Positions 1 through 64,000 of a DNA stretch of 64,000 nucleotides are shown one piece after another. Numbering within the stretch: the stretch's first letter is position 1; every line of letters begins with the position of its first letter. The notes beneath the pieces are model-generated. The model was given only the letters and a program-made list of their open reading frames with translations. It did not search any database and was not told where the DNA came from. The stretch is from an uncultured bacterium (GTDB lineage: Bacteria; Desulfobacterota; BSN033; UBA1163), in assembly GCA_938002255.1 (NCBI GenBank), contig CALLAL010000017.1, positions 1-64,000 of the forward strand. The letters are read 5' to 3'. The translations under genes and the position numbers were made by a program.

Positions 1-162
1 TGCCATTACAAGGTGAGATGCAAAGGTATGCCTGAGATCATGGAAGTGGAAATCACTTATCTTGGCTTTCTTCAATGCTGACTTAAAAGACCTTTTGACA
101 TCCTGGTAGGGATTGCCAGTAGAAGGATCATAGAAGACATAGGAAACATCAATCCATCTATC
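1..162 (-). pseudogene. Tyrosine recombinase (phage-type integrase) fragment
   Basis: The minus strand stays open from a TAA at 163-165 to the window edge. It encodes about 54 residues including [11 protein letters not shown], the box II motif of tyrosine recombinases in which the first Arg is catalytic, preceded by a typical segment ([15 protein letters not shown]). The N-terminal core-binding domain and the box I Arg region are absent upstream, because the frame closes at 163. The 3' end lies outside the window, so the downstream catalytic residues cannot be judged. The gene is therefore truncated at its 5' side exactly where the neighbouring ClC remnant begins. It is probably the debris of a mobile element. 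Confidence 0.7.
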
Positions 163-181
163 TTAAAATAGTTAATTAGTT

Positions 182-891
182 ATGCCTGACCCCGAAACTG
201 AGCTATTATTGAATCCAAGTGGTTTTGTTTTAGTTGGCATGGGAGGTTTTTTCGCCGGGGTCGCCAAAGTTCCTATCGCCTCATTAATTATGGTTGCTGA
301 GATGACAGGTGGCTATAGCCTGATTGTCCCGATCATGATCGTTTCGACCGTCTCTTATCTTTTATTGGGAGAGACTTCACTCTATGAAAAGCAGGTTTCC
401 ACCCGAATCGATTCCCCAGCACATGTTGGTGATTTTGTTGTTGATATTCTGGACCATATCTCTGTCAAAGAGGCCCTCCCTCCGGATAGGAAACTCGAGG
501 TTGTTCCAGAAGGTATGCAGCTTGAGGAAATTCTCCAATTGTTTGTTCACTCGAACCAGAACAATTTTCCTGTAGTGGATAAAATTGGTCGTTTGAAGGG
601 AATCCTTTCATTAACCGATATTCGGGGGGCATGTACGAAAAAGAACTTCATAAACTGGTGATTGTAAAAGATATTGCTGTCGAGGAGGTATTGACCGTAA
701 CGCTGGAGGATAATCTCAATGCCGCCCTGAAAAAAATGACAGAAGCTGAAATTCGGGAATTGCCTGTGGTGAGTAAGGAGGATCCTCAAAAAATTATTTC
801 TATGCTGAGCCGAAAAGACATTATCCGAACTTATCATGAACAGATTGAACGAATCAAGAAAGGACGGTTTAAACAATCAGTCAGAACCTGA
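182..891 (+). pseudogene. ClC-type chloride channel with CBS pair, 5'-truncated and frameshifted
   Basis: The first frame (182-661) starts within the late ClC membrane domain: GMGGFFAGVAKVPIASLIM and the following EMTGGYSLIVPI match the helix N region of prokaryotic ClC proteins. A first CBS domain follows (about residues 90-150, PVVDKIGRLKGILSLTDI). The second CBS domain is in another frame (631-891, ELPVVSKED...IISMLSRKDI). The frames join at a G6 run (624-629); a 1-base insertion or 2-base deletion there restores a continuous C-terminus. More than 300 N-terminal residues, including the selectivity-filter motifs, are missing and a stop lies in frame at 173-175. Not a functional channel as it stands. 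Confidence 0.75.
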
Positions 892-1043
892 CTTTTTGTC
901 TTGAGGAATTGAATTTTTTTCTAAAACTCTTTTCCAAAAAATGTCTTTCTCCTGATTTACAATTTTTAAACCCCCAAGCCTTCTAACCCTCAACTAATTA
1001 AAACTAAAGTTTATTTTTAATTATACCTTCTTGGGGAAATTAC

Positions 1044-1060
1044 TTGGTATATCTTTTGCA
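1044..1060 (+). promoter_or_regulatory. Sigma-54 (-24/-12) promoter for the minor pilin operon
   Basis: TTGGTATATCTTTTGCA has GG (1046-1047) and GC (1058-1059) separated by exactly 10 bases, the invariant spacing of RpoN promoters. Transcription would start near 1071, just before the ribosome binding site GGAGG at about 1079-1083 of the first pilin gene. Type IV pilin genes are commonly sigma-54/PilR controlled, which fits. No enhancer site was identified. Confidence 0.65.
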
Positions 1061-1089
1061 AACTTTATCAAAACAGAGGAGGAATAAAA

Positions 1090-1482
1090 GTGAAAAACTC
1101 TTTAAATTCAAATGGTTTTACACTTGTGGAAGTTCTTGTGTCACTGGTTATTTTAGCAATTTCCCTGCTTGCTCTTGCCAGTTTAATGACAACAACAACG
1201 AAAAACAACGCTTTTGGGGGAAATCTGACCGAGGCAGCAACCTTTGCTCAGGACAGGATGGAAGAACTGAGAGTAACTGATTGGGATAATATTGTAAGCG
1301 GAAATGACCCAAACCCTATTCAAGGTTCCACCGGTATTAATTATACCCGTACATGGACAGTAGTTTTAGGACCAAACAGTCCGGCTCCGCCTAATGACAA
1401 TGAAAAAAGAGTGACTGTAACCGTGAACTGGAACGATGGAGCACCCCACTCCATCACCTTTTTATCCGTCATCACACGATAA
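1090..1482 (+). CDS. pilV: Type IV pilus minor pilin PilV-like
   Basis: A 130-residue prepilin-like protein. The N-terminus has a short basic leader and the prepilin peptidase site G/FTLVEVLVSL, with Glu at +5 of the mature protein, followed by a hydrophobic helix (about residues 10-35). The segment after the helix (AATFAQDRMEELR) is characteristic of PilV/GspI-type minor pilins. A GTG start at 1090 is preferred because GAGGAGG lies 7-10 bases upstream. It heads a tight cluster with pilW, pilX and pilY1 and probably helps form the pilus tip/priming complex in the inner membrane and periplasm. Confidence 0.85.
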   Translation: MKNSLNSNGFTLVEVLVSLVILAISLLALASLMTTTTKNNAFGGNLTEAATFAQDRMEELRVTDWDNIVSGNDPNPIQGSTGINYTRTWTVVLGPNSPAPPNDNEKRVTVTVNWNDGAPHSITFLSVITR

Positions 1483-1503
1483 TAGATCATAAAGAGAGAA
1501 ACG

Positions 1504-2196
1504 ATGAAAATGAAGAAGTTATTATTTCAGAGAAAAGGAATCACACTGATTGAATTATTGATTGGATTGGTGATCTGTGCTTTTGTTATCGCAGCTATCT
1601 ACCGGGTCTTTATCGCCCAGAGCAAGGCCTATGTGGTTCAGGATCAGGTGGTGGAGATTCAGCAGAATATTCGAACCGCTACGGAGATGATGGTCCGAGA
1701 TATTCGTATGGCTGGATTTGATTTTGACAATTCAACGTCACCTTTCCAGATCACAGATTTTAAACCGAATCCTCCCTATCTTCTATCTAGCAATTCCATC
1801 ACCGTCTGGTATGAAAATTACGTTCAGGGTCCACCAATGATCTCTGAAATCCACGCCATCCGTTATGCCCTGAATGGTTCAAATTTAGAGAGACAACTCA
1901 GCATCAATGGTGTGGCTCAACCTGCTGAAGTCATTTTAGAAAATGTAGTGGGTTTAGAGTTAACCTGTGGTCGCGATGGAAGAATCGGCTTTGAACACAC
2001 TCAGGACGGAGTGGTCGATGATTGGGTGGATTGCGGCACTATCAATAACAATCAGGATAAAGTCATCGCCGTGCGGGTGAGTTTAACCACACGACCTGAG
2101 CAGATCAATCCTCAAGATGATCGTTTTACAACTATCTCTCCAAGAACGTTAAATACGATAGTCGCCTTAAGAAATCTCTCATTAAGAAAATTTTAA
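1504..2196 (+). CDS. pilW: Type IV pilus minor pilin PilW-like
   Basis: A 230-residue prepilin with leader MKMKKLLFQRKG and processing site G/ITLIELLIGL, then a hydrophobic segment. The following region (VEIQQNIRTATEMMVRDIRM...GFD) is the typical PilW/GspJ signature of an amphipathic helix leading into the globular domain. It lies 21 bases after pilV and 16 bases before pilX, so one transcript is likely. Expected role: minor pilin of the PilVWX-PilY1 tip complex. Confidence 0.85.
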   Translation: MKMKKLLFQRKGITLIELLIGLVICAFVIAAIYRVFIAQSKAYVVQDQVVEIQQNIRTATEMMVRDIRMAGFDFDNSTSPFQITDFKPNPPYLLSSNSITVWYENYVQGPPMISEIHAIRYALNGSNLERQLSINGVAQPAEVILENVVGLELTCGRDGRIGFEHTQDGVVDDWVDCGTINNNQDKVIAVRVSLTTRPEQINPQDDRFTTISPRTLNTIVALRNLSLRKF

Positions 2197-2212
2197 GGAA
2201 AGGATGGGAGGG

Positions 2213-2686
2213 ATGAAAAAAGATATTCTTTTAAAAAATGAATCGGGAATGGCGCTGGTCATTGCCCTGGTCATCATGACCGTATTAACGTTGATTGGCT
2301 TGGCTGCAACCTTCACCTCAACGTTTGAGATCATGCTCTCCGGTGAAAAGAGAAGATCGACCGATGCTTTCTATAATGCGGAAAGCGGGGCAAATGTTCT
2401 GACCACCCGATACCAGAACTTTGTCCCTGGTCGCTCCGATTATGATCCTTTTACAGATCCAGCAAATTTAAACCCCACCAATGTCATTGCAAGGATTGAA
2501 TACGATCCATTGAAAATGGGACCGCCTGAAGGTGAATCCTTTGGAAGAGATTATGCTTACTTCTGGGTCATCTCTACAGGCAATGATCAAACAGGAGCTG
2601 CGACTCGATCTACCTGTACCGTTGAATTAAACGTTTACAGGGTGTTAGTGTCCGCTGACTCGGTCACCGAGGTGGTCGTTAACTAA
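2213..2686 (+). CDS. pilX: PilX-like pilus assembly protein
   Basis: About 157 residues. The N-terminus reads NESGMALVIALVIMTVLTLI, a PilX N-terminal signature, followed by GEKRRSTDAFYNAESGA, a conserved PilX segment. It lacks the canonical Glu at +5, as PilX/GspK-type pilins often do. The ATG at 2213 fits the purine-rich AAGGA at 2199-2203; an in-frame ATG at 2204 is an alternative. The gene is followed immediately by pilY1. Likely role: minor pilin that nucleates the pilus tip together with PilV, PilW and PilY1. Confidence 0.8.
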   Translation: MKKDILLKNESGMALVIALVIMTVLTLIGLAATFTSTFEIMLSGEKRRSTDAFYNAESGANVLTTRYQNFVPGRSDYDPFTDPANLNPTNVIARIEYDPLKMGPPEGESFGRDYAYFWVISTGNDQTGAATRSTCTVELNVYRVLVSADSVTEVVVN

Positions 2687-2700
2687 TGGAGGGTTTGGAA

Positions 2701-5700
2701 ATGAAACGAAGGATAGGATTATTCATGCTATTGATGGTATGCGTTCCCTTCTCTGCCGCGTTAGGAGCGGATACCGATATTTATGTTCTTGACCAGACGA
2801 TTCAGCAAGTTCCACCTGATATTCTCTTTGTCCTTGACCTCTCAGGCAGTATGCGCTGGACCCCTGCTGGACAGCATATGTATATTTCCTCCTCCTATAG
2901 TTGCGGAAGCGATGTCCCTTATTATCCAACCTCCGGGACAGGACACACCAAGCAGTGTACCATTGATCCTTACGGTACTGTTCCCAAATGGGGTGATGCG
3001 ACCTGTTCAGGACCTTTTTATAGATCTTCACGAACCGTCGGTGAAATAGCCTATACCACGGATTGCAGTCGAGTCGAGATTGCCAAAAGAGCGATTAAAA
3101 GCATCCTGGATGCCAACAATAATGGACAGGTTGAAAACATCGATTACGATGAGCTGAATATGAGAATGGGATATATGAGGTTTTACGATTGCGGCAGCGA
3201 CACAGGAACCAATTATAATCTGGGATGCAACCGGTTGATTAACCCTATATATACGCCTTATGAAACCATCTGGAATACCATCAACAGTGCAGGAGCGTCA
3301 GGAGGAACCCATCTGGCTTATTCGTTGAAGGAAGCCAAACTCTATTTAGATACTCATAAGAATGGAGATGATGCAAAAGCCTGCCGAAAAAAGTTTGTCA
3401 TCTTGATCTCTGACGGAGAAGATACCCTCGCCTGTAATGGAACTGGCTCAGAAGCCCAATCAGATCAATATAGAAGGAGGAGGGAAACAATCGCCGCAGC
3501 GAGGGCTCTCTCCAATGCAGGATACCACGTCTTTGTTGTTGGATTTGGATCTCCTTTACCCCTTGCCCTTCAAAATACCCTGAATTGGGCGGCTTACTAT
3601 GGAGGGACGAACAATCCGGGTGTTCCTGACTCCATTATAGGTACTTATCTCATTCCTGCTGGCCAGCTCTACCCAGCGGGAATGAGCAGTTGTTCTAACC
3701 ATACACTGGACCCCGGCAGTCAGCCTATTTCAGGATATGCCTATTTTGCTGATTCCCCTGCCCAGCTCGAACAGACTCTATTGGACATCAGGGACTACAT
3801 TCTGAATCTACTCGCAGAATCCACCTCCTACGTAGCGCCAGTGGTCCCGATCAGTCAGATGGAGAGCTTCAGCTCCATGAATCGAATGTATTTAGCCATG
3901 TTTAAACCCACTCTGAAAAGTTTATGGCTTGGGAATATAAAGAAATTTGGGATTGCGGACACCCCGAGCGGAAATATTAAAATCGGAGATATCATCGATG
4001 TCAACAACCAGGCCGCGATAACTCCCACCAATGAAATTGAAAGGACCGCCCGTTCCTACTGGAGTTCAGACAGCGATGGAGGAGAGGTGGTAAAGGGAGG
4101 AGTCGGGGAACAGCTGGCGAATCGAGACTTGATTAATGATCCAAGAAATATCTTCACCTATGTTGGATTGCCCAACAAAAAACTCCTCACAGAACCCGAA
4201 AACGCTTTTACAGTTTCAAACTCGAACATCACTTATTCTTTATTAGGGATATCCAATGACGCATTGTGGCGGGAGCGTATCATTCAATTTGCCCATGGCT
4301 TCGATTCTTACGACTGGAATAATAATGGAGTGAGGAATGAAAAAAGAAAAGGATCGTATACGAATAACTTAGGGGTAGAGCAGGAGGTGGATTGGATTTT
4401 AGGTGCTTTTATCCATTCTCGGCCCCTCATCATTCATTATGCAAATAAATCTGTAATCTTCGCTGGATCAAACGATGGGATGTTTCATGCATTTGACGAT
4501 GCAACAGGGAGAGAATTATGGGCTTTCATCCCGCCCAGTCTCTTGTCGAAGTTAAAAGATTTTGAAACCAATGTTACACTCCAAATCTTTTCGGATGGTT
4601 CGCCAAGAGCCTATATCGAAAAAAATTCAAGTGGAACCATCACAAAAGCAATTATTATCTTTGGGCTCCGGAGGGGGGGCGATCGATATATTGCACTTGA
4701 TGTCACCAACCCGAACGCGCCAACGTTTTTGTGGGAAATCGCTCCTCCTGGATCTTCATCTCCTTTATTGGGTCATGAGATCACCTCGGGATTCGGAAGA
4801 CTTGGTCAAACCTGGTCGACTCCTATGATTAAATTGGTGGCCGATGGGGACGGGAAAAGGGCTGTCGTTTTTTTCGCGGGTGGATATGATACATGCAATG
4901 ATCCAAACCAGAGTTGTGGCTCTTCGGATCAGCAGGGTAATGCGATTTATGCCGTTGATGTGCTCACTGGTGCAATACTCTGGCAGTTCTCTAAGACAAA
5001 TGATTCTCGCATGACCTTTGCGATTCCGAGTGATATCGGTGCCTTTGATATTAATGGGGATGGTAAAATCGACCGACTCTATGTCGGAGACATGGGAGGT
5101 CAGCTCTGGCGATTTGATATCGGGGATTTAAATCATACAGCCAGTTGGACAGGAAAAGTCATCTTCAGAGCCAATGCATCGTCTGCGGAAAAAAGGAAAA
5201 TGTTCCACCCTCCTGATGTCTCACCGGCATCTGGATTCCAATGGGTTTTTATCGGGACAGGAGATAGAGAGAACCCAAAACAGGAAACCGGGACGGTTGG
5301 TTTCCCGACTCAAAATCGATTATATGCCATTAAAGATACGAACCCATCCACACCTTTGACAGAATCGAATCTCGTGGATGTCACCAGCGATCTCTTGCAG
5401 AAACCCAATCCTACGAGTGAAGAAATTATATTACAAAATCAGATATTCCAGCAATTGAACGAACGAAACGGCTGGTTTATTACGTTGGAAAATGTCGGAG
5501 AGAAATGTTTGGCTCCGCCTCTGATTTACGCTGGAGTAATCTATTTCACCACGTTTACCCCTTCCTATGAAAACATAGGAGATATCTGTTTTTTAGGAGA
5601 AGGAACGGGCAGGGTTTACGCTTTACAATACAAGACAGGGATGGCCATGTTTAATTATGATCTTACCAATGATATCGAAGATCAACCTCCAACGATCTAT

Positions 5701-5871
5701 AAATCAGACCGTTCTATGGTGATCGGGGCTGGCATTCCATCTCAGGTTGTTATTGCCATCGTCAAAGGTGAGGTGGTTGGATATATTGGAGTGGGAGGGG
5801 GAGTATTTTCCCCAGACGAGTTAGGCGGAAAAAGTATTAGAGTTCTTTACTGGCGAACTGCTCCTCAATAG
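2701..5871 (+). CDS. pilY1: PilY1-like pilus tip adhesin with VWA domain
   Basis: A 1056-residue exported protein. A signal peptide occupies about residues 1-25. A von Willebrand factor A region follows, starting with the MIDAS-type DLSGSM and continuing to about residue 370 (ISDGED, HVFVVGFG). The C-terminal half is the PilY1 beta-propeller: SNDGMFHAFDDATGRELWAF, then a calcium-loop DINGDGKID followed by GDMGGQLWRFD. Many paired cysteines in the VWA region suggest disulphides. ATG 2701 is chosen over 2686 because GGAGG sits 8 bases before it. PilY1 caps the pilus and promotes extension or adhesion; it is last in the pilVWXY1 set. Confidence 0.9.
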   Translation: MKRRIGLFMLLMVCVPFSAALGADTDIYVLDQTIQQVPPDILFVLDLSGSMRWTPAGQHMYISSSYSCGSDVPYYPTSGTGHTKQCTIDPYGTVPKWGDATCSGPFYRSSRTVGEIAYTTDCSRVEIAKRAIKSILDANNNGQVENIDYDELNMRMGYMRFYDCGSDTGTNYNLGCNRLINPIYTPYETIWNTINSAGASGGTHLAYSLKEAKLYLDTHKNGDDAKACRKKFVILISDGEDTLACNGTGSEAQSDQYRRRRETIAAARALSNAGYHVFVVGFGSPLPLALQNTLNWAAYYGGTNNPGVPDSIIGTYLIPAGQLYPAGMSSCSNHTLDPGSQPISGYAYFADSPAQLEQTLLDIRDYILNLLAESTSYVAPVVPISQMESFSSMNRMYLAMFKPTLKSLWLGNIKKFGIADTPSGNIKIGDIIDVNNQAAITPTNEIERTARSYWSSDSDGGEVVKGGVGEQLANRDLINDPRNIFTYVGLPNKKLLTEPENAFTVSNSNITYSLLGISNDALWRERIIQFAHGFDSYDWNNNGVRNEKRKGSYTNNLGVEQEVDWILGAFIHSRPLIIHYANKSVIFAGSNDGMFHAFDDATGRELWAFIPPSLLSKLKDFETNVTLQIFSDGSPRAYIEKNSSGTITKAIIIFGLRRGGDRYIALDVTNPNAPTFLWEIAPPGSSSPLLGHEITSGFGRLGQTWSTPMIKLVADGDGKRAVVFFAGGYDTCNDPNQSCGSSDQQGNAIYAVDVLTGAILWQFSKTNDSRMTFAIPSDIGAFDINGDGKIDRLYVGDMGGQLWRFDIGDLNHTASWTGKVIFRANASSAEKRKMFHPPDVSPASGFQWVFIGTGDRENPKQETGTVGFPTQNRLYAIKDTNPSTPLTESNLVDVTSDLLQKPNPTSEEIILQNQIFQQLNERNGWFITLENVGEKCLAPPLIYAGVIYFTTFTPSYENIGDICFLGEGTGRVYALQYKTGMAMFNYDLTNDIEDQPPTIYKSDRSMVIGAGIPSQVVIAIVKGEVVGYIGVGGGVFSPDELGGKSIRVLYWRTAPQ

Positions 5872-5978
5872 GAAAGGAGGCCCGATAAAGAGAAGAAAAA
5901 TTTACCTTTTAAGAAATGCTTAGTGATTGGAACCTGACGAAGCCTTTGCCTGTCAACTAAGCAATGAAGGAGAGGAAG

Positions 5979-6308
5979 ATGAAAAAAAGAAAAATCATAT
6001 CCACCATAACTCTCACTATATGGATTCTCATCATTTTCACATCCACCGGATGGGGACAGGTAAAAGAGGGGAAGGATGTTGTTTTTTTCTCAGGAATCGT
6101 TAAAGAGATTTCCTGGGACCATCAATCCATGATAATTCAGGGTAAGAAATGTTATGTCTCAAATGATACCCAGGTACTGGATCAAAGGGGAAATCGCCTT
6201 AAGGTAACCGATATTAAAGCTAACGCAGATGTTACAATTGATGCAATCCCTCATGGAAATGGTTATCGTATAATTAAAATTATTCTCATTACTGATAAGG
6301 GGGTATAA
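5979..6308 (+). CDS. Small exported protein of unknown function downstream of pilY1
   Basis: 109 residues with an N-terminal signal peptide or anchor (about residues 1-25, ending near STGWG) and a beta-rich remainder (SGIVKEISWDHQSMIIQGKKCYV...VTDIKANADVTIDA). The latter resembles small single-barrel domains that set a 'DQRGNRL' loop between strands. Good SD (GGAGAGGA) precedes ATG 5979. It is co-directional with the pil operon, about 100 bases downstream of pilY1, and could be co-transcribed. I do not recognise a specific family; a periplasmic accessory of pilus biogenesis is only a guess by position. Confidence 0.6.
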   Translation: MKKRKIISTITLTIWILIIFTSTGWGQVKEGKDVVFFSGIVKEISWDHQSMIIQGKKCYVSNDTQVLDQRGNRLKVTDIKANADVTIDAIPHGNGYRIIKIILITDKGV

Positions 6309-6335
6309 CAAGACGGTTAAGTTAGGAATTGGCCC

Positions 6336-6376
6336 AAAGCAGGAGCGCAACTGATTGAATGCGCCCCTGCTTTTTT
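6336..6376 (+). terminator. Rho-independent terminator after the pil operon
   Basis: AAGCAGGAGCGCA pairs with TGCGCCCCTGCTT (one mismatch) across a short loop and is followed by TTTTTT on the plus strand. It lies between the convergent pil-side gene and the DUF4410-like gene. Confidence 0.85.
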
Positions 6377-6388
6377 GTTTTGATGAGG

Positions 6389-6937
6389 TTATTTCCCTTT
6401 CACTTTCAGTATGGTTTTGGCGAGGGCTTCCCCATTGCGGTCCATGGCATATTCCACCGTATCTTCTGACCCCGTCGAGGTCGTTCTCAGGTCTGTCTCA
6501 TAAACCACTTTTCCGGTAGCCCTGTCAACAAACTGATACCGGGCAGCAAAAGCAGCAGTTCCGGTAAATTCTCCGCCCGGAATAAAGGACCGTCCAATTC
6601 TTCTTCCCACGGTAGCTTTGGAATATTCTTTCACCTCACCCTGTAGAATAAGGACTTTTTTCCCGGAGGGAATCTCTTTGGCCCCCTTACTCCCTTCCTT
6701 CACAATCGTTTCAAAGAGGTTATATTTCTCTGAGTATCTTTTCAATTGATAGACCGCCTTTTCAGCCATCTGCATGCCTGCTGACTCCGGAGCTGGAGAT
6801 CCCGAAGGAACCTCAAGATCTTTGACGACGAGGACCTGATAATCTCTTAAATTGGACTCCTGGGCATCAGCCACAAGACCCATCGCAAAAACCAAACCCA
6901 GAACCGTTAACACCAACTTGATATGATTGAATCTCAT
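6389..6937 (-). CDS. Exported DUF4410-like protein (copy 2)
   Basis: 182 residues with a signal peptide (about 1-26, VADA/QE). The mature part has DYQVLVVKDLEVPSG, KVLILQGEVKEYSKA and RATGKVVYETDLRTTSTG, a pattern resembling DUF4410/lipoprotein-type periplasmic proteins: a short motif announcing an absolute amount, then a beta-strand giving a 'G.V' turn, then a 'G..V' repeat. ATG 6937 is supported by GGAGGAG eight bases upstream; TTG 6943 is less likely. It follows a similar gene 29 bases upstream, suggesting a duplicated pair in one operon. Function unknown. Confidence 0.6.
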   Translation of the reverse strand: MRFNHIKLVLTVLGLVFAMGLVADAQESNLRDYQVLVVKDLEVPSGSPAPESAGMQMAEKAVYQLKRYSEKYNLFETIVKEGSKGAKEIPSGKKVLILQGEVKEYSKATVGRRIGRSFIPGGEFTGTAAFAARYQFVDRATGKVVYETDLRTTSTGSEDTVEYAMDRNGEALAKTILKVKGK

Positions 6938-6966
6938 GCTCAAATCTCCTCCCTTCTTTGGATTGG

Positions 6967-7578
6967 TTACCTTCCTGTCTGATAAACCCTTTTAATGTAT
7001 TCGACACAGTAAGTAGAGATGCGATCCACTCCTTGACTCAAATAGGCATATCCCTCTCTCGCCCCCAACGACCCTCCCCGCATTCCGCTGGTAGGTCTTA
7101 AATGATGGGCCAGAAGTATCCTCTTATTATCTGCTGTGCTGACGTAGGTCTTAATCTCCACGACTGCCTTTCCAGCTCCCATCCCAACCCAGAATCTCGC
7201 CGCAGCAGAACCCGGATGCATGGCCAGTACATCTCCCCAGATCACCAGTGTGTTGGAACCCTGTGCCTTCGACTGATCATCAGTCACTTCCTTAAAAATA
7301 CCCGCTGCCATCAATTTGGTTCTAAGCTGGACTCTGTAAGTATCTCTGTATTCTTCTAATTTCCCGGGCCCGATGTCAGGAAGTCCAGCAATGGAGAAAT
7401 CTCCAATGACCACTGTATCATAAGCCTTTAAATCCACACCCTGTCCAAGAAATACAAAACCTGTAGCATCCTTTTGAAAAGTCACCTGTGATTTGTCCTT
7501 AATATCCCCCTCTTGCCCATGGAGGGGGCAAACCCAAAATAGACTCCATAATACCAAGAGAACGATTGTTCGTTTCAT
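6967..7578 (-). CDS. Exported DUF4410-like protein (copy 1)
   Basis: 203 residues with a clear signal peptide (MKRTIVLLVLWSLFWVCPLHG/Q). The body (YDTVVIGDFSIAG, NTLVIWGDVLAMHPGSAAARFWVGMGAG, VVEIKTYVSTADNKRILLAHH) has the DUF4410 layout of an N-terminal 'vvigdF' strand, a central 'l.v.G.v' strand and a C-terminal amphipathic helix. ATG 7578 has the SD CGAGGAAAA. It is the first of two tandem homologues on the minus strand and is preceded by a well-formed promoter (7646-7674). Probably periplasmic or outer-membrane associated; no activity can be assigned. Confidence 0.65.
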   Translation of the reverse strand: MKRTIVLLVLWSLFWVCPLHGQEGDIKDKSQVTFQKDATGFVFLGQGVDLKAYDTVVIGDFSIAGLPDIGPGKLEEYRDTYRVQLRTKLMAAGIFKEVTDDQSKAQGSNTLVIWGDVLAMHPGSAAARFWVGMGAGKAVVEIKTYVSTADNKRILLAHHLRPTSGMRGGSLGAREGYAYLSQGVDRISTYCVEYIKRVYQTGR

Positions 7579-7645
7579 CTTTTTTCCTCGTCCGTTTTTA
7601 GAGATTAATTTCCAAAGTGTCATACGGTGAACAACAAGATAACTA

Positions 7646-7674
7646 ATCATAAATCCAATACCATTGAATTTCAA
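7646..7674 (-). promoter_or_regulatory. Sigma-70-type promoter for the DUF4410 pair
   Basis: On the minus strand TTGAAA (7674-7669) is separated by 17 bases from TATGAT (7651-7646), giving a start near 7639, about 60 bases before the ATG at 7578. Confidence 0.5.
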
Positions 7675-7677
7675 CCC

Positions 7678-7704
7678 TTGTCTTTTAATAAAAAATGATA
7701 TAAT
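7678..7704 (+). promoter_or_regulatory. Possible sigma-70 promoter for the opine dehydrogenase-like gene
   Basis: A perfect -10 TATAAT (7699-7704) has TTGTCT (7678-7683) upstream with a short 15-base spacer. It lies 41 bases before the ATG at 7746 and back to back with the divergent promoter at 7646-7674. Confidence 0.4.
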
Positions 7705-7745
7705 GGGGGATAAGAAATTACTAATCATGCATGGAGGACCACTGG

Positions 7746-8879
7746 ATGGAAAAAGATTTGATCGCCATTTTGGGAGGAGGAAACGGAGGACATGCAGTCG
7801 CCGCCAATCTCGCCTTGAATGGATATAAGGTGAATTTCTTTGAGCTCCCTCAGTTCGCTGTAAACTTTGAAAAAGTTCTGCGAACCAGAGAAATTCGTAT
7901 CGAAGGCGTTTCAATTGACGGGACAGCCAAGTTGAACCTTGCCACCACGGATATTCAGCAGGCGATTCGAGGAGCAGAGGTAATCTTAGTCATCACCCCA
8001 GCCTTCGGACACCAGGCAATGGCAGAAACGTGTGCTCCTTTCGTCGAGGAGGGTCAAATTATTACCCTGATGGCCGGGTCAGGGGGAAGCCTTGAATTTG
8101 CCAAAATTTTTAAACAGAAAAAGGTAAAGAAAGAAATCGTCTTTGCCGAAACTTGCACCCTCCCTTACGGCGCTCGACTTAAAGGTCCTGGATTTGTTGC
8201 AGTGTTTATCAATGCGGTTATTCTTCCCACAGGAGTTTTTCCTTCAAAACGGACCGATGAGGTCATTCCAAAACTGAAACAATATTATCCCATCATCACA
8301 CCTGCAAAGGACGTTCTCGAAGCCGCCATCAATAACCCGAATCCAATCGTTCATCCAGTAGCCACCCTATTGAGCGCCACCCGAATCGAACACGCAAAAG
8401 GAGAATTCTATCTCTATGCTGAAGGAATGACCCCTTCTGTCGCCAGAGCCTACGAGTCGCTTAATGAAGAAAGACTTGCGATATGTAAAGCCCTGGGATA
8501 TCAACTGTACCACTGGGATAACCTCGATTTTGAAAATTATAACCTTGGTGAAACGGAAGAGGAGTGTCGTTATCGGATTCTTAACACCAGTATGGATGCC
8601 ACCTTTGGGAAGGATGGGATTTACGCAGGAATTAAGATGAAGGGCCCTGAACATCTAAAAGATCGTTATATCACAGAAGATGTCCCATACGGAATGGTTC
8701 TAATTTCAACTTTGGGAGATCTCATTGGAGTTCCTACACCCACCCACGATGCTGTCATACAGCTGGCCTCTGTCATTAATCGAACCAATTATTTCAAGAA
8801 AGGACGTGGAATTAAGGAATTGGGGCTTTCTAAAATGGATAAAAGGAGTTTGAGGAAATTTCTAACCGATGGAAAATAA
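7746..8879 (+). CDS. NAD(P)-dependent opine dehydrogenase-family protein
   Basis: 377 residues. The N-terminal Rossmann fold begins AILGGGNGGHAVAANLALNGY (dinucleotide GxGNxG/A loop), then a short loop ending in E (FFELP) that would bind the ribose. The C-terminal domain has NPNPIVHPVATLLSATRIE, matching the conserved Asn-His region of the octopine/nopaline dehydrogenase family (NPxPxxHP), with the His as the presumed catalytic residue. ATG 7746 is preceded by GGAGG eight bases upstream. These enzymes couple an amino acid with a keto acid by reductive amination; the substrate here is unknown. It stands alone between a promoter and a long AT-rich gap. Confidence 0.8.
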   Translation: MEKDLIAILGGGNGGHAVAANLALNGYKVNFFELPQFAVNFEKVLRTREIRIEGVSIDGTAKLNLATTDIQQAIRGAEVILVITPAFGHQAMAETCAPFVEEGQIITLMAGSGGSLEFAKIFKQKKVKKEIVFAETCTLPYGARLKGPGFVAVFINAVILPTGVFPSKRTDEVIPKLKQYYPIITPAKDVLEAAINNPNPIVHPVATLLSATRIEHAKGEFYLYAEGMTPSVARAYESLNEERLAICKALGYQLYHWDNLDFENYNLGETEEECRYRILNTSMDATFGKDGIYAGIKMKGPEHLKDRYITEDVPYGMVLISTLGDLIGVPTPTHDAVIQLASVINRTNYFKKGRGIKELGLSKMDKRSLRKFLTDGK

Positions 8880-9149
8880 TTAATACAAACTAAAACAGAA
8901 TAGATGGAGGTTATATTAAAAACTACTCGTAAAAAATTTCCATTCGGTAAAAATTATAAATATTAAACAATTTCAATTAGTTGAGTGATAAAAAAATTTA
9001 TTTTAATTGAATAAAAAAATTATACTAAAAATCAGCTTTAACCTAATAGTTAAACCCTTTTAGAGACAAATTTGGGAAAAGGAATTATTTAATAATATCA
9101 AAATCTTTTACCACATATATAACCCTTCAAATTTCAATAAAAATTTTCC
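8880..9149. other. AT-rich intergenic stretch without recognisable gene
   Basis: About 270 bases of strongly AT-rich sequence with no frame showing protein-like composition. It ends at the fhs promoter. AT-rich DNA upstream of a strong promoter could serve as UP element or nucleoid-protein target, but no specific site can be named. Confidence 0.5.
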
Positions 9150-9178
9150 TTGACAAAGTACCACTATTATTTTAGTAT
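9150..9178 (+). promoter_or_regulatory. Strong sigma-70 promoter for fhs
   Basis: Consensus TTGACA (9150-9155), a 17-base spacer and TAGTAT (9173-9178). Expected start is about 9185, leaving a leader of roughly 170 bases before the fhs ATG at 9353. Confidence 0.75.
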
Positions 9179-9190
9179 CCCAAACGACAT

Positions 9191-9206
9191 TGTGATTGTT
9201 GTCACA
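9191..9206. promoter_or_regulatory. CRP/FNR-family operator (TGTGA-N6-TCACA)
   Basis: TGTGATTGTTGTCACA is a perfect match to the two CRP half-sites TGTGA and TCACA with the canonical 6-base centre. It lies about +6 to +22 relative to the predicted fhs start, a position expected for repression of this promoter, or for activation of a second downstream promoter. No CRP/FNR/CooA-family gene is in the window, so the cognate regulator is unknown. Confidence 0.6.
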
Positions 9207-9352
9207 TAATAACTTTATAACTTTATTCCCTTGCAATAGAAATTGATTTTTATTCGAAAGGGGGGATTAAATCCGGATTTATCATTCTTAATTTCGAAAT
9301 CGAAGATTTTAATTTTAAAATCAAAATTTTAATGAAAGGGGGAGTATGAGAA

Positions 9353-11140
9353 ATGCCTTTTACCATTTCACAGAAATATATTGACGCAGATCCAAGAAAA
9401 CTTGCTGATTGGCAGATTGCTGAGATTGCAGAAGAGAACATGCCAACCCCTGAGGAATGGCGTGATAGATTGGGACTCCAGAAGGATGAAATCATCCCTA
9501 TGGGGAAACTTTGCAAACTTGATTTTATGAAGATTATCAATCGGTTAAAAGATAAACCCGATGGAAAATACATTGAGGTAACTGCTATTACGCCAACACC
9601 CCTTGGAGAAGGAAAGTCGACAACCAGCCTTGGATTGATTGAAGGTCTTGGCAAAAGGGGAAAGAATGTTGGGGCTGTTTTACGTCAGCCTTCAGGTGGT
9701 CCGACCATGAACATTAAAGGAACGGCTGCAGGAGGAGGAAAGGCTCTCCTTATTCCCATGACAGAATTCTCTCTCGGTTGCACAGGAGATATTAACGATA
9801 TTATGAACGCCCACAACCTCGCGATGGTCGCCCTTACCTCAAGAATGCAACACGAAAGAAACTATGATGATGCAGAACTCATCAAGAGAGGACTCAGACG
9901 TCTTGATGTCGATCCAACCAATGTAGAGATGGGATGGGTAATTGATTTTTGCGCTCAGTCTTTGCGCAACATCATTATTGGTCTCGGTGGTAAAATGGAT
10001 GGTTATATGATGCAATCTAAGTTTGGGATTGCTGTGAGCTCTGAGTTAATGGCCATACTTGCCATTGTGAGAGACCTGAAAGACCTGCGGGAAAGATTAG
10101 GGAATATAACGGTCGCCTATGATAAAAAAGGGAATCCGATTACTACCTCTGACCTTGAAGTGGCAGGAGCGATGTGTGCCTGGATGCGAAACACGATTAA
10201 TCCCACTCTGATGAGCTCTGTGGAATTTCAACCGATCCTGGTCCACGCCGGACCATTTGCTAACATCGCTGTTGGACAGTCTTCTATCATCGGGGACCGC
10301 ATTGCCTTGAAGATGTTCGATTACAATGTGACCGAGAGCGGTTTTGCCGCGGATATCGGTTTTGAGAAGTTCTGGAACGTGAAATGCCGACTCAGCGGAT
10401 TAACCCCCCATGTTTCTGTCCTCGTCGCAACGGTCAGGGCTCTTAAAATGCATGGAGGTGGCCCTACCGTTGTTCCGGGAAGACCGATCCCGGAAGAATA
10501 TACCAAAGAGAATCTGGGCCTTGTTGAAAAAGGATGTGCCAACATGGTTCACCTCATTGGGGTCATCAAGAAAGCAGGAATCAATCCAGTGGTCTGTGTC
10601 AACGCCTTCCATACGGATACGAAAGATGAAATCGCGATCGTTCGCAAAGCTGCCGAGGCGGCAGGAGCCCGTGTAGCAACCTCAGAACACTGGCTTAAGG
10701 GGGGTGATGGTGCTCTGGAATTGGCCGATGTCGTTATGGATGCTTGCAACGAAAAACAGCAGTTTAAATTCCTCTATCCTCTTGAAACACCTTTGCGGAA
10801 ACGGGTAGAAATCATTGCTAAAGAAGTTTATGGAGCGGATGGCGTTTCCTGGACTCCGGAGGCAGAAGCTAAAGCAAAACGGTTTGAAGCTGATCCAAAA
10901 TATAATGAATATACGACCATGATGGTAAAAACCCATTTGAGCCTCTCCCATGATCCAACCCGAAAAGGAGTCCCCAAGGGATGGGTCTTACCTGTCCGCG
11001 ATATTTTAATCTTCTCAGGAGCAAAGTTCCTCTGTCCCATGGCAGGAACAATTAGCCTGATGCCTGGCACAGCCTCTGATCCAGCCTACCGAAGGGTGGA
11101 TGTAGATGTTGAAACTGGGAAGGTCAAGGGACTGTTTTAA
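9353..11140 (+). CDS. fhs: Formate-tetrahydrofolate ligase
   Basis: 595 residues; ATP-dependent activation of formate to 10-formyl-THF, the second step of the WL methyl branch. The P-loop [17 protein letters not shown] (about residues 78-94) is the family signature, followed by [20 protein letters not shown], the substrate-lid segment, and [18 protein letters not shown]. The protein is slightly longer than the clostridial enzyme (about 557) because of an N-terminal extension (residues 1-40). SD GAAAGGGGGAG precedes the ATG. It has its own promoter and a strong terminator, so it is expressed separately from the folD-acs cluster that follows. Confidence 0.95.
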
Positions 11141-11148
11141 ACTTTAAG

Positions 11149-11182
11149 AAAAGGCACGGCTATGCCGTGCCTTTTCTTTTTT
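11149..11182 (+). terminator. Rho-independent terminator of fhs
   Basis: AAAAGGCACGGC and GCCGTGCCTTTT form a perfect stem around a TAT loop, followed by CTTTTTTT. It starts 8 bases after the fhs stop. Confidence 0.9.
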
Positions 11183-11291
11183 TAAAAGTTGCGATTTCGT
11201 TTTGCCAAATGGAGGATGACCAGTTATAAATAAATTGTAAGGATAATGATTCGAAAAAATCTTTGGTTCGATATAGAAAAAAACAGAGATG

Positions 11292-11406
11292 AGGGGAAGA
11301 ATCTCCTCCATACGGCTATGGAAGCTGAATCCCTTTCCAAGCCTCCTGCAATGGAATGAAGGGCTTAATGCACCACGCATAAAACCCTAACGGAAGTACT
11401 TCCCCT
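11292..11406 (+). ncRNA. Candidate structured RNA element upstream of folD
   Basis: AGGGGAAG (11292-11299) can pair with CTTCCCCT (11399-11406), closing a 115-base domain that contains three local hairpins: CCATA-CGGC-TATGG (11308-11321), TTCCA/TGGAA with a 12-base loop (11335-11356), and AGGG/CCCT enclosing ATGC/GCAT (11360-11388). The domain ends 130 bases before the folD ATG and has no protein-like frame. It does not show the conserved cores I know for THF, ZTP (pfl), SAM or cobalamin riboswitches. It could be a leader riboswitch, a small RNA or a mobile repeat. The 11183-11536 gap holds nothing else clear. Confidence 0.4.
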
Positions 11407-11536
11407 AAGCATTTGAAAAATAATAATTATAAATCTATTGAAACAATCCTTCTCATGTCGTTTTAAACATAAAAAGAAAAATCTTTATGATCATCGACAG
11501 ATATCATGAAAGCAATTCATAGAAGGGGGGAGAAAG

Positions 11537-12424
11537 ATGACGGCAAAACTGATCAACGGCAATGAGATTGCGCAGCAAATTCGGGAAGAATTAAAGCAAG
11601 AAGTCATTCAGCTAAAAGAGAAATACAATGTGACTCCAGGGTTGGTCACCATTCTGGTTGGTGAAAACCCGGCATCGGTCAGCTATGTGACAGCCAAACA
11701 GAAAACTTCGAAGGATTTAGGATTCTATTCGGTTCAAGACAACCAACCAGAGAATATCACAGAAGATCAGTTATTAGCCCTAATTGATAAATATAATAAG
11801 GATTTGAAAATTCACGGGATTTTGGTTCAACTCCCACTTCCGAAACATATTAATGAAACAAAAGTCCTCTATGCCATCGATCCGAAAAAGGATGTGGATG
11901 GATTTCACCCCGTTAATGTCGGTAAACTGATGATCGGTGAGGCTGACTATCTGCCCTGCACCCCTGCTGGAATCCAGCAGTTGCTGATTCGATCAGGCAC
12001 CCAGATTGACGGAGCGGAGGTCGTTGTTGTGGGAAGATCGAACATCGTTGGTAAACCGATTGCCAACATCCTCCTCCAGAAACAGAAGGGAGCCAATGCC
12101 ACTGTCACCATCTGCCATACCGGTACTCGTGATATGGCTTTTCATACGAAAAGGGCTGAAATTTTAATCGTAGCGGCGGGGAAACCAAAAGCTATTACTG
12201 CCGACATGGTTAAGGAAGGTGCCGTGGTCATTGATGTAGGCGTCAACAGAATCGGAATGACACCTGATGGAAAAGCAAAACTTTGCGGAGATGTCGATTT
12301 TGATGCGGTTAAGGAAAAAGCAAGCGCTATCACTCCTGTTCCGGGTGGGGTGGGACCCATGACCATTACGATGTTGATGATGAATACGGTCAAAGCAGCC
12401 AAAATTGCTGCAGGAATCAAATAA
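11537..12424 (+). CDS. folD: Methylene-THF dehydrogenase/methenyl-THF cyclohydrolase
   Basis: 295 residues. FolD interconverts 10-formyl-, methenyl- and methylene-THF. Signatures present: GENPASVSYVTAKQKTSKDLG (catalytic Lys in the YVxxKxK motif, about residue 55), GILVQLPLPKHI, and DVDGFHPVNVGKL. The nucleotide region is VVVGRSNIVGKPIANILL, then PVPGGVGPMTITMLMMNT at the C-terminus. SD AGAAGGGGGGAG precedes the ATG. It follows the fhs terminator and a structured leader and starts the acs/cdh gene series on the plus strand. Confidence 0.95.
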   Translation: MTAKLINGNEIAQQIREELKQEVIQLKEKYNVTPGLVTILVGENPASVSYVTAKQKTSKDLGFYSVQDNQPENITEDQLLALIDKYNKDLKIHGILVQLPLPKHINETKVLYAIDPKKDVDGFHPVNVGKLMIGEADYLPCTPAGIQQLLIRSGTQIDGAEVVVVGRSNIVGKPIANILLQKQKGANATVTICHTGTRDMAFHTKRAEILIVAAGKPKAITADMVKEGAVVIDVGVNRIGMTPDGKAKLCGDVDFDAVKEKASAITPVPGGVGPMTITMLMMNTVKAAKIAAGIK

Positions 12425-12481
12425 GGGCGCGGCGGAGATCAAAAAAGAAAAACTCAGGCGGTTCGGCTGATGGGGTAAATC

Positions 12482-13231
12482 ATGAAAATTGCAGTTTCGG
12501 GCAAAGGAGGAACAGGAAAGACAACCATCGCTTCTCTGATTGTCCGCTACCTTCTTAGTAAAAATAGAAAACCTATCCTTGCCGTGGATGCAGACCCCAA
12601 TTCCAATTTTGGCGATGCCCTGGGAGTAAAGGTCGACAGTACGGTGGGAAAGGTCCTGGATGGTTTTTTAAAGGAGAAAGAAAATCTCCCCACAGGGGTC
12701 GTCAAAGAGTCATTGATCGATTACAAACTTGCGGAGATCCTCGTCGAAGAGAAAGGGTTTGATCTTTTGAGTATGGGACAGGGGGAAGGGCCCGGGTGCT
12801 ACTGCTATCCCAACACCGTGATTAGAAACTATATCGAAAAACTCGCTTCGAATTATAAGTATGTCGTCATTGATAATGAGGCGGGGATGGAACACATTTC
12901 GAGGAGAACCAATGGAAGTTTGGACCTCCTGCTGCTTGTTTCTGATCCCTCTTTAAAGGGAGTACGAACGTGTAAAAAGTTGGAAGACCTCGTTAGAGAA
13001 TTAGGACTGAACATTAAAAAGACCTATTTACTCATCAATCGGGTCCCTAAGGAACTTCCTCCTCAGATTACTGATGAGATTGAGCGGTTAAATCTTAATC
13101 TTCTTGAGGTGATTCCAGAAGATCAGCAGGTGGTTGATTGCGAGTTGAGAGGAATTCCGATGCTCAACTTGGAAGATTCGACCCCTGCAGTCATCAAATT
13201 AAATGAAGCGATGGCAAAAGTTATACCCTGA
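12482..13231 (+). CDS. cooC: CooC/AcsF-type nickel-insertion ATPase
   Basis: 249 residues of the MinD/NifH-like P-loop class. GKGGTGKTT (residues 7-15) is the deviant Walker A, DADPNSN the switch region, and GPGCYCYP carries the C-x-C that binds metal at the dimer interface in CooC proteins; DNEAGMEHISR is the Walker B/switch II segment typical of CooC. CooC/AcsF matures the Ni-containing clusters of CODH/ACS. It lies between folD and acsE, in the same direction as the CODH/ACS genes it probably serves. Confidence 0.88.
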   Translation: MKIAVSGKGGTGKTTIASLIVRYLLSKNRKPILAVDADPNSNFGDALGVKVDSTVGKVLDGFLKEKENLPTGVVKESLIDYKLAEILVEEKGFDLLSMGQGEGPGCYCYPNTVIRNYIEKLASNYKYVVIDNEAGMEHISRRTNGSLDLLLLVSDPSLKGVRTCKKLEDLVRELGLNIKKTYLLINRVPKELPPQITDEIERLNLNLLEVIPEDQQVVDCELRGIPMLNLEDSTPAVIKLNEAMAKVIP

Positions 13232-13319
13232 TTATCATTTCCATTGGGTTTGATTGGCAGCACCATAGAAAACGTTTTACAATTATATTTGTGAAATATT
13301 TCGTAAAAGGAGGGGGATC

Positions 13320-14192
13320 ATGATACTGATAGGTGAAAACATCCATATTCTGTCTAAAGTTGTTTCGGAAGCTATTAAGGCAAGAAATGAGAAACCTTTA
13401 CAGGAGCTCGCCGTAAAACAGGCTGAAGCAGGGGCTGATTACATTGATCTCAATATTGGCCCTGCAAGGAAAGATCCTGACGTAATGAAATGGCTGGTGG
13501 AGGTCATTCAGGATGTGGTTAAAAAACCTCTATCCCTCGATACCACCAATCCCGTAGCAATGGAGGCTGGCCTTTCGGTATGCAAAATACCTCCTCTGAT
13601 CAATTCCGCTTCCGGCAAACAGGAAAGTAAAGAAAAAATGCTCCCTCTTGCTCAAAAATATAATTGTGATGTTGTCGTTTCCGTTTTGATCGATGCAGGA
13701 ATTCCATCTGATTCCTCCTCAAGGGCAGAGGCGATTATGGAAACGGTTGCTTATGCCAATGAGATTGGAATTCCCAATGAGAGGATATGGGTAGACCCGA
13801 TCATGATGCCTATCTCCGTGGATCAGCCTCAGGTGGTTGAACTCCTTGAGTTTATGAAAATCCTGCCGGATATCTGCCCGGGAGCAAAATCGACGCTCGG
13901 ACTTTCCAATCTCTCCAACGGAACTCCAGAGCATCTTAGAGGGATTTTAAACCGCACCTTCCTCGTCATGCTTGAAAGATATAACTGTTTTTCAGCTATT
14001 GTAGATAGTTTCGATCAAGAATTGGTCACCCTGATGAGAGGGGGATTACAGGACATTAAGAATTTGATTTATCGAGCGATGGATGAGGAGATCGATCCTT
14101 CTGATCTGCCCAAGAAAGAGGCGGATATTGTAAAGACGGTCAATGTGTTGATGGGAAGAACGCTCTACTCCCATTCATGGCTGGAGACCTGA
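13320..14192 (+). CDS. acsE: Methyl-THF:corrinoid iron-sulphur protein methyltransferase (AcsE-like)
   Basis: 290 residues, the TIM-barrel pterin-binding (dihydropteroate synthase-like) fold. Key segments: IGENIHI at the N-terminus, AGADYIDLNIGPARKDP (pterin-binding Asp/Asn), PLSLDTTNP, PLINSASG, IWVDPIMMP and TLGLSNLSNG. The last, with the conserved Asn, matches the MeTr methyl-THF site. Length agrees with AcsE (about 260-290). SD AAAGGAGGGGG precedes the ATG. It would move the methyl group from methyl-THF to the cobalt of AcsC/AcsD, whose genes follow. Confidence 0.85.
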   Translation: MILIGENIHILSKVVSEAIKARNEKPLQELAVKQAEAGADYIDLNIGPARKDPDVMKWLVEVIQDVVKKPLSLDTTNPVAMEAGLSVCKIPPLINSASGKQESKEKMLPLAQKYNCDVVVSVLIDAGIPSDSSSRAEAIMETVAYANEIGIPNERIWVDPIMMPISVDQPQVVELLEFMKILPDICPGAKSTLGLSNLSNGTPEHLRGILNRTFLVMLERYNCFSAIVDSFDQELVTLMRGGLQDIKNLIYRAMDEEIDPSDLPKKEADIVKTVNVLMGRTLYSHSWLET

Positions 14193-14215
14193 TAGTACGA
14201 CTATCACGAATCATA

Positions 14216-14263
14216 TCGAATGACCGAATATGTGGGATATTCATTGCTATTTGGGTCATTCGA
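14216..14263 (+). other. Intercistronic nested stem-loop upstream of acsD/cdhD
   Basis: TCGAATGACC (14216-14225) pairs perfectly with GGTCATTCGA (14254-14263); inside, GAATAT/ATATTC (14226-14242) forms a second hairpin directly stacked on the first arm. No U-run follows, so it is not a standard terminator. It may be an mRNA-processing or stability element between acsE and cdhD, or an operator. Confidence 0.45.
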
Positions 14264-14281
14264 AAATAAAAGGAGGACATT

Positions 14282-15175
14282 ATGCAAGTCAGCGATTTTT
14301 TTGAGCCCTACAAAGGCGATATCAAAGAGGTCACGATAGGAACACCTGGCAAGTCAATTAAGATAGGAGGAGAAAAGACCCTTCCCCTCCATACCTTCGA
14401 GGGACAGGAAGGGGCACCGGTAAGGTTTGCCCTTGAGGTGTTCGATACTCCTCCTGAGGTCTGGCCAGATCATCTTCGTTCTCCTTATGTGGACGTTCTC
14501 TCCGATCCGATTGCCTGGGCCAATAAATGCATTAAGCAGTATGGTGCGGATCTTGTTTCCCTCTTCCTGTCCAGCCTTGATAGTGATAGTGCGGATGTTT
14601 CTAAAATCGCAGAAAATGTGAAGAAGGTGGCGGACCAGATTCCATCCCCTCTGATTGTTATGGGAGTGGGAGATAAGGATAAAGATGCCAAAGCTCTCGT
14701 GGAGATCGCCAAGGTCTGCAGCGGTAAGAATCTTCTCCTTGGACCATTGGTGAAGGAGAACTATGAAGAGATTGCTAAAGCTGCCATGGAAGGAGGACAT
14801 AGTGTTATTCCTCTGACCCCTCTCGATATCAATCTCTGTAAGGAACTGAATGTCAAACTGACCAAATTTTTCCCAAAAGAGAGAATTGTGATTGATCCGA
14901 TGGCTGCGGCTGTCGGTTATGGCATCGACTATTCCTTCTCGATTATGGAACGGGTTAAGCAGGTGGGCGTCATTCATAACGACGAAATGATGAAGATGCC
15001 GATTGTCGCCAACATTGGAAAAGATTGCTGGAAAACAAAAGAGGCAAAGGAAGACAAGAGCCAGGGTATTCTCTGGGAAGCTATGACAGCGTTTATCCTC
15101 ATCCTCGCGGGTGCAAACATAGTGATCATGCGACACCCCGAGAGTTTAAAACTGATTAAAAAATTAATTGCCTGA
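14282..15175 (+). CDS. acsD: Corrinoid iron-sulphur protein small subunit (CODH/ACS delta)
   Basis: 297 residues, close to bacterial AcsD (about 310) and shorter than methanogen CdhD. Segments PLHTFEGQEG, ALEVFDTPPEVWP, GADLVSLFLSSLDSDSAD, LIVMGVGDKDKDA and ERIVIDPMAAAVGYGIDYS are typical of the AcsD/CdhD TIM barrel. With the large subunit (20011-21381) it forms the corrinoid protein that carries the methyl group to the ACS A-cluster. SD AAAGGAGG precedes ATG 14282. It lies after AcsE and before cdhA. Confidence 0.92.
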   Translation: MQVSDFFEPYKGDIKEVTIGTPGKSIKIGGEKTLPLHTFEGQEGAPVRFALEVFDTPPEVWPDHLRSPYVDVLSDPIAWANKCIKQYGADLVSLFLSSLDSDSADVSKIAENVKKVADQIPSPLIVMGVGDKDKDAKALVEIAKVCSGKNLLLGPLVKENYEEIAKAAMEGGHSVIPLTPLDINLCKELNVKLTKFFPKERIVIDPMAAAVGYGIDYSFSIMERVKQVGVIHNDEMMKMPIVANIGKDCWKTKEAKEDKSQGILWEAMTAFILILAGANIVIMRHPESLKLIKKLIA

Positions 15176-15188
15176 AAGGAGTTCACCC

Positions 15189-17486
15189 ATGAGTAAAGGA
15201 AAAATAAAAGAGCAGGAAATCCTTAAAACCATTCGAGCAGAAGAAAACTGGGAACCCGTAGGCCCCACCCCAATGCCAGAGATATCCGATTTGCGGCGCT
15301 GGGATCGAAGGTTATTAAAAACGTATAAACCTTTTTATGCCCCTTTCTGTGATCTCTGCTGTTTTTGCACTTTTGGAAAGTGTGATCTGACAGGAGACAA
15401 GAAGGGCGCTTGCGGGATTAACATCTCCGGTCAGCAGGGACGATGGGCGTTGATATTTTCTTTAATGGGATGCTCCGCCCATGGGGCTCATGGCCGTCAT
15501 TTAGTGGATTATCTTATCGAAAAATATGGTGAAGATTACAAGATCGACCTCGGTGGGCAGGTGGCAGTCGAAGCCCCTCACATCCGAACGGTAATTGGTC
15601 TTAAGCCCGAGACCCTGGGAGATCTCAGAAAAGCCATTGAATATGTCGAAAGAGGAATCATCAACGGAGTTTCAGCAACCCATATGGGACAGGAAGGAAA
15701 CGATATCGATTTTGAGTCAAAGTCCCTCCATATCGGCATGCTCGACCATGTTGCCATGGAGGTTGCTGACATTGCCCAGACGATTGGTTTCAAATTCCCA
15801 ACCTCTGTCGCTGATACTCCACTGGTGCCCCTTGGATGGGGAGCGGTCGATAAATCAAAACCGGTTGTCACGTGTGTGGGTCATAATGCTGCAGTGGCCA
15901 CGGTCATGATCGACCATCTGATGAAAAATGGAATCTATGACCAGGTGGAAGTCACGGGCATCTGCTGTACCGCTCATGATAATGCCCGGTATTCGGATAA
16001 GACCAAGATCATCGGTCCCCTTTCCAAACAACTCTTCTTCCTCAGGACAGGGATTGCCGATCTTGTGATTACGGATGAACAGTGCGTTCGATGTGATATT
16101 CCGGAACTGGCCAAGGCAGCAGGAAGTGCCTTGATCGCCACTTCAGACAAGATCAGCTACGGGTTGGATGATGTGACTCACAAGGAAGTTGATGAGATCA
16201 TCCGATTGATTGTTGAAGAGAAAAAACAGGTCCTGATTCGCGATGTAGACAAAGCGGGCGAAGTCGCTGCAAAGGTTCTTCCCCTCGTCGCCAAGGGGAG
16301 AACCAAAGAGATCCTTACTAAAGAGAAAGCCCAGGAATTAGCCAACAAATGCACGGCATGCGGAATGTGTGACAGGGTTTGCCCGAATCTTCTTAAGATC
16401 TCAGCTGCTACCTCAGGTGTACGAGATGGAAAATTTGAAAACATGTCTGATCTCTTTGCCAAATGCATCGGTTGTGGAAAGTGCGAGCAGGAATGCCCAA
16501 AAAGCATTCCCATTATTACGCTCATGCAAGCAGCTGCTTCGTGGGATACCTATAATGTAAGGGTTGGAAGAGGTCCCATCCACGATGTCGAGATTCGAAA
16601 GGTTGGAGCACCCATCGTCCTTGGAACCATTCCCGGAATCATTGCGATTGTTGGATGTTCCAACTTTCCAGAGGAAATTGAGGAAGTGGTTGAAATTGCT
16701 GAAGAGTTTGCTAAACGGAAATATATTGTCGTCCTCTCTGGCTGTGCGGCCATGGCGGCAGGCTATAAAAAGGATGCAGAGGGAAAGACGATCTACGAAA
16801 AGTTTAAGCCTGAATTTGATGCCGGTGGCGTTCTCAACGTTGGAAGTTGTGTGGCCAATGCTCATATCACTGGTGCCGCCATGAAGGTCGCTAACATCTT
16901 TGCCAAGTTACCCCTTCGTGCAAACTACGAAGTCATTGCGGACTATATTCTGAACCGGGTCGGAGCGGTCGGTCTTGCCTGGGGCGCTTACTCACAAAAG
17001 GCCTTCTCCATCGGAACAGGATGTAACCGCCTTGGCATTCCAGTGGTCCTCGGTCCTCATTCCGCAAAATATCGAAGGCTCTACCTCTCGAGAAAAGAAG
17101 AGGATGATTGGACCGTCATGGATGGAAGAAAGAAAGAATTGATCAATACAGAAGAACCCTCCCCTGAACATCTCTCCACGGTCGTCGAAAGCAAGGAGAG
17201 GGCGATTATCACCCTGGCTAAACTCTGCATCCGGAAGAACGATACCCCTCAGGGAAGACAGCTTAAATTGAACCATTACATCTCTCTTTACAAACAGTAC
17301 ATGGGAACACTTCCGGACGACCTGCAGAACTTTGTAAGAAATGACAAGGACATCCCTATCGTTTATAAGAAAGAAGTGACCGAATACCTGAAGAGTGTCG
17401 GGTGGAAGCCAAAGCCACTCTTAACGCTACCCACCCTGATCGGTACTTACGAAAGCAATATCCCGATAGAGGCGGTTGTGAAATGA
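15189..17486 (+). CDS. cdhA: CO dehydrogenase/acetyl-CoA decarbonylase alpha subunit, archaeal CdhA type
   Basis: 765 residues, the size of methanogen CdhA and larger than bacterial CooS/AcsA (about 640). The N-terminus contains the cysteine-rich CDLCCFCTFGKCDLTG segment for the B/D clusters, and CSAHGAHGRHL. VTCVGHNAAV and EVTGICCTAHD are C-cluster-region motifs. Two inserted ferredoxin motifs, CTACGMCDRVCP (C388-C398) and CIGCGKCEQECP (C426-C436), are the E/F clusters found in CdhA and not in AcsA. VGCSNFPEE, VLSGCAAMA and LNVGSCVANAH give the remaining Ni,Fe ligands. Oxidises or produces CO for ACS. ATG 15189 has SD GAAAGGAG. It overlaps the next gene by 4 bases. Confidence 0.93.
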   Translation: MSKGKIKEQEILKTIRAEENWEPVGPTPMPEISDLRRWDRRLLKTYKPFYAPFCDLCCFCTFGKCDLTGDKKGACGINISGQQGRWALIFSLMGCSAHGAHGRHLVDYLIEKYGEDYKIDLGGQVAVEAPHIRTVIGLKPETLGDLRKAIEYVERGIINGVSATHMGQEGNDIDFESKSLHIGMLDHVAMEVADIAQTIGFKFPTSVADTPLVPLGWGAVDKSKPVVTCVGHNAAVATVMIDHLMKNGIYDQVEVTGICCTAHDNARYSDKTKIIGPLSKQLFFLRTGIADLVITDEQCVRCDIPELAKAAGSALIATSDKISYGLDDVTHKEVDEIIRLIVEEKKQVLIRDVDKAGEVAAKVLPLVAKGRTKEILTKEKAQELANKCTACGMCDRVCPNLLKISAATSGVRDGKFENMSDLFAKCIGCGKCEQECPKSIPIITLMQAAASWDTYNVRVGRGPIHDVEIRKVGAPIVLGTIPGIIAIVGCSNFPEEIEEVVEIAEEFAKRKYIVVLSGCAAMAAGYKKDAEGKTIYEKFKPEFDAGGVLNVGSCVANAHITGAAMKVANIFAKLPLRANYEVIADYILNRVGAVGLAWGAYSQKAFSIGTGCNRLGIPVVLGPHSAKYRRLYLSRKEEDDWTVMDGRKKELINTEEPSPEHLSTVVESKERAIITLAKLCIRKNDTPQGRQLKLNHYISLYKQYMGTLPDDLQNFVRNDKDIPIVYKKEVTEYLKSVGWKPKPLLTLPTLIGTYESNIPIEAVVK

Positions 17487-18175
17487 AAATACTCATCCTT
17501 TACCAGGGGGATTACGGGAAAAGGTTCTGGGAAAACATCAGCACCCATGCTCCAGAGGCGTGGGACGTGAAGGGATATCACTATACGAAAAAGATTCCCA
17601 CCTTTGTGGAAGAACTCTCTGATTACCTCCCCCAGAACCTCCCCCCCTGTGATCTACTGCTTTCGGTTCAGGAACATCCTGTCGTGGCTGAAATGATTCC
17701 TCTGTTTATCAAGGAGATGGGTGCACGTGCAGTGATCGCTCCTATCGATAACAAAGCTTACCTGACTTCGGGATTAGCCAGACAGCTGAGAAAGAAACTG
17801 GAGACCATGGGAATCGAGTTTCTCTATCCAATGACCTTCTGCACGCTCTCTGAGAAAATGACTCAGAATGACCTGGTCCTTCAGTTTTTAAACCATTTTG
17901 GAAAACCGAAGGTGGAAATAGAATTTGAAAACGAAAAGGTGAAAGGGGTGAAGGTCCTCAGGGATGCCCCCTGCGGAAACACCCGATATGTAGCAACGCA
18001 CCTGATCGGGACTCATATCAAAGATGCTGTAGAACATTCAGGCATCCTACATCATAACCATCCCTGCATGGCGACCATGACCATGGATGCCGAGATTGGT
18101 GATACATTGATGCATCATGCTGGCCTGCAGGTCAAATTAGCTGTGGAAGAGGCAATTAAAGGGAAAAAACCATAG
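17483..18175 (+). CDS. DUF166 family protein inside the CODH/ACS cluster
   Basis: 230 residues. It begins MKILILYQGDYGKRFWENI and continues with CDLLLSVQEHPVVAEMIP, GARAVIAPIDNK and the C-terminal VLRDAPCGNTRYVATHLIG...HHNHPCMATM, the layout of the DUF166 family, which is best known from methanogens. Two conserved Cys-containing segments (APCGNT and NHPCMAT) and a His-rich run suggest metal or cofactor handling. The start overlaps the cdhA stop (ATGA), implying translational coupling, and cdhB follows. A role in CODH/ACS assembly is an inference from context only. Confidence 0.75.
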   Translation: MKILILYQGDYGKRFWENISTHAPEAWDVKGYHYTKKIPTFVEELSDYLPQNLPPCDLLLSVQEHPVVAEMIPLFIKEMGARAVIAPIDNKAYLTSGLARQLRKKLETMGIEFLYPMTFCTLSEKMTQNDLVLQFLNHFGKPKVEIEFENEKVKGVKVLRDAPCGNTRYVATHLIGTHIKDAVEHSGILHHNHPCMATMTMDAEIGDTLMHHAGLQVKLAVEEAIKGKKP

Positions 18176-18184
18176 AAGAATCCT

Positions 18185-18213
18185 GTAGGGAACAATTTCA
18201 AACTGTTTCCTAC
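18185..18213 (+). other. Intercistronic hairpin upstream of cdhB
   Basis: GTAGGGAACA (18185-18194) pairs with TGTTTCCTAC (18204-18213) with one G-U pair around a 9-base loop. No U-run follows. It lies in the only sizeable gap (61 bases) between the CODH subunit genes and may act on mRNA stability or on relative expression of cdhB and cdhA. Confidence 0.4.
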
Positions 18214-18236
18214 CTGAAAAAAGGGAGGAGAATCTT

Positions 18237-18770
18237 ATGAGCTTACCACTACATTATGTCAACGTTTTAACAGGGTTGAAAGGATGCCGGGTGATTGAAG
18301 ACCCCCAGGCATTGGGAAAGGTCATGAAGAAGGCGGAGAGGCCTCTACTCGTCTTTGGCCCTCGATGCATTGATATTGATCTGGGAGGAAAATTGGCGAT
18401 CGAATACGGCGTCGAAATCGCCAAAACTATGGGGGCGGCGACCTGTGCCACCGCTCATACGAAGAAAAAACTGCTCGAACTTGGCGTGACTCCAGATTCT
18501 ACTTATGATGCGGTAGAAATTATCAATCATCTCAAAGACCCAAACTGGGTGGGAGTCAAGAAACAGGGAAACCATGACCTGGTGATGTTCTTGGGAATGA
18601 GAACAGATTTTGGAAACCAAGGCCTTTCAACGCTGAAACATTACGCACCCCATCTCAAAACCATCACGCTCTGCCCTTATGTTTATCCCCATGCCACGTT
18701 CTCTCTTGCCAATTTGAAAGTAGAGAAATGGAAAGAATACCTCGAAAATCTCATTCAAAGTTTGAAATAA
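18237..18770 (+). CDS. cdhB: CODH/ACS epsilon subunit, archaeal CdhB type
   Basis: 177 residues. RPLLVFGPRCIDIDLGG, ATAHTKKKLLELGV, DLVMFLGMRTDFGNQGLSTLKHY and TLCPYVYPHATFSLANL match the small Rossmann-like epsilon subunit that binds CdhA in methanogen CODH/ACS complexes. The subunit is not part of the classical bacterial AcsAB enzyme, so its presence here supports an archaeal-type complex. SD GGGAGGAG precedes the ATG. Confidence 0.88.
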   Translation: MSLPLHYVNVLTGLKGCRVIEDPQALGKVMKKAERPLLVFGPRCIDIDLGGKLAIEYGVEIAKTMGAATCATAHTKKKLLELGVTPDSTYDAVEIINHLKDPNWVGVKKQGNHDLVMFLGMRTDFGNQGLSTLKHYAPHLKTITLCPYVYPHATFSLANLKVEKWKEYLENLIQSLK

Positions 18771-18785
18771 GAAAGGAGGAAAAAC

Positions 18786-19991
18786 ATGTTTTCAGTTGAT
18801 GTAGGACCCCAGTATGAAGGCGAAACGGTACGAAAGGAAGATTTTCATATTGAGTTCGGAGGGCCAAAACATAAGTTTAAGGCGGAGCTTGTCACCGTAG
18901 TGCCTGCGGACCAGGTGGAAGATGAAAAAGTTGAGGTGATCGGTAAGGACATTAAGGATTTTGAAGAAGGTGCCTCCATCCCCATCTTCATTAAAATAGC
19001 CGTCGCGGGTGAACAGCTTGAAAAAGATATGGAGCCTGTCTTTGAACGTCGGGTCCATATGTATATCAACTATATCGAAGGCTTCTGGCACATGGCCCAG
19101 CGGGATGAGATCTGGATGAGACTCCACAAAGACAGTTTCAAGAAGGGTCTCAATTCCCTCGAGGAGATCGGAAGAATTCTCGTCATGCTTTACAAAAATG
19201 AGCTTTCAATCATTGAAAAAATCCAGATCACCTTTATCACTGACCCGGCTCAGGTTGAAAAAGAGGTCCTCGAAGCTCGAAAAATTTATAAGGAGAGGGA
19301 CGATCGACTCAAAGGGATTACCGAAGAAGAGGTGGATGAGTTTTACGGATGCAGTCTCTGCCAGTCCTTTGCTCCCACCCATGTCTGTGTAATCACACCT
19401 GAGAGAGTCTCCCTATGCGGTGCGATTAACTGGTTTGATGGAAGAGCGGCTTATAAAATAGACCCCGAAGGCCCTCAATTTGCCGTGAAGAAAGGAGACC
19501 TCATCGATCCTGAAAAATTCATCTATTCCGGTGTCAACGAGATGGTTGCAGAAAAATCACTTGGATCAAGCAGCGTCTTCTGTCTCCACAGCGCCCTCGA
19601 AAACCCACACACATCCTGCGGTTGTTTCCAGGCCATCTGCTTTTATATCCCAGAGGTGGATGCCTTTGGTATCGTCCACCGAGATTTTCTCGGTGAAGCG
19701 GTGAATGGCCAGAAATTTTCAGGCATTGCCGGAGAAGCCTCTGGAGGAAGACAGAGTGAAGGGATGCTCGGAATGGCGATCTCTTATATGCGGTCGAAGA
19801 AATTCCTGAAAACCGATGGTGGCTTGAAGCGGGTCGTCTGGTTGCCCAAAACCGTCAAAGAGCAGGTGAAAGATGTTCTTGAAGAAGCAGGATTATATGA
19901 TAAGATTGCAACTGAAGAGGATGTCAAAAATGTAGATGAACTGACGGAATTTCTGAACCGGGTGGGCCATCCCTGGGTCACCGGTGCATAA
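18786..19991 (+). CDS. cdhC: Acetyl-CoA synthase beta subunit, archaeal CdhC type
   Basis: 401 residues, lacking the N-terminal CODH-binding domain of bacterial AcsB (about 730 residues), as in CdhC. A-cluster ligands are visible: C189, C192, C201 and C211 (GCSLCQSFAPTHVC ... LCG) for the 4Fe-4S, and C278-G279-C280 (SCGCF) for the distal nickel. QSEGMLGMAISYMRSKKFL follows. The C-terminus has VWLPKTVKEQVKDVLEE. Joins methyl, CO and CoA to acetyl-CoA. SD GAAAGGAGG precedes the ATG. Twenty bases separate it from the CdhE gene. Confidence 0.93.
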   Translation: MFSVDVGPQYEGETVRKEDFHIEFGGPKHKFKAELVTVVPADQVEDEKVEVIGKDIKDFEEGASIPIFIKIAVAGEQLEKDMEPVFERRVHMYINYIEGFWHMAQRDEIWMRLHKDSFKKGLNSLEEIGRILVMLYKNELSIIEKIQITFITDPAQVEKEVLEARKIYKERDDRLKGITEEEVDEFYGCSLCQSFAPTHVCVITPERVSLCGAINWFDGRAAYKIDPEGPQFAVKKGDLIDPEKFIYSGVNEMVAEKSLGSSSVFCLHSALENPHTSCGCFQAICFYIPEVDAFGIVHRDFLGEAVNGQKFSGIAGEASGGRQSEGMLGMAISYMRSKKFLKTDGGLKRVVWLPKTVKEQVKDVLEEAGLYDKIATEEDVKNVDELTEFLNRVGHPWVTGA

Positions 19992-20010
19992 CCAAAGGAG
20001 GGGGGGTCTC

Positions 20011-21381
20011 ATGGCACTTAAAGCTTCGGACATACAGAAAAAATTACCGGAAGGCGGGAAAAAGAATTGTAAAGAATGTGGCTTTCCAACCTGTTTCGCC
20101 TTTGCAATGAAATTGGCTTCTGGGGCAGTCTCTGTACAGAAATGTACTTATCTACCCGATGAGATAAAGGCTGAACTCGAAGAAGCTTTGGCGCCTCCGA
20201 TTAGACTCGTGACGATAGGGAAAGGAGCGAACAGTTTCAGCACAGGTGAAGAGGAGGTCATCTACCGACACGAAAAAACCTTTTACAGACCCACAGGCGT
20301 TGCCATTTTGATCTCTGAAAAGGAGAGTGAAGAGAGCATTGCCGCTAAAATCAACAAACTGAAGACCATGCAGTTTGACCGGGTGGGTCAAAAGCTTCAA
20401 GCCAATCTCTATGCTTTAAAATATGACGGAAATGGTGAAACGTATCTTAATTTAGTCAAGCGAGTGGCTGGAGAAGGATATCCAATGATCTTAATTTGCG
20501 AGGATCTCGATACTCTGTTCAAGGCAAGGGATCTCGTGGCAGATCAAAACCCACTTCTCTACCCGATCACCAAAGATAACTTAGAGGCTGCTCTTCCGAA
20601 AATCAAAGTCAAACCCACACCCATAGGCATCCGCGCAAATGGGATTGAAGAGATCATCCCCATCACCAAGCGCTTAAAGGAAGAAGGGATTCAGGATGTT
20701 GTCCTCGATCCTTCTCCGAAATCGCTAAAGGAGATGGTCAGGGATTATACCCTCATCCGGAGAGCCGCTCTGAAGAAGACCTTCCGGCCTTTGGGTTATC
20801 CCATTCTATCGCTCCCCTGCTCTCTTGCAGACAATAAAATGGAGGAAGCGCTTTTTGCCTCAGCAGGAGTGATCAAGTATGCCGGAATCGTTGTCCTGTC
20901 CGATTTCGAAAAGGAGACGCTCTATCCTCTCCTAGTCTTAAGACAGAATATTTTTACCGATCCGCGAGTACCTCTTGCCGTGGAGCAAAAGATCTATGAA
21001 ATTGGAGCGGTCACCCCGGACTCCCCGGTTCTGCTGACGACCAACTTTGCCCTGACCTATTTTGCTGTGGCGAGTGAAATCGAAAACAGCAAAGTTCCTT
21101 CCTATCTCTGCGTTAAGGATACGGAAGGTCTGTGTGTGCTTGCAGCCTGGTCAACAGGTAAATTCAGCGGAGATACGGCTGGACCATTTCTCAAGAAGAT
21201 AGGGATTGCAGATAAGGTGAAAAACAAAAGGGTTATCATCCCTGGTTTTGCCGCCAGAATCAAGGGGGAGCTTGAAGAGGAACTTCAGGATTGGGAAGTG
21301 ATCGTTGGTCCTCGCGAAGCGAGCGATCTCCCTGCCTATCTTCCCCAGATGATTGAGAAATGGAAGAGTCAAAACAAATAG
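20011..21381 (+). CDS. acsC: Corrinoid iron-sulphur protein large subunit (CODH/ACS gamma)
   Basis: 456 residues, AcsC/CdhE. The N-terminal 4Fe-4S motif NCKECGFPTCFAFAMKLASG...KC (C-x2-C-x4-C-x15ish-C, residues about 20-45) is diagnostic and is followed by a TIM barrel and C-terminal B12-binding domain (IIPGFAARIKGELEEEL, VIVGPREASDLPAYL). ATG 20011 is chosen because AAAGGAGGGGGG lies just upstream. With AcsD it carries the Co-methyl group. The last 22 bases overlap the next gene. Confidence 0.92.
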   Translation: MALKASDIQKKLPEGGKKNCKECGFPTCFAFAMKLASGAVSVQKCTYLPDEIKAELEEALAPPIRLVTIGKGANSFSTGEEEVIYRHEKTFYRPTGVAILISEKESEESIAAKINKLKTMQFDRVGQKLQANLYALKYDGNGETYLNLVKRVAGEGYPMILICEDLDTLFKARDLVADQNPLLYPITKDNLEAALPKIKVKPTPIGIRANGIEEIIPITKRLKEEGIQDVVLDPSPKSLKEMVRDYTLIRRAALKKTFRPLGYPILSLPCSLADNKMEEALFASAGVIKYAGIVVLSDFEKETLYPLLVLRQNIFTDPRVPLAVEQKIYEIGAVTPDSPVLLTTNFALTYFAVASEIENSKVPSYLCVKDTEGLCVLAAWSTGKFSGDTAGPFLKKIGIADKVKNKRVIIPGFAARIKGELEEELQDWEVIVGPREASDLPAYLPQMIEKWKSQNK

Positions 21382-21854
21382 AGGAGATCTTAAAAGGTTT
21401 CCAGCCGGAAAGAGAAAATCTTCTCCCCGCTCTACAAGCGATCCAGGAGCATTTGGGCTACCTCTCAAGGGGGGCGATGGAACAGGTAGCCCATTTCTTC
21501 CATCTCCCTCCTTCTGAAATCTTTAGCATTGTCACCTTTTATAATCAGTTCAGACGAACCCCCCCTGGCCGTCATCCTGTCCATGTCTGTCTTGGAACGG
21601 CTTGTTATTTGATGGGAGGCGATCTTGTTCTCGATGCCTTTTCAAGAGAACTCCAGATTAAGAAAGGGGATACCACGGAGGACGGAGCCTTCAGCCTTGA
21701 ATCCACAGCCTGCTTTGGGTGTTGCAATGTGGCGCCGGTAGTCAAGATTAACGATCAGATTTATCCGAAAATGACCTCTGGAAAAGTGGAAGAAGTGATT
21801 ATCAACCTTCGGGATAAAGATAAAACCGATAAAAACAACCACGATGAACCATGA
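21360..21854 (+). CDS. NuoE/HydC-like [2Fe-2S] subunit of an NADH-linked oxidoreductase
   Basis: 164 residues of the thioredoxin-like 24-kDa family. ALQAIQEHLGYLS and EIFSIVTFYNQFR are the N-terminal helical signature; the 2Fe-2S ligands are CLGTAC and CFGCC (C-x4-C ... C-x3-C). It overlaps the acsC stop by 22 bases, so it is probably translationally coupled to the CODH/ACS genes, and it is followed by NuoF- and NuoG-like genes. Likely part of an electron entry module using NAD(P)H, comparable to HydABC or to formate-dehydrogenase-linked NuoEF sets. Confidence 0.88.
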   Translation: MEESKQIEEILKGFQPERENLLPALQAIQEHLGYLSRGAMEQVAHFFHLPPSEIFSIVTFYNQFRRTPPGRHPVHVCLGTACYLMGGDLVLDAFSRELQIKKGDTTEDGAFSLESTACFGCCNVAPVVKINDQIYPKMTSGKVEEVIINLRDKDKTDKNNHDEP

Positions 21855-21903
21855 TCTAACACCATGGGTTTCATTCATCGTTTAATGTTCATTGCCTCAT
21901 ATC

Positions 21904-23796
21904 ATGGATTATCAACAGATCAGACAGAATGCTGAGCGTCTTTTCCAGGAAAAATGGGGAAGCGGAAAAACCAAGATCTTTATTGGCAGCGCCACCTGTG
22001 GAATATCGGTGGGGGCTCTGGAGGTTTCTCAAGCTTTTGAGGAAGCCATAAAAAGGCACGGGCTTCAGGCAGAGATTGTCAAGGTCGGGTGTCTCGGGAT
22101 CTGTTTTGCCGAACCTCTTGTCTATATTTTAAAGGAAGGAAATCCGATCATCTGCTATAAAAACTTAAAGCCCGAAGATGCCCATCGAATTGTTTATAAT
22201 TATTTGATTGAGGACGATCCCTGTTTTGATCTTGTCCTTGGGACCCTGGAGTTAAAAGAGGGACTCCTTCCCATTATTCCGGAACTCGAACGGTTTGAAC
22301 ATACAGAAAAAATCATCCTACGCCTTGCAGGATATATCGATCCGGAAGACATTCAGGATTATATTGCCTTGAATGGGTATCAAGCTCTTGACAAAGTTCT
22401 CTCGATGCCCAGAGAAGAGATCATTGAAGAAGTGAAACGGTCTGGCTTAAGGGGGCTGGGAGGGGCTGGATTTCCAGCAGGAAGAAAATGGGAGGTCTGC
22501 TTTAAAGCGGAGGACCATCCAAAGTATATCATCTGTAATGGCGATGAGGGTGATCCAGGAGCCTTCATGGATCGCGTTGTTCTTGAGAGTTCACCTCATC
22601 AAGTCATTGAAGGAATGGCGATAGCAGGCTATGCCGTGGGGGCCCATCAGGGATATATTTATATTCGTTCAGAGTATCCTCTGGCGATCCACAGAGTGAA
22701 TGTTGCCTTAACTCAGGCAAGAGATCTTCATCTGATTGGTACGAACATCCTCGGAAAGGGTTTTGATTTCGATATTAAAGTCTTTGGTGGAGCAGGAGCT
22801 TTTGTTTGTGGAGAATCAACGGCATTGATGTATTCCATCGAAGGGAAAAGGCCGATGCCGAGAGTCAGACCCCCTCATTCTGCTGAAAAAGGCCTCTTTC
22901 GAAGACCCACCCTCTTGAATAACGTGAAGACCTTTTCCTGTGTCCCCCCCATCCTCCTGAATGGGTCAGAATGGTTTTCAAAGATCGGAACCCTCCACTC
23001 CAAAGGGACAACTGTTTTTGCCCTTGCAGGGAAGATCAAGGAATCCGGTCTGGCAGAGGTTCGAATGGGCACCACCCTGAAGCAGGTCATCTTCGACATT
23101 GGGGGAGGGATCAAGAATGACAGAGCGCTGAAGGCGGTTCAGATCGGAGGCCCTTCTGGCGGATGCATTCCCGCCCAATTCATTGACACCCCCGTTGATT
23201 TTGATTCCCTCAAAATTCTGGGATCGATGATGGGTTCTGGCGGATTGATCGTCATGGATGAAGACACCTGCATGGTCGATATGGCGAAATATTTCCTCGC
23301 CTTCACCCAGAATGAAAGCTGCGGAAAATGTTCTTTCTGTCGGGTAGGAACCAAACACCTTCTGCTCTTGCTCGAAGAGATTACAAAAGGAGAAGGAACG
23401 TTGGAACATATCCAGCTTCTCAAAGAGCTTTCAAAGGAGGTCATTGAAGGCTCCTTGTGTGGATTGGGCCAAACCGCTCCCAACCCGATTCTAACGACCC
23501 TAAGATATTTTGAAAATGAGTATATCTCCCATGTGGTTGAAAAGAGATGCCCGGCGCTGGTCTGCCGGGATCTTGTCTCCTATCTGATCGTCTATGATAA
23601 GTGTCAGAGAAGTTGTGAACATTGTGTTCTGAAATGCCCGGCAGAGGCCATTCACCCAGACGCAAAGAATATCAAAATCATTGATCAGTCCAAATGTGTA
23701 AAATGCGGAATCTGCAAAGAAGTCTGTCCCAAGGAGTATAGTGCCGTCATAAAGGTTTCACCAAAGATCGTAACTGCGCAACCTGAAGGAGTTTGA
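21904..23796 (+). CDS. NuoF/HydB-like NADH-binding flavoprotein with extra ferredoxin domain
   Basis: About 630 residues. Order of domains: N-terminal 2Fe-2S thioredoxin-like (residues 15-100, SATCGISVG and GCLGIC), NADH/FMN domain (GLGGAGFPAGRKW, NGDEGDPGAFMDR, GGAGAFVCGESTALM), SLBB, N1-like 4Fe-4S (ESCGKCSFCRVGT), and a C-terminal pair of ferredoxin motifs (CQRSCEHCVLKCP, CVKCGICKEVCP). That is the architecture of HydB/HoxF-type bifurcating or NAD-reducing subunits. ATG 21904 has no obvious SD; a TTG 12 bases upstream is an alternative. Probably couples NAD(P)H to ferredoxin or to WL enzymes. Confidence 0.9.
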   Translation: MDYQQIRQNAERLFQEKWGSGKTKIFIGSATCGISVGALEVSQAFEEAIKRHGLQAEIVKVGCLGICFAEPLVYILKEGNPIICYKNLKPEDAHRIVYNYLIEDDPCFDLVLGTLELKEGLLPIIPELERFEHTEKIILRLAGYIDPEDIQDYIALNGYQALDKVLSMPREEIIEEVKRSGLRGLGGAGFPAGRKWEVCFKAEDHPKYIICNGDEGDPGAFMDRVVLESSPHQVIEGMAIAGYAVGAHQGYIYIRSEYPLAIHRVNVALTQARDLHLIGTNILGKGFDFDIKVFGGAGAFVCGESTALMYSIEGKRPMPRVRPPHSAEKGLFRRPTLLNNVKTFSCVPPILLNGSEWFSKIGTLHSKGTTVFALAGKIKESGLAEVRMGTTLKQVIFDIGGGIKNDRALKAVQIGGPSGGCIPAQFIDTPVDFDSLKILGSMMGSGGLIVMDEDTCMVDMAKYFLAFTQNESCGKCSFCRVGTKHLLLLLEEITKGEGTLEHIQLLKELSKEVIEGSLCGLGQTAPNPILTTLRYFENEYISHVVEKRCPALVCRDLVSYLIVYDKCQRSCEHCVLKCPAEAIHPDAKNIKIIDQSKCVKCGICKEVCPKEYSAVIKVSPKIVTAQPEGV

Positions 23797-23807
23797 TTTT
23801 TCATTGG

Positions 23808-24530
23808 ATGGTCAATGGGTTTTTAAACCAGTCCCGTGAAAAATTAGAGGTTGTAGATCAGGAAACCCCGATGCCCTCTTTAATCATTGATGGTAAAGAG
23901 ATCACAGCCGACCCAGGAGAAAAACTTCTCTGGGTCGCCCTCCGGACAGGATTCTATATCCCCCATCTTTGTGCCATGAAGGGGATTGAACTTCCATTCG
24001 GTGGTTGCCGCTTATGCTTAGTGGAGGTTGACATAGGGGGTCGGAGGGAAGTCGTTCCGGCCTGTTCCGAACCGGTCCGAGAACAGATGAAAGTTTACAC
24101 CAACACAGAAAAAATCGCCAGGTTGAGACGGACCGCCTTCGAACTCATCATGAGTGATCATCACATTGACTGCAAAAACTGTGCAAAGAGAAAAACCTGC
24201 GAGCTAATTAAAATTTCCTCCTCTCTGAAATGGAGCCTCCGCCCCAAAAAGCTTCGAAGTCTTGTTCGCGATCTTCCGATCGATAGCTCTCATCCCCTCT
24301 TCACCTTTGACCCCATGAAATGTGTTAAATGTTCCAAATGCATCCTGGTCTGTCAAAGGCTTGGCCATTCCTTTCTTGATTTCGCCTATCGAGGCTTTGA
24401 AATGATTCTGACGACCTTCGACCACCAACCTCTCTCTTCTCTGAGCTGTGAATCATGCTCGGAATGTGTCAACGTCTGTCCTACCGGTGCACTTTTTCAT
24501 AAAAAACCAGGAGAAAGTGAAGATGGATAA
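23808..24530 (+). CDS. NuoG N-terminal-like iron-sulphur protein without hydrogenase domain
   Basis: About 240 residues. A 2Fe-2S ferredoxin domain (CAMKGIELPFGGCRLC ... PACSEPV), then the His/Cys cluster region (HHIDCKNCAKRKTC) and two 4Fe-4S motifs (CVKCSKCILVCQ, CESCSECVNVCP). This is the first 230 residues of NuoG/HydA/FdhA proteins; no H-cluster or molybdopterin domain follows, so it is an electron-transfer subunit like HoxU. The start is uncertain: ATG 23808 is used, while ATG 23871 (SD AGGA) or TTG 23793 overlapping the previous stop are possible. It overlaps the next gene by 8 bases. Confidence 0.85.
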   Translation: MVNGFLNQSREKLEVVDQETPMPSLIIDGKEITADPGEKLLWVALRTGFYIPHLCAMKGIELPFGGCRLCLVEVDIGGRREVVPACSEPVREQMKVYTNTEKIARLRRTAFELIMSDHHIDCKNCAKRKTCELIKISSSLKWSLRPKKLRSLVRDLPIDSSHPLFTFDPMKCVKCSKCILVCQRLGHSFLDFAYRGFEMILTTFDHQPLSSLSCESCSECVNVCPTGALFHKKPGESEDG

Positions 24531-24927
24531 AGAATATTTAACCTTGAAGGAGATCGAAGGCGTCGTGGTTCACGATGTCTATCTGAAGAAAGAGGTGGCT
24601 CGAAGATGCGAAGCCTTTGAATACCTTGATGATGTGGAGAAGATGACGGCCTACATTGGAGGCGAACGGGTCATCCCGCCTCCGATCCGGTGTGACTGGA
24701 TGGTGAAGAAGACCTTTTATCCGGGCGTTGAATCGTATTATCTATTTAATCGGAAGGATGAGGAATTCCCTTCCTCCATGCAAGTCCTTTTCTCTGGAGA
24801 GAAGGTGAGAGAGCTCAAGGGAGATGATCTCTCCGTATTGGCTATTGCCACGATCAACCATATGATCCATTATATTCGAAATTCTAAGCGGGGAGTGAAA
24901 CTACCGGAAATTTGTGAAGTTGTGTAA
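24523..24927 (+). CDS. Unrecognised small protein of the WL operon
   Basis: 134 residues with no family I recognise. Composition is soluble and mixed alpha/beta: an N-terminal acidic helical part (LTLKEIEGVVVHDVYLKKEVARRCEAFEYL), a central strand-rich part (PPPIRCDWMVKKTFYPGVESYYLFNRKDEEFP), and a C-terminal helix (DLSVLAIATINHMIHYIRNSK). Two Cys are scattered, with no CxxC. Its ATG lies inside the previous gene (8-base overlap) and it precedes metF, so it is almost surely co-translated with the electron-transfer and MetF genes. An accessory or interface role is conjecture. Confidence 0.6.
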   Translation: MDKEYLTLKEIEGVVVHDVYLKKEVARRCEAFEYLDDVEKMTAYIGGERVIPPPIRCDWMVKKTFYPGVESYYLFNRKDEEFPSSMQVLFSGEKVRELKGDDLSVLAIATINHMIHYIRNSKRGVKLPEICEVV

Positions 24928-24942
24928 AGTCTTGTGAAAATC

Positions 24943-24957
24943 TTATCAAAGTGATAA
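24943..24957. promoter_or_regulatory. Small palindrome upstream of metF
   Basis: TTATCA-AAG-TGATAA lies 34 bases before the metF ATG. It could be a weak hairpin or an operator half-pair. No clear promoter accompanies it. Confidence 0.25.
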
Positions 24958-24990
24958 AGATAGATATCATAAAAAAGTGAGGGAGTGCTT

Positions 24991-25908
24991 ATGAAATCAG
25001 GAAGCCGTCTTGAAAGGGTGCTTGAGGCTGGACACTTTGCATTCACGGGGGAACTGGGCCCTCCGCAGGGAGCCAATGTGGAACACGTTAGAAAAAAGGC
25101 CGGTTACCTGAAAGGGATTGTCGATGCCGTCAATATTACCGACAATCAAACTGCCGTCGTTCGTATGTCGAGTTGGGGGGCTGGGTTAATTGCTCTCCAG
25201 GAAGGGTTGGAACCCAATTACCAGATGGTCTGCCGGGACCGCAACCGCATTGCCATGCAAAGTGACATCCTCGGTGCTTATGCCCACGGCATTCGAAATA
25301 TGCTCTGCCTTTCAGGAGATCATATGCAATTTGGAAACCATCCCCTGACGAAGGGCGTTTTTGACATCGACTCAATTCAACTCATCGCGATGGTCAAGAA
25401 AATGCGTGATGAGAAGAAATTTCTCAATGGAGATGAGATCGATGGGGCTCCGCAGATCTTCATCGGTGCTGCAGAAAATCCTTTCGCTGAACCTTTCGAG
25501 TGGCGAGTCCATCGCCTGGCCAAAAAAGTAGAGGCAGGAGCAGATTTTATTCAAACCCAGTGCATTTATGACATGAAACTGTTCCGTGAATGGATTAGAC
25601 AGGCCAATGATATAGGACTGACCGAAAAGGTCCATATCCTCGCAGGGATCACCCCTCTTAAATCTGGAGGTATGGCTCGATATATGGCAAAAAACGTCTC
25701 CGGAATCATTATTCCCGATGAAATCATCGATCGGATCGTCCAAGCCAAAAAACCGGCTGAAGAAGGGATTAAATTCTGTGTGGAACAGATTGAAGAACTC
25801 AAGGAAATGAAAGGAGTTCACGGGATACACCTCATGGCCATTGAGTGGGAACATCGAGTGCCAGAGATCGCTGAACGGGCAAAACTTCTACCCAGACCCG
25901 AAGTCTAA
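24991..25908 (+). CDS. metF: Methylenetetrahydrofolate reductase, MetF (paralogue 1)
   Basis: About 305 residues, TIM-barrel FAD protein. FTGELGPPQG carries the active-site Glu; LSGDHMQFGNHP the conserved Asp; and FIQTQCIYD keeps the Gln that in E. coli MetF binds folate. SGGMARYMAKNVSGIIIPDEII is the C-terminal signature. It has no C-terminal Cys domain; that is supplied by metV further downstream. ATG 24991 is used (GTG 24985 is in frame). The catalysed step is methylene-THF to methyl-THF. It lies between the NuoG-like/unknown genes and the NarI-like gene. Confidence 0.92.
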   Translation: MKSGSRLERVLEAGHFAFTGELGPPQGANVEHVRKKAGYLKGIVDAVNITDNQTAVVRMSSWGAGLIALQEGLEPNYQMVCRDRNRIAMQSDILGAYAHGIRNMLCLSGDHMQFGNHPLTKGVFDIDSIQLIAMVKKMRDEKKFLNGDEIDGAPQIFIGAAENPFAEPFEWRVHRLAKKVEAGADFIQTQCIYDMKLFREWIRQANDIGLTEKVHILAGITPLKSGGMARYMAKNVSGIIIPDEIIDRIVQAKKPAEEGIKFCVEQIEELKEMKGVHGIHLMAIEWEHRVPEIAERAKLLPRPEV

Positions 25909-25974
25909 CGTGATTCCATAACGAAATGCTTTGTTAAAGATGAAAGTGGTTTTTAGTAAGATAAGGAGAAGCGT

Positions 25975-26646
25975 ATGTTAGATTTTATTCAAGGTCCGTT
26001 GGTATCGATTTCTATTGTCGTCTTTATCCTCGGCCTTCTCTTTCAAGTATTTCAATTCTTTCGATTGACCCGCAAAAAAGAATGGGGAAATCCTCCTCTC
26101 CCTCAACCCATGAAGCCCGAGAAAAAAACGATAGGGCAACAGATAGCCTCCTGGCTCTCTGCTTTAAATGGCACGCTCTGGAAAACTGACCCCGTTTTAA
26201 CCGTAGTCACGTCTGTCTTCCATATTCTATTGATCATCACGCCGCTGTTCCTTCTTGGGCACAACACTCTGATCCGTCTATCTTGCGGATGGAGCCTGTT
26301 CAGCCTCCCAGAGTCACTTTCAGATGGGTTAACCTTGATCGTTTTGATCTGCGGAGCCTATTTCCTTGGACGCCGTCTCTTTCTCGCCCGAGTGAAAGCC
26401 ATTACTACGGCTTACGACTATATCATGTTATTGATCGCGATCGCTCCTTTTTTAACAGGTTTTTTCGCCTATCATCAGTGGTTTGACTATGAAACCGTGA
26501 TCTTGCTTCACATCTTAACCGGTGAACTCATGCTTATCTCCATCCCCTTCACCAAGCTCGGGCACATGCTCTTTTTCTTCCTCTATCGTTTCTTCATCGG
26601 TGGAGAGTACAGTTTTCTGAGGGGATCGCGATCATGGTCATGGTAA
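25975..26646 (+). CDS. NarI/HdrE/TmcC-like cytochrome b membrane subunit
   Basis: 223 residues with about five hydrophobic segments (residues 5-30, 80-100, 110-130, 145-165, 175-210). Histidines in membrane segments (VFHILLIITPLFLLGHN; YHQWF; LLHILTGELMLISIPFTKLGHMLFF) are spaced for haem b ligation as in NarI, DsrM, HdrE and TmcC. The C-terminus ends in a short basic/aromatic tail. The next two genes encode an HdrC-like protein and a tetrahaem cytochrome c, as in membrane redox complexes of sulphate reducers. Its presence between metF and metV is unusual. Confidence 0.8.
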   Translation: MLDFIQGPLVSISIVVFILGLLFQVFQFFRLTRKKEWGNPPLPQPMKPEKKTIGQQIASWLSALNGTLWKTDPVLTVVTSVFHILLIITPLFLLGHNTLIRLSCGWSLFSLPESLSDGLTLIVLICGAYFLGRRLFLARVKAITTAYDYIMLLIAIAPFLTGFFAYHQWFDYETVILLHILTGELMLISIPFTKLGHMLFFFLYRFFIGGEYSFLRGSRSWSW

Positions 26647-26662
26647 GGAGGTAAAAAAAACA

Positions 26663-27076
26663 ATGGACCCATCCTTCTCAACCCAAACGATCCAGAAGGT
26701 CGATACGAAAAAGGTGAAAGAAATGCTTAACCGCCGCAAAGGAAAAATGAAGCGTTTTCTTTCCCATTGTGCTCACTGTAGCCTCTGTGCCGAAAGCTGT
26801 TTTCTTTATATGAAACATCGAAAAGATCCTCACTATATGCCCTCTTACAAAGTGATCAACTCTTTGGGGAAACTCTACCGAAAGAGAGGAAAGGTGGACT
26901 GGAAATTTCTAAATGAGATCAAGGGAATTGTCTGGAGAAACTGCGTGCTCTGTGGCCGGTGTTATTGTCCGATCGGAATTCATGTCCCAAGCATGATCGC
27001 TTTCACGCGGAGCATTTTGAGGTCACAAGGTGTCTATCCTCAGCGTAATGAAATTTCTGCAGAGAGCTGGCTATAA
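26663..27076 (+). CDS. HdrC-like ferredoxin-type iron-sulphur protein
   Basis: 137 residues. Two cysteine clusters: CAHCSLCAESC (C-x2-C-x2-C-x3-C) and CVLCGRCYCPIGIHVPSM (C-x2-C-x2-C-x1-C-P), with the PSM/PG after the second resembling the HdrC tail. The last spacing is shorter by two than the usual C-x3-CP, so it is slightly atypical. No CCG domain for HdrB/D catalysis is present. SD GTAAGGAGG precedes the ATG. It would pass electrons between the cytochrome b subunit and a soluble partner such as MetV or MetF. Confidence 0.78.
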   Translation: MDPSFSTQTIQKVDTKKVKEMLNRRKGKMKRFLSHCAHCSLCAESCFLYMKHRKDPHYMPSYKVINSLGKLYRKRGKVDWKFLNEIKGIVWRNCVLCGRCYCPIGIHVPSMIAFTRSILRSQGVYPQRNEISAESWL

Positions 27077-27103
27077 GGTTCCATGCCTATCACGGGAGGT
27101 AAA

Positions 27104-27511
27104 ATGAAGAGGCTAAAAGGATTTTGGTGTGGATTGATCATGATCATCCTTCTCTTAGCAGCAGGCCCTCCTCTCGGAGCCCAGTCTGAGAAGATGATCC
27201 TGGATTCATCTAAAGGCCAATTAGGGAAAAAGCGACCCCCTGTCAATTTTCCACACCAGCTCCATATGGAGAAGGGCCTGGATTGCAAGGATTGTCATCA
27301 TCTTTATGAGAATGGGAAAAATGTCCTTGACGAAAGCAAACTGATAGAGGGGAACCAGGAGATTCGGTGCTCCACCTGCCATCATGCCAAATCTCGACTC
27401 AACCTTGAAAAGGCTTATCATAGACAATGCATGGGTTGCCACAAAAAGCCTTTAAAGGACCAAACAAGGGTTCCTCCCCGATATTGTGGAGGATGTCATG
27501 TACGAAATTGA
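27104..27511 (+). CDS. Periplasmic tetrahaem cytochrome c (class III-like)
   Basis: 135 residues: signal peptide MKRLKGFWCGLIMIILLLAA...GA/Q (about 1-28), then four CxxCH motifs (CKDCH, CSTCH, CMGCH, CGGCH), with additional His (FPHQLHMEKGLDC) as distal ligands. This is the cytochrome c3/c7 pattern. ATG 27104 has SD GGGAGG; an in-frame ATG at 27083 is less likely. It sits after NarI-like and HdrC-like genes, so it is the probable periplasmic partner of that module. Confidence 0.88.
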   Translation: MKRLKGFWCGLIMIILLLAAGPPLGAQSEKMILDSSKGQLGKKRPPVNFPHQLHMEKGLDCKDCHHLYENGKNVLDESKLIEGNQEIRCSTCHHAKSRLNLEKAYHRQCMGCHKKPLKDQTRVPPRYCGGCHVRN

Positions 27512-27622
27512 TGGACCGGATCCTAATGGTTTTCCCCATTTTTATCTAACCCCGTTGGAATCAAAATTTAGACGAAAACGGATATGAAAATCATTTAATG
27601 TGCTGCACAATGGAGGCAAATC

Positions 27623-28297
27623 ATGATCGTAGCAGAAAGAAAACCTTTAGATGAGATCAAAGAGATGATCAAGGGTTACCGGAAGATACTCAATGTGGGA
27701 TGCGGGGGATGCACCTCCATCTGTTTTACAGGCGGCCAGCGTGAGGTGAACCAACTTATTGAAAGCCTAAAACCCGCTTTACAAGAGGAGGGGATCGCCC
27801 TCCAGCTAGACGGATTTACCATCGAACGTCAATGCAATGGTGATTTTTATCTCGAACTGGATGAGATCATGGACCAGTACGATGCATTCCTCTCCATGGC
27901 TTGTGGCGCAGGGGTCCAGTTCCTGGCAGATCGATATCCCCAAAAACCTGTTTTCCCTGCATTAAATACCATTTTCGTTGGGGTGGATCGGGATCTGGGA
28001 TGGTTTGAGGAAAACTGCCGGACCTGCCGTGAATGCATCATCGGCGATACAGCAGGCATCTGCCCCTTGACGAGGTGCGCCAAAAGCCTCTTTAATGGTC
28101 CATGTGGAGGGACATCCCGCGACGGAAAGTGCGAGGTCAGTAAAGATACCCCCTGCGCCTGGTATGAAATTTTTAAAAGGCTAAAAGACCAAAACCGAAT
28201 TGAAAACATCCTCAAGGTCAGACCTGCACGGGAGTGGCGTAACCAGACGCGGGGGACCATGGTTCACGAGGACTATCAAAAAAGATATATGAGATGA
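27623..28297 (+). CDS. metV: MetV-like MTHFR-associated iron-sulphur protein
   Basis: 224 residues of the MTHFR C-terminal (MetV) family. N-terminal part: VGCGGCTSICFTGG, with three Cys, then an alpha/beta domain ending in PVFPALNTIFVG. C-terminal Cys-rich domain: CRTCRECIIGDTAGICPLTRC followed by LFNGPCGGTSRDGKCEV. In acetogens MetV pairs with MetF for methylene-THF reduction. It is separated from metF by the three electron-transfer genes and is followed by a second metF after its own promoter. Confidence 0.88.
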   Translation: MIVAERKPLDEIKEMIKGYRKILNVGCGGCTSICFTGGQREVNQLIESLKPALQEEGIALQLDGFTIERQCNGDFYLELDEIMDQYDAFLSMACGAGVQFLADRYPQKPVFPALNTIFVGVDRDLGWFEENCRTCRECIIGDTAGICPLTRCAKSLFNGPCGGTSRDGKCEVSKDTPCAWYEIFKRLKDQNRIENILKVRPAREWRNQTRGTMVHEDYQKRYMR

Positions 28298-28358
28298 GAG
28301 CGGGGGTCTTCTCCTCCCTAATAGGGTAACCCATGTCAACTCGAAAGTCATCAAGGGA

Positions 28359-28386
28359 TTGACATTTTCTCTCGACATTATATAAT
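28359..28386 (+). promoter_or_regulatory. Strong sigma-70 promoter for metF paralogue 2
   Basis: TTGACA (28359-28364), 16-base spacer, TATAAT (28381-28386): both boxes are perfect consensus. The start would be near 28393, about 75 bases before the next metF. It probably also drives the histidine kinase and receiver genes that follow. Confidence 0.75.
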
Positions 28387-28467
28387 GTGGCGACTTTTCT
28401 CTCCTTAGCCGTCGTTAGAATTTGAATAAGTTTCTTTACATCAGTTTTTTCTCAGAGGAGAAGACCC

Positions 28468-29340
28468 ATGACCTTTCAAGAACGTTTGGACTCAGGAAAA
28501 TTCACGGTTGTTGCTGAGCTTCAGCCCCCCAAAGGAATTGACCTTTCCGAGCTTTTTGAACATGCGAACCAGCTGAAAGAGCGTGTTGACGCTATCAGTG
28601 TACCGGACCTTCAAAACGCCATCATGAGATTGGGATCCCTGTCAGTATGTGCTCTTTTGAAACAAAAGGGGACCGAGGTCATCTATCATCTCTCCTGTAT
28701 TCACCGAAACCGACTGGCCCTTCAATCCGAACTTCTCAATGCCGCCGCTCTTGGTTTAAAGAATATTTTGATCCTTCCAGGGGACCCTCCCTCGATTGGG
28801 GATCATTATGAAGCCCCCCCCGTCTTGGACCTCGATGTCTCTGGGTTGCTTGAAGCTGCCCAACGTCTTCAGGAAGGGTTTGATCTCATGGGCAATGATC
28901 TCCAGGGAAAACCTCTCTTTTTTGTAGGAACCCAGATCCAAGCGGGAGCAACTGGCCAAACCCTTGATCAGGAAATCAGGGAAATGGAGAAAAAAATTCG
29001 TCTGGGAGCTAAATTCTTTTTCACGTCGTCCATATATGATCCAAACCCTTTCGAAGACTTTATCAAGAAAGTGGCCCATTACAATGTACCCATTCTGGCA
29101 GGAATTACCTTGCTAAAGTCGGCAGGGATGGCCCGTTATATTAATAAACATGTGGAAGGAGCCGCCATTCCGGATGCGATCATCGACCGACTCATCAAAG
29201 CCTCTGACAAACAGCAAACCAGTGTTGAAATCGCCGGGGAGATCATCAGGAAGATCAAACCCCTTTGTCAAGGCATTTTAATCGTGCCCATCGGTTGGGA
29301 GCATTTGATCCCTTCTTTGCTTGAACAAGCGAACCTCTGA
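28468..29340 (+). CDS. MetF-like TIM-barrel protein (paralogue 2), altered folate-binding Gln
   Basis: 290 residues, clearly MetF-like (VVAELQPPKG with the Glu; LPGDPPSIGDHYE with the Asp; SAGMARYINKHVEG, the C-terminal signature), but the position equivalent to the folate-binding Gln reads FFFTSSIYD (Ser). It lacks a C-terminal Cys domain. Good SD (GAGGAGAAG) precedes the ATG. It may accept a different C1 carrier or serve as a regulatory or structural partner; it is the first gene after a strong promoter and is followed by signal-transduction genes. Confidence 0.85.
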   Translation: MTFQERLDSGKFTVVAELQPPKGIDLSELFEHANQLKERVDAISVPDLQNAIMRLGSLSVCALLKQKGTEVIYHLSCIHRNRLALQSELLNAAALGLKNILILPGDPPSIGDHYEAPPVLDLDVSGLLEAAQRLQEGFDLMGNDLQGKPLFFVGTQIQAGATGQTLDQEIREMEKKIRLGAKFFFTSSIYDPNPFEDFIKKVAHYNVPILAGITLLKSAGMARYINKHVEGAAIPDAIIDRLIKASDKQQTSVEIAGEIIRKIKPLCQGILIVPIGWEHLIPSLLEQANL

Positions 29341-29396
29341 TTTGAAGGACTTTTATCCTTACAGGATGATAGAAAGAGAAAGACGCCTAGTTTAAA

Positions 29397-31328
29397 ATGA
29401 TGGCCAGAAAACTCTCTCCATTGCCTAAAAAGCGAAAAAAGACAACCGGACGCTTAACCCTTGTCACAAAAAGGGTTGATTCCGAAATGTTCGAAGCCAT
29501 TGCAGAACTGGGAAATGATGGCATTCTGGTGTTCGATCAGCATCATCGAATAGAGTATGCTAATCGAATGGCTTCGGAGATCACGGGCTATTCGAATGAA
29601 CAATTGTTGAAAATGACCATTCTCGATCTTCTTGACAAACCTCATCAATCCTTTATTGAAGACCTCTTCATCCATCCGGAGTGGTACGGGGAAAAAACCT
29701 GTACAGAGGCTTATGTGATTACCGCTGAGGGAGAGTTAAAAGAAGCTGAAATCTGCATTGCCCTCGCCAGATCGTCCCATGAAATGATGAAAGGTTATGC
29801 CTATCTCAAAGACATCACGGAGCGAAAGAGATTTGAAAGGGAGTTGAAGGCTTCCGAAGAGAAACTTCGGAGGCTTTTTGAGAGGGTCCGACACGGCCTG
29901 TTTATCAGCTCAAAGGAAGGGAGGTTCCTCGAATGTAACCAGGCTCTCCTTGACATGTTAGGCTATGATGACAAAAAAGACTTCCTCAGAATTGACATTA
30001 CCCGTGAAGTCTATGCCAACCCCAAAGACAGGGAAACGTTCATGGAGAGAATCCAAAGGGAAGGTTTTGTTCAAGATATGGAGGTAGATTTTAAGAAGAA
30101 GAGTGGGGAAAAAATCACGGTTCTCCTCACAGGCTATCCCATTAAAAATGACTCCGGAGACATTGTCGGTTATGAAGGGATCAACCTCGATATTACCGAA
30201 AGAAAAAGGATCGAAGATGAACTTCGGGAAGCAAACGAATTCTTTAGAAACTTAATCGAGAGCTCTGTGGATGGAATCATTGCGGCAGACATGACAGGCA
30301 ACATCATGATCTTTAACAAGGGGGCAGAAGTGTTAACCGGATTCACCGCAGAGGAGGTGATCGGAAAGATTCATATTACTCAGATCTATCCACCAGGTGT
30401 AGCCAAGGAGGTTATGAAACGACTTCGGAGTCCAGATTACGGGGGAGTTGGCAAACTCCTTCCCACTCAGTTCAACGTGGTCAACAAGTGGGGGGAAGAG
30501 ATTCCTATCCAGCTCTCTGCCTCCCTCATCTATGACCAGAAAGGGCAGGAGATGGCCACGGTGGGGATCTTCACCGATCTCAGGCCCCGTGTAGCAATGG
30601 AAAAGAAACTCCAGGAGACGCATCTCCAGTTGGTGAATTCAGAGAAGATGGCTTCTTTAGGAAAGCTGGCGGCTGGCATTGCTCATGAGATTAATAACCC
30701 TTTGGGAGGGATTCTCATCTATGCCAGCCTGATGATGGAAGATCTCCCTGAAGATGATCCGAAGCGAGCCGATCTGGCTCGGATTGTTCAGGAAGCGGGT
30801 CGGTGTAAAGAGATTGTCAAGAGTTTGCTCGAATTTGCCCGGCAAACAGAACCCAAAAAAGAACCGACGGATATCAATCGTGCCATCCAAGATGGTCTCT
30901 TCTTCCTGGTCAACCAGGCCCTCTTCCACAACATCCGAATCGTTAAGGAACTGGATCCTTCCTTACCTCTGGTTCATGGCAACGCAAGCCAGCTCAAACA
31001 GGTCTTCATGAATATCATCGTCAATGCCGCAGAAGCCATGCATGGCAATGGGACCCTTACCATTAAGACGTCCTTCTCTTCAGACGAAAACAAGGTCACG
31101 ATTGAATTTACAGACACCGGGGAAGGTATCCCCGAAGAAAACCTCTCCCGAATCTTTGATCCTTTCTTTACCACCAAGGATGTTGGAAAGGGAACAGGTC
31201 TGGGATTAGCCACCTCTTTCGGAATCATCGAAGAGCACGGAGGAAGAATTAATGTGAAGAGTAAAGTGGGTGAGGGCGCAACGTTTTCGATCGAACTCCC
31301 TGTCCACCTCGAAACGAGTAGGGGATAA
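29397..31328 (+). CDS. Sensor histidine kinase with three PAS domains
   Basis: 643 residues, soluble (no membrane segment). PAS domains at about 25-145 (FEAIAELGNDGILVF), 150-275 (RLFERVRHGLFIS), and 285-405 (LIESSVDGIIAADMTG); HisKA with the His in AAGIAHEINNPLGG; HATPase with NAAEAMHGN (N box), DTGEGIPEE, FFTTK and GTGLGLAT. Cytoplasmic sensing, perhaps of redox or a ligand, is inferred from its architecture. The next gene is a lone receiver protein. It lies between MetF paralogues, which suggests control of C1 metabolism. Confidence 0.9.
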   Translation: MMARKLSPLPKKRKKTTGRLTLVTKRVDSEMFEAIAELGNDGILVFDQHHRIEYANRMASEITGYSNEQLLKMTILDLLDKPHQSFIEDLFIHPEWYGEKTCTEAYVITAEGELKEAEICIALARSSHEMMKGYAYLKDITERKRFERELKASEEKLRRLFERVRHGLFISSKEGRFLECNQALLDMLGYDDKKDFLRIDITREVYANPKDRETFMERIQREGFVQDMEVDFKKKSGEKITVLLTGYPIKNDSGDIVGYEGINLDITERKRIEDELREANEFFRNLIESSVDGIIAADMTGNIMIFNKGAEVLTGFTAEEVIGKIHITQIYPPGVAKEVMKRLRSPDYGGVGKLLPTQFNVVNKWGEEIPIQLSASLIYDQKGQEMATVGIFTDLRPRVAMEKKLQETHLQLVNSEKMASLGKLAAGIAHEINNPLGGILIYASLMMEDLPEDDPKRADLARIVQEAGRCKEIVKSLLEFARQTEPKKEPTDINRAIQDGLFFLVNQALFHNIRIVKELDPSLPLVHGNASQLKQVFMNIIVNAAEAMHGNGTLTIKTSFSSDENKVTIEFTDTGEGIPEENLSRIFDPFFTTKDVGKGTGLGLATSFGIIEEHGGRINVKSKVGEGATFSIELPVHLETSRG

Positions 31329-31375
31329 CCGACAGATGAATTCTGAATCCATTTTTGTAGAAGGAGGGCAAGAAG

Positions 31376-31759
31376 ATGGCGAAGAAAATTTTGATCGTCG
31401 ATGATGATCCAGACTTGGTAGAAGCAGTGACCATGATTCTGGAATCAAAAAATTACGATGTGGCAGCCGCTTATGGCGGCATTGAGGGATTGCAAAAGGC
31501 AAAAACAGAAAATCCTGATTTGATCGTCTTGGATGTGATGATGCCGGATAAGGATGGCTATGCCGTCTGTAAGGAATTAAAGGCAGATCCTCAATTGAAC
31601 AGAATCCCTGTTCTCCTTTTAACCGCCGTGGTCTCAAAGATTCCCACAACTCGATACACTCAACAGATGGGAATGGAAACAGAAGCAGACGATTATATCG
31701 ACAAACCCGTAGAGCCTGAAGTCCTGGTGAAAAGGATTGAAGCCCTGCTTTCCAAATAA
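31376..31759 (+). CDS. Single-domain response regulator
   Basis: 127 residues, a CheY/DivK-like receiver only. VDDDPD (acidic pocket), LIVLDVMMPDKDG (phosphoacceptor Asp), LLTAVV (Thr) and DKPVEPEVL (Lys) are all present, so it should be phosphorylated. No output domain. SD AGAAGGAGG precedes the ATG. It follows the kinase by 47 bases and probably carries phosphate between kinases, or acts by protein binding. Confidence 0.88.
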   Translation: MAKKILIVDDDPDLVEAVTMILESKNYDVAAAYGGIEGLQKAKTENPDLIVLDVMMPDKDGYAVCKELKADPQLNRIPVLLLTAVVSKIPTTRYTQQMGMETEADDYIDKPVEPEVLVKRIEALLSK

Positions 31760-31858
31760 TTACGGCAGAGGGCAAAGAACTTAGAGTTTAGGGGAATGGC
31801 TAAATGACTTTGTCCAGAACCCTCTGCTCCATGCCCTATGCGGTTTATTGAGGATGGT

Positions 31859-33358
31859 ATGCTTGATCCAGTCAATATACTGGTCATTGATGATGAACAG
31901 ATCATGAGGGATGGCGCTTCCCGCATTCTCTCCAAGGATGGTTGGGGAGTCATGACGGCAACCAATGGTCAGCAGGGGTTGGAAGTCATTCGGAATCGCA
32001 CTCAGGAGATCGATGTGATCCTTCTGGATCTGATGATGCCAGGGATGAGCGGAATGGAGGTTCTCGATCACATTCAGGCGATCAATCCAAACCTTCTGGT
32101 CATCGTCATCACCGGTTATGCCACGGTTGAATCTGCGGTGGAAGCCATGAAGAAGGGGGCTTATGACTTTATTCCAAAGCCCTTTACGCCTGACCAGCTC
32201 CGAATCGTGGTTCGCCGGGCTCTTGAAAAACGGGCACTCCAGAAAGAAGCAGAATTTTTGCGACGAGAGCGCGAGAGGTCACTCCGCGATATTGCCACAG
32301 AAAAATCGAAGATCAAAACGATTATTCATTGTATGGGGGACGGTGTTTTGGTTTGTGACTCGGAGGGTTATGTCGTTCTTACCAATCCGGCAGCCTGCCG
32401 GATGTTGAAATTACCAGAATCCTGCCTGATTGGAAACCTCATCTCTCAGGTCAATCTCGATCCGGAGTTGTCCAAAACCATTGAAGAAAGTTTGAAATCG
32501 GTAGGCCTGAGTTATACCTCTGTGTCTCAGGAGCTAACCATCGGAGAATCGGGAGAAATCTTTTTAAGGGCCCACACCGCACCCGTGAAAGATGATCAGG
32601 GAGAAACCATCGGAGCGGTCACAGTTCTTCAGGATATTAGCCATCTGAAAGAACTGGACAAGATGAAATCTGAATTTATTGCCATGGTGACCCACGAACT
32701 TCGAGCCCCTATTTCTGCGGTAGAACAACAGTTGTCTGTGATCTTAAATCGCATGGCAGGAGAGATCTCGGAGAAACAGGAAAAACTCCTTCTTCGGGCA
32801 AAGGAGAGAACCAAGGGACTTTTAGCTTTGATCAAAGACCTGCTCGATCTCTCAAAGATTGAAGCCGGAAGGATGGTCCAGTATAAAGAACCGATCTCCC
32901 TTCAGGAAGTGATTCAAAAAGTAATGGATTTAATGAAGGCGGAAGCCGATCACAAAAAGATTGATCTTCAATTCCCCACTCCTTCTCAAGATCCGATCGT
33001 TCATGCGGACCGGACCAGCATGGAGGGAATCTTTACCAATCTCATTTCAAATGCCATTAAATATACCCCAGAAGGAGGAAGGGTCTTGGTGACGCTTACC
33101 GAAGAAGGAGGATTTGCGAAAGCCACGGTTTCTGACACGGGCATCGGAATTAAAAAAGAAGATCTCCCTCGAATTTTTGACAAGTTTTACCGAGTGAAAT
33201 CGACTGAGACCCGTCAGATTGTCGGAACAGGTCTCGGACTTTCCATCGTTAAGAGTATTGTGGATGCCCATCTTGGCTCAATCTCGGTCGAAAGCGAAGA
33301 AGGGGGGGGAACAACGTTCACCGTTATCCTTCCTAAAGGAGTGGATCAGAGCTCATGA
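31859..33358 (+). CDS. Hybrid receiver-PAS-histidine kinase
   Basis: About 499 residues. N-terminal receiver (VIDDEQ; VILLDLMMPGMSG; FIPKPFTPDQL), a PAS domain (about 145-250, HCMGDGVLVCDSEG), HisKA with the His in AMVTHELRAPISAVE, and HATPase (NLISNAIKYTPEGG, DTGIGIKKED, GTGLGLSIVK). ATG 31859 is chosen because GAGGA precedes it; ATG 31838 would begin within a degenerate CATGC-type repeat. It is third in the signalling block. No output DNA-binding domain is found, so the target is probably another receiver. Confidence 0.85.
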   Translation: MLDPVNILVIDDEQIMRDGASRILSKDGWGVMTATNGQQGLEVIRNRTQEIDVILLDLMMPGMSGMEVLDHIQAINPNLLVIVITGYATVESAVEAMKKGAYDFIPKPFTPDQLRIVVRRALEKRALQKEAEFLRRERERSLRDIATEKSKIKTIIHCMGDGVLVCDSEGYVVLTNPAACRMLKLPESCLIGNLISQVNLDPELSKTIEESLKSVGLSYTSVSQELTIGESGEIFLRAHTAPVKDDQGETIGAVTVLQDISHLKELDKMKSEFIAMVTHELRAPISAVEQQLSVILNRMAGEISEKQEKLLLRAKERTKGLLALIKDLLDLSKIEAGRMVQYKEPISLQEVIQKVMDLMKAEADHKKIDLQFPTPSQDPIVHADRTSMEGIFTNLISNAIKYTPEGGRVLVTLTEEGGFAKATVSDTGIGIKKEDLPRIFDKFYRVKSTETRQIVGTGLGLSIVKSIVDAHLGSISVESEEGGGTTFTVILPKGVDQSS

Positions 33359-33386
33359 ATGGCATGCCCCTCCGATTCCCATAAGT

Positions 33387-35393
33387 CTATTGATTTTCTT
33401 GGCTCTCTTTTGTCTTCTTTCCCTTCTTTTCCGGTGGCGGTTTTATCCCCAGTCGTTTTGCCGTATGATCTCTTCCCATATAGAAATTGAGCCATGAAGA
33501 GGTTTGCCACAGCTCCCAATCGCAAGGAGGAACAATATATTCTCCCAAACTATTTTCCTCCTGATAGGCTTTGAGCCGATCGTAGGCTTGCACCCAGACA
33601 CATTTCTGCTTATTCGGATAAACCTCACACCAGCCCTGATAACTTCCTCCACAAGCTCCATTACGCTGGTTTTTCGGACATTGAGACATCGGACAGACAA
33701 AAGCGACATCAAAGAGGGCACAATCCCCACAATTCAAACAGTGAAAGAGCGCTGTCTTAGCCATGTGCTCAAAAAATTCCAAAACACTCTTGGCTCGAGG
33801 GGATCTGTCAACCCACTTCGCAAGAGGTCTCAGGATCTTAAAAACTCGACTTTTCTCTTCAAAAAGGGTCACATGAGCTACCCGTGAGAGTCTATAGACA
33901 AAAGGCACCGTGGGTTTAGAGGTTCTTTGAGCCCATACCTCTGTGTTTAAACCCGTTTTTGGGTCTTTCTCAAAGAGATAAAATCCATTAGGCTGGGGAT
34001 AATCGAATTCAGGGATCCATTTCTCCCAATCCTTGGATAGTTCTTCACCCTTGGTGATAATATATTCTACCATGTCAGAGGAAATCCCATGCCCTCCGAT
34101 ATGGGCTCCTGCATAGCCCATCCCCTTTGCGATGGCATACAACTTGGCTGCCCGGAGAAGCCTCGCTTCTTTCCCTTTGTCAGGAGCCTTTGCCTCTTCT
34201 GCCAATTCAGCCACCAACTTGTCTGTAACGACGCATCCTGGAATCTTATTGGCATTCATCATCTTGGCAGTGGGGTATGGTAGGACATAGACGTTCACCA
34301 AAACGGGAATATGATAATGGTTAAGTCTCAACCACTGGATCAACTCATGATACTTTCTGGCGTCATATCCAATCTGGGTAATAATAAATTTTGCTCCTGC
34401 CTCAATCTTCTTTTTGAGCTTATAGTATTGAGCCATGAGTTCTGATTCCAACTGTTTGAAAGGAGAAACACAGACCCCGACAAATAAGTCCGTTGGGGCG
34501 AGAACGACTTTTTTCCCCATGGAATGATGCTCCAAGCCTTTATTCATCGCCTCGATTAATCGAACCACATTGACCGGGTCCAGATCAAAAACCGGTTTAG
34601 GTTTGCCCTCAAATCCTTCGGAAGAGGGGTAATCCCCCGTTAGGGCGAGGATGTTTCTCACGCCACTGGCCGCTAATCCATAAAGCATACTCTCGATCTG
34701 GCTTCGGTTTTTATCTCGGCAGGCAAGGTGTACCAGAGGCTCGGTCCCGACCCGTTTCACTTCAGCACATAACATCTCCGTTGAGATCGCAGGGTTTCCT
34801 CCGGGATTATCCGTTACGCTAATGGCATGAATCTTTCCAAGTTCAGCTGCCTTACGGATATTGTCAAATACGTGTTCCTGTTGTATTTCAAAAGCCCCTC
34901 TTCCGGGGATCTGTTCCCAGGTCACACAGAAAACGTTGGGGTTAAGAATAGCCTCCTTGAGTGGATTTGCCTTCTCCCCAAGGCGGGTGTCAATTTTTTC
35001 AATTAATCCCAGAGATTTGACGGATTCAGCAATCGACGCCATATCGTCAGGAGAAATCATCAGATATTCTTCGGCGTCCATCTGCATGGCTTCCTGACTG
35101 GTCCATGCCTTCTGGGGCTGGCCTGGGAAATGGGCATCCACGATCAGTTGTGGAATGTGTTTGGTGATCCATCCCTCTCTCAATTTTTTGTGAAGTCTAA
35201 ATGAACTTCCACGGGGTTCAAGATACCCTAAGAGAATAATATCAGGTCGTTCTCCTCTGGCTTTGTTTAGTCCCTCGTTTTCACTCGAAGCACTGGTCAC
35301 CTCAAATTGACCCTCAAGGGATTTCCCGATCAGGTCATGAAATTCTGGAATGCTTCCTATGACAAGGACTTTACGCTTTTTCGAATTCTCCAT
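33387..35393 (-). CDS. Fusion: receiver-like domain + MetF + MetV C-terminal domain
   Basis: 668 residues. Residues 7-130: response-regulator-like fold (KVLVIGSIPEFHDLIGKSL, DIILLGYLEPRG), but the phosphoacceptor Asp is Gly56 and the acidic pocket is lost, so it is probably not phosphorylated. Residues about 155-450: MetF (VTWEQIPGRGAF with active-site Glu; LTGDYPS; FIITQIGYD with the Gln retained). Residues about 540-640: MTHFR_C Cys-rich domain (CLNCGDCALFDVAFVCP; QRNGACGGSYQGWCEV). A bifunctional MetF/MetV enzyme with a non-canonical regulatory domain is the natural reading. It converges with the hybrid kinase gene. Confidence 0.88.
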   Translation of the reverse strand: MENSKKRKVLVIGSIPEFHDLIGKSLEGQFEVTSASSENEGLNKARGERPDIILLGYLEPRGSSFRLHKKLREGWITKHIPQLIVDAHFPGQPQKAWTSQEAMQMDAEEYLMISPDDMASIAESVKSLGLIEKIDTRLGEKANPLKEAILNPNVFCVTWEQIPGRGAFEIQQEHVFDNIRKAAELGKIHAISVTDNPGGNPAISTEMLCAEVKRVGTEPLVHLACRDKNRSQIESMLYGLAASGVRNILALTGDYPSSEGFEGKPKPVFDLDPVNVVRLIEAMNKGLEHHSMGKKVVLAPTDLFVGVCVSPFKQLESELMAQYYKLKKKIEAGAKFIITQIGYDARKYHELIQWLRLNHYHIPVLVNVYVLPYPTAKMMNANKIPGCVVTDKLVAELAEEAKAPDKGKEARLLRAAKLYAIAKGMGYAGAHIGGHGISSDMVEYIITKGEELSKDWEKWIPEFDYPQPNGFYLFEKDPKTGLNTEVWAQRTSKPTVPFVYRLSRVAHVTLFEEKSRVFKILRPLAKWVDRSPRAKSVLEFFEHMAKTALFHCLNCGDCALFDVAFVCPMSQCPKNQRNGACGGSYQGWCEVYPNKQKCVWVQAYDRLKAYQEENSLGEYIVPPCDWELWQTSSWLNFYMGRDHTAKRLGIKPPPEKKGKKTKESQENQ

Positions 35394-35618
35394 GGAATGC
35401 CCCCAACCCCTTATCTGAATGGATTTATGTTCCGTCTAACATCCCCGCTGAGAGGAGAATCACCGCTTTTATAAAATATTTACGAAAAACTTTCCACTTG
35501 ATTGATGGCTAAGGAGGGGGGATAAAAAGGGTGGGAATTCTTCAGAACAAAGCGTTAAGAGGTGTGGACAAACCTAACCCAAACCCGATGAACAATGAGA
35601 AGACCGATGTCTGATCGG

Positions 35619-36494
35619 TTAGAGGGATTCAGCAATCGCTTCCAGATATGGACGAAGCCTATCGATGGATCCTACCGGAATGATATGGATTCCCTGGCAA
35701 ACCTCTTTAAGCCCTTTGATGAGGTTCCGAATGATCTCAATACTGGTGGCATCTTTATCCTGTGCTTTGGCTAATTTCTCGATAATGTGATTGGGCACCA
35801 GTCCAGGCCGAACATACTTATTGAGAAAGAGCCCCATACTCGCTGATCTGACCAGAATGACTTCTGCAATGACTGGAATTTGGATGGAGCCAACACGACT
35901 CATAAATTGGTGGAAAGAATCAAGGTCAAAGACAGGTGTGGTAAGAAAGTAATGAGTCCCAAGACCCGCCAGAGTTTCCATCTCTTTTAATTCCATATCT
36001 GGAACTTTCTTCCCCCAACTTGAATCGACCCCTGAACCGATACAAAACTGAGGCCTGAAACCAATCTCTTTGCCGGAGATGTCGTGTCCTTCCCGGAGGC
36101 TATTGATGACGGAATAAAGCTTTCCTGTGTCCACATGAAAATACATGATCTCCTGAAGGCTATCTCCAGTGATTCGATAATCTTGAGTAAAAGTGAGGAT
36201 ATTACTGATCCCGGATTCAGCCGCTCTTAGCAGTTGCTTCTGAATCTCCACTCTGTTTTTCTCCCTGCAGGAAGTTTGAAAAATAGGTTCAAATTCCTGC
36301 GCCTTCAAAATGCGGCAGGTCTCCATGGTGTCGGTTACCAATCCTTCGATATTTAAATCAGGAACAGTAAGGGCATCGATTTTGCCCCTTATGCTGTTGA
36401 CTCCCCGAATCAGATCATCCGCATCGGTTTCAATTGCCGGTTGAATTTCAGAGGTAACCACAAATCGCTTTCCAAGACACTCATCCAATTTCAT
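35619..36494 (-). CDS. MetF-like protein (paralogue 4), altered Gln
   Basis: 291 residues of the MTHFR fold: VVTSEIQPAIETD (Glu), TFTQDYRITGD (Asp), SASMGLFLNKYVRPGLVP. The folate-binding Gln position is in YFLTTPVFD (Thr) and the glycine-rich 'GD' motif is altered, so substrate may differ. SD GGGAGGAGA precedes the ATG. Transcribed divergently from the DUF296 gene with its own promoter (36586-36614). A hairpin ACCGAT/ATCGGT overlaps the stop (35603-35619). Confidence 0.82.
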   Translation of the reverse strand: MKLDECLGKRFVVTSEIQPAIETDADDLIRGVNSIRGKIDALTVPDLNIEGLVTDTMETCRILKAQEFEPIFQTSCREKNRVEIQKQLLRAAESGISNILTFTQDYRITGDSLQEIMYFHVDTGKLYSVINSLREGHDISGKEIGFRPQFCIGSGVDSSWGKKVPDMELKEMETLAGLGTHYFLTTPVFDLDSFHQFMSRVGSIQIPVIAEVILVRSASMGLFLNKYVRPGLVPNHIIEKLAKAQDKDATSIEIIRNLIKGLKEVCQGIHIIPVGSIDRLRPYLEAIAESL

Positions 36495-36585
36495 GATCTT
36501 CTCCTCCCGATGAATCGCCTTTAAGGCTCCGAACGTTTTAAGGTGAATAGGGAAAGTTTAGAAATTACCAATATTACAGAATTTA

Positions 36586-36614
36586 CTAATATTATAAAAA
36601 TTTCAGTTTGTCAA
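36586..36614 (-). promoter_or_regulatory. Promoter of metF paralogue 4 with overlapping direct repeats
   Basis: On the minus strand TTGACA (36614-36609), 17-base spacer, TATTAG (36591-36586). Two direct repeats, AAATTACCAATATTA (36562-36576) and AATTTACTAATATTA (36580-36594), offset by 18 bases, overlap the -10 and the start. That is an arrangement typical of an operator. The region 36495-36790 otherwise holds only AT-rich sequence and the divergent promoter. Confidence 0.5.
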
Positions 36615-36721
36615 GGAAAAAATGTTTCTTTTTGCCTTTTTTTGATAATATATCGAAAATAAAACCTTTTTGATTAAATAATTCTATTATTTAAAAAAAG
36701 AAATTTCCTTAAAAACATAGA

Positions 36722-36750
36722 TTGACAGAACCTTATAAATTTATTATTAG
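36722..36750 (+). promoter_or_regulatory. Promoter of the DUF296 gene
   Basis: TTGACA (36722-36727), 17 bases, TATTAG (36745-36750). It is the same hexamer pair as the divergent promoter at 36586-36614, suggesting a shared factor. The start near 36757 leaves a 34-base leader. Confidence 0.5.
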
Positions 36751-36790
36751 CTTAATTGCGTCCTTTAAGGATCGAAAGGAGATATTAAAA

Positions 36791-37291
36791 ATGGACCTTT
36801 TAGAAGGCGTGGGAAGGGGCAAAATAAGTCAAGTGGTCTTGGGAAAATTGGCAATGCATGTTGATCTTTTAAAAGGAATCGAGGAATTAACCAAAAGGGA
36901 AAGCATCCATACAGGTGTAATTCTATCGGGAATAGGGGCTTTAAAAAAGGCAACGTTTCGAAATCTTAAAACGTTACCACCGAATCTGAAAGTCGAGAAA
37001 CACCACCGACTCTATTTGGATCTTGAACAGCCAATGGAGATCGTTTCCTTAACCGGTTGGATTGCAGCCGGAGAAAATGGGGAACCAGAAATCCATGCCC
37101 ATTTCTCTGCCTCCACGGTCATCAATGATCAGGTGGTCACCCTGGGAGGGCACCTCACGCCCGGTACAATCACCTCTGTGAAGGTGGTCGTCGTCATTGG
37201 TGTGCTTGAGGATGCCCATATTCGAGCCGTCCTCGATCCTCGATTGAATCAGGTGGATGTAAGCTTTTCACCTTCTGAAAAAAATCTTTAA
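36791..37291 (+). CDS. DUF296/PPC-domain protein
   Basis: 166 residues: LRLxxGE-like N-terminus replaced by KISQVVLGKLAMHVDLLKGIEEL, then GVILSGIGALKKATF, and a C-terminal HAHFSASTVINDQVVTLGGHLTPGTIT, the core of the PPC/PCC (DUF296) fold. The 'G.GaL..a' and 'H.H..' motifs match, and GGHL is the conserved trimer motif. ATG 36791 has GGAG upstream; the frame extends further back only through the promoter. Family members are DNA-binding or metabolic; no function is assigned. Divergent from metF paralogue 4. Confidence 0.8.
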   Translation: MDLLEGVGRGKISQVVLGKLAMHVDLLKGIEELTKRESIHTGVILSGIGALKKATFRNLKTLPPNLKVEKHHRLYLDLEQPMEIVSLTGWIAAGENGEPEIHAHFSASTVINDQVVTLGGHLTPGTITSVKVVVVIGVLEDAHIRAVLDPRLNQVDVSFSPSEKNL

Positions 37292-37325
37292 AATGAGGTT
37301 GAACCCAGGCGAGGAAGGATTCGGA

Positions 37326-38048
37326 TCATCTTTTTGGAACTTCAAATATAATCCGTTGATAGTCTGAAGGGGAAAGAAAGATTTCTTCTCTCAGATCCTT
37401 TTTCTCAATTTTTTGAACCTCCATCACGGTGATACCACCCAAACCATAACTCAGGGTATAATCTTTCACTAAGATTGGAAGCCCATAGGATCGTAATCTC
37501 TCGAAAATTTCCCTTCCTTCTTTCATTTCGCTCTTAAATTCCTTTGCAAAACTTCTTGCTACTTTTTCCATCACCCTCTCCACCTCTCGGAGATCCACAT
37601 CGCGGGTCATCCAGTTTTCTTCAATCAACTCCCCATCGGCCAGGATTTCAACTTTTTCTGTTTGAAAGCCATTGATAATTGCTTTATCTCCGGTCTTTTG
37701 AACAACGATTCTTCTCCCTCGGGGATTGATGTCAGGGGCCGTTTGTTTGAGTTTCGCAGCAACCTCCTTTTCCCATCTTGAGAAAGGAATTTCCACATAA
37801 CTCCGAGAGGAATGATCGATCATCACCATTCGGTCTCCTCTGAAATCAATGATCGTCGAAACTTTTCCTTCGATGTGGTCGGTGCGGAATCGATCATCTG
37901 TAAAGTAACGAACGATCCTTCCCATTCTGCCCTCTATGTCCCGGTGGAGCTCCTCGACGACCATCCCTCCCCAGCACACCTCGGCTACATTGAAAAGGAT
38001 TAGGCTGACCACCCAACTCCTAAAGATGAGAAATCTCTTTTGAATCAT
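37326..38048 (-). CDS. Exported DUF4412-like protein
   Basis: 240 residues with a signal peptide (about 1-27, ending VCWG/G). Content MVVEELHRDIEGRMGRIVRYFTDDRFRTDHIEG, STIIDFRGDRMVMIDHSSRSYVEI and KTGDKAIINGFQTEKVEILADGE is the sequential beta-strand layout of DUF4412 proteins, which are periplasmic or outer-membrane lipoprotein carrier-like. It is followed by a membrane protein gene on the same strand 14 bases further downstream of its start. Function unknown. Confidence 0.65.
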   Translation of the reverse strand: MIQKRFLIFRSWVVSLILFNVAEVCWGGMVVEELHRDIEGRMGRIVRYFTDDRFRTDHIEGKVSTIIDFRGDRMVMIDHSSRSYVEIPFSRWEKEVAAKLKQTAPDINPRGRRIVVQKTGDKAIINGFQTEKVEILADGELIEENWMTRDVDLREVERVMEKVARSFAKEFKSEMKEGREIFERLRSYGLPILVKDYTLSYGLGGITVMEVQKIEKKDLREEIFLSPSDYQRIIFEVPKR

Positions 38049-38061
38049 GACATCCTCCTAT

Positions 38062-39279
38062 TCAGAGGTGACGAAACAGAAACGCCCATATCAGACCCGT
38101 GATAAGAACCAGACAGACAGGAAGCCAGATCAACCGATAAACCCCTCGCCAGTCTGCCCGAAAATACTCTTTGGTTAAAACCAGACAGAGGTGGAGAGGG
38201 GAAAGAAGCACGCCCCCTATCCCTCCTGCAAAGGCAAGCATCATGTAGTTATGGAAATCGGGATGGGCTTGAAGCAATGGGATGAGAATCGGAAAACCGA
38301 TCCCGATGGGAGCAATGGTAACTCCGGTCATCACTCCTACCAGCAAGGGGACTGACATGGCAATCAAAGAGAGTGGAATTCCGAAGGAGGACAAGGTTTC
38401 AGAAACTGCTGGAATGGCTTGTGAGGATTCCAGAACTTTCTTAAAGCCCATGACTAAAGCCACCGTTAAAAGAAGTTCGAACCCAATGCTCTCTGTGAAT
38501 CCCTTTAGAATGGTCTTTCCCTCAATCCGAAAAAAAAGAACCATCCCAAGGATGGTTATTCCGAAAGCATAGACCAGTTCTATTTTGAATCCAACAACCA
38601 AGAGGAGAGCAACCAGTAGGGGAGTTAGATTCTTGAATAAGTTTACATAGGCAGGTCGCCTCGAGATGTTTGGATTAGGCTTCGACGCGCCCGATATCCC
38701 CCAGAAGCCGACCAAGATGCCACTGAGAATAGCCGCAGGCGTGAGAGGGAAATTAAGCCAGCAAAGTTTGCGAACTGGAATCCCGATCAGGGAGGCGGCA
38801 AGGACGAGAGCCGGATAGGTGGGGAGGATATACTCCCAGAGATGTCGAAACCAGTAGTTGATAAACGTTCTCCGCTCCGGAGATAAGTTCAGTTCGTCCG
38901 ATCCTTTCACCACCATAGGTGCGGAAACCAATGCCCCTCCTACAATGGGCATCAGGCCAATGATCGCAGGAAGCAAGGCAATCACCAGTCTGACATCCTT
39001 TAAGGTGGATCGGAACCCCTCCATGATCTGGTTCATTCGGCCGGTCTCTTTCAAAAGATTACTGAAAAAGAGAATGGATACAAAAGCTCCGACCAGAAAA
39101 AGCGTGTTTGGATCAAAAATCGCCAACAGGATATCCTTTAAAATTTTTGAAAGAGGTAATCGAAAAAGACTACCGAGCAAAAAGGTGGCTAATAAAAGGC
39201 TCAACCAGAGACTAACCTTCCGATACAATAAGATGATGATCACCAAAAAGACGATGCCAATCTTTACCAGTTCTACCAC
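38062..39279 (-). CDS. DUF401 family membrane protein
   Basis: 405 residues with about 10 transmembrane segments. The conserved DUF401 segments are seen: LPAIIGLMPIVGGALVSAPMV, RTFINYWFRHLWEYILPTYPALVL and GVMTGVTIAPIGIGFPILIPLL plus a C-terminal LAFAGGIGGVLLSPLHLCLVLT. The repeated glycine-proline helical hairpins recall ion transporters of the ArsB/DASS type. Substrate unknown. It precedes the DUF4412-like gene on the same strand and could form an operon with it. Confidence 0.82.
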   Translation of the reverse strand: MVELVKIGIVFLVIIILLYRKVSLWLSLLLATFLLGSLFRLPLSKILKDILLAIFDPNTLFLVGAFVSILFFSNLLKETGRMNQIMEGFRSTLKDVRLVIALLPAIIGLMPIVGGALVSAPMVVKGSDELNLSPERRTFINYWFRHLWEYILPTYPALVLAASLIGIPVRKLCWLNFPLTPAAILSGILVGFWGISGASKPNPNISRRPAYVNLFKNLTPLLVALLLVVGFKIELVYAFGITILGMVLFFRIEGKTILKGFTESIGFELLLTVALVMGFKKVLESSQAIPAVSETLSSFGIPLSLIAMSVPLLVGVMTGVTIAPIGIGFPILIPLLQAHPDFHNYMMLAFAGGIGGVLLSPLHLCLVLTKEYFRADWRGVYRLIWLPVCLVLITGLIWAFLFRHL

Positions 39280-39349
39280 GATAAACGTTCCTGATCAATT
39301 TGTTTTTTGGGTTTTCATAACCTAATCGGCAATCTGCTTCTGGATTTTT

Positions 39350-40963
39350 TTATAATTCCGCTTCCAGTTCCTCAATCTTTTGATTTAACTCTTCTAACTG
39401 TCTTAACCGGTGAGAGTCTTGATCTTTTCCGCCTTTCGCCCTCCACCTCTTCAATTTTCTTCGCAGTCTTTTATAGCTTCGATCCAGATGTCTGAGCAAG
39501 AGATGGAGCGACTCTTGGATGTCGACCGCTTCCTCTGGAATCTCTTCATCCCCGAGTCTCCCGTCAAGGGTGAATAACATCCTTCTTTCTCTCCATCGTG
39601 GAACGATTGTTTTAAGATGGAAACGTTCCTGGATTCGACGAGCCAGTTCCATCGACACTTTTTCTTCACCATGATTGACGAATACTTCAAGGTTAGGATT
39701 CTCAAAATGAGAAAGCCACTCCAGAAGTCCTCTTTGATCGGCATGAGCTGAAAATCCTCCTAAGGTATGGATATGGGCCTTCACTGCCACGGACTCTCCA
39801 AAAAGTCTCACACTGTCTGCTCCGTCCACAATCTTCCTTCCAATGGTCCCTTCCCCTTGATATCCAATAAAGACGATGTGGGATGTCTCTCTCCAGAGAT
39901 GATGTTTCAGATGGTGCTTGATCCTCCCGGCGTCACACATCCCGCTTGCAGCGATGATCATGCCTGGTCTTTCGTCGTCATTGATGGCCTTGGATTCCTC
40001 TGTCGTCTTCGTATAAATGATTTCAGGAAGATCAAAGGGGGTTTCTCCCTGCAACAGGATCGCTTGAGTTTCCTCATCAAAACAGTCTGGATTCTTTTTG
40101 AAGATCTCGGTTGCTGAAATCGCCAGAGGACTATCAATATAGACTGGAAAAGTGGGAAGAAGGCCGGCTCGTATGAATTGCCCGATGGTATAGATCATAT
40201 CTTGGGTTCGTTCCACCGCAAAGGCTGGAATGATTACCTTCCCCTGATGGGCAATCGCTTCTTGAATGATCTTCAATAACTCCTGTTGCGTTTCCTCTTT
40301 CGATTTATGAAGACGATTCCCATAGGTCGATTCTAACCAGAGAACATCCGCTTCTTGAATAATCGAAGGATCTTTAACGATGGGTTGTCCGGAATTCCCA
40401 AGGTCGCCGGAAAAAACCAATTTCTTCTCTATTCCACCTTCTTGTATCCAGAGCTCAATAATAGCCGCTCCTAAGATGTGGCCTCCATTCTGAAATCGAA
40501 CCCTGAGGCTATCGGTGAGACCAACGATTTCATTCAAAGGAATGGGAGAGAACAATCGCAGGCTCTTTTCTACGTCCTCCATCGTATAGAGAGGCATCGT
40601 CTCTTGTCGACCAGATCTCCTGTTCTTCCGGTTCCGCCATTCAGCCTCCATCTCTTGGATGTGTCCGCTGTCTCGAAGCATCACTTCACATAAATCAAGG
40701 GTTGCTTTCGTGCAGATGATTTTTCCTCGAAATCCCTCTTTGACCAATTTGGGAATAAGACCACTATGGTCGATATGGGCATGAGTGAGCAAAACAAAAG
40801 AGAGGTCCCGTGGATGGTAAGGTCTGATATCTTCATTTTTTTTCTCAATCTCTTTTCCCCCTTGAAACATCCCGCAATCGACCAACCATTTCAGCGAATC
40901 GTTCTCAAAAAGTGTCGCTGAACCCGTAACCGTTCTCACTCCGCCTAAAAACTCTACCTTCAT
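39350..40963 (-). CDS. Metallo-beta-lactamase/beta-CASP RNA-processing-type nuclease
   Basis: 537 residues. The MBL core has LLTHAHIDHSGLIPKL (HxHxDH), ESTYG (motif 3 region) and a beta-CASP insert (about 190-400) with GKVIIPAFAVERTQDMIY, MIIAASGMCDAGRIKHHLKHHL and VHIHTLGGFSAHADQRGLLEWLSHF. This is the RNA-metabolising class (CPSF73/YshI-like). The C-terminal 70 residues are basic/coiled. Intracellular RNase of uncertain target. A strong start (M KVEFLGGVRTVTGS) is well placed at 40963. Confidence 0.9.
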   Translation of the reverse strand: MKVEFLGGVRTVTGSATLFENDSLKWLVDCGMFQGGKEIEKKNEDIRPYHPRDLSFVLLTHAHIDHSGLIPKLVKEGFRGKIICTKATLDLCEVMLRDSGHIQEMEAEWRNRKNRRSGRQETMPLYTMEDVEKSLRLFSPIPLNEIVGLTDSLRVRFQNGGHILGAAIIELWIQEGGIEKKLVFSGDLGNSGQPIVKDPSIIQEADVLWLESTYGNRLHKSKEETQQELLKIIQEAIAHQGKVIIPAFAVERTQDMIYTIGQFIRAGLLPTFPVYIDSPLAISATEIFKKNPDCFDEETQAILLQGETPFDLPEIIYTKTTEESKAINDDERPGMIIAASGMCDAGRIKHHLKHHLWRETSHIVFIGYQGEGTIGRKIVDGADSVRLFGESVAVKAHIHTLGGFSAHADQRGLLEWLSHFENPNLEVFVNHGEEKVSMELARRIQERFHLKTIVPRWRERRMLFTLDGRLGDEEIPEEAVDIQESLHLLLRHLDRSYKRLRRKLKRWRAKGGKDQDSHRLRQLEELNQKIEELEAEL

Positions 40964-41070
40964 TCTTTTTCTCTCCGAACACCGGGCGAAATTCGCTTCA
41001 TTCTTTACTTCCTAAAATAATACCGTAAAATTTTCAATGAAGTATGCCGATATAGAAGGATAGAAAGCTA

Positions 41071-41099
41071 TTGACGGATGGCCTATGAAACTCCATAAT
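41071..41099 (+). promoter_or_regulatory. Promoter of the LOG-family gene
   Basis: TTGACG (41071-41076), 17 bases, CATAAT (41094-41099). Start near 41106, just before the SD AGGAGGA and the ATG at 41119; the upstream in-frame ATG at 41098 lies inside the promoter. Confidence 0.5.
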
Positions 41100-41118
41100 G
41101 ATGGCAGGAGGAGATAGG

Positions 41119-41772
41119 ATGGATAATCATCAATACGTTGTCGAAAAGATAAGTGCACAGGAATCCTGGCGAATGTTCCACATCATGGCGGAGTTTGTGG
41201 AAGGCTTTGATACTCTGGCCAGATATCATCCGGCGGTCTCTATCTTTGGCTCTACCCGCGCCAAACCTGGAGATGAGGTTTATCAAAAGGCAGAACGAAT
41301 TGGAAAACTTCTTGCGGAAAACGGTTTCAGCGTCATTACAGGCGGGGGCCCTGGAGCCATGGAAGCGGCCAATAAAGGGGCTGCCTCCGTAGGAGGTAGA
41401 TCAATCGGTCTAAATATTGAACTCCCCCTCGAACAGAAGCCCAATCCTTATGCCAATATCATTTTAAAATATCGTTATTTTTTTGTTCGGAAGGTTATGT
41501 TCGTCAAGTATGCCGTGGCTTATGTCATCCTTCCAGGCGGTTTTGGAACGATGGATGAACTTTTCGAATCGGTTACCCTCATCCAAACCCATAAGATCAA
41601 ACCCTTCCCTGTCATCCTGGTCGGTTCGAATTATTGGAAAGGCCTTCTCGAATGGCTCAAGGAGGTGGTCTTAAAAGAAGGGAAGATCTCACCACCCGAT
41701 CTCGATATTCTTCAATTGATTGATGATCCTGAGGAAATTGCCAAAACCATTAAAAAGACTGTTATCCTTTGA
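41119..41772 (+). CDS. LOG-family Rossmann protein (TIGR00730)
   Basis: 217 residues. ITGGGPGAMEAANKGA and PGGFGTMDELFESVTLIQTHK are the two diagnostic motifs (the second carries the catalytic Glu of LOG phosphoribohydrolases). The proteins cleave nucleotide 5'-monophosphates or remain as yet unassigned 'lysine decarboxylase-like' proteins. Start supported by AGGAGGAGA and by the promoter. It converges with the metallopeptidase-like gene. Confidence 0.85.
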   Translation: MDNHQYVVEKISAQESWRMFHIMAEFVEGFDTLARYHPAVSIFGSTRAKPGDEVYQKAERIGKLLAENGFSVITGGGPGAMEAANKGAASVGGRSIGLNIELPLEQKPNPYANIILKYRYFFVRKVMFVKYAVAYVILPGGFGTMDELFESVTLIQTHKIKPFPVILVGSNYWKGLLEWLKEVVLKEGKISPPDLDILQLIDDPEEIAKTIKKTVIL

Positions 41773-41789
41773 TTCTTCCACTCTTCCCT

Positions 41790-42785
41790 TTAATGACGGA
41801 GGCGCCGGGCTCCTGAGACAGCATGATAGGTGAGCAACGTTGTCAGTTCAATGAGTTTTTGATCCTCCTCTTCAGGAAGGTATCCCAGCGATTCATTTTT
41901 ACAGATGGCTTCCCATCGCCGGAGGGTTTTTCGAATTGTATGCTGGTTCGATCCCAAAATCCATTGACTGATCTGTTTCGTAAAAAGCCTTGCATATTTC
42001 CGAATGAGCCTCCATGCCGGAAGAAGTTTTCTCCGACCGTTGCTCGGTTGAATGAAGAGTTCATTCATATCCTTTAGATGTTCCTGAAGCTCCTGATCAA
42101 GCATTTCACCATCGAGACCCCACCATTCTGTAACTGTCTCCTCGATGGTCGTATACTCCCCTTCCCTCTTCCTTTTGAGATCGATGGGGTCTTTCCCTGC
42201 AATTTCATCCATCAAATGATCCACATAGGCCAATTTTTCAAGAGCGTTAGGCCAGTTACGATACTTCTTTTCCCAATGCGACCGCGGGTCCAGCCAGATG
42301 GCAAAGGTCTCTGCCCAATCTTCATCCGGATGTTTCTGGGCATAATGAGGATCGCCAAGGTAATGAAGATGACGGACATAACTTTTAGACCAGGGGTTAA
42401 CACGATAGAGATATCCATCTTGATATTTCTTATTAAAATCCCCAAAGACTTCCTTCCAATCTTTTCGCTGGTAGAGTTTATAGGCGTAATTAATGGCGTG
42501 GCCAGTCTCGTGACGAAGCGTCTTGATGATTCCTTCCTTTGTAGGAATATCCCCTTCCAGTTCTTTTAACTCCGGCATTCCATAATAGAAAGGGATGCTG
42601 ATCGAAATTCTCTTATTCACACACCCCCATTCATTACCGAAATAGAAGTCAGGCCAAAGAAGAATACGATGCGCCTTCAACTCCTTTTTGAGTCTCTTAA
42701 AGGAATCGGCCATACTTTCATTCGGATCAAGCTCGAGATCACAGATTCGCGTCATTAAAAATTTTTGATAACTGATTTCATCCAT
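41790..42785 (-). CDS. Putative zinc-dependent peptidase (HExxH)
   Basis: 331 residues. LRHETGHAINYAYKLY contains HExxH; downstream DEDWAETFAIWLDP carries an Asp/Glu segment that may supply the third zinc ligand, as in gluzincin-type zinc-binding metallopeptidases. A 'W....W' rich C-terminal helical part follows. ATG 42785 follows GGGGTG; the frame extends to 42971 but that part is AT-rich and lacks protein character. No signal peptide. Target unknown. Confidence 0.65.
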   Translation of the reverse strand: MDEISYQKFLMTRICDLELDPNESMADSFKRLKKELKAHRILLWPDFYFGNEWGCVNKRISISIPFYYGMPELKELEGDIPTKEGIIKTLRHETGHAINYAYKLYQRKDWKEVFGDFNKKYQDGYLYRVNPWSKSYVRHLHYLGDPHYAQKHPDEDWAETFAIWLDPRSHWEKKYRNWPNALEKLAYVDHLMDEIAGKDPIDLKRKREGEYTTIEETVTEWWGLDGEMLDQELQEHLKDMNELFIQPSNGRRKLLPAWRLIRKYARLFTKQISQWILGSNQHTIRKTLRRWEAICKNESLGYLPEEEDQKLIELTTLLTYHAVSGARRLRH

Positions 42786-42952
42786 AACAACACCCCGGAT
42801 AGGATCTGTCCTAAATCGATTTAAAAGGTTAAACTGGGGAATAAAGGAGAGAAATATAATAAAAATATAATACCTCTTACTCCGAAGGTCAAAAAAATCT
42901 TTTTCACAAGTAATAATATAATAAATACAATTAGTTACAATCTTAATATATA

Positions 42953-42981
42953 TAAAAAAGGGCGAAGCCATTCTTCGCCCT
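42953..42981 (-). terminator. Terminator of the M20 amidohydrolase gene
   Basis: On the minus strand AGGGCGAAG pairs perfectly with CTTCGCCCT over a 5-base loop, followed by TTTTTTA. It starts 34 bases after the stop of the gene at 43015. Confidence 0.85.
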
Positions 42982-43014
42982 ATACTCCAGTTTAAATGAA
43001 GCCAATATCCCTAA

Positions 43015-44316
43015 TTATTTACTCTCTTGCGCTTTCAACTCTTTAAATTTACCTTGAACAGCTTTGACTTTTTCAGGGTTTTTTAATAGGTCATAGGCGG
43101 TCAGTGCAATAATTTTTGCAGCCATTACGGTTGCCTTCCAACCTTCATCTGAACCCGCTGCTTCCCGAAATGCATCGGAATGAAGTGCCGTTCCTTCGGG
43201 TGCAATTTTAAACCAAAGATTGATCGTAGGAAAGGCGTGACCGACATTTCCGAGATCAGATGAGGCGAACTCATGAAAATCTTTAATGTCACTTTCAGGA
43301 ATACCCATGGCTTTGATTTGGTCGAGAACCATCTTTGCAAAGCCTGGAACAACGATAGGGGATTTGAGCGATGTTCGGGGTTCTTTGAACTCGAGTTTGG
43401 CCCCTGTGGCCAGTTCTCCCGCTTTTGCGCAATTGACGACTTTTCGATAGGTCTCTTCCATGGTCATCGTATCCAGGGCGCGGACGGCGAATTCTGTCTC
43501 TGCTAACTCAGGAACGACGTTAACCAGATCCCCACCCTTTTTGATGATACCGTGAATCCGGACATCCTGACGAACATGTTCCCTGAGCATATCCGTGGCA
43601 TTAAACATAAGAATGACCGCGTCAAGAGCACTAATCCCCTTGTGGGGGGCAAAAGCCGCATGGGATGACTTTCCTCGGAAGACAAAAGTTCCTCTCTTCA
43701 TGGCAAGGAGCCTCTGATCCACACTCCAACGATCACCTGGATGAGTGATGAAGACGATGTCTGATCCATCGAAGTGTCCTCCCTCCAGGAGAGCAATCTT
43801 CCCCCCTCCCAGAGAACCTCTTTCTTCATCCGGCGTACCGATCACTAGGATTCGGCCCGGAGTGTCCTTCATGATACTGGCAAGACCGGCAGCTGCCAGT
43901 AAACCCGAAGTCGCAATCAGGTTATGGCCGCAGGAATGACCATTTTTCAAGGCATCGTATTCGAGCATGATCGTGATGGTCGGTCCAGGACCTTTCCCGA
44001 CCAATTCGGCTTTAAAAGCTGTCCGTGCAATCCCATCCTTCACCAGATCTGCAGGGACCTTCAGATCTCCTTCCACTTTAAAGCCTAATTTTTGTAACTC
44101 TTCCTTAAGAAGGGCAGAGCTTTTAAACTCCTGCTGACCGAGTTCTTTAAAGTCAAAGATCTTTTGAGATACGATTTTGCAGGGATTTGCATTGACATCA
44201 ATGGCTGAGAGAATCTTTTGTGGATCTGCCCATGAGGTGTCCACAACGAATGTCCAAAGAACGAGAACCGTAAAAAGAATTATCCTTTCCCTAAACCTCC
44301 ACATCGTCCTTCTCAT
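43015..44316 (-). CDS. Exported M20-family amidohydrolase
   Basis: 433 residues with signal peptide (about 1-28, SWA/D). Zinc ligands: NGHSCGHNLIATSGLLAAAG, GTPDEERGSLGG, and FHEFASSDLGNVGHAFPTI toward the C-terminus; KSSHAAFAPHKGISALDAVI is the dimerisation/oxyanion region. This is the AbgB/IAL-ACY-type of M20D peptidases hydrolysing N-acyl amino acids or amino-benzoyl substrates. ATG 44316 has SD GGGGGGATTCC. Its substrate is unknown; location is periplasmic. Confidence 0.85.
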   Translation of the reverse strand: MRRTMWRFRERIILFTVLVLWTFVVDTSWADPQKILSAIDVNANPCKIVSQKIFDFKELGQQEFKSSALLKEELQKLGFKVEGDLKVPADLVKDGIARTAFKAELVGKGPGPTITIMLEYDALKNGHSCGHNLIATSGLLAAAGLASIMKDTPGRILVIGTPDEERGSLGGGKIALLEGGHFDGSDIVFITHPGDRWSVDQRLLAMKRGTFVFRGKSSHAAFAPHKGISALDAVILMFNATDMLREHVRQDVRIHGIIKKGGDLVNVVPELAETEFAVRALDTMTMEETYRKVVNCAKAGELATGAKLEFKEPRTSLKSPIVVPGFAKMVLDQIKAMGIPESDIKDFHEFASSDLGNVGHAFPTINLWFKIAPEGTALHSDAFREAAGSDEGWKATVMAAKIIALTAYDLLKNPEKVKAVQGKFKELKAQESK

Positions 44317-44477
44317 ATTGGAATCCCCCCTCGTAAGTGGATAGTTCATACAGGTTCAATTAAACATATTCCAACTGATTTTGCAACGAAGCAAATGACA
44401 TGGACTTTATTCAATGGATGTGAAATCGGTTTGTAGAAAAACATTTGGAAAAACACCACTCCATGGAAGAGAAGCCT

Positions 44478-45467
44478 TTACGAGGTAATGATATGAGCCA
44501 TTTGACCTGCGTAAATGACAATATAACGCATGGTAAATCCCCCGATGAGAACAGAAGTCGTGATCACTCCGGAGATCCAGGGGTTGTGCTCTCGCAATTC
44601 TAACTGCTTGATGTAATGTGGAATGAGTTCATAAACTTCAAGGGTGAGAGGGACGAGAATACCTAATCCCACTACGAAGGCCCAGAAAAGAAAGGTAAAT
44701 TCTCCCCCCATAATGAGAGGAACTGCAGCAACCGAGCTCCGAGGCGAGACATAGAGTCCAAGGACAAAAAGGAATACGGCGATTATGGAGAACACCATCA
44801 ACGTAAAATCGATGGAGTGAATCATAAATTTATTCGTGTTGATGTTCTCCCGACTCATTCCTCGAAATCCTTTGATAAAACAGCCCACAAAACAGATAGC
44901 TGCAGACCCAGTCATCATCGCAGAGATCAAAAACAGCATGGGCAACATCGGATTATTCCAAAAAGGCCTTGCGGTCAGGGCCCCTAAAAGGACGCCTGTA
45001 TAGATTCCTACTCCGATGGAAATAGGAATTCCGAATCCGGCTACTAAACCTCGCGTGATGGTTAAATGATCTCCTTGGAGGCGTCTTAAAATTCTATTAG
45101 ATTTGATAGCCGGAATAATTTTTAAGAAGTCATACCGCTCAGGAAGCCAGAGGTAAAAATGTGTCATGCTAAAGAGGGAAAAGGCGAAGAGGAGCCAGGA
45201 TCCCAGAGACATGACCGAGCTGGGTTGAAACGTAAGAAATAGCTTCCAAAAAAGATGGGGTCGCTCAAGGTCATAAATGAGGGCGGCGATGCCGACGAGA
45301 ACCGGCCAGGGGGCAATATACGCCCCAATGCGTGTCATGGTCTCATACCTTTCCCTCCCCAAAAAATAGGCAGTGGCCGAAATAATAAATGCGCCGGCAC
45401 TAAGCCCTGCAGCAAAAAGATCAATGGCCACGATCCAATTCCAGTAAACGTGAATTTGTCCTTCCAT
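44478..45467 (-). CDS. NrfD/PsrC-type quinone-interacting membrane subunit
   Basis: 329 residues and about 8-9 transmembrane helices. The N-terminus HVYWNWIVAIDLFAAGLSAGAFI carries the NrfD-family signature; TRGLVAGFGIPISIGVGIYTGVLLG is the conserved quinone-site helix. It is last of a five-gene set (MopB catalytic subunit, FeS subunit, TorD, small protein, NrfD) on the minus strand, the CISM layout of polysulphide/thiosulphate/tetrathionate reductases. ATG 45467 has SD GGGAG. Confidence 0.88.
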   Translation of the reverse strand: MEGQIHVYWNWIVAIDLFAAGLSAGAFIISATAYFLGRERYETMTRIGAYIAPWPVLVGIAALIYDLERPHLFWKLFLTFQPSSVMSLGSWLLFAFSLFSMTHFYLWLPERYDFLKIIPAIKSNRILRRLQGDHLTITRGLVAGFGIPISIGVGIYTGVLLGALTARPFWNNPMLPMLFLISAMMTGSAAICFVGCFIKGFRGMSRENINTNKFMIHSIDFTLMVFSIIAVFLFVLGLYVSPRSSVAAVPLIMGGEFTFLFWAFVVGLGILVPLTLEVYELIPHYIKQLELREHNPWISGVITTSVLIGGFTMRYIVIYAGQMAHIITS

Positions 45468-45544
45468 AGAAACTCCCATGAAATACCATCAATTCTTTTA
45501 GAAAAATACAGTTCGATCCGCCAACGACGGATCTCCGTTCAGCT

Positions 45545-45802
45545 TCACCCTCCTCCAACCTTCGGAACAAAAGAAGGGTCCGCCTTGCCCATGGAGGCAT
45601 CCCGATAGAGGGCTGGGGTTTCTTTGGCGTGAGCCAGTTCGATCGGTTCCTCTATCTTTTCTTGGCCGCTCACCATTTGCCAGAGTTTTTCCTGATTGCC
45701 GAATGTGACAGGCTTTTCCTTCTTTGAGCAACCCCAAAAAACAAAAAAACCGCCTAAAAGAAAAGCCTCACCGATCTTCTGAATAAATCTCCTTCTCTCC
45801 AT
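45545..45802 (-). CDS. Small protein with twin-Arg/lipoprotein-like leader
   Basis: 85 residues: MERRRFIQKIGEAFLLGGFFVFWGC has an RRxF twin-arginine-like start and a Cys that could be lipidated. The mature portion is soluble. Its start lies inside the torD frame, and it precedes the nrfD-like gene. Another frame (45498-45737) continues the apparent C-terminus (VKLNGDPSLADRTVFF), so a frameshift near 45545 is possible. Perhaps a small exported accessory of the molybdoenzyme. Family not recognised. Confidence 0.5.
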   Translation of the reverse strand: MERRRFIQKIGEAFLLGGFFVFWGCSKKEKPVTFGNQEKLWQMVSGQEKIEEPIELAHAKETPALYRDASMGKADPSFVPKVGGG

Positions 45803-46427
45803 GGAACTCCTTCTCCAATCTCTCTTTTTCAGAATGAATAAACCGTCTTAACAGATCAACAAGAGTTAAATAAAAAGGGTGTGCCTGAGCATCTTCACAG
45901 GCCTTCTGAAGCAAGGGAATCCAGTCGAGATGATCCTCAATGAATTGTTTAATTTCCTGATCGGTTGCATGCTGATAGAGAAAAGAAAGAAACTCCAATT
46001 CAAGAATAAGATGATCTGGTATTCCCCGAAGGGGACCAACAATTTCAAGTCCACAATGCTGGTAGAGCGCCAAAAGGTGAAGTGCGGAATCTCCCATGAG
46101 AAGTCCCTTCTCTTTTGCAAAAGGGAGAGGACAGAACGCATCCAGCGTCCAGGGTTTATAAGCGGATTCTACCAGGGAGATCGTTTCGCTCCCCACGTCT
46201 TCGAAAAGGCGACGATATTCAGAGCTCAGTTCCTCGAAGATTTTCTCAGGATCCCCATCGAGGAACAATCCATTCCCAACAAAGTCATTTCCCTGCCAGG
46301 TCTCTGTAGCCAGTTTAAAAAAGTTTAGCAATTCTCCCTCAAGCATCTCGCGAATGATTTCTCGATGAGGCGGTGAAAAGAGTGAAACCAACACCTCACA
46401 AAATCGCCCTTTTTCTTCGTGAACCAT
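45768..46427 (-). CDS. TorD-family molybdoenzyme chaperone
   Basis: 219 residues, nearly all helical. LSSEYRRLFEDVGSETISLVESAY and the C-terminal PDHLILELEFLSFLYQHA are the TorD/DmsD conserved segments. The latter matches the 'E..P.DHl..EL.F' signature of these insertases. They bind the twin-arginine leader and insert Mo-bisPGD into the catalytic subunit. It sits between the FeS and small-protein genes of the molybdoenzyme operon. Confidence 0.85.
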   Translation of the reverse strand: MVHEEKGRFCEVLVSLFSPPHREIIREMLEGELLNFFKLATETWQGNDFVGNGLFLDGDPEKIFEELSSEYRRLFEDVGSETISLVESAYKPWTLDAFCPLPFAKEKGLLMGDSALHLLALYQHCGLEIVGPLRGIPDHLILELEFLSFLYQHATDQEIKQFIEDHLDWIPLLQKACEDAQAHPFYLTLVDLLRRFIHSEKERLEKEFHGEKEIYSEDR

Positions 46428-46432
46428 AGGAT

Positions 46433-46974
46433 CTATCCCCTCTTATAGTAAATCCTCGGTTTTGTATTTAATTCAGCCTTAAACTGCTTGAGTTTATGCT
46501 TAACGATGAACTTTGAAATCTCGCTAGTGGGATCGTCTAAATCCCCAAACATTCTTACACCAGTCATACATGTCGTCAGGCAAGCGGGTTTTTCTCCCTT
46601 TTCAATAAACTCAATACAGAAACGGCACTTCTCAATATAACCTTCTTTTTTGATGATTCTCACATTGTAAGGGCAGGCTGCAATACAGTATTTGCAACCG
46701 ATGCATTTATCTTTGTGCACCAGAACAATTCCATCTTTTCTCTTATGAGAGGCACCGGTGGGACAAACTTTTACGCAGGGGGGATTATCGCAGTGTTGAC
46801 ACTGGACAGGCAAAAACTCTCGACTGAAATTTGGAAACGTCCCATACTCTCTCTCTCTTCAAGGTGATTATAAGCCTCTTTTTCATCAAGACGATTCTGA
46901 TTGTAGCATGCCACTCGACAGGCATGGCATCCTACGCACTTCGTCTCATCAATTACCATTCCGTACCGAGCCAT
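46433..46974 (-). pseudogene. 4Fe-4S electron-transfer subunit, frameshifted at a (CT)6 tract
   Basis: The first 50 or so residues (46974-46830, CVGCHACRVACYNQN) are in one frame; the rest (46813-46433: CQHCDNPPCVKVCP, CIGCKYCIAACPYNV, CRFCIEFIEKGEKPACLTTC) is in another. The joint is a CT repeat of six units (46847-46858); loss of one CT unit gives a continuous reading EEREYGTFPNFSREFLPVQC, typical of PsrB/DmsB. It would hold four 4Fe-4S clusters. Either a phase-variable repeat or a sequencing slip; the flanking genes look intact. Confidence 0.75.
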
Positions 46975-47057
46975 GGTTCAAAACTCCAAACCCTCCCTTT
47001 TGATTGTCCCTCTCCTCCAAAGAAGAGAGAGACGGAGGTTGCGCCATACGCTATGCT

Positions 47058-49244
47058 CTATGCTTTCATCACTTTCACCACAATTTCGGATGCCATCGCA
47101 TGCCCTACTGTCGGATCAAAATAGGTTGGAAGAAAATCGTTGTAAGAGAGTCCAATGTCATAGGCTGTCTTTAAATGTTTTGAGAATATCCCATAACCGC
47201 TGGGAAGCCAAACGCAGGAAGGGTGAATGCCATCGGTCAGTCGAACCCGTATCCTCCCCTTTCCGACCAGAGATTCCATCTGGACCCAATCACCATCTTT
47301 TAAACCCAATTGGATCCCTCTTCCTCGGTTCATCCACAGTCGGATCATATCATAACGATGGCTGATCGACATGAGAATCGGTTGGTTTGCCGTCATAGCA
47401 TGGGTATGAATCGCCTGTTTTCCGTGGAGCAGTCGAAATGAATGGGGGTCATTGGGGTCTGGGGATACCAGAGGTTCTTGCCATTGTGGAACAGAGGGAA
47501 AATCAAGTCGCTCCAACCTCTGACAGGAAATTTCGACTTTTCCTGAAGGGGTATTTAATCGATCAAATCCTTCTTTCCATTTGTAACCGACAAATAAAAC
47601 CCCCTTCTCTTTTAATTGTTCCAGGGTCACCCCAAGGGGTTTCAGACGTAATCGGTTTGCTTCTTCAATATCAAAATCAAAATATTTTCCTACCCCCAAA
47701 TGCTTTGCCAATTCAATAATGATTTGGGTCCCTGGCTTTGTATCAAACAAAGGTTTGACTACCTGTTGCTGGATGCTTACCTGGGCCCTTTTCCCGCTAT
47801 GTTTTGTATCTATCGCCTCGGTTCGCTCTAAATAAAACGACTCAGGTAAAACATCGTGGGCTACCGAAGCCGTCTCGGAAAGAACCGTATCAATCGCCAC
47901 CAAAAGTTCAAGTTTTTGATATCCTGCAATGACCCGTTTCGGATTTGGATTGGTTCTTAGGGGATTATAATGATAAACAAACCCGGCTTTCAGTTCCCCT
48001 CTCAGAGCGAGCTCTGGAATGGCATGGGCAATCCCATCTCCATAACTCCCAAGAGGGTACCGCCCAGGAACCCCTGTCCCATCCAATTTGCCCATTTGAG
48101 GAAGTTCCGGGGCAGGGTGTTTGGGTTGAAGTTCTCCCAGCAGGGCTGTCTTGGGAAAATAGATCCCTCCTTCTCGATTGATGTTTCCCAGGAGGCTATT
48201 GGCAATGGCTAAGGCCCTGGCCGTTTGAAAACTATTCAAATACTGAGCTCCAAAAGCTCCATGATAGCCTCTATGGATAAGGGCTTTGGGTTTGGCTTTA
48301 GCCAATTCACGCGTTAATCGAACAATCGTTGAAGCAGAAATTTCACAAACTTTCTCAGCCCATTCGGGAGGGTAGTTGACAATCTGTTCTTCCAATTGAT
48401 CAAACCCGACCGTTTTCTCAGCGACAAATTTCTTATCGTAAAGACCTTCTTTGATCATTACATTGATCATGGCCAGTAGGAGAGCTAAATCGGTTCCCGG
48501 TTTAATGGGAAGCCACTCATCGGCAAGGATAGCGGTTTCACTGTGCCTCGGATCGACCACCACCAATTTGGCTCCTTTTTCTTTGGCCTGAACAATCCGT
48601 TTAACCTGACCCAAATCGATGCCTCCTGCAGGGTTACGACCGATGATGACAATCAACTGGGAATTGGCGAGGTCATTGGATGGCAACTCTCCAACAGTAT
48701 AGACCCATCCCGCATTTCGTGCGGTATAACAGGTTGACCCATGAGTAAAATAATGAGGACTTCCAAGGGCATGCATTAATCTTAAGGCGTAGAGATGATT
48801 GGTTTGAGGGTAATTTGCCCAGAAAATACTTTGAGGACCGTGACTTAAAAGAATAAGATTGATTTTCTGAGCAATCTCTTTATAAGCCTGTTCCCAGGTA
48901 ATGGGTTCAAATCGGCCATTCACTCTTTTTAGAGGACTCTTGATCCGGGCCGGATTATATAGATCATAAAGATATCCATGGCCTTTGGGACAGATCACGC
49001 CAAGGTTTCCATTGGCCTCGGGATTTCCTTCAATCTTCCACAATCTCCCATTTTTGACATAAGCAATGATGCCACAACGGTTCCCACACCCATTACAAAT
49101 GGTGGGGACACGGGACAGAGCGGTTTCAGCACTCGCATGAGCCCACTTTTTAAAATGAAGAAGTTCTGAAGTTAAAGACAAAGTCCCTAACCCTGCAACC
49201 ACTGTTTTTAGGAAGTTTCGTCTTGTAATATTCATGAGATTCAT
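47058..49244 (-). CDS. Molybdopterin oxidoreductase catalytic subunit (PsrA/PhsA-like)
   Basis: 728 residues. Tat leader RRNFLKTVVAGLG at the N-terminus; a 4Fe-4S motif CNGCGNRCGIIAY...GVICPKG (about residues 47-87). TCYTARNAG follows, where Cys could be the Mo ligand, as in PsrA/PhsA/TtrA. Mo-bisPGD-binding segments GRNPAGGIDLGQVKRI and KLVVVDPRHSETA are present, with a C-terminal domain (RDYDMIRLWMNRGRG-type, WLPSGYG). It is first in the operon with FeS, TorD, small protein and NrfD. Periplasmic reduction of sulphur oxyanions or polysulphide is likely but the substrate cannot be read. Confidence 0.88.
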   Translation of the reverse strand: MNLMNITRRNFLKTVVAGLGTLSLTSELLHFKKWAHASAETALSRVPTICNGCGNRCGIIAYVKNGRLWKIEGNPEANGNLGVICPKGHGYLYDLYNPARIKSPLKRVNGRFEPITWEQAYKEIAQKINLILLSHGPQSIFWANYPQTNHLYALRLMHALGSPHYFTHGSTCYTARNAGWVYTVGELPSNDLANSQLIVIIGRNPAGGIDLGQVKRIVQAKEKGAKLVVVDPRHSETAILADEWLPIKPGTDLALLLAMINVMIKEGLYDKKFVAEKTVGFDQLEEQIVNYPPEWAEKVCEISASTIVRLTRELAKAKPKALIHRGYHGAFGAQYLNSFQTARALAIANSLLGNINREGGIYFPKTALLGELQPKHPAPELPQMGKLDGTGVPGRYPLGSYGDGIAHAIPELALRGELKAGFVYHYNPLRTNPNPKRVIAGYQKLELLVAIDTVLSETASVAHDVLPESFYLERTEAIDTKHSGKRAQVSIQQQVVKPLFDTKPGTQIIIELAKHLGVGKYFDFDIEEANRLRLKPLGVTLEQLKEKGVLFVGYKWKEGFDRLNTPSGKVEISCQRLERLDFPSVPQWQEPLVSPDPNDPHSFRLLHGKQAIHTHAMTANQPILMSISHRYDMIRLWMNRGRGIQLGLKDGDWVQMESLVGKGRIRVRLTDGIHPSCVWLPSGYGIFSKHLKTAYDIGLSYNDFLPTYFDPTVGHAMASEIVVKVMKA

Positions 49245-49286
49245 TTTGGATTCAGGAGATGTTGATGTGATTGAATGTCAATTAAG

Positions 49287-49320
49287 TCGTTTCTGTCCCC
49301 GGTTCCGGGGACAGAAACGA
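49287..49320. repeat. Perfect 34-base palindrome between rhodanese and molybdoenzyme genes
   Basis: TCGTTTCTGTCCCCGG (49287-49302), TT, then CCGGGGACAGAAACGA (49305-49320): a 16-bp perfect inverted repeat with a two-base loop. It sits right after the rhodanese stop and before the molybdoenzyme start on the minus strand. It has no U-run, so it resembles a REP-type palindrome more than an intrinsic terminator, though it may slow transcription. Confidence 0.7.
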
Positions 49321-49326
49321 TAAGGA

Positions 49327-49788
49327 TTATCTTTCAACCGGATAACCAGCCTTCACCCACTCCTCAAAGTGAGCATCCATTAAAACAGCATTCTTATAGC
49401 CCATCTCATTGAGAGTTTTGGTGGCTAATGCGGAGCGGGCCGCGGTCAAGCAGTAGACATAAATTTTGGCCTCTTTATCCGTAATTTTATCCCACACCGT
49501 GAACTCTAACTTTCCTCTGGAGACATGGATGGCTCCAGGAAGGTGCCCTGCTTTATACTCATCAGGATCTCTGACATCGAGGATAATGGCCTTTTCCTTC
49601 TTGTCAATGGCCGCCTTCACATCAGCAGGAGTAACCTTCTTGATTTCTGCTTTGGCTTTTGCTACCCAATCCTTTACGACAGTGGTTTGCCAGGTAGGAA
49701 CTTTTGGCTTATCCTGGGCAACGCTTATGCTGACCAATGAAAGGGCAAAAACAAACGCCAGGGTTAATATCACCGTTCTTTTTATCAT
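49327..49788 (-). CDS. Periplasmic rhodanese-like sulphurtransferase
   Basis: 153 residues with signal peptide (about 1-24, SVA/Q). A single rhodanese domain: KAIILDVRDPDEYKAGHLPGAIHVSRG, then IYVYCLTAARSALATKTLNEMGY with the active-site Cys in a CLTAAR loop. PsrABC-type operons often carry such proteins for polysulphide handling. It lies upstream of, and parallel to, the molybdoenzyme genes. Confidence 0.85.
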   Translation of the reverse strand: MIKRTVILTLAFVFALSLVSISVAQDKPKVPTWQTTVVKDWVAKAKAEIKKVTPADVKAAIDKKEKAIILDVRDPDEYKAGHLPGAIHVSRGKLEFTVWDKITDKEAKIYVYCLTAARSALATKTLNEMGYKNAVLMDAHFEEWVKAGYPVER

Positions 49789-49794
49789 TATTTT

Positions 49795-50208
49795 TCACCT
49801 CCTTTCGTCTTGGATTGATTTCACTTTTTCTTCCCCAGTTTTTGAAGGAGAAGAAAAATCTGAAATTCCTAAAGCATCTTCTAATTGTTTTAAATCGAAA
49901 GGTTTCTCTAAAAAGCCCCGTATCCCTGCTTGCTTAGCTTCTTGCTTCAATCGTTCATCGTTGTAAACGGTCATCAAAATTGAGATGAGGCCGGGTTTTA
50001 TCTTTACCCAACCCTTTAAAATATCCAAGCCATCTCCGTCCGGAAGCTTATGTCCACAAAGGACCATATCAATGGGAACTTTTTCGAAAATGGAGATTCC
50101 TTCTTTACAGGTAGGAGCCGTAAAAATCTCAAAACCATTAAAACGCTCCATATAATTCATAAGAGACTGACGAAAGGTTTTTTCTTGTTCCAGGATAAGA
50201 ACTTTCAT
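49795..50208 (-). CDS. Receiver-like protein lacking the phosphoacceptor Asp
   Basis: 137 residues of the receiver fold (VLILEQEKTFRQSLMNYM, VLCGHKLPDGDGLDIL, GFLEKPFDLKQLEDAL). Gly52 stands at the normal phosphoacceptor Asp (four before the conserved Pro), and the acidic pocket is EQE. The Lys of the K-P motif remains. It may bind partners without phosphotransfer. It precedes the rhodanese gene, 7 bases apart, and follows an AT-rich 248-base gap (50209-50456) where only a weak TATAAT (minus, 50326-50321) was seen. Confidence 0.75.
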   Translation of the reverse strand: MKVLILEQEKTFRQSLMNYMERFNGFEIFTAPTCKEGISIFEKVPIDMVLCGHKLPDGDGLDILKGWVKIKPGLISILMTVYNDERLKQEAKQAGIRGFLEKPFDLKQLEDALGISDFSSPSKTGEEKVKSIQDERR

Positions 50209-50456
50209 AACACTGAGGGGAAAGAGCAAAGGAAGTGCCAAAAATAAATAGAAAGATAAAGAATCAAATCCTTTTAGAATTCGTTATTCAATTCAAAGGG
50301 TTTTAGAATTTACAGTTTTTATTATAATTTTTTTCTAAATAGAAAATAAGATAGGATTGTTTGTAAAAAAAGAATAGGACAGCTAAAAAGATGAGGAACT
50401 CTTCAAAATCTTATAACTATTTTCAATTTGCATGTTTTCAGATAGGATATTTGTTT

Positions 50457-51789
50457 TCAAACATTCCATTCTTTAATTCCATATTTCTCCATTCGATATA
50501 TGAGCGCTGACCTTGAGATACCAAGGAGTTTGGCAGCTTGAATCTTATTGCCCTTTTTCATTTTTAGGGCTTGAAGGATAAAACTTTTCTCCACTTCTTC
50601 AAGGATGATCCCATGAGCCGGCAGAATGGGTTTAACGGCAACCCCTTCTTCCTGATCTTGTTTGTGTCCCAGAAAGGAGAGGTGTTTATCGATAACAGTA
50701 TCTCCATTTCCCCGGACATGGATAGTGAAGAATTCTTTTTTCAGCCCCCTCTGAAATATAAATAAACCTTTTATTAAATTGTTCGTTAAATCGCTCCATA
50801 AAAAATTTGAAAAGGGGAAGAATATCCTCTTTTCGTTCTCTTAAAGGAGGAATGGAAAGTTTGACCACATGGAGCCGGAAAAAAAGATCGTCACGAAAAT
50901 TTCCTTTCTTGACCTCAACCTCCAAATCCTTATTTGTGGCTGCAATGATCCGCACATCCGCTTTCTTCTTCTCTACTCCCCCCACCTTAAAATATTCCTT
51001 TTCCTCGAGAACCCTTAAAACCTTCACCTGGGCAGATGGAGAAAGTTCACCCACTTCGTCTAAGAAAAGGGTTCCTTTCTCTTCGGCCTCAACCTTTCCA
51101 ATCTTCCCTTTCTCAAGGGCACCTGTAAAGGCACCTTTCTCGTACCCAAAGAACTCGGTTTCAAAAAGGTCTTTAGGGATCGCACCACAGTTGATGGGAA
51201 TGAAGGGAAAAGTGCAACGGGGGCTCAAAAAATGGATGTACTCAGCAAGAAGTTCTTTTCCTGTTCCGGTTTCGCCTTCGATGAGCACGGTTGTTTCAAA
51301 ACCCTTAGCCACTTTTTCAGCTAATTCCAAAATCTCCTTCATCTTAGGGCTTGCTCCGATAATCCCTCCAGAGCGAAATCTCTCCTAGTATTGTGTCCGA
51401 AGCCATTCCACTTCTTTTTTTAAGCGGATTCGGTCAATTCCTTTCTGAATCAGATCTTCAACTTGATCCAGTTCAAAGGGCTTGACGAGAAAATCGAAGG
51501 CCCCAAGTTTCATCGAGTTAACAGCTATTTCAATTGAGCCCTGGGCTGTCATGATAATAATGGGAATTTCAGAGTCCTCCTCTTTAATGCGGCGGAGAAC
51601 CTCATCACCATTTATGCCGGGGAGCCAGTGGTCCAAGAGGATCAGGTCAGGAGGATCGCTTTTAAATCGTTCCAGCCCCTCTTCACCGGTTCGTGCGGTC
51701 AGAACGTCATAACCAGACGTTTTTAAGGCAACCTCCAGCGAATGACGCAAGGTAGGTTCATCATCAATCACCAAAATTTTAAACCGCAT
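50457..51789 (-). pseudogene. Sigma-54 activator (NtrC family) response regulator, broken
   Basis: The receiver (51789-51388) is intact (IDDEPT, LILLDHWLPG, LVKPFELDQV) but ends at TAG (51387-51385). The frame continues without change into the AAA+ domain (GETGTGKE, FGYEKGAFTGALEKG, GTLFLDEV), which stops near 50686 because the sequence jumps from YPCPG into another frame. The missing piece would carry the R-finger/NVREL segment (junction about 50704-50712). The FIS-type HTH (KMKKGNKIQAAKLLGISRSALIYRM) is intact in the second frame to the TGA at 50457-50459. The stop and deletion together make this a decayed gene. Confidence 0.8.
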
Positions 51790-53278
51790 CCCCTCTCCTC
51801 CCGGGGAGATGTATCGTGAAGCTCGACCCTTTTCCCTCCTCGCTTTCGACCTCTAGGGTAGCATCATGATTTTCCAAGATCTTTAGACTAATGGAGAGTC
51901 CCAAACCTGTTCCATCAGACTTTGTCGTGAAGAAAGGATCGAAAATCTTCTTCAGATGGGATTTCGGAATCCCTACTCCTGTATCTTTCACCTCAATCCC
52001 AATCCCACCGCCATTCCCCAAAAAAGTTCTGATGGTGAGGCTTCCTCCCTTTTCCATGGCCTGAATGGCATTCAGCATCAGATTGAAGAGAACTTGCTGG
52101 ATCTGATGGGCATCGATCCAGACATTCGGAAGGTCCTCGCTTTTTTGAACCATCAGGGAAATATTACCTTTCTTCAATTTGTTTTGAAAGATCGCCAGGC
52201 TGCTTTCCACCACCTCGTTGATCTTCTCTTCTTTAAAATGGGCAGCTTTGGGCTTGGCAAAATGGAGCATATCGTCCACAATCTTTTGGATTTTTCCAAT
52301 GCCTTCGAGACTGCTCTCAAGGAGTTTTCTTTCCATTTCAGGTAGATCCTTTTTTCTCAGAAGAACCTGAGTATTAATCTTAATGCCTGCGAGGGGGTTT
52401 CGGAGTTCATGAGCAACTCCTGCGGAAAGTTCGCCAAGGGAGGTTAACCGCTCCGTTAAAAGCAAACGTTCCTCTACCTTCTTCATTTGAGTGATATCTT
52501 TGCAAATACGGGAGGCACCGATCATCTTTCCTTCTGCATCCCTGAGCGGAGAAATGGTCATACTCGTGATGATCTCCTTACCATCTTTGGTCATTCTTTT
52601 CACTTCCACATTGGGAACAACTTCTCCCTTCCTGACTCTCCCCATGATCTCTTCCATCAATTTCTCCTCGGCTTCTCTCAACGTTTTTTCTCGAGGATAG
52701 AGAAAGTCAGAGAGGTTTCGTCCGATGGCCTCTTCTTTTTTAAACCCATATATCTGCTCCGCTCCTTCGTCCCAGTAAAGAATTCTTCCTTCAAGATCAA
52801 CAACCGAAATCGCATCTCCTGCCCGCTCCACGATCGACTCCAGAAAGTTCTTTGTCTCAATCAGCTCCTTCTGGAGTTTCACCTTTTCGACCATCAAGGT
52901 ATAACCTTCCACTGCACGGCTTACCACAAAAGGAAAAGCCTTTGCGCATTCGGCAGACCGATTGATATAATCAAAGACTCCCTCTTTCATCACTTCGATT
53001 GAAAGTTTTGGGTCTCCTTTGGGTGTGACGAAAATGGTGGGCACCCCGATGTGGGACTCGTTGAACTTGCGAAGCCAATCCAACCCTTTCCCATCCGGAA
53101 GGGAATAATCGAGTAGGAGGATATCAAATCGTTCGTCCTGGAGTTTTTTCATACAAGCCTCTCCAGAGGACACCCTCTCAATCTCATAGTCTCCTCCTGA
53201 TTCCCTTAAGGCGTTCTCAACCATCTTAACGAAATCAAGATCCTCTTCAGCGATTAAGATACGAATCTTTCGGCCCAA
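51779..53278 (-). CDS. Receiver-PAS-histidine kinase
   Basis: 499 residues. N-terminal receiver (LIAEEDLDF; ILLLDYSLPDGKG; the K-P region reads INRSAE, so the Lys is missing), PAS at about 140-265 (IVERAGDAISVVDLEG), HisKA with the His in GVAHELRNPLAG, and HATPase (NLMLNAIQAMEKG, DTGVGIPKS, GTGLGLSI). Soluble. It overlaps the start of the broken activator gene by 11 bases, so the pair was presumably cognate. Confidence 0.85.
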   Translation of the reverse strand: MGRKIRILIAEEDLDFVKMVENALRESGGDYEIERVSSGEACMKKLQDERFDILLLDYSLPDGKGLDWLRKFNESHIGVPTIFVTPKGDPKLSIEVMKEGVFDYINRSAECAKAFPFVVSRAVEGYTLMVEKVKLQKELIETKNFLESIVERAGDAISVVDLEGRILYWDEGAEQIYGFKKEEAIGRNLSDFLYPREKTLREAEEKLMEEIMGRVRKGEVVPNVEVKRMTKDGKEIITSMTISPLRDAEGKMIGASRICKDITQMKKVEERLLLTERLTSLGELSAGVAHELRNPLAGIKINTQVLLRKKDLPEMERKLLESSLEGIGKIQKIVDDMLHFAKPKAAHFKEEKINEVVESSLAIFQNKLKKGNISLMVQKSEDLPNVWIDAHQIQQVLFNLMLNAIQAMEKGGSLTIRTFLGNGGGIGIEVKDTGVGIPKSHLKKIFDPFFTTKSDGTGLGLSISLKILENHDATLEVESEEGKGSSFTIHLPGRRGDAV

Positions 53279-53442
53279 ACAGGCACTCCTTCTCTAAAAA
53301 ATGGAAATGATGACCCCACAGAGCAGAAACGAAATCGGATCGACTACCATGCCAGGACACTAATCAGTTTTTATGGGTCACCCTCGTTATCCTTCGTGTG
53401 CCTCAATGGATCTTGTTAAAAAGATAGCTCATTTTTTACCTG

Positions 53443-53472
53443 TTGACAATCTTTCACCAATCTTTTTAATAT
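53443..53472 (+). promoter_or_regulatory. Promoter abutting the start codon (possible leaderless mRNA)
   Basis: TTGACA (53443-53448), 18-base spacer, TAATAT (53467-53472). The ATG at 53479 is 6 bases beyond the -10, so transcription would start at or next to the ATG. Confidence 0.45.
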
Positions 53473-53478
53473 CATTTC

Positions 53479-54828
53479 ATGAAGATCTTATTGCTTCTTT
53501 TGCTTCCCTGGTTCGCCACACCGGGTTTCGGTGAAACACTCAAGGAATCTCCCCTTCAAGTGTGGAAGGTGGGAGAACGGCGCTGGACGATTGAAGAAGA
53601 GGAGAATTACGCTCGATGGGTTGAAGAGAATCTCACGGAAGACTTTTTTATCCACTATAAAATACCCGTGGACTGTGCGGATGTCCCATATGCGGTCCGA
53701 TGGATTTATTCCAGAATTGCTGGTCTTCCGGCAGCCGCCACCACGAAAAACAATCAACTCATCGGTCACTGGTCAACCGATTGGGGACACCTCCCCACTC
53801 ACCCCGACTGGCATAAAGACAGTCGATTTCGAAAGGCCCTCCTTCATGTGCTTTCTGAAACGACGACGCGAACCCTTCCCCACGATACTTACCCCATCCG
53901 GATCGATCAGGAATCCGTTACTCCCGGAACCCCCTTCTTTGTAACAGAATCCCATTCCGGAGTGATTGGCCGTATCATCCTCGATGGAAGCAGTGCCCAC
54001 CCCCTTCAGACCTGGGAAGCCACCTCGCCAGCGAAGATTCAGAAATTAAGCGAAAGGGATTTTCTGACACCGCGACCGGAATCCACCGTTTATTCTGGAA
54101 TCGTTAAATTTCGCTGGCCGATCTCCAAAAAAGGGAAATGGGCGTACCTTCCTGTGGAAGAACACCCTTTCTATTCACTGGAACAATATGACTCAGACTT
54201 CTATGAAGGGGCTTCGGATTTTGTTGAGGCCGTTGCAAGAAAAATTGATCCAATTCAGTATGATCCCTGGGAAAAGATGGAAAAGATAATCGTCACCACC
54301 ACTCGCTACCTGAAGGATAGGATCCCCATTGTTTTAGCTGGTTACCAGCAATGTCGCAAAGGAGGTTGCAAAGTGGGTTCAGCTTTTTGGGAGATTCACA
54401 GCACGCCAGGCCGTGACGGCAAAATCATCCTCCTCATGGATCATCTCCATCAGATCATCGAATCTTACGATCTCGATCGGGAAAGAATAAAAGAGAAAAT
54501 GGAAGCCATCTCATTTCCGATTCAAAAGGATCAGTCTGTCTCTTTCTATCATCTTTTTCAGAACTACCTCTGGCTTTCTTCACATCCTGGGGATTCGATC
54601 GAGGCTCGCTGGGGACTTAAAAAATGTGAGATGATCTTTTCGAAAATGGAAACAATCAGACAGACGATCACGTTTATTGAGCGAACCTACCGGAAAAGAG
54701 ACCCCTCGTATGCTCATTTTGCCATTCAACAACAACGGGAAGCCCTGAGAAGACTCGAGGAAGAAAGGGTAAAGTCAGGGTGTCATCCACCCCAACCCGC
54801 TTCCCCTAAAAAAAGGATAGGGAGATAG
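53479..54828 (+). CDS. Exported protein with possible NlpC/P60-like Cys-His core
   Basis: 449 residues with a signal peptide (about 1-18, TPGFG/E). Residues 60-80 contain VDCADVPYAVRWIYSR, where Cys heads a helix as in NlpC/P60 papain-like enzymes, and ESHSGVIGRI (about 157) supplies a His on a strand, so a Cys-His catalytic pair is plausible. The C-terminal half is helical, and ends in a basic/Pro tail. No family is certain. There is no SD before the ATG; see the abutting promoter. Confidence 0.6.
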   Translation: MKILLLLLLPWFATPGFGETLKESPLQVWKVGERRWTIEEEENYARWVEENLTEDFFIHYKIPVDCADVPYAVRWIYSRIAGLPAAATTKNNQLIGHWSTDWGHLPTHPDWHKDSRFRKALLHVLSETTTRTLPHDTYPIRIDQESVTPGTPFFVTESHSGVIGRIILDGSSAHPLQTWEATSPAKIQKLSERDFLTPRPESTVYSGIVKFRWPISKKGKWAYLPVEEHPFYSLEQYDSDFYEGASDFVEAVARKIDPIQYDPWEKMEKIIVTTTRYLKDRIPIVLAGYQQCRKGGCKVGSAFWEIHSTPGRDGKIILLMDHLHQIIESYDLDRERIKEKMEAISFPIQKDQSVSFYHLFQNYLWLSSHPGDSIEARWGLKKCEMIFSKMETIRQTITFIERTYRKRDPSYAHFAIQQQREALRRLEEERVKSGCHPPQPASPKKRIGR

Positions 54829-54839
54829 GGTAAGGGGGA

Positions 54840-54890
54840 GATTGGGAGACCAATGGATTGCGGATCGCAGATTGCAGATTCCAAGAGATT
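54840..54890. repeat. Degenerate GATTGCAG-type short repeat
   Basis: GGATTGCGGATCGCAGATTG and CAGATTCC form tandem, imperfect copies of the unit GATTGCAG. It follows the stop of the exported protein. Confidence 0.5.
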
Positions 54891-54977
54891 TCAAATTGGC
54901 CCATTGTCTTATCGTCATCCGCTCTTTAACCTTCGAGTTGAGGACCTGAGGATTCGACAATCAGACGATGAGACTGA

Positions 54978-56453
54978 TTACAAAAAATACTTAGCAATAT
55001 CGATGTGATATTTATTCGGATCCAGGATCTTAACAATGCTTCGTTTGAATCCGTTTTGCCCGTTCCTTTCGGTCAGGTCAATCAGCTTTTTCTCCCCTTT
55101 CCCTTGCCTTCCTCTCTCCACCAAAATCACCAGGGGCCGCTCAATCCATTGAGGGTCTGGATTCGTTTTAAAGATAATCCCCATCTCACGGGTATCGAGG
55201 AGGACCAGAGACCCGATGGGATAGACTCCAACAAGACCGATAAACATTTTAAGAAGGATCGAGTCAAAATGGGCATCTCGATCTCTTAACATGATGGCTA
55301 ATGCCTGTTCAGGGGTATAGGGAATCTTCTTGTAAATTCTCGGAGTGGTCATGGCGTCATAAGCGTCGGCAATCTGAATGATGCGTCCAAAAAGGCTCAC
55401 CCCTTTATGATGAAAGAGTTTCGGATACCCTGAAAGATCGTTCTTCAGATGATGGTCAAAGATACCAATGACCATCTTCGGATTGACCTCGCCTAATTGT
55501 TTCAGATTCAGGACGATCTCAACCCCTGTAATGGGATGCCTTTTCATCTGACCCCATTCTTCCTCGTTCAACGCCGCGGGTTTATTGAGGACATCTTTAG
55601 GGATTTTGGACTTTCCAATATCATGAAGCATGGCGGTAATTCCCAATTCACTTAGGACACTCCGGGAAAAGCCTAATCGCCGTCCCATCGCCAGGGCATA
55701 GATGGCGACGTTGACGGAATGATTAAAGGTGTATTCATCATAATTTTTTATGGTAGCCATCCCAAGAAGAATGGATTCATCCTCCATGACCAGATGGACC
55801 GCTTTCCGGACCAAACGTTTCAAGCGCCTTACATCCGCATGCTGTTTCCCTTTGATATGGGTGATCACCTCTTTGACTGTACCGATCGTTTCAAAAAAGA
55901 CTTTTTTAGCAATCTCCCGTGTATCTTCTTTGGAGAGGATCGAATCTCCCTTTTCCCCCTCTAACAATTCAAGAGGATACACGTCAATCGAGGAGATACC
56001 TCGCTGCCTCAATCTTTCATGGAATCGAATCGCATTTTCTTCCTCCCCTTCTTCGAGGTCCATCAAAAGATAGATGAATTCCCGCAAGGTCTCTTCATTC
56101 AGGGATTGCCTATACACGACTTCACCGATCAAACGCTTCTTCCATTGCGTCGAGAGGTATTTAAAACTGGTAAATCCCTCTACCGAATAGCGGAGCCTTT
56201 GTTCATTGAGAAAGATATCATCCCCTACAATTTTGAAGGAAAGGCTTCCTTGCTTTTCAATAAACGTATTAATGACCAGCAGTGATTCCTGGATGAATTG
56301 ATGGAGCGCTACATTTTTCGAATCGTATATCTGTGAGAGCCTCATCAATACATGAAATTTAGTAATGAGCGTATTCCCTATTTTTGAGAGCTCAGCCTCT
56401 GCCCTTTCCCCGGATGGATGGGAAGCTCTCTGGGGTTGTATCATCGTATCCAT
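54978..56453 (-). CDS. HD-GYP-type phosphodiesterase-like protein
   Basis: 491 residues. The C-terminal HD domain: MLHDIGKSKIPKDVLNKP (HD), KRHPITGVEI, FDHHLKNDLSGYP (HH..D..GYP, with D-L-S in place of D-G-x), RIIQIADAYDAMTT and RDAHFDSILLKMFI. This is the cyclic-di-GMP phosphodiesterase family. The N-terminal 190 residues form a sensor-like domain resembling that of the neighbouring HEAT protein. ATG 56453 is preferred to TTG 56501 (SD AGAAAGG). The HEAT gene ends 28 bases upstream. Confidence 0.85.
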   Translation of the reverse strand: MDTMIQPQRASHPSGERAEAELSKIGNTLITKFHVLMRLSQIYDSKNVALHQFIQESLLVINTFIEKQGSLSFKIVGDDIFLNEQRLRYSVEGFTSFKYLSTQWKKRLIGEVVYRQSLNEETLREFIYLLMDLEEGEEENAIRFHERLRQRGISSIDVYPLELLEGEKGDSILSKEDTREIAKKVFFETIGTVKEVITHIKGKQHADVRRLKRLVRKAVHLVMEDESILLGMATIKNYDEYTFNHSVNVAIYALAMGRRLGFSRSVLSELGITAMLHDIGKSKIPKDVLNKPAALNEEEWGQMKRHPITGVEIVLNLKQLGEVNPKMVIGIFDHHLKNDLSGYPKLFHHKGVSLFGRIIQIADAYDAMTTPRIYKKIPYTPEQALAIMLRDRDAHFDSILLKMFIGLVGVYPIGSLVLLDTREMGIIFKTNPDPQWIERPLVILVERGRQGKGEKKLIDLTERNGQNGFKRSIVKILDPNKYHIDIAKYFL

Positions 56454-56481
56454 GAACTCAGCCTTTCTGAAATCACTCGGA

Positions 56482-58209
56482 TTAATGGATGGACCGTTCA
56501 ATCTGTTTTAATTTCTGCTCTTTCTTCCCCCACAAGGAGGATCGCTCATCTGCCCCCAAGAGCTTCAACGTGTTCTGAGCGCAGAGTCGCATCTCTTCCC
56601 ATTTGCCCCTCCGAAACCATTTTCTCTTCTTAGCAATTTTCTTTAAAACCGGGATCACTTCATCCGATCCGGTCTCACCCAACGCTTTAAAAAAAGAGGC
56701 CTTCTCCTCGTAATCTCTCCTTAAAAAATCTTCAGAGAGGATGATGCTTTGGAGTGGCTGCACAGCCCTTTCCCGCGCAACCTTGGCAAAGATAGGAGCT
56801 GTTTTGGTTCTTATCTTCGGAAGAGGATCTTTTAAAAATTTTTCGAGGAGATCCTTTGCAGGCTCACCGATCCGTCTGAGTAGTTGTAAGGTTTCCTCTC
56901 TCACCTTTGGATCAGGATGGCTGACCAAGCTCCCTACATATTTCACGGTAGAGGGATGAGCAATCCTTCCCAAGAGATAGAGGATGTGGCAAACCAAAAA
57001 CGAGTTGGCATCAGACAAGAAGGGGATTAAAGGTTTGATCTCTCCTCGACATAAATCTTCCAGGGCATCACAAACCGCTTTCCTCCACTTTCCTGACTCT
57101 AATGTACCCAGTAAGATGCAGAGGGGTTCAACGGCCTTCTGTGTCAAGAGTCGAAGGTATTGAAGGATTGCTTCAGATTCATTCTCCCCGTTGCCCTTCA
57201 TGGCTTCTCCTAAGAGTTCAATCCCTTGGGCACCTGAAAAAGTATCCAGGATACGACGGATGGCAAAAATCTGTTTATCCTTGAGTACCATCGTCTCTAT
57301 TTTCTCATTCAATCTCTTTAAAACAGCAACCGCCTTCCTAACTTCCTTTTTCTCGAGGAAGGAATTGATCGTTCTCTCAAAATAGGAGATCATATTCTCA
57401 TAGGCGTCCAAATCCTCACCCAGGTGGAGAAGAATCTCGATGAGGTTATCTATCAGAAGATAGATGTAATCCGGTTGATACTCCTGTTCCACTTCTCGAT
57501 TGATTTCAGATAATTCGTCGGGGGTAAGCTGACAGGCTTGAATCAGGGATTGTCCCGGGGAAAGATTTAAGGCTTGCTTTAACCCTTCGATACTTAGAGA
57601 AGGCGTCTCTTCTTTTTCAGGATCAGGGCCAGCATCATCCTCCCCTTGTCTGCTCAATCCTCTCCATTCCAGTCTTTCAATCAACTCCTCTTCATTGGCT
57701 GGAATCGAATGGCCCTCTGTCTCTAAAAATTCATCCACCGTCCCAAAGGTGATGTGAGAAAAATCCTTTTCCCAAAGGAGGGTGACAAGGTCATCTTCCA
57801 GGCGGTTAACAAATTCGCTCTTTCTGATGACCTGAAGAAAATCGACAACCTCCTTGAATTCGAGCCCCCGGATAAATTTGATTTCCCGGATGCCATCCTT
57901 ATAAAAGAAAAAGGCCAAACTCTCCTTTAAATCTTGATTCTCATAGACCACCTTCCCCCGATAGAAAAGCCGATGTTCTCCTACCAAGAGAGGAAAAGAA
58001 TCGAACTCCTCAAAATAGTGATCAAAATCTTTTTTAAGTCGTTCCAAAAATTTTAACAAGATCGGATGATTGACCTCATAGATTCGAAAGGCCTTGATCG
58101 TCTGAAGAAAGCTTTGAATCAGAGCTCGCGTGGCTTTGATAGATTTCTCTTCAAGCTCGTCTTCCAAATCTTTGGTCACTTCTATAACCTTGGAAACCAT
58201 TTTTTCCAT
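56482..58209 (-). CDS. HEAT-repeat protein with shared N-terminal domain
   Basis: 575 residues. N-terminal domain (about 25-135: ALIQSFLQTIKAFRIYEVNHP, VGEHRLFYRGKVVYENQDL) resembles the N-terminus of the HD-GYP protein. A variable linker (190-250, acidic) follows, then HEAT-like helical pairs from about 330 to 540 (VEPLCILLGTLESGKWRKAV, SHPDPKVREETLQLLRRIGEP, KDPLPKIRTKTAPIFAKVARE). Likely a scaffold or binding partner for the HD-GYP protein encoded next to it; the pair is co-directional. Confidence 0.8.
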   Translation of the reverse strand: MEKMVSKVIEVTKDLEDELEEKSIKATRALIQSFLQTIKAFRIYEVNHPILLKFLERLKKDFDHYFEEFDSFPLLVGEHRLFYRGKVVYENQDLKESLAFFFYKDGIREIKFIRGLEFKEVVDFLQVIRKSEFVNRLEDDLVTLLWEKDFSHITFGTVDEFLETEGHSIPANEEELIERLEWRGLSRQGEDDAGPDPEKEETPSLSIEGLKQALNLSPGQSLIQACQLTPDELSEINREVEQEYQPDYIYLLIDNLIEILLHLGEDLDAYENMISYFERTINSFLEKKEVRKAVAVLKRLNEKIETMVLKDKQIFAIRRILDTFSGAQGIELLGEAMKGNGENESEAILQYLRLLTQKAVEPLCILLGTLESGKWRKAVCDALEDLCRGEIKPLIPFLSDANSFLVCHILYLLGRIAHPSTVKYVGSLVSHPDPKVREETLQLLRRIGEPAKDLLEKFLKDPLPKIRTKTAPIFAKVARERAVQPLQSIILSEDFLRRDYEEKASFFKALGETGSDEVIPVLKKIAKKRKWFRRGKWEEMRLCAQNTLKLLGADERSSLWGKKEQKLKQIERSIH

Positions 58210-58226
58210 AGATCGCCTGTATGATC

Positions 58227-58424
58227 CTATTGTTTTTGATGGTCTGAATCTGATAGCTCTCCTTTTAAGAATCGGTCCAGTTCTGACTTAAGCACCTTCC
58301 AACCTTTTCCGGCTTTGGCTCCTCTGATCCGTCCATGGGCAATGTATTTAAGAAAGGTTGGCCTTGAAATTCTTAAATATTGGCAGGCTTCCTGAGTTGT
58401 CATCACATCGGTCTCTCTTAACAT
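58227..58424 (-). CDS. Excisionase/MerR-type helix-turn-helix protein
   Basis: About 65 residues: MTTQEACQYLRISRPTFLKYIAHGRIRGAKAGKGWKVLKSELDRFL is the compact winged helix of DNA-binding excisionase-family proteins (TIGR01764 type). ATG 58424 follows AAAAGG; start codons at 58433 and 58430 are alternatives. It ends 18 bases before the HEAT-protein start on the same strand and could regulate that operon or be a remnant of a mobile element. Confidence 0.75.
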   Translation of the reverse strand: MLRETDVMTTQEACQYLRISRPTFLKYIAHGRIRGAKAGKGWKVLKSELDRFLKGELSDSDHQKQ

Positions 58425-58688
58425 CAGCATCAACCTTTTTTATAGAATTTGATGACATTTATCTGCATTTTTCATACCAACCTTATACATTTGCCTAACT
58501 TATTGAAATCCAATAGTTTTACTAAATGGTAATCTCTTTCTAATGAGGAACAAAATTACACATAATGTCCTCACATGGTTTAATTTCACCCATCCAAATT
58601 TTTTATTGTATCTTTAAAAAAGATTCAGTTAAAATCTCTTTTGTTGTTTTTGGGTAAACCCAAATGTTGCATTATTTCTGCTCAAACA

Positions 58689-58852
58689 GGCAAGGGCGAT
58701 CCGTTCGGAAAGGCTTCGAGGCGAGCCTTTTTCCGTATCAGCACCACCGTGTCGTTTCCCTGCCGGAATTGACGCTAAGTGAAGTCCCCCGTTTTCCATA
58801 ACATGATAAAAAAACCGCCATTCGAAGCCATGTAGAGCGGATTGCCCTTGCC
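58689..58852. repeat. 164-base element bounded by inverted repeats
   Basis: GGCAAGGGCGATCCG (58689-58703) and CGGATTGCCCTTGCC (58838-58852) are 15-base inverted repeats with one mismatch (G-U in RNA). Inside, CGGAAAGGCT/AGCCTTTTTCCG (58706-58735) forms a hairpin. The element is richer in G+C than its AT-rich left flank (58434-58688, which holds no gene that I can see). It could be a MITE or a structured RNA. Confidence 0.5.
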
Positions 58853-58898
58853 CGACTTTGCGACGGGTGGGTTCATTTACATTTAGAATGAGGAGGTC

Positions 58899-59612
58899 AT
58901 GATGAAAAATCGACTGGACAGAAATAGAGTCACGAAAATGATCAGGATGCTTTCAAAAGAGATCCCTGATTCAAAGATTGCCTTGAGATTTTCAACCCCT
59001 TTTGAACTCCTGATCGCCACCATTCTCTCTGCCCAATGTACAGACATTAAAGTGAATGAAGTTACAAAAAGTCTGTTTAAAAAATATCGGGCTCCAAAAG
59101 ATTATATAGAGGTTGACTTGGAGGAATTAGAAGCAGACATTCGTCCCACAGGATTTTATCGAAATAAAGCTAAGGCCATTCAGAAATGCTGTCAGGAATT
59201 GGAGAATCGCTTTGGGGGAGAGGTCCCTTCTTCCCTTGAGGCTCTGGTGACTCTTCCGGGGGTTGGCCGAAAAACCGCCAATGTGATTCTTGGGAACGCT
59301 TTCGGGATCCCTGGGATCGTTGTGGATACCCACGTCCAGCGGGTTAGCCAGAGACTAGGTTTGACTGAGCAGGACGATCCCGTTAAGATTGAGTTCGATC
59401 TGATGGAAATCGTCCCCAGAAAGGAGTGGACCCATTTTTCAAATCTCCTGATTTGGCACGGAAGACGAACCTGTGTGGCAAGGAAACCTCAATGTGATCA
59501 ATGTGTGATCCGGAAGTGGTGTGATTATGGATCCAAGATATCAATGCAACGCACGAAATTCGAAGCTCGAAATAAACCCAAATTCCCAACTGTTCGAAAC
59601 AAAAAAGTTTAG
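58899..59612 (+). CDS. nth: Endonuclease III
   Basis: 237 residues. HhH-GPD: LVTLPGVGRKTANVILGNAF with the catalytic Lys, then VVDTHVQRVSQRLGL with the catalytic Asp. 4Fe-4S: CVARKPQCDQCVIRKWC (C-x6-C-x2-C-x5-C). DNA glycosylase/AP lyase for oxidised pyrimidines. SD AGGAGG precedes the ATG. The last 25 residues (after the Fe-S cluster) are encoded by a degenerate AATTCGAA-type repeat and are probably an adventitious tail. Confidence 0.92.
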   Translation: MMKNRLDRNRVTKMIRMLSKEIPDSKIALRFSTPFELLIATILSAQCTDIKVNEVTKSLFKKYRAPKDYIEVDLEELEADIRPTGFYRNKAKAIQKCCQELENRFGGEVPSSLEALVTLPGVGRKTANVILGNAFGIPGIVVDTHVQRVSQRLGLTEQDDPVKIEFDLMEIVPRKEWTHFSNLLIWHGRRTCVARKPQCDQCVIRKWCDYGSKISMQRTKFEARNKPKFPTVRNKKV

Positions 59613-59680
59613 ACCATTTGAATTTTGAAGATTCTGATTGGCTTCGAATTGCGATCTTCGGATTTCGAATTTTTTAAATC
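59548..59680. repeat. Degenerate TTCGAA-type repeat region at the nth 3' end
   Basis: Short imperfect units such as AAATTCGAAGCTCGAAAT, TTTGAATTTTGAAG, TTCGAATTGCGATC and GGATTTCGAATTTTTT recur across 130 bases. They overlap the last codons of nth and reach just to the start of the next gene. Confidence 0.5.
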
Positions 59681-59682
59681 GC

Positions 59683-60744
59683 ATGGAAATCTCAAAAACC
59701 CTTGGTGACAAAATTTTAATGATGGAAGAAGTGATCAACTTCCCCACATCTCTCCTAAGCCACAGGAATGATCATTGGGAAAACCTTCCCATGGTGCCCT
59801 ATTCGAATCTTCCTGGGGCGGTTTCCTCTCTTGCAGAACGTGGTCAGAAAGTGATGATCATAACGGGTTTCTATATTCCAGCAGGAGATCCTCCGGCCAC
59901 TGAAACCGATGGACCCCCAGGCGCCCTCATCCTCGCGGAAGGATTAAAAGATTTGGGCATAGAAGTTTCCCTTCTCTCTGATGAATATACGCTCCCCGTC
60001 CTTAAAGCCGGATTAAAGATTTTGGAGCTTTCTGAAAAAGAAATTCCCCTCATTTCTTTCCCCTTAGAACATTCCGATCTTGACCAAGCCTGTCCTCTTT
60101 CCCATCGTTTTGTAGAAGAACTTTTCAACAGTCCACTGGGACAAGATCTCACCCATCTCATCTATATTGAACGGGTAGGCCCCAATCATACCCTTGAATC
60201 TTTCCTTTCCCAAAAACGAAACGGCTCGCCCCCCCTTAAAACCTTTGAGTCTATTCTTCCCCCTTCCATTCGTAACCGATGTTTCAACGCACGGCTGGAG
60301 GATATCTCCAGGTTTACAGCAAAAACCCATCTTCTGATCGAGTTTCAAAAAAAACAGAATCTTCCCTTCGAGACGATTGGCATTGGGGATCGGGGCAATG
60401 AGATCGGTGCAGGAAAGATTCCCTGGGAGGTTTTCCAAAAACATTCGACTACCTATCGGGAACCAGTCTTCTGCTGCCGTGTGGAAACAGATTACTTCAT
60501 CTCGTGTGGGGTTTCCAACTGGGGGGGTTATGCATTAATGGCAGGGGTTGCCTTGGCAAAAAAGAACCTCACTCTCCTCGAGAAGGTGACACCGGAACAG
60601 GAGGGAATGGTTTTAGATTACTTGATCCACCACGGTCCTGCTGTCGATGGGATCACCCGCCGACAGGACCATTCCGTGGATGGGATTGGGTTTAAAGATT
60701 ATATCAAGGTCATCGAGCGTATCAAGGAGATCGCTTTCGAATAG
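59683..60744 (+). CDS. DUF4392-containing protein (D-glutamate cyclase-like)
   Basis: 353 residues. Signatures: VMIITGFYIPAGDPPATETDGPPG, LIYIERVGPN and TIGIGDRGNEIGAGKIP, then ISCGVSNWGGYALMAGVAL, which mark DUF4392, known in the D-glutamate cyclase family. ATG 59683 is used; ATG 59719 is the alternative. No operon partner; the repeat region precedes it. It converges with the TRAP permease gene. Confidence 0.8.
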   Translation: MEISKTLGDKILMMEEVINFPTSLLSHRNDHWENLPMVPYSNLPGAVSSLAERGQKVMIITGFYIPAGDPPATETDGPPGALILAEGLKDLGIEVSLLSDEYTLPVLKAGLKILELSEKEIPLISFPLEHSDLDQACPLSHRFVEELFNSPLGQDLTHLIYIERVGPNHTLESFLSQKRNGSPPLKTFESILPPSIRNRCFNARLEDISRFTAKTHLLIEFQKKQNLPFETIGIGDRGNEIGAGKIPWEVFQKHSTTYREPVFCCRVETDYFISCGVSNWGGYALMAGVALAKKNLTLLEKVTPEQEGMVLDYLIHHGPAVDGITRRQDHSVDGIGFKDYIKVIERIKEIAFE

Positions 60745-60771
60745 GCTTTCTTTTAGGAGTAGGGCGGCATT

Positions 60772-60812
60772 CCATAAAATAGATTGATTTTCCCCAACCG
60801 TCTGTTTTATGG
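60772..60812. terminator. Bidirectional terminator-like stem between convergent genes
   Basis: CCATAAAATAGA (60772-60783) pairs with TCTGTTTTATGG (60801-60812) over a 17-base loop with one G-U pair. It lies between the DUF4392 gene and the TRAP permease. Confidence 0.4.
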
Positions 60813-60834
60813 ATAAGCCGTCTTTCCGGTATTT

Positions 60835-62856
60835 CTAAGAGATCTCTGCTTTTTTGACTCTCCTTCTCTGCAAAAAATAGATCAACCCGCATCCAATGAG
60901 TCCGCCTGTATCCGTCATCACTCCCGGCTTTACCAGCGCCACGGCTGAAGCGAATAGAATGGCTCTCTCATACCATCTCAATTCCGTTGTGAGGAAGCCC
61001 TGCATCGATGCAGCTAAAGCGTACATTCCGATGGAGGCGGTAATAAAAATCCAGGTGGCTTCGATCACGGTTGTGTTGATCAGTAGCATGGCAGGAGCAG
61101 TAATGAACATAAAAGGAAGTAAAAAGGTTCTCATGTCTAATTTGAAAGCATTGACCCCAGTCTTAAGGGGATCTGCTCCAGCCACGCCAGCTGCGGCATA
61201 AGCAGCAACACAGACCGGAGGGGTTCCGTCCGCAAGAATTCCAAAGTAGAATACAAAAAGATGAATGGCAATCAAGGGAACTTCAGGATTCATCGCTTTT
61301 AGAGCAGGCGCCATAATGGTCGCCATGATGACATAGTTGGCGGTGGTAGGGACTCCCATCCCTAAGAGAAGGCAGGTCACCATGGTTAGGAAAAGACCAA
61401 AATAGAGATTTCCGCCAGAAAGACCGACGATGATGTTCGTCATATTCAGTCCTGCTCCGGTCAAAGTGACCACACCAACGACAATGCCAGCACAAGCGCA
61501 GGTCGCTCCAATCCCAGCCATCATCCTTGCCGCTTTATACAGGGCATCCGCAAAATTCATTCCGAACTGAGCAATTGGCCTCCAGGAACTGATCCCTTTT
61601 TCTTCGGGATTCTTTTCAGAATGGCTCCCCCATCCAAAACTCCCCATAACCGCCTGTATGAAAAATATAAGGATGGTTGTAACAATGCCAGCCGCCGCAG
61701 AGGTAAGAGGAGTTGCCCTCTGAATGATCAGATAGTAAAACAGAACGCCGATCGGGACTAAAAAGTGTAAACCTCTTACAAAGATCGGGAAGAACTTCGG
61801 AAGCTCTTTTCGAGGGATTCCTTTTAAGCCAAACTTAACAGAAAGAAGATGGACAGCCCCCAGAAGAGCCAATTGATCGATGACCGCCGGCAGCGCAGCC
61901 GCCATCACCACGTGGAGGTAGGGAATCCCTAAAAACTCTGCCATGATGAATGCGGCTGCCCCCATGATGGGTGGCATCAACTGGCCATTACCGCTTGCCG
62001 CGGTTTCAATGGCACCTGCGATTTCTGGCTTAAACCCAAGTCGTTTCATTAGAGGGATCGTCACAGAACCAGTGGTCACAACATTGGCAACCCCGCTACC
62101 GGAAATCGTACCCATAAAGGCACTCGATACAACGGCTACTTTTGCCGGTCCCCCTCGAGTATGGCCCACCAAGGAAAAGGCAATCTTCATAAAGTATTCC
62201 ATAGCCCCTGTCTTCTCAAGGATAGCTCCGAAGAGGACAAAAGCAAATACAAAGGTTGAAGAAACCCATAAGGGGACCCCAAAAATACCTTCCATCGTCA
62301 AATAGAGATGATCAACAACTCTACGGAAACCATAACCTCGGTGGGCAAAAAGGTCGGGTAGATAGGGACCTAAAAATGCGTAGGCGATGAAGATGGCCGA
62401 TATGAGAGGAAGGGGTAACCCGATGGCTCTTCGTGCGGCTTCGAGGACGAAGAGGATCGTAATCACGCCCATCACAACATCGAAAGGGGTAGGATTGCCT
62501 ATTCTTTTGACCAGATCAGCATAAAAGAGGGTCACATAAAGGGCGCCAAAACCTCCAATGGCGGCTAAGACGAGATCATAAATTGGAATCTGCTTGGGTT
62601 TAGACTTCTTGGTCATCGGGAAAAATAGGAAACAGAGGATTAGGGCAAAACAGAGATGGACAGAACGCTGGAGGGTTCCGGTCAATGCCCCAAAAATGGC
62701 TGTATAGAGCTGAAAACAGGACATCGCGATGGCAATGGCACCGGAGATGTAAAACAATGTACCTTTGAGCCGTCGCGCACCGTAATCCGCTCCTTCGGCA
62801 ATCTCTTTTGACTTTTCAATGGAAACCTGGTCTATTCCAATTTTATCCCCTTCCAT
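60835..62856 (-). CDS. TRAP transporter fused permease (TAXI type)
   Basis: 673 residues with about 16-17 membrane segments. The N-terminal small-permease part (about 40-170) is followed by the large DctM-like part: GSGVANVVTTGSVTIPLMKRLGF, AASGNGQLMPPIMGAAAFIMAE, and the second half LGMGVPTTANYVIMATIMAPAL plus FYFGILADGTPPVCVAAYAAAGVA. This matches fused DctQM permeases of TAXI transporters. Imports an organic acid or amino acid with Na+/H+. It overlaps the DUF1850 gene by 14 bases. Confidence 0.92.
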   Translation of the reverse strand: MEGDKIGIDQVSIEKSKEIAEGADYGARRLKGTLFYISGAIAIAMSCFQLYTAIFGALTGTLQRSVHLCFALILCFLFFPMTKKSKPKQIPIYDLVLAAIGGFGALYVTLFYADLVKRIGNPTPFDVVMGVITILFVLEAARRAIGLPLPLISAIFIAYAFLGPYLPDLFAHRGYGFRRVVDHLYLTMEGIFGVPLWVSSTFVFAFVLFGAILEKTGAMEYFMKIAFSLVGHTRGGPAKVAVVSSAFMGTISGSGVANVVTTGSVTIPLMKRLGFKPEIAGAIETAASGNGQLMPPIMGAAAFIMAEFLGIPYLHVVMAAALPAVIDQLALLGAVHLLSVKFGLKGIPRKELPKFFPIFVRGLHFLVPIGVLFYYLIIQRATPLTSAAAGIVTTILIFFIQAVMGSFGWGSHSEKNPEEKGISSWRPIAQFGMNFADALYKAARMMAGIGATCACAGIVVGVVTLTGAGLNMTNIIVGLSGGNLYFGLFLTMVTCLLLGMGVPTTANYVIMATIMAPALKAMNPEVPLIAIHLFVFYFGILADGTPPVCVAAYAAAGVAGADPLKTGVNAFKLDMRTFLLPFMFITAPAMLLINTTVIEATWIFITASIGMYALAASMQGFLTTELRWYERAILFASAVALVKPGVMTDTGGLIGCGLIYFLQRRRVKKAEIS

Positions 62857-63331
62857 ATTTAAAAAAGACCTCCCATAAAAGCGGATAAGATTTCACCCGA
62901 ATGTTGATAATCTCTCCTTCTCTGAAGGAAGAGAAGTCCAATCTTTCACCTTTAAACATCAGGGTCTGCTGGGTCATGGGAGAAACGAAAAAAGAAAGAT
63001 GCTCCATCTCCCTCATGTCAGATCTTACTCTAAATTGACCTCCTTCAGCCTTGACACCCCTTTCCATCGAAGGCAGGCCAGGTCCATAAGATTCAAATTG
63101 GGTTTCAACAGGTTTAATCCTTTTCCCTGAAGTGATGAGGAAGTATCCGGTGACATGGGTTTTATCTACGGAGTGAAGGTAAGAAAACTCAAATCCTTCG
63201 CCCGAAGAAACCCTTTTTAAAAAAAAGGCTCCATCCCCTTTTTCAAGTCCTACTTCCAGAGTATCGACAGGATAAAGGCCGATGGTCAGAAAAAAAATAA
63301 AGAGGAGGCCTCCCCATCTCCGGTCAAAGAT
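62843..63331 (-). CDS. DUF1850 protein without a normal start codon
   Basis: About 162 residues, including FSYLHSVDKTHVTGYFLITSG, VETQFESYGPGLPS and FVSPMTQQTLMFKG, matching DUF1850, which is often found with TAXI-TRAP genes. An N-terminal membrane segment (WGGLLFIFFLTIGLY) is likely. No ATG, GTG or TTG lies in this frame before residue 89. An ATC at 63331-63329 has an ideal SD (GGGAGGAGG, 63346-63338) at 6 bases. The alternative is a slip at A8 (63290-63297) joining an out-of-frame ATG. Four of the five segments are in one frame, so the body is probably real. Confidence 0.7.
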   Translation of the reverse strand: MFDRRWGGLLFIFFLTIGLYPVDTLEVGLEKGDGAFFLKRVSSGEGFEFSYLHSVDKTHVTGYFLITSGKRIKPVETQFESYGPGLPSMERGVKAEGGQFRVRSDMREMEHLSFFVSPMTQQTLMFKGERLDFSSFREGEIINIRVKSYPLLWEVFFKYGRG

Positions 63332-63357
63332 TGGATACCTCCTCCCGTAAACTCGAT

Positions 63358-64000
63358 CTATTTCTTCAGTCCTCTCTCTTTGTAATATTTTTCCGCCCCT
63401 GGGTGCAGTGGAATGGGCATCCCAATCAATGCCTTCTCGAATTTAACTTCCTTTCCCTTAGCATGGGCAGTTTCAATTCGGTTAATATTTTCCCACATGG
63501 CCTTCGTAATCCGATAGACCGTATCTTCATCCATCTCGGCTTTCGCAACCAGTATAGCAAGAACTGCCACCGTGGGAACCTCTCCTATTCCTTTATAGAT
63601 GCCAGCAGGGATTTTATCCTTAGCATAGAAGGGATATTTCTTGATGAGCGCATCAGCAGGAGGGCCATCGATTGGAACAATAACGGTCTCGATCATCAGG
63701 GCTGTATCCACAATCGCAGAGGCGCCAGCCCCAACAGTATAGAAAGCCGCATCGATCCGGCCATCTTTTAAATAATCGGCCGATTCTGCTGCTGAGAGTC
63801 GCTCTACTTTTCCAAGATCCTCAAACTTCAATCCATAAACCTCCAAAATCTGCATGGCATTGGCTTCGGTTCCGCTTCCAAGGGGACCTACAGCCACCTT
63901 CTTCCCTTTCAGATCTTTCACGGATGCAATTTTCGCATCCTTTCGCGCATGAATCTGGCAATGTTCCGGATAAAGAGCGGCAACGCCGCGGATATTCGGG
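63358..64000 (-). CDS. TAXI-family TRAP solute-binding protein (5' end beyond window)
   Basis: 214 residues visible of about 320. GKKVAVGPLGSGTEANAMQILEVYGL and IDAAFYTVGAGASAIVDTAL, then VYRITKAMWENINRIETAHAKGK, are TAXI SBP signatures; the N-terminal part and signal peptide lie beyond the edge. It ends 26 bases before the DUF1850 start and forms an operon with DUF1850 and the fused permease. Captures the ligand in the periplasm for the TRAP permease. Confidence 0.9.
   Translation of the reverse strand, partial: PNIRGVAALYPEHCQIHARKDAKIASVKDLKGKKVAVGPLGSGTEANAMQILEVYGLKFEDLGKVERLSAAESADYLKDGRIDAAFYTVGAGASAIVDTALMIETVIVPIDGPPADALIKKYPFYAKDKIPAGIYKGIGEVPTVAVLAILVAKAEMDEDTVYRITKAMWENINRIETAHAKGKEVKFEKALIGMPIPLHPGAEKYYKERGLKK

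Follow-up and report, generated by a model that had tools for sequence, protein, structure and literature searches.

Conserved fusion of a pseudo-receiver domain to a MetF–MetV-type MTHFR in an uncultured bacterium of the Desulfobacterota

The window analysed here, 64,000 nucleotides of contig CALLAL010000017.1, contains a Wood–Ljungdahl locus consisting of fhs, folD, cooC, acsE, CODH/ACS genes and NuoEFG-like genes, followed by methyl-branch genes; gene names outside the Pfam matches are the author's reading of the sequences. The locus includes a gene whose product, P0001, appears to carry a signalling domain on a one-carbon enzyme, next to histidine kinases and receivers. The questions raised by this gene are whether its receiver domain is genuine and, if so, what such a domain could do on an MTHFR. 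The original prediction described a receiver fold, a complete MetF barrel and a MetV cysteine domain joined in one chain, and the open reading frame, the Pfam matches and structural comparison bear this out. The features of the protein are as follows.

33387–35393, minus strand: fused protein P0001 (pseudo-receiver, MetF barrel and MTHFR_C), an ORF of 668 aa with the stop included in the coordinates
35013–35375, minus strand: pseudo-receiver domain, residues 7–127 (profile matches to PDB response regulators, AF2 models, structural matches)
35226–35228, minus strand: codon of Gly56 at the phospho-Asp site (alignment, Gly in 24 of 24)
34086–34943, minus strand: MetF/MTHFR barrel, residues 151–436, with the fold reaching about residue 454 (Pfam PF02219, Z 26 to Thermus MTHFR, catalytic residues)
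33777–34085, minus strand: middle segment, residues 437–539, less conserved (mean pairwise identity 0.65)
33513–33776, minus strand: MetV-type C-terminal cysteine domain (DUF5981), residues 540–627 (Pfam PF12225, E 5e-28, eight invariant Cys)

The ORF opens with ATG and encodes a single continuous polypeptide. An artefact of start-codon choice or frameshift is ruled out, as the fusion lies in one frame in all 24 full-length orthologues (P0001 and 23 others). These belong to 16 genomes of the host's phylum and eight genomes of a second group, and the architecture is therefore not due to chance. Of 395 sampled genomes of the phylum, 92 contain a strong match; among these matches are 13 full-length fused proteins (families f1, f2, f3, f10 and f44) and two further fused copies cut by contig ends. 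Most of the other strong matches lack the receiver and are roughly 37–58% identical over the MetF–MTHFR_C part. More fused copies occur in near relatives, some in records titled ‘Deltaproteobacteria bacterium’. The second group is centred on an ‘Acidobacteria bacterium’ MAG, whose copy is 51% identical to that of the window; the other seven are 62–95% identical to the MAG copy. A tree built on residues 150–650 places every fused protein in a single clade (99/94) within the receiver-less ones, which rules out independent fusions in the two groups. On this phylogeny, the receiver–MTHFR fusion arose once and was followed by descent or by transfer into the second group. The architecture of P0001 is real and conserved; its regulatory reading is an interesting possibility.

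The enzyme part is readily recognised. The MTHFR family (PF02219) matches residues 154–406 with E 8e-24 (84.9 bits against a cut-off of 24), and the barrel is complete, residues 142–454 being superimposable on Thermus MTHFR with Z 26. The equivalents of E. coli MetF Glu28, Asp120 and Gln183 are kept in fused and receiver-less proteins alike. The ‘MTHFR C terminal’ domain DUF5981 scores 97 bits against a cut-off of 23, and its cysteines C552, C555, C558, C567, C572, C581, C589 and C598 are invariant in 38 sequences. Since the catalytic residues and the eight cysteines are kept, P0001 is probably an active single-chain iron–sulfur flavoprotein MTHFR. Acetogen MetV carries FeS, and MetVF enzymes accept electrons from reduced ferredoxin in vitro (PMC8760232).

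The N-terminal domain scores poorly in family searches. Its Response_reg match in Pfam covers residues 10–111 with E 0.21, and the curated PF00072 cut-off of 30.2 bits is missed by both the whole protein (12.2 bits) and the domain alone (16.1 bits); NCBIfam yields weak PhoB and PleD matches for residues 7–132. A PDB search with a profile of 17 orthologous N-termini returned 51 distinct sequences at E ≤ 0.01 (best 1e-9), and the named matches are response regulators, receivers and FrzS constructs, plus one de novo protein. AlphaFold models, with a mean pLDDT of 84 for full-length P0001 and 78 for the receiver domain alone, have a strict alternation of strands and helices in a (beta-alpha)5 fold. 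Structural comparison (VIA) of model residues 5–142 with the RpaA receiver gave Z 16.7 over 120 residues, and a Foldseek search with the domain alone found the RpaA, PhoB and DivK receivers (best E 9e-8). These profile and structural matches show that the receiver fold is no artefact of alignment; the N-terminal domain of P0001 is a genuine receiver by homology, though under the Pfam cut-off. With such a score, the fused architecture is likely hidden from domain tables. A degenerate B12-binding domain, prompted by an ‘HDLIG’ stretch, was ruled out, as the profile matches are response regulators and the His is not conserved.

Each of the five phosphotransfer residues has been substituted in this domain. 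The predicted substitution of the phospho-Asp by Gly56 was confirmed in the alignment, where Gly occupies the position in 24 of 24 orthologues. The metal-binding acidic pair has given way to Gly-Ser, or in the second group mostly to Ser-Gln or a like pair; Asp or Glu stands in place of the Thr in the first group, and Ser in place of the Lys. Judged by its residues, Asp phosphorylation of the P0001 receiver domain is excluded. For residues 7–127, dN/dS is 0.03–0.09 in 12 of 14 pairs; the remaining two pairs, with values of 0.20 and 0.18, are very close (dS 0.04 and 0.23, respectively). By these ratios the domain is kept under purifying selection and is not decaying. Receiver homology, the missing key residues and selection together make it a pseudo-receiver in the sense of PMC12632262. 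Positions E40, G56 and W75 are conserved in the alignment, and the C-terminal half of the domain is strongly divergent in the second group.

The surroundings of the fused gene in the window comprise the following features.

24985–29340, plus strand: methyl-branch genes MetF1, NarI-like cytochrome b, HdrC-like, cytochrome c3, MetV and MetF2 (Pfam; conserved near the fused gene in other families)
29397–31328, plus strand: PAS-histidine kinase (Pfam; linked in most complete loci)
31376–31759, plus strand: intact single-domain receiver, candidate partner (Pfam; closest REC in the genome to the pseudo-receiver)
31838–33358, plus strand: REC-PAS-histidine kinase converging on the fused gene (Pfam; linked in most complete loci)
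35619–36494, minus strand: MetF-like paralogue, the fourth MetF-like gene, immediately upstream of the fused gene and without the Gln183 equivalent

The host genome has 73 REC domains, so one of them lying nearby is weak evidence of a connection unless the arrangement is conserved. Within the phylum, the kinase/receiver neighbourhood of the fused gene is maintained between families with as little as about 64% identity between their fused proteins. The adjacency of kinases and receivers noted in the original prediction is correct. In ten loci of the phylum, an intact single-domain receiver, a REC-PAS kinase and a PAS kinase are encoded no more than about 4 kb from the fused gene; most contig-limited phylum loci contain parts of this set. 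Flanking ORFs were named by similarity to window genes, and small genes may be missed. In families f2, f3, f10 and f44 the order on one strand is MetF-like gene, receiver, fused gene and AroE-like gene, with the kinases converging, and the partner REC precedes the fused gene by 0.2–0.8 kb. Many loci also link the fused gene to genes for MetF1, cytochrome b, HdrC, cytochrome c3 and MetV.

In the neighbouring receivers the phosphotransfer site is complete, with acidic pair, Asp, Thr and Lys. In a tblastn search of the host genome, the receiver at 31376 was the best REC match to the pseudo-receiver (35 vs. 19 bits), and it also came first in a profile search of a sample drawn from the 73 receiver domains (50 vs. 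29.5 bits). A tree joins the neighbouring REC with the fused group with moderate support (87/63), the short domain resolving poorly and the second group lying on a long branch inside the fused group, where branch order was ignored. A derivation of the pseudo-receiver from the neighbouring REC is only suggested by these comparisons.

Several genomes depart from this arrangement. No linked partner REC was found beside the eight second-group orthologues, and a hybrid kinase adjoins one of them. In genome G007 the signalling genes lie on another contig, whose end comes about 1 kb after the hybrid kinase. The fused gene of G007 has a transposase gene beside it, and the separation of the two parts may reflect an insertion plus an assembly break. 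Genome G004 has the fused protein, and a search of this genome found no close partner REC (best 46%). In genome G008 (97% complete) the fused protein was not found, while the receiver (91%), both kinases and the methyl-branch genes are kept, so the ties of the signalling genes are to MTHFR loci at large and not only to the fused protein. Between the PAS kinase and the receiver of G008 (L171, 974–16400) lie putative HdrC, HdrB, two HdrA-like proteins, an MvhD-like stretch, MetV and MetF, a cluster that reads as a type IV-like MetVF–HdrABC–MvhD arrangement. CdhC is present in 12 of the 13 full-length holders of the phylum sample and in just one of the eight second-group genomes; a strict tie of the fused protein to acetyl-CoA synthase is not upheld by this count, and its role is not strictly linked to that enzyme.

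Other features of these loci can be noted. In f2, f3, f10 and f44 the gene after the fused one is shikimate-dehydrogenase-like (L074, 4895–5710; L075, 11638–12453; L077, 12139–12981; L078, 6323–7189; L081, 8958–9818); the window's locus has none. Paralogues of MetF in which the Glu28 equivalent is retained and Gln183 is replaced by Ser, Thr, Pro or Asn are encoded at 28468–29340 and 35619–36494 of the window and in other loci (L074, 1290–2165; L077, 7920–8789; L081, 4896–5762); in other families, Gln183 is missing from the MetF-like gene that precedes the partner REC. The neighbours of these paralogues are MTHFR and receiver genes, and their role may be regulatory or structural instead of catalytic. 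The row of MetF1, NarI-like cytochrome b, HdrC-like, cytochrome c3 and MetV genes at 24985–28297 recurs in other families and looks like an electron path of MTHFR that is membrane- or cytochrome-linked and falls outside acetogen types I–IV. The CODH/ACS subunits at 14282–21381 resemble the five-subunit archaeal type by size and order; in the relative G009 a bacterial-type ACS set is encoded as well, close to MetF3 (L073, 1–6653). On contig C8 of the host genome (L176, 4922–13391), an HTH-REC protein is immediately followed by a MetF-like gene, a large HdrA-like protein, MetV and MetF; this is another receiver adjoining an MTHFR locus in the genome.

The best explanation as a whole, held at a little under an even chance, is an MTHFR with a docking pseudo-receiver tied to the neighbouring receiver. 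Electrons would enter via Fe–S centres on the eight cysteines and pass to the flavin of the barrel, with methylene-THF and methyl-THF being interconverted in the Wood–Ljungdahl methyl branch. Less surely, the pseudo-receiver would serve as a docking module, the likeliest partner of which in the host's phylum would be the intact single-domain receiver at 31376. This receiver would be phosphorylated by the two adjacent PAS kinases, and through its pairing with the pseudo-receiver the activity of the reductase, or the assembly of a complex, would be coupled to the sensed signal, the enzyme itself staying unphosphorylated. Heterodimers of a pseudo-receiver with a receiver have been proposed as a mechanism (PMC12632262).

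The main rival assigns the pseudo-receiver a structural or electron-partner docking role with no part in signalling, as in oligomerisation or in contacts with ferredoxin, the MetF paralogues or the HdrC/cytochrome module, and it is a real possibility, if hardly a probable one. It would account for the retention of the domain in the second group, which has no linked kinases, and it fits both the cytochrome, HdrC and MetV genes linked in many loci and the closest known REC–enzyme fusions, which are metabolic decarboxylases with a receiver-like wing (PMC8503589). It leaves unexplained, however, the association with an intact REC and two kinases that is preserved in five families, and the nearest-relative signal to the neighbouring REC. 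Binding of a small ligand (for example, nucleotide, flavin or folate), with the pseudo-receiver acting as an allosteric sensor domain of the enzyme, is less likely than the docking roles and on the whole improbable. A c-di-GMP-binding pseudo-receiver is known in the kinase ShkA (PMC7010744), and the conserved E40, G56 and W75 look unusual for receivers; no ligand motif, however, was found in the pseudo-receiver, and the second group departs strongly from the other orthologues in the C-terminal half of the domain. That the receiver is a vestige or an annotation accident on an ordinary reductase is very improbable: the sub-threshold Pfam score and the receiver-less paralogues, which manage without the domain, would suit it, but purifying selection, one origin, retention in 24 of 24 full-length members and a clear fold speak against it, and dN/dS rules out a vestigial receiver.

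The docking of the pseudo-receiver with the neighbouring receiver leads to a more specific and more doubtful proposal, that of two-component control of a Wood–Ljungdahl one-carbon enzyme after translation, in which the kinases would act through the single-domain receiver on the built-in pseudo-receiver to set MTHFR activity or electron access. The single origin, selection on the receiver, the invariant Gly56, the linked REC and kinases and the nearest-relative REC count for signalling; the unlinked second group, G008 and G004 count against it. The prediction that sensing controls the C1 reductase by contact and not by phosphorylation stands in part: Asp phosphorylation is excluded and the linkage is conserved in the phylum, but the second group, one hybrid kinase apart, is unlinked and G008 is unfused. 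Control by protein contact is a plausible candidate mechanism.

Among known systems, P0001 is similar to the MetVF-type MTHFRs of acetogens (types II–IV, PMC8760232), which combine a MetF barrel with a MetV cysteine domain in the Wood–Ljungdahl methyl branch, and electron transfer from FeS to flavin is probable in both. P0001, however, is one chain instead of two subunits (MetV and MetF), the N-terminal half of MetV is not recognisable in it and an N-terminal pseudo-receiver is added. MetVF types III and IV have RnfC2 or HdrABC/MvhD, whereas no HdrA or MvhD homologue was found in the window and no RnfC2-like ORF was recognised beside P0001. The receiver-less single-chain MetF–MTHFR_C proteins of the same phylum (about 500–550 aa) share the barrel, the cysteine domain and the catalytic residues, and differ in the absence of the receiver, the fused clade being nested among them. 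A receiver-like N-terminal domain of about 150 aa on a metabolic enzyme is also present in extended (‘winged’) AAT-fold Arg/Lys/Orn decarboxylases, the ancestral form of which lacks it; these enzymes are unrelated to MTHFR, and linked kinases are not mentioned for them in the available part of the source (PMC8503589). The pseudo-receivers and aspartate-less receivers (PMC12632262, PMC4395418) likewise combine the (beta-alpha)5 fold with loss of the phosphotransfer residues. Aspartate-less receivers act mainly through DNA-binding or signalling domains, and their recorded enzymatic outputs include pyruvate phosphate dikinase and HDOD (PMC4395418); MTHFR is not mentioned in this 2015 survey.

Within openly licensed papers, no relevant report of an MTHFR with a receiver or two-component fusion was found. 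The MetF and cysteine-domain part alone is not new, being common without the receiver. The REC–MTHFR fusion is thus undescribed in the literature searched, while REC–enzyme fusions and pseudo-receivers were already known.

The fused protein is a candidate entry point to protein-level control of flux through the Wood–Ljungdahl methyl branch and to the electron donors of MetV-type MTHFRs. The mechanism of bacterial pseudo-receivers has been described as a mystery (PMC12632262), and P0001 is a natural pseudo-receiver whose output is an assayable enzyme.
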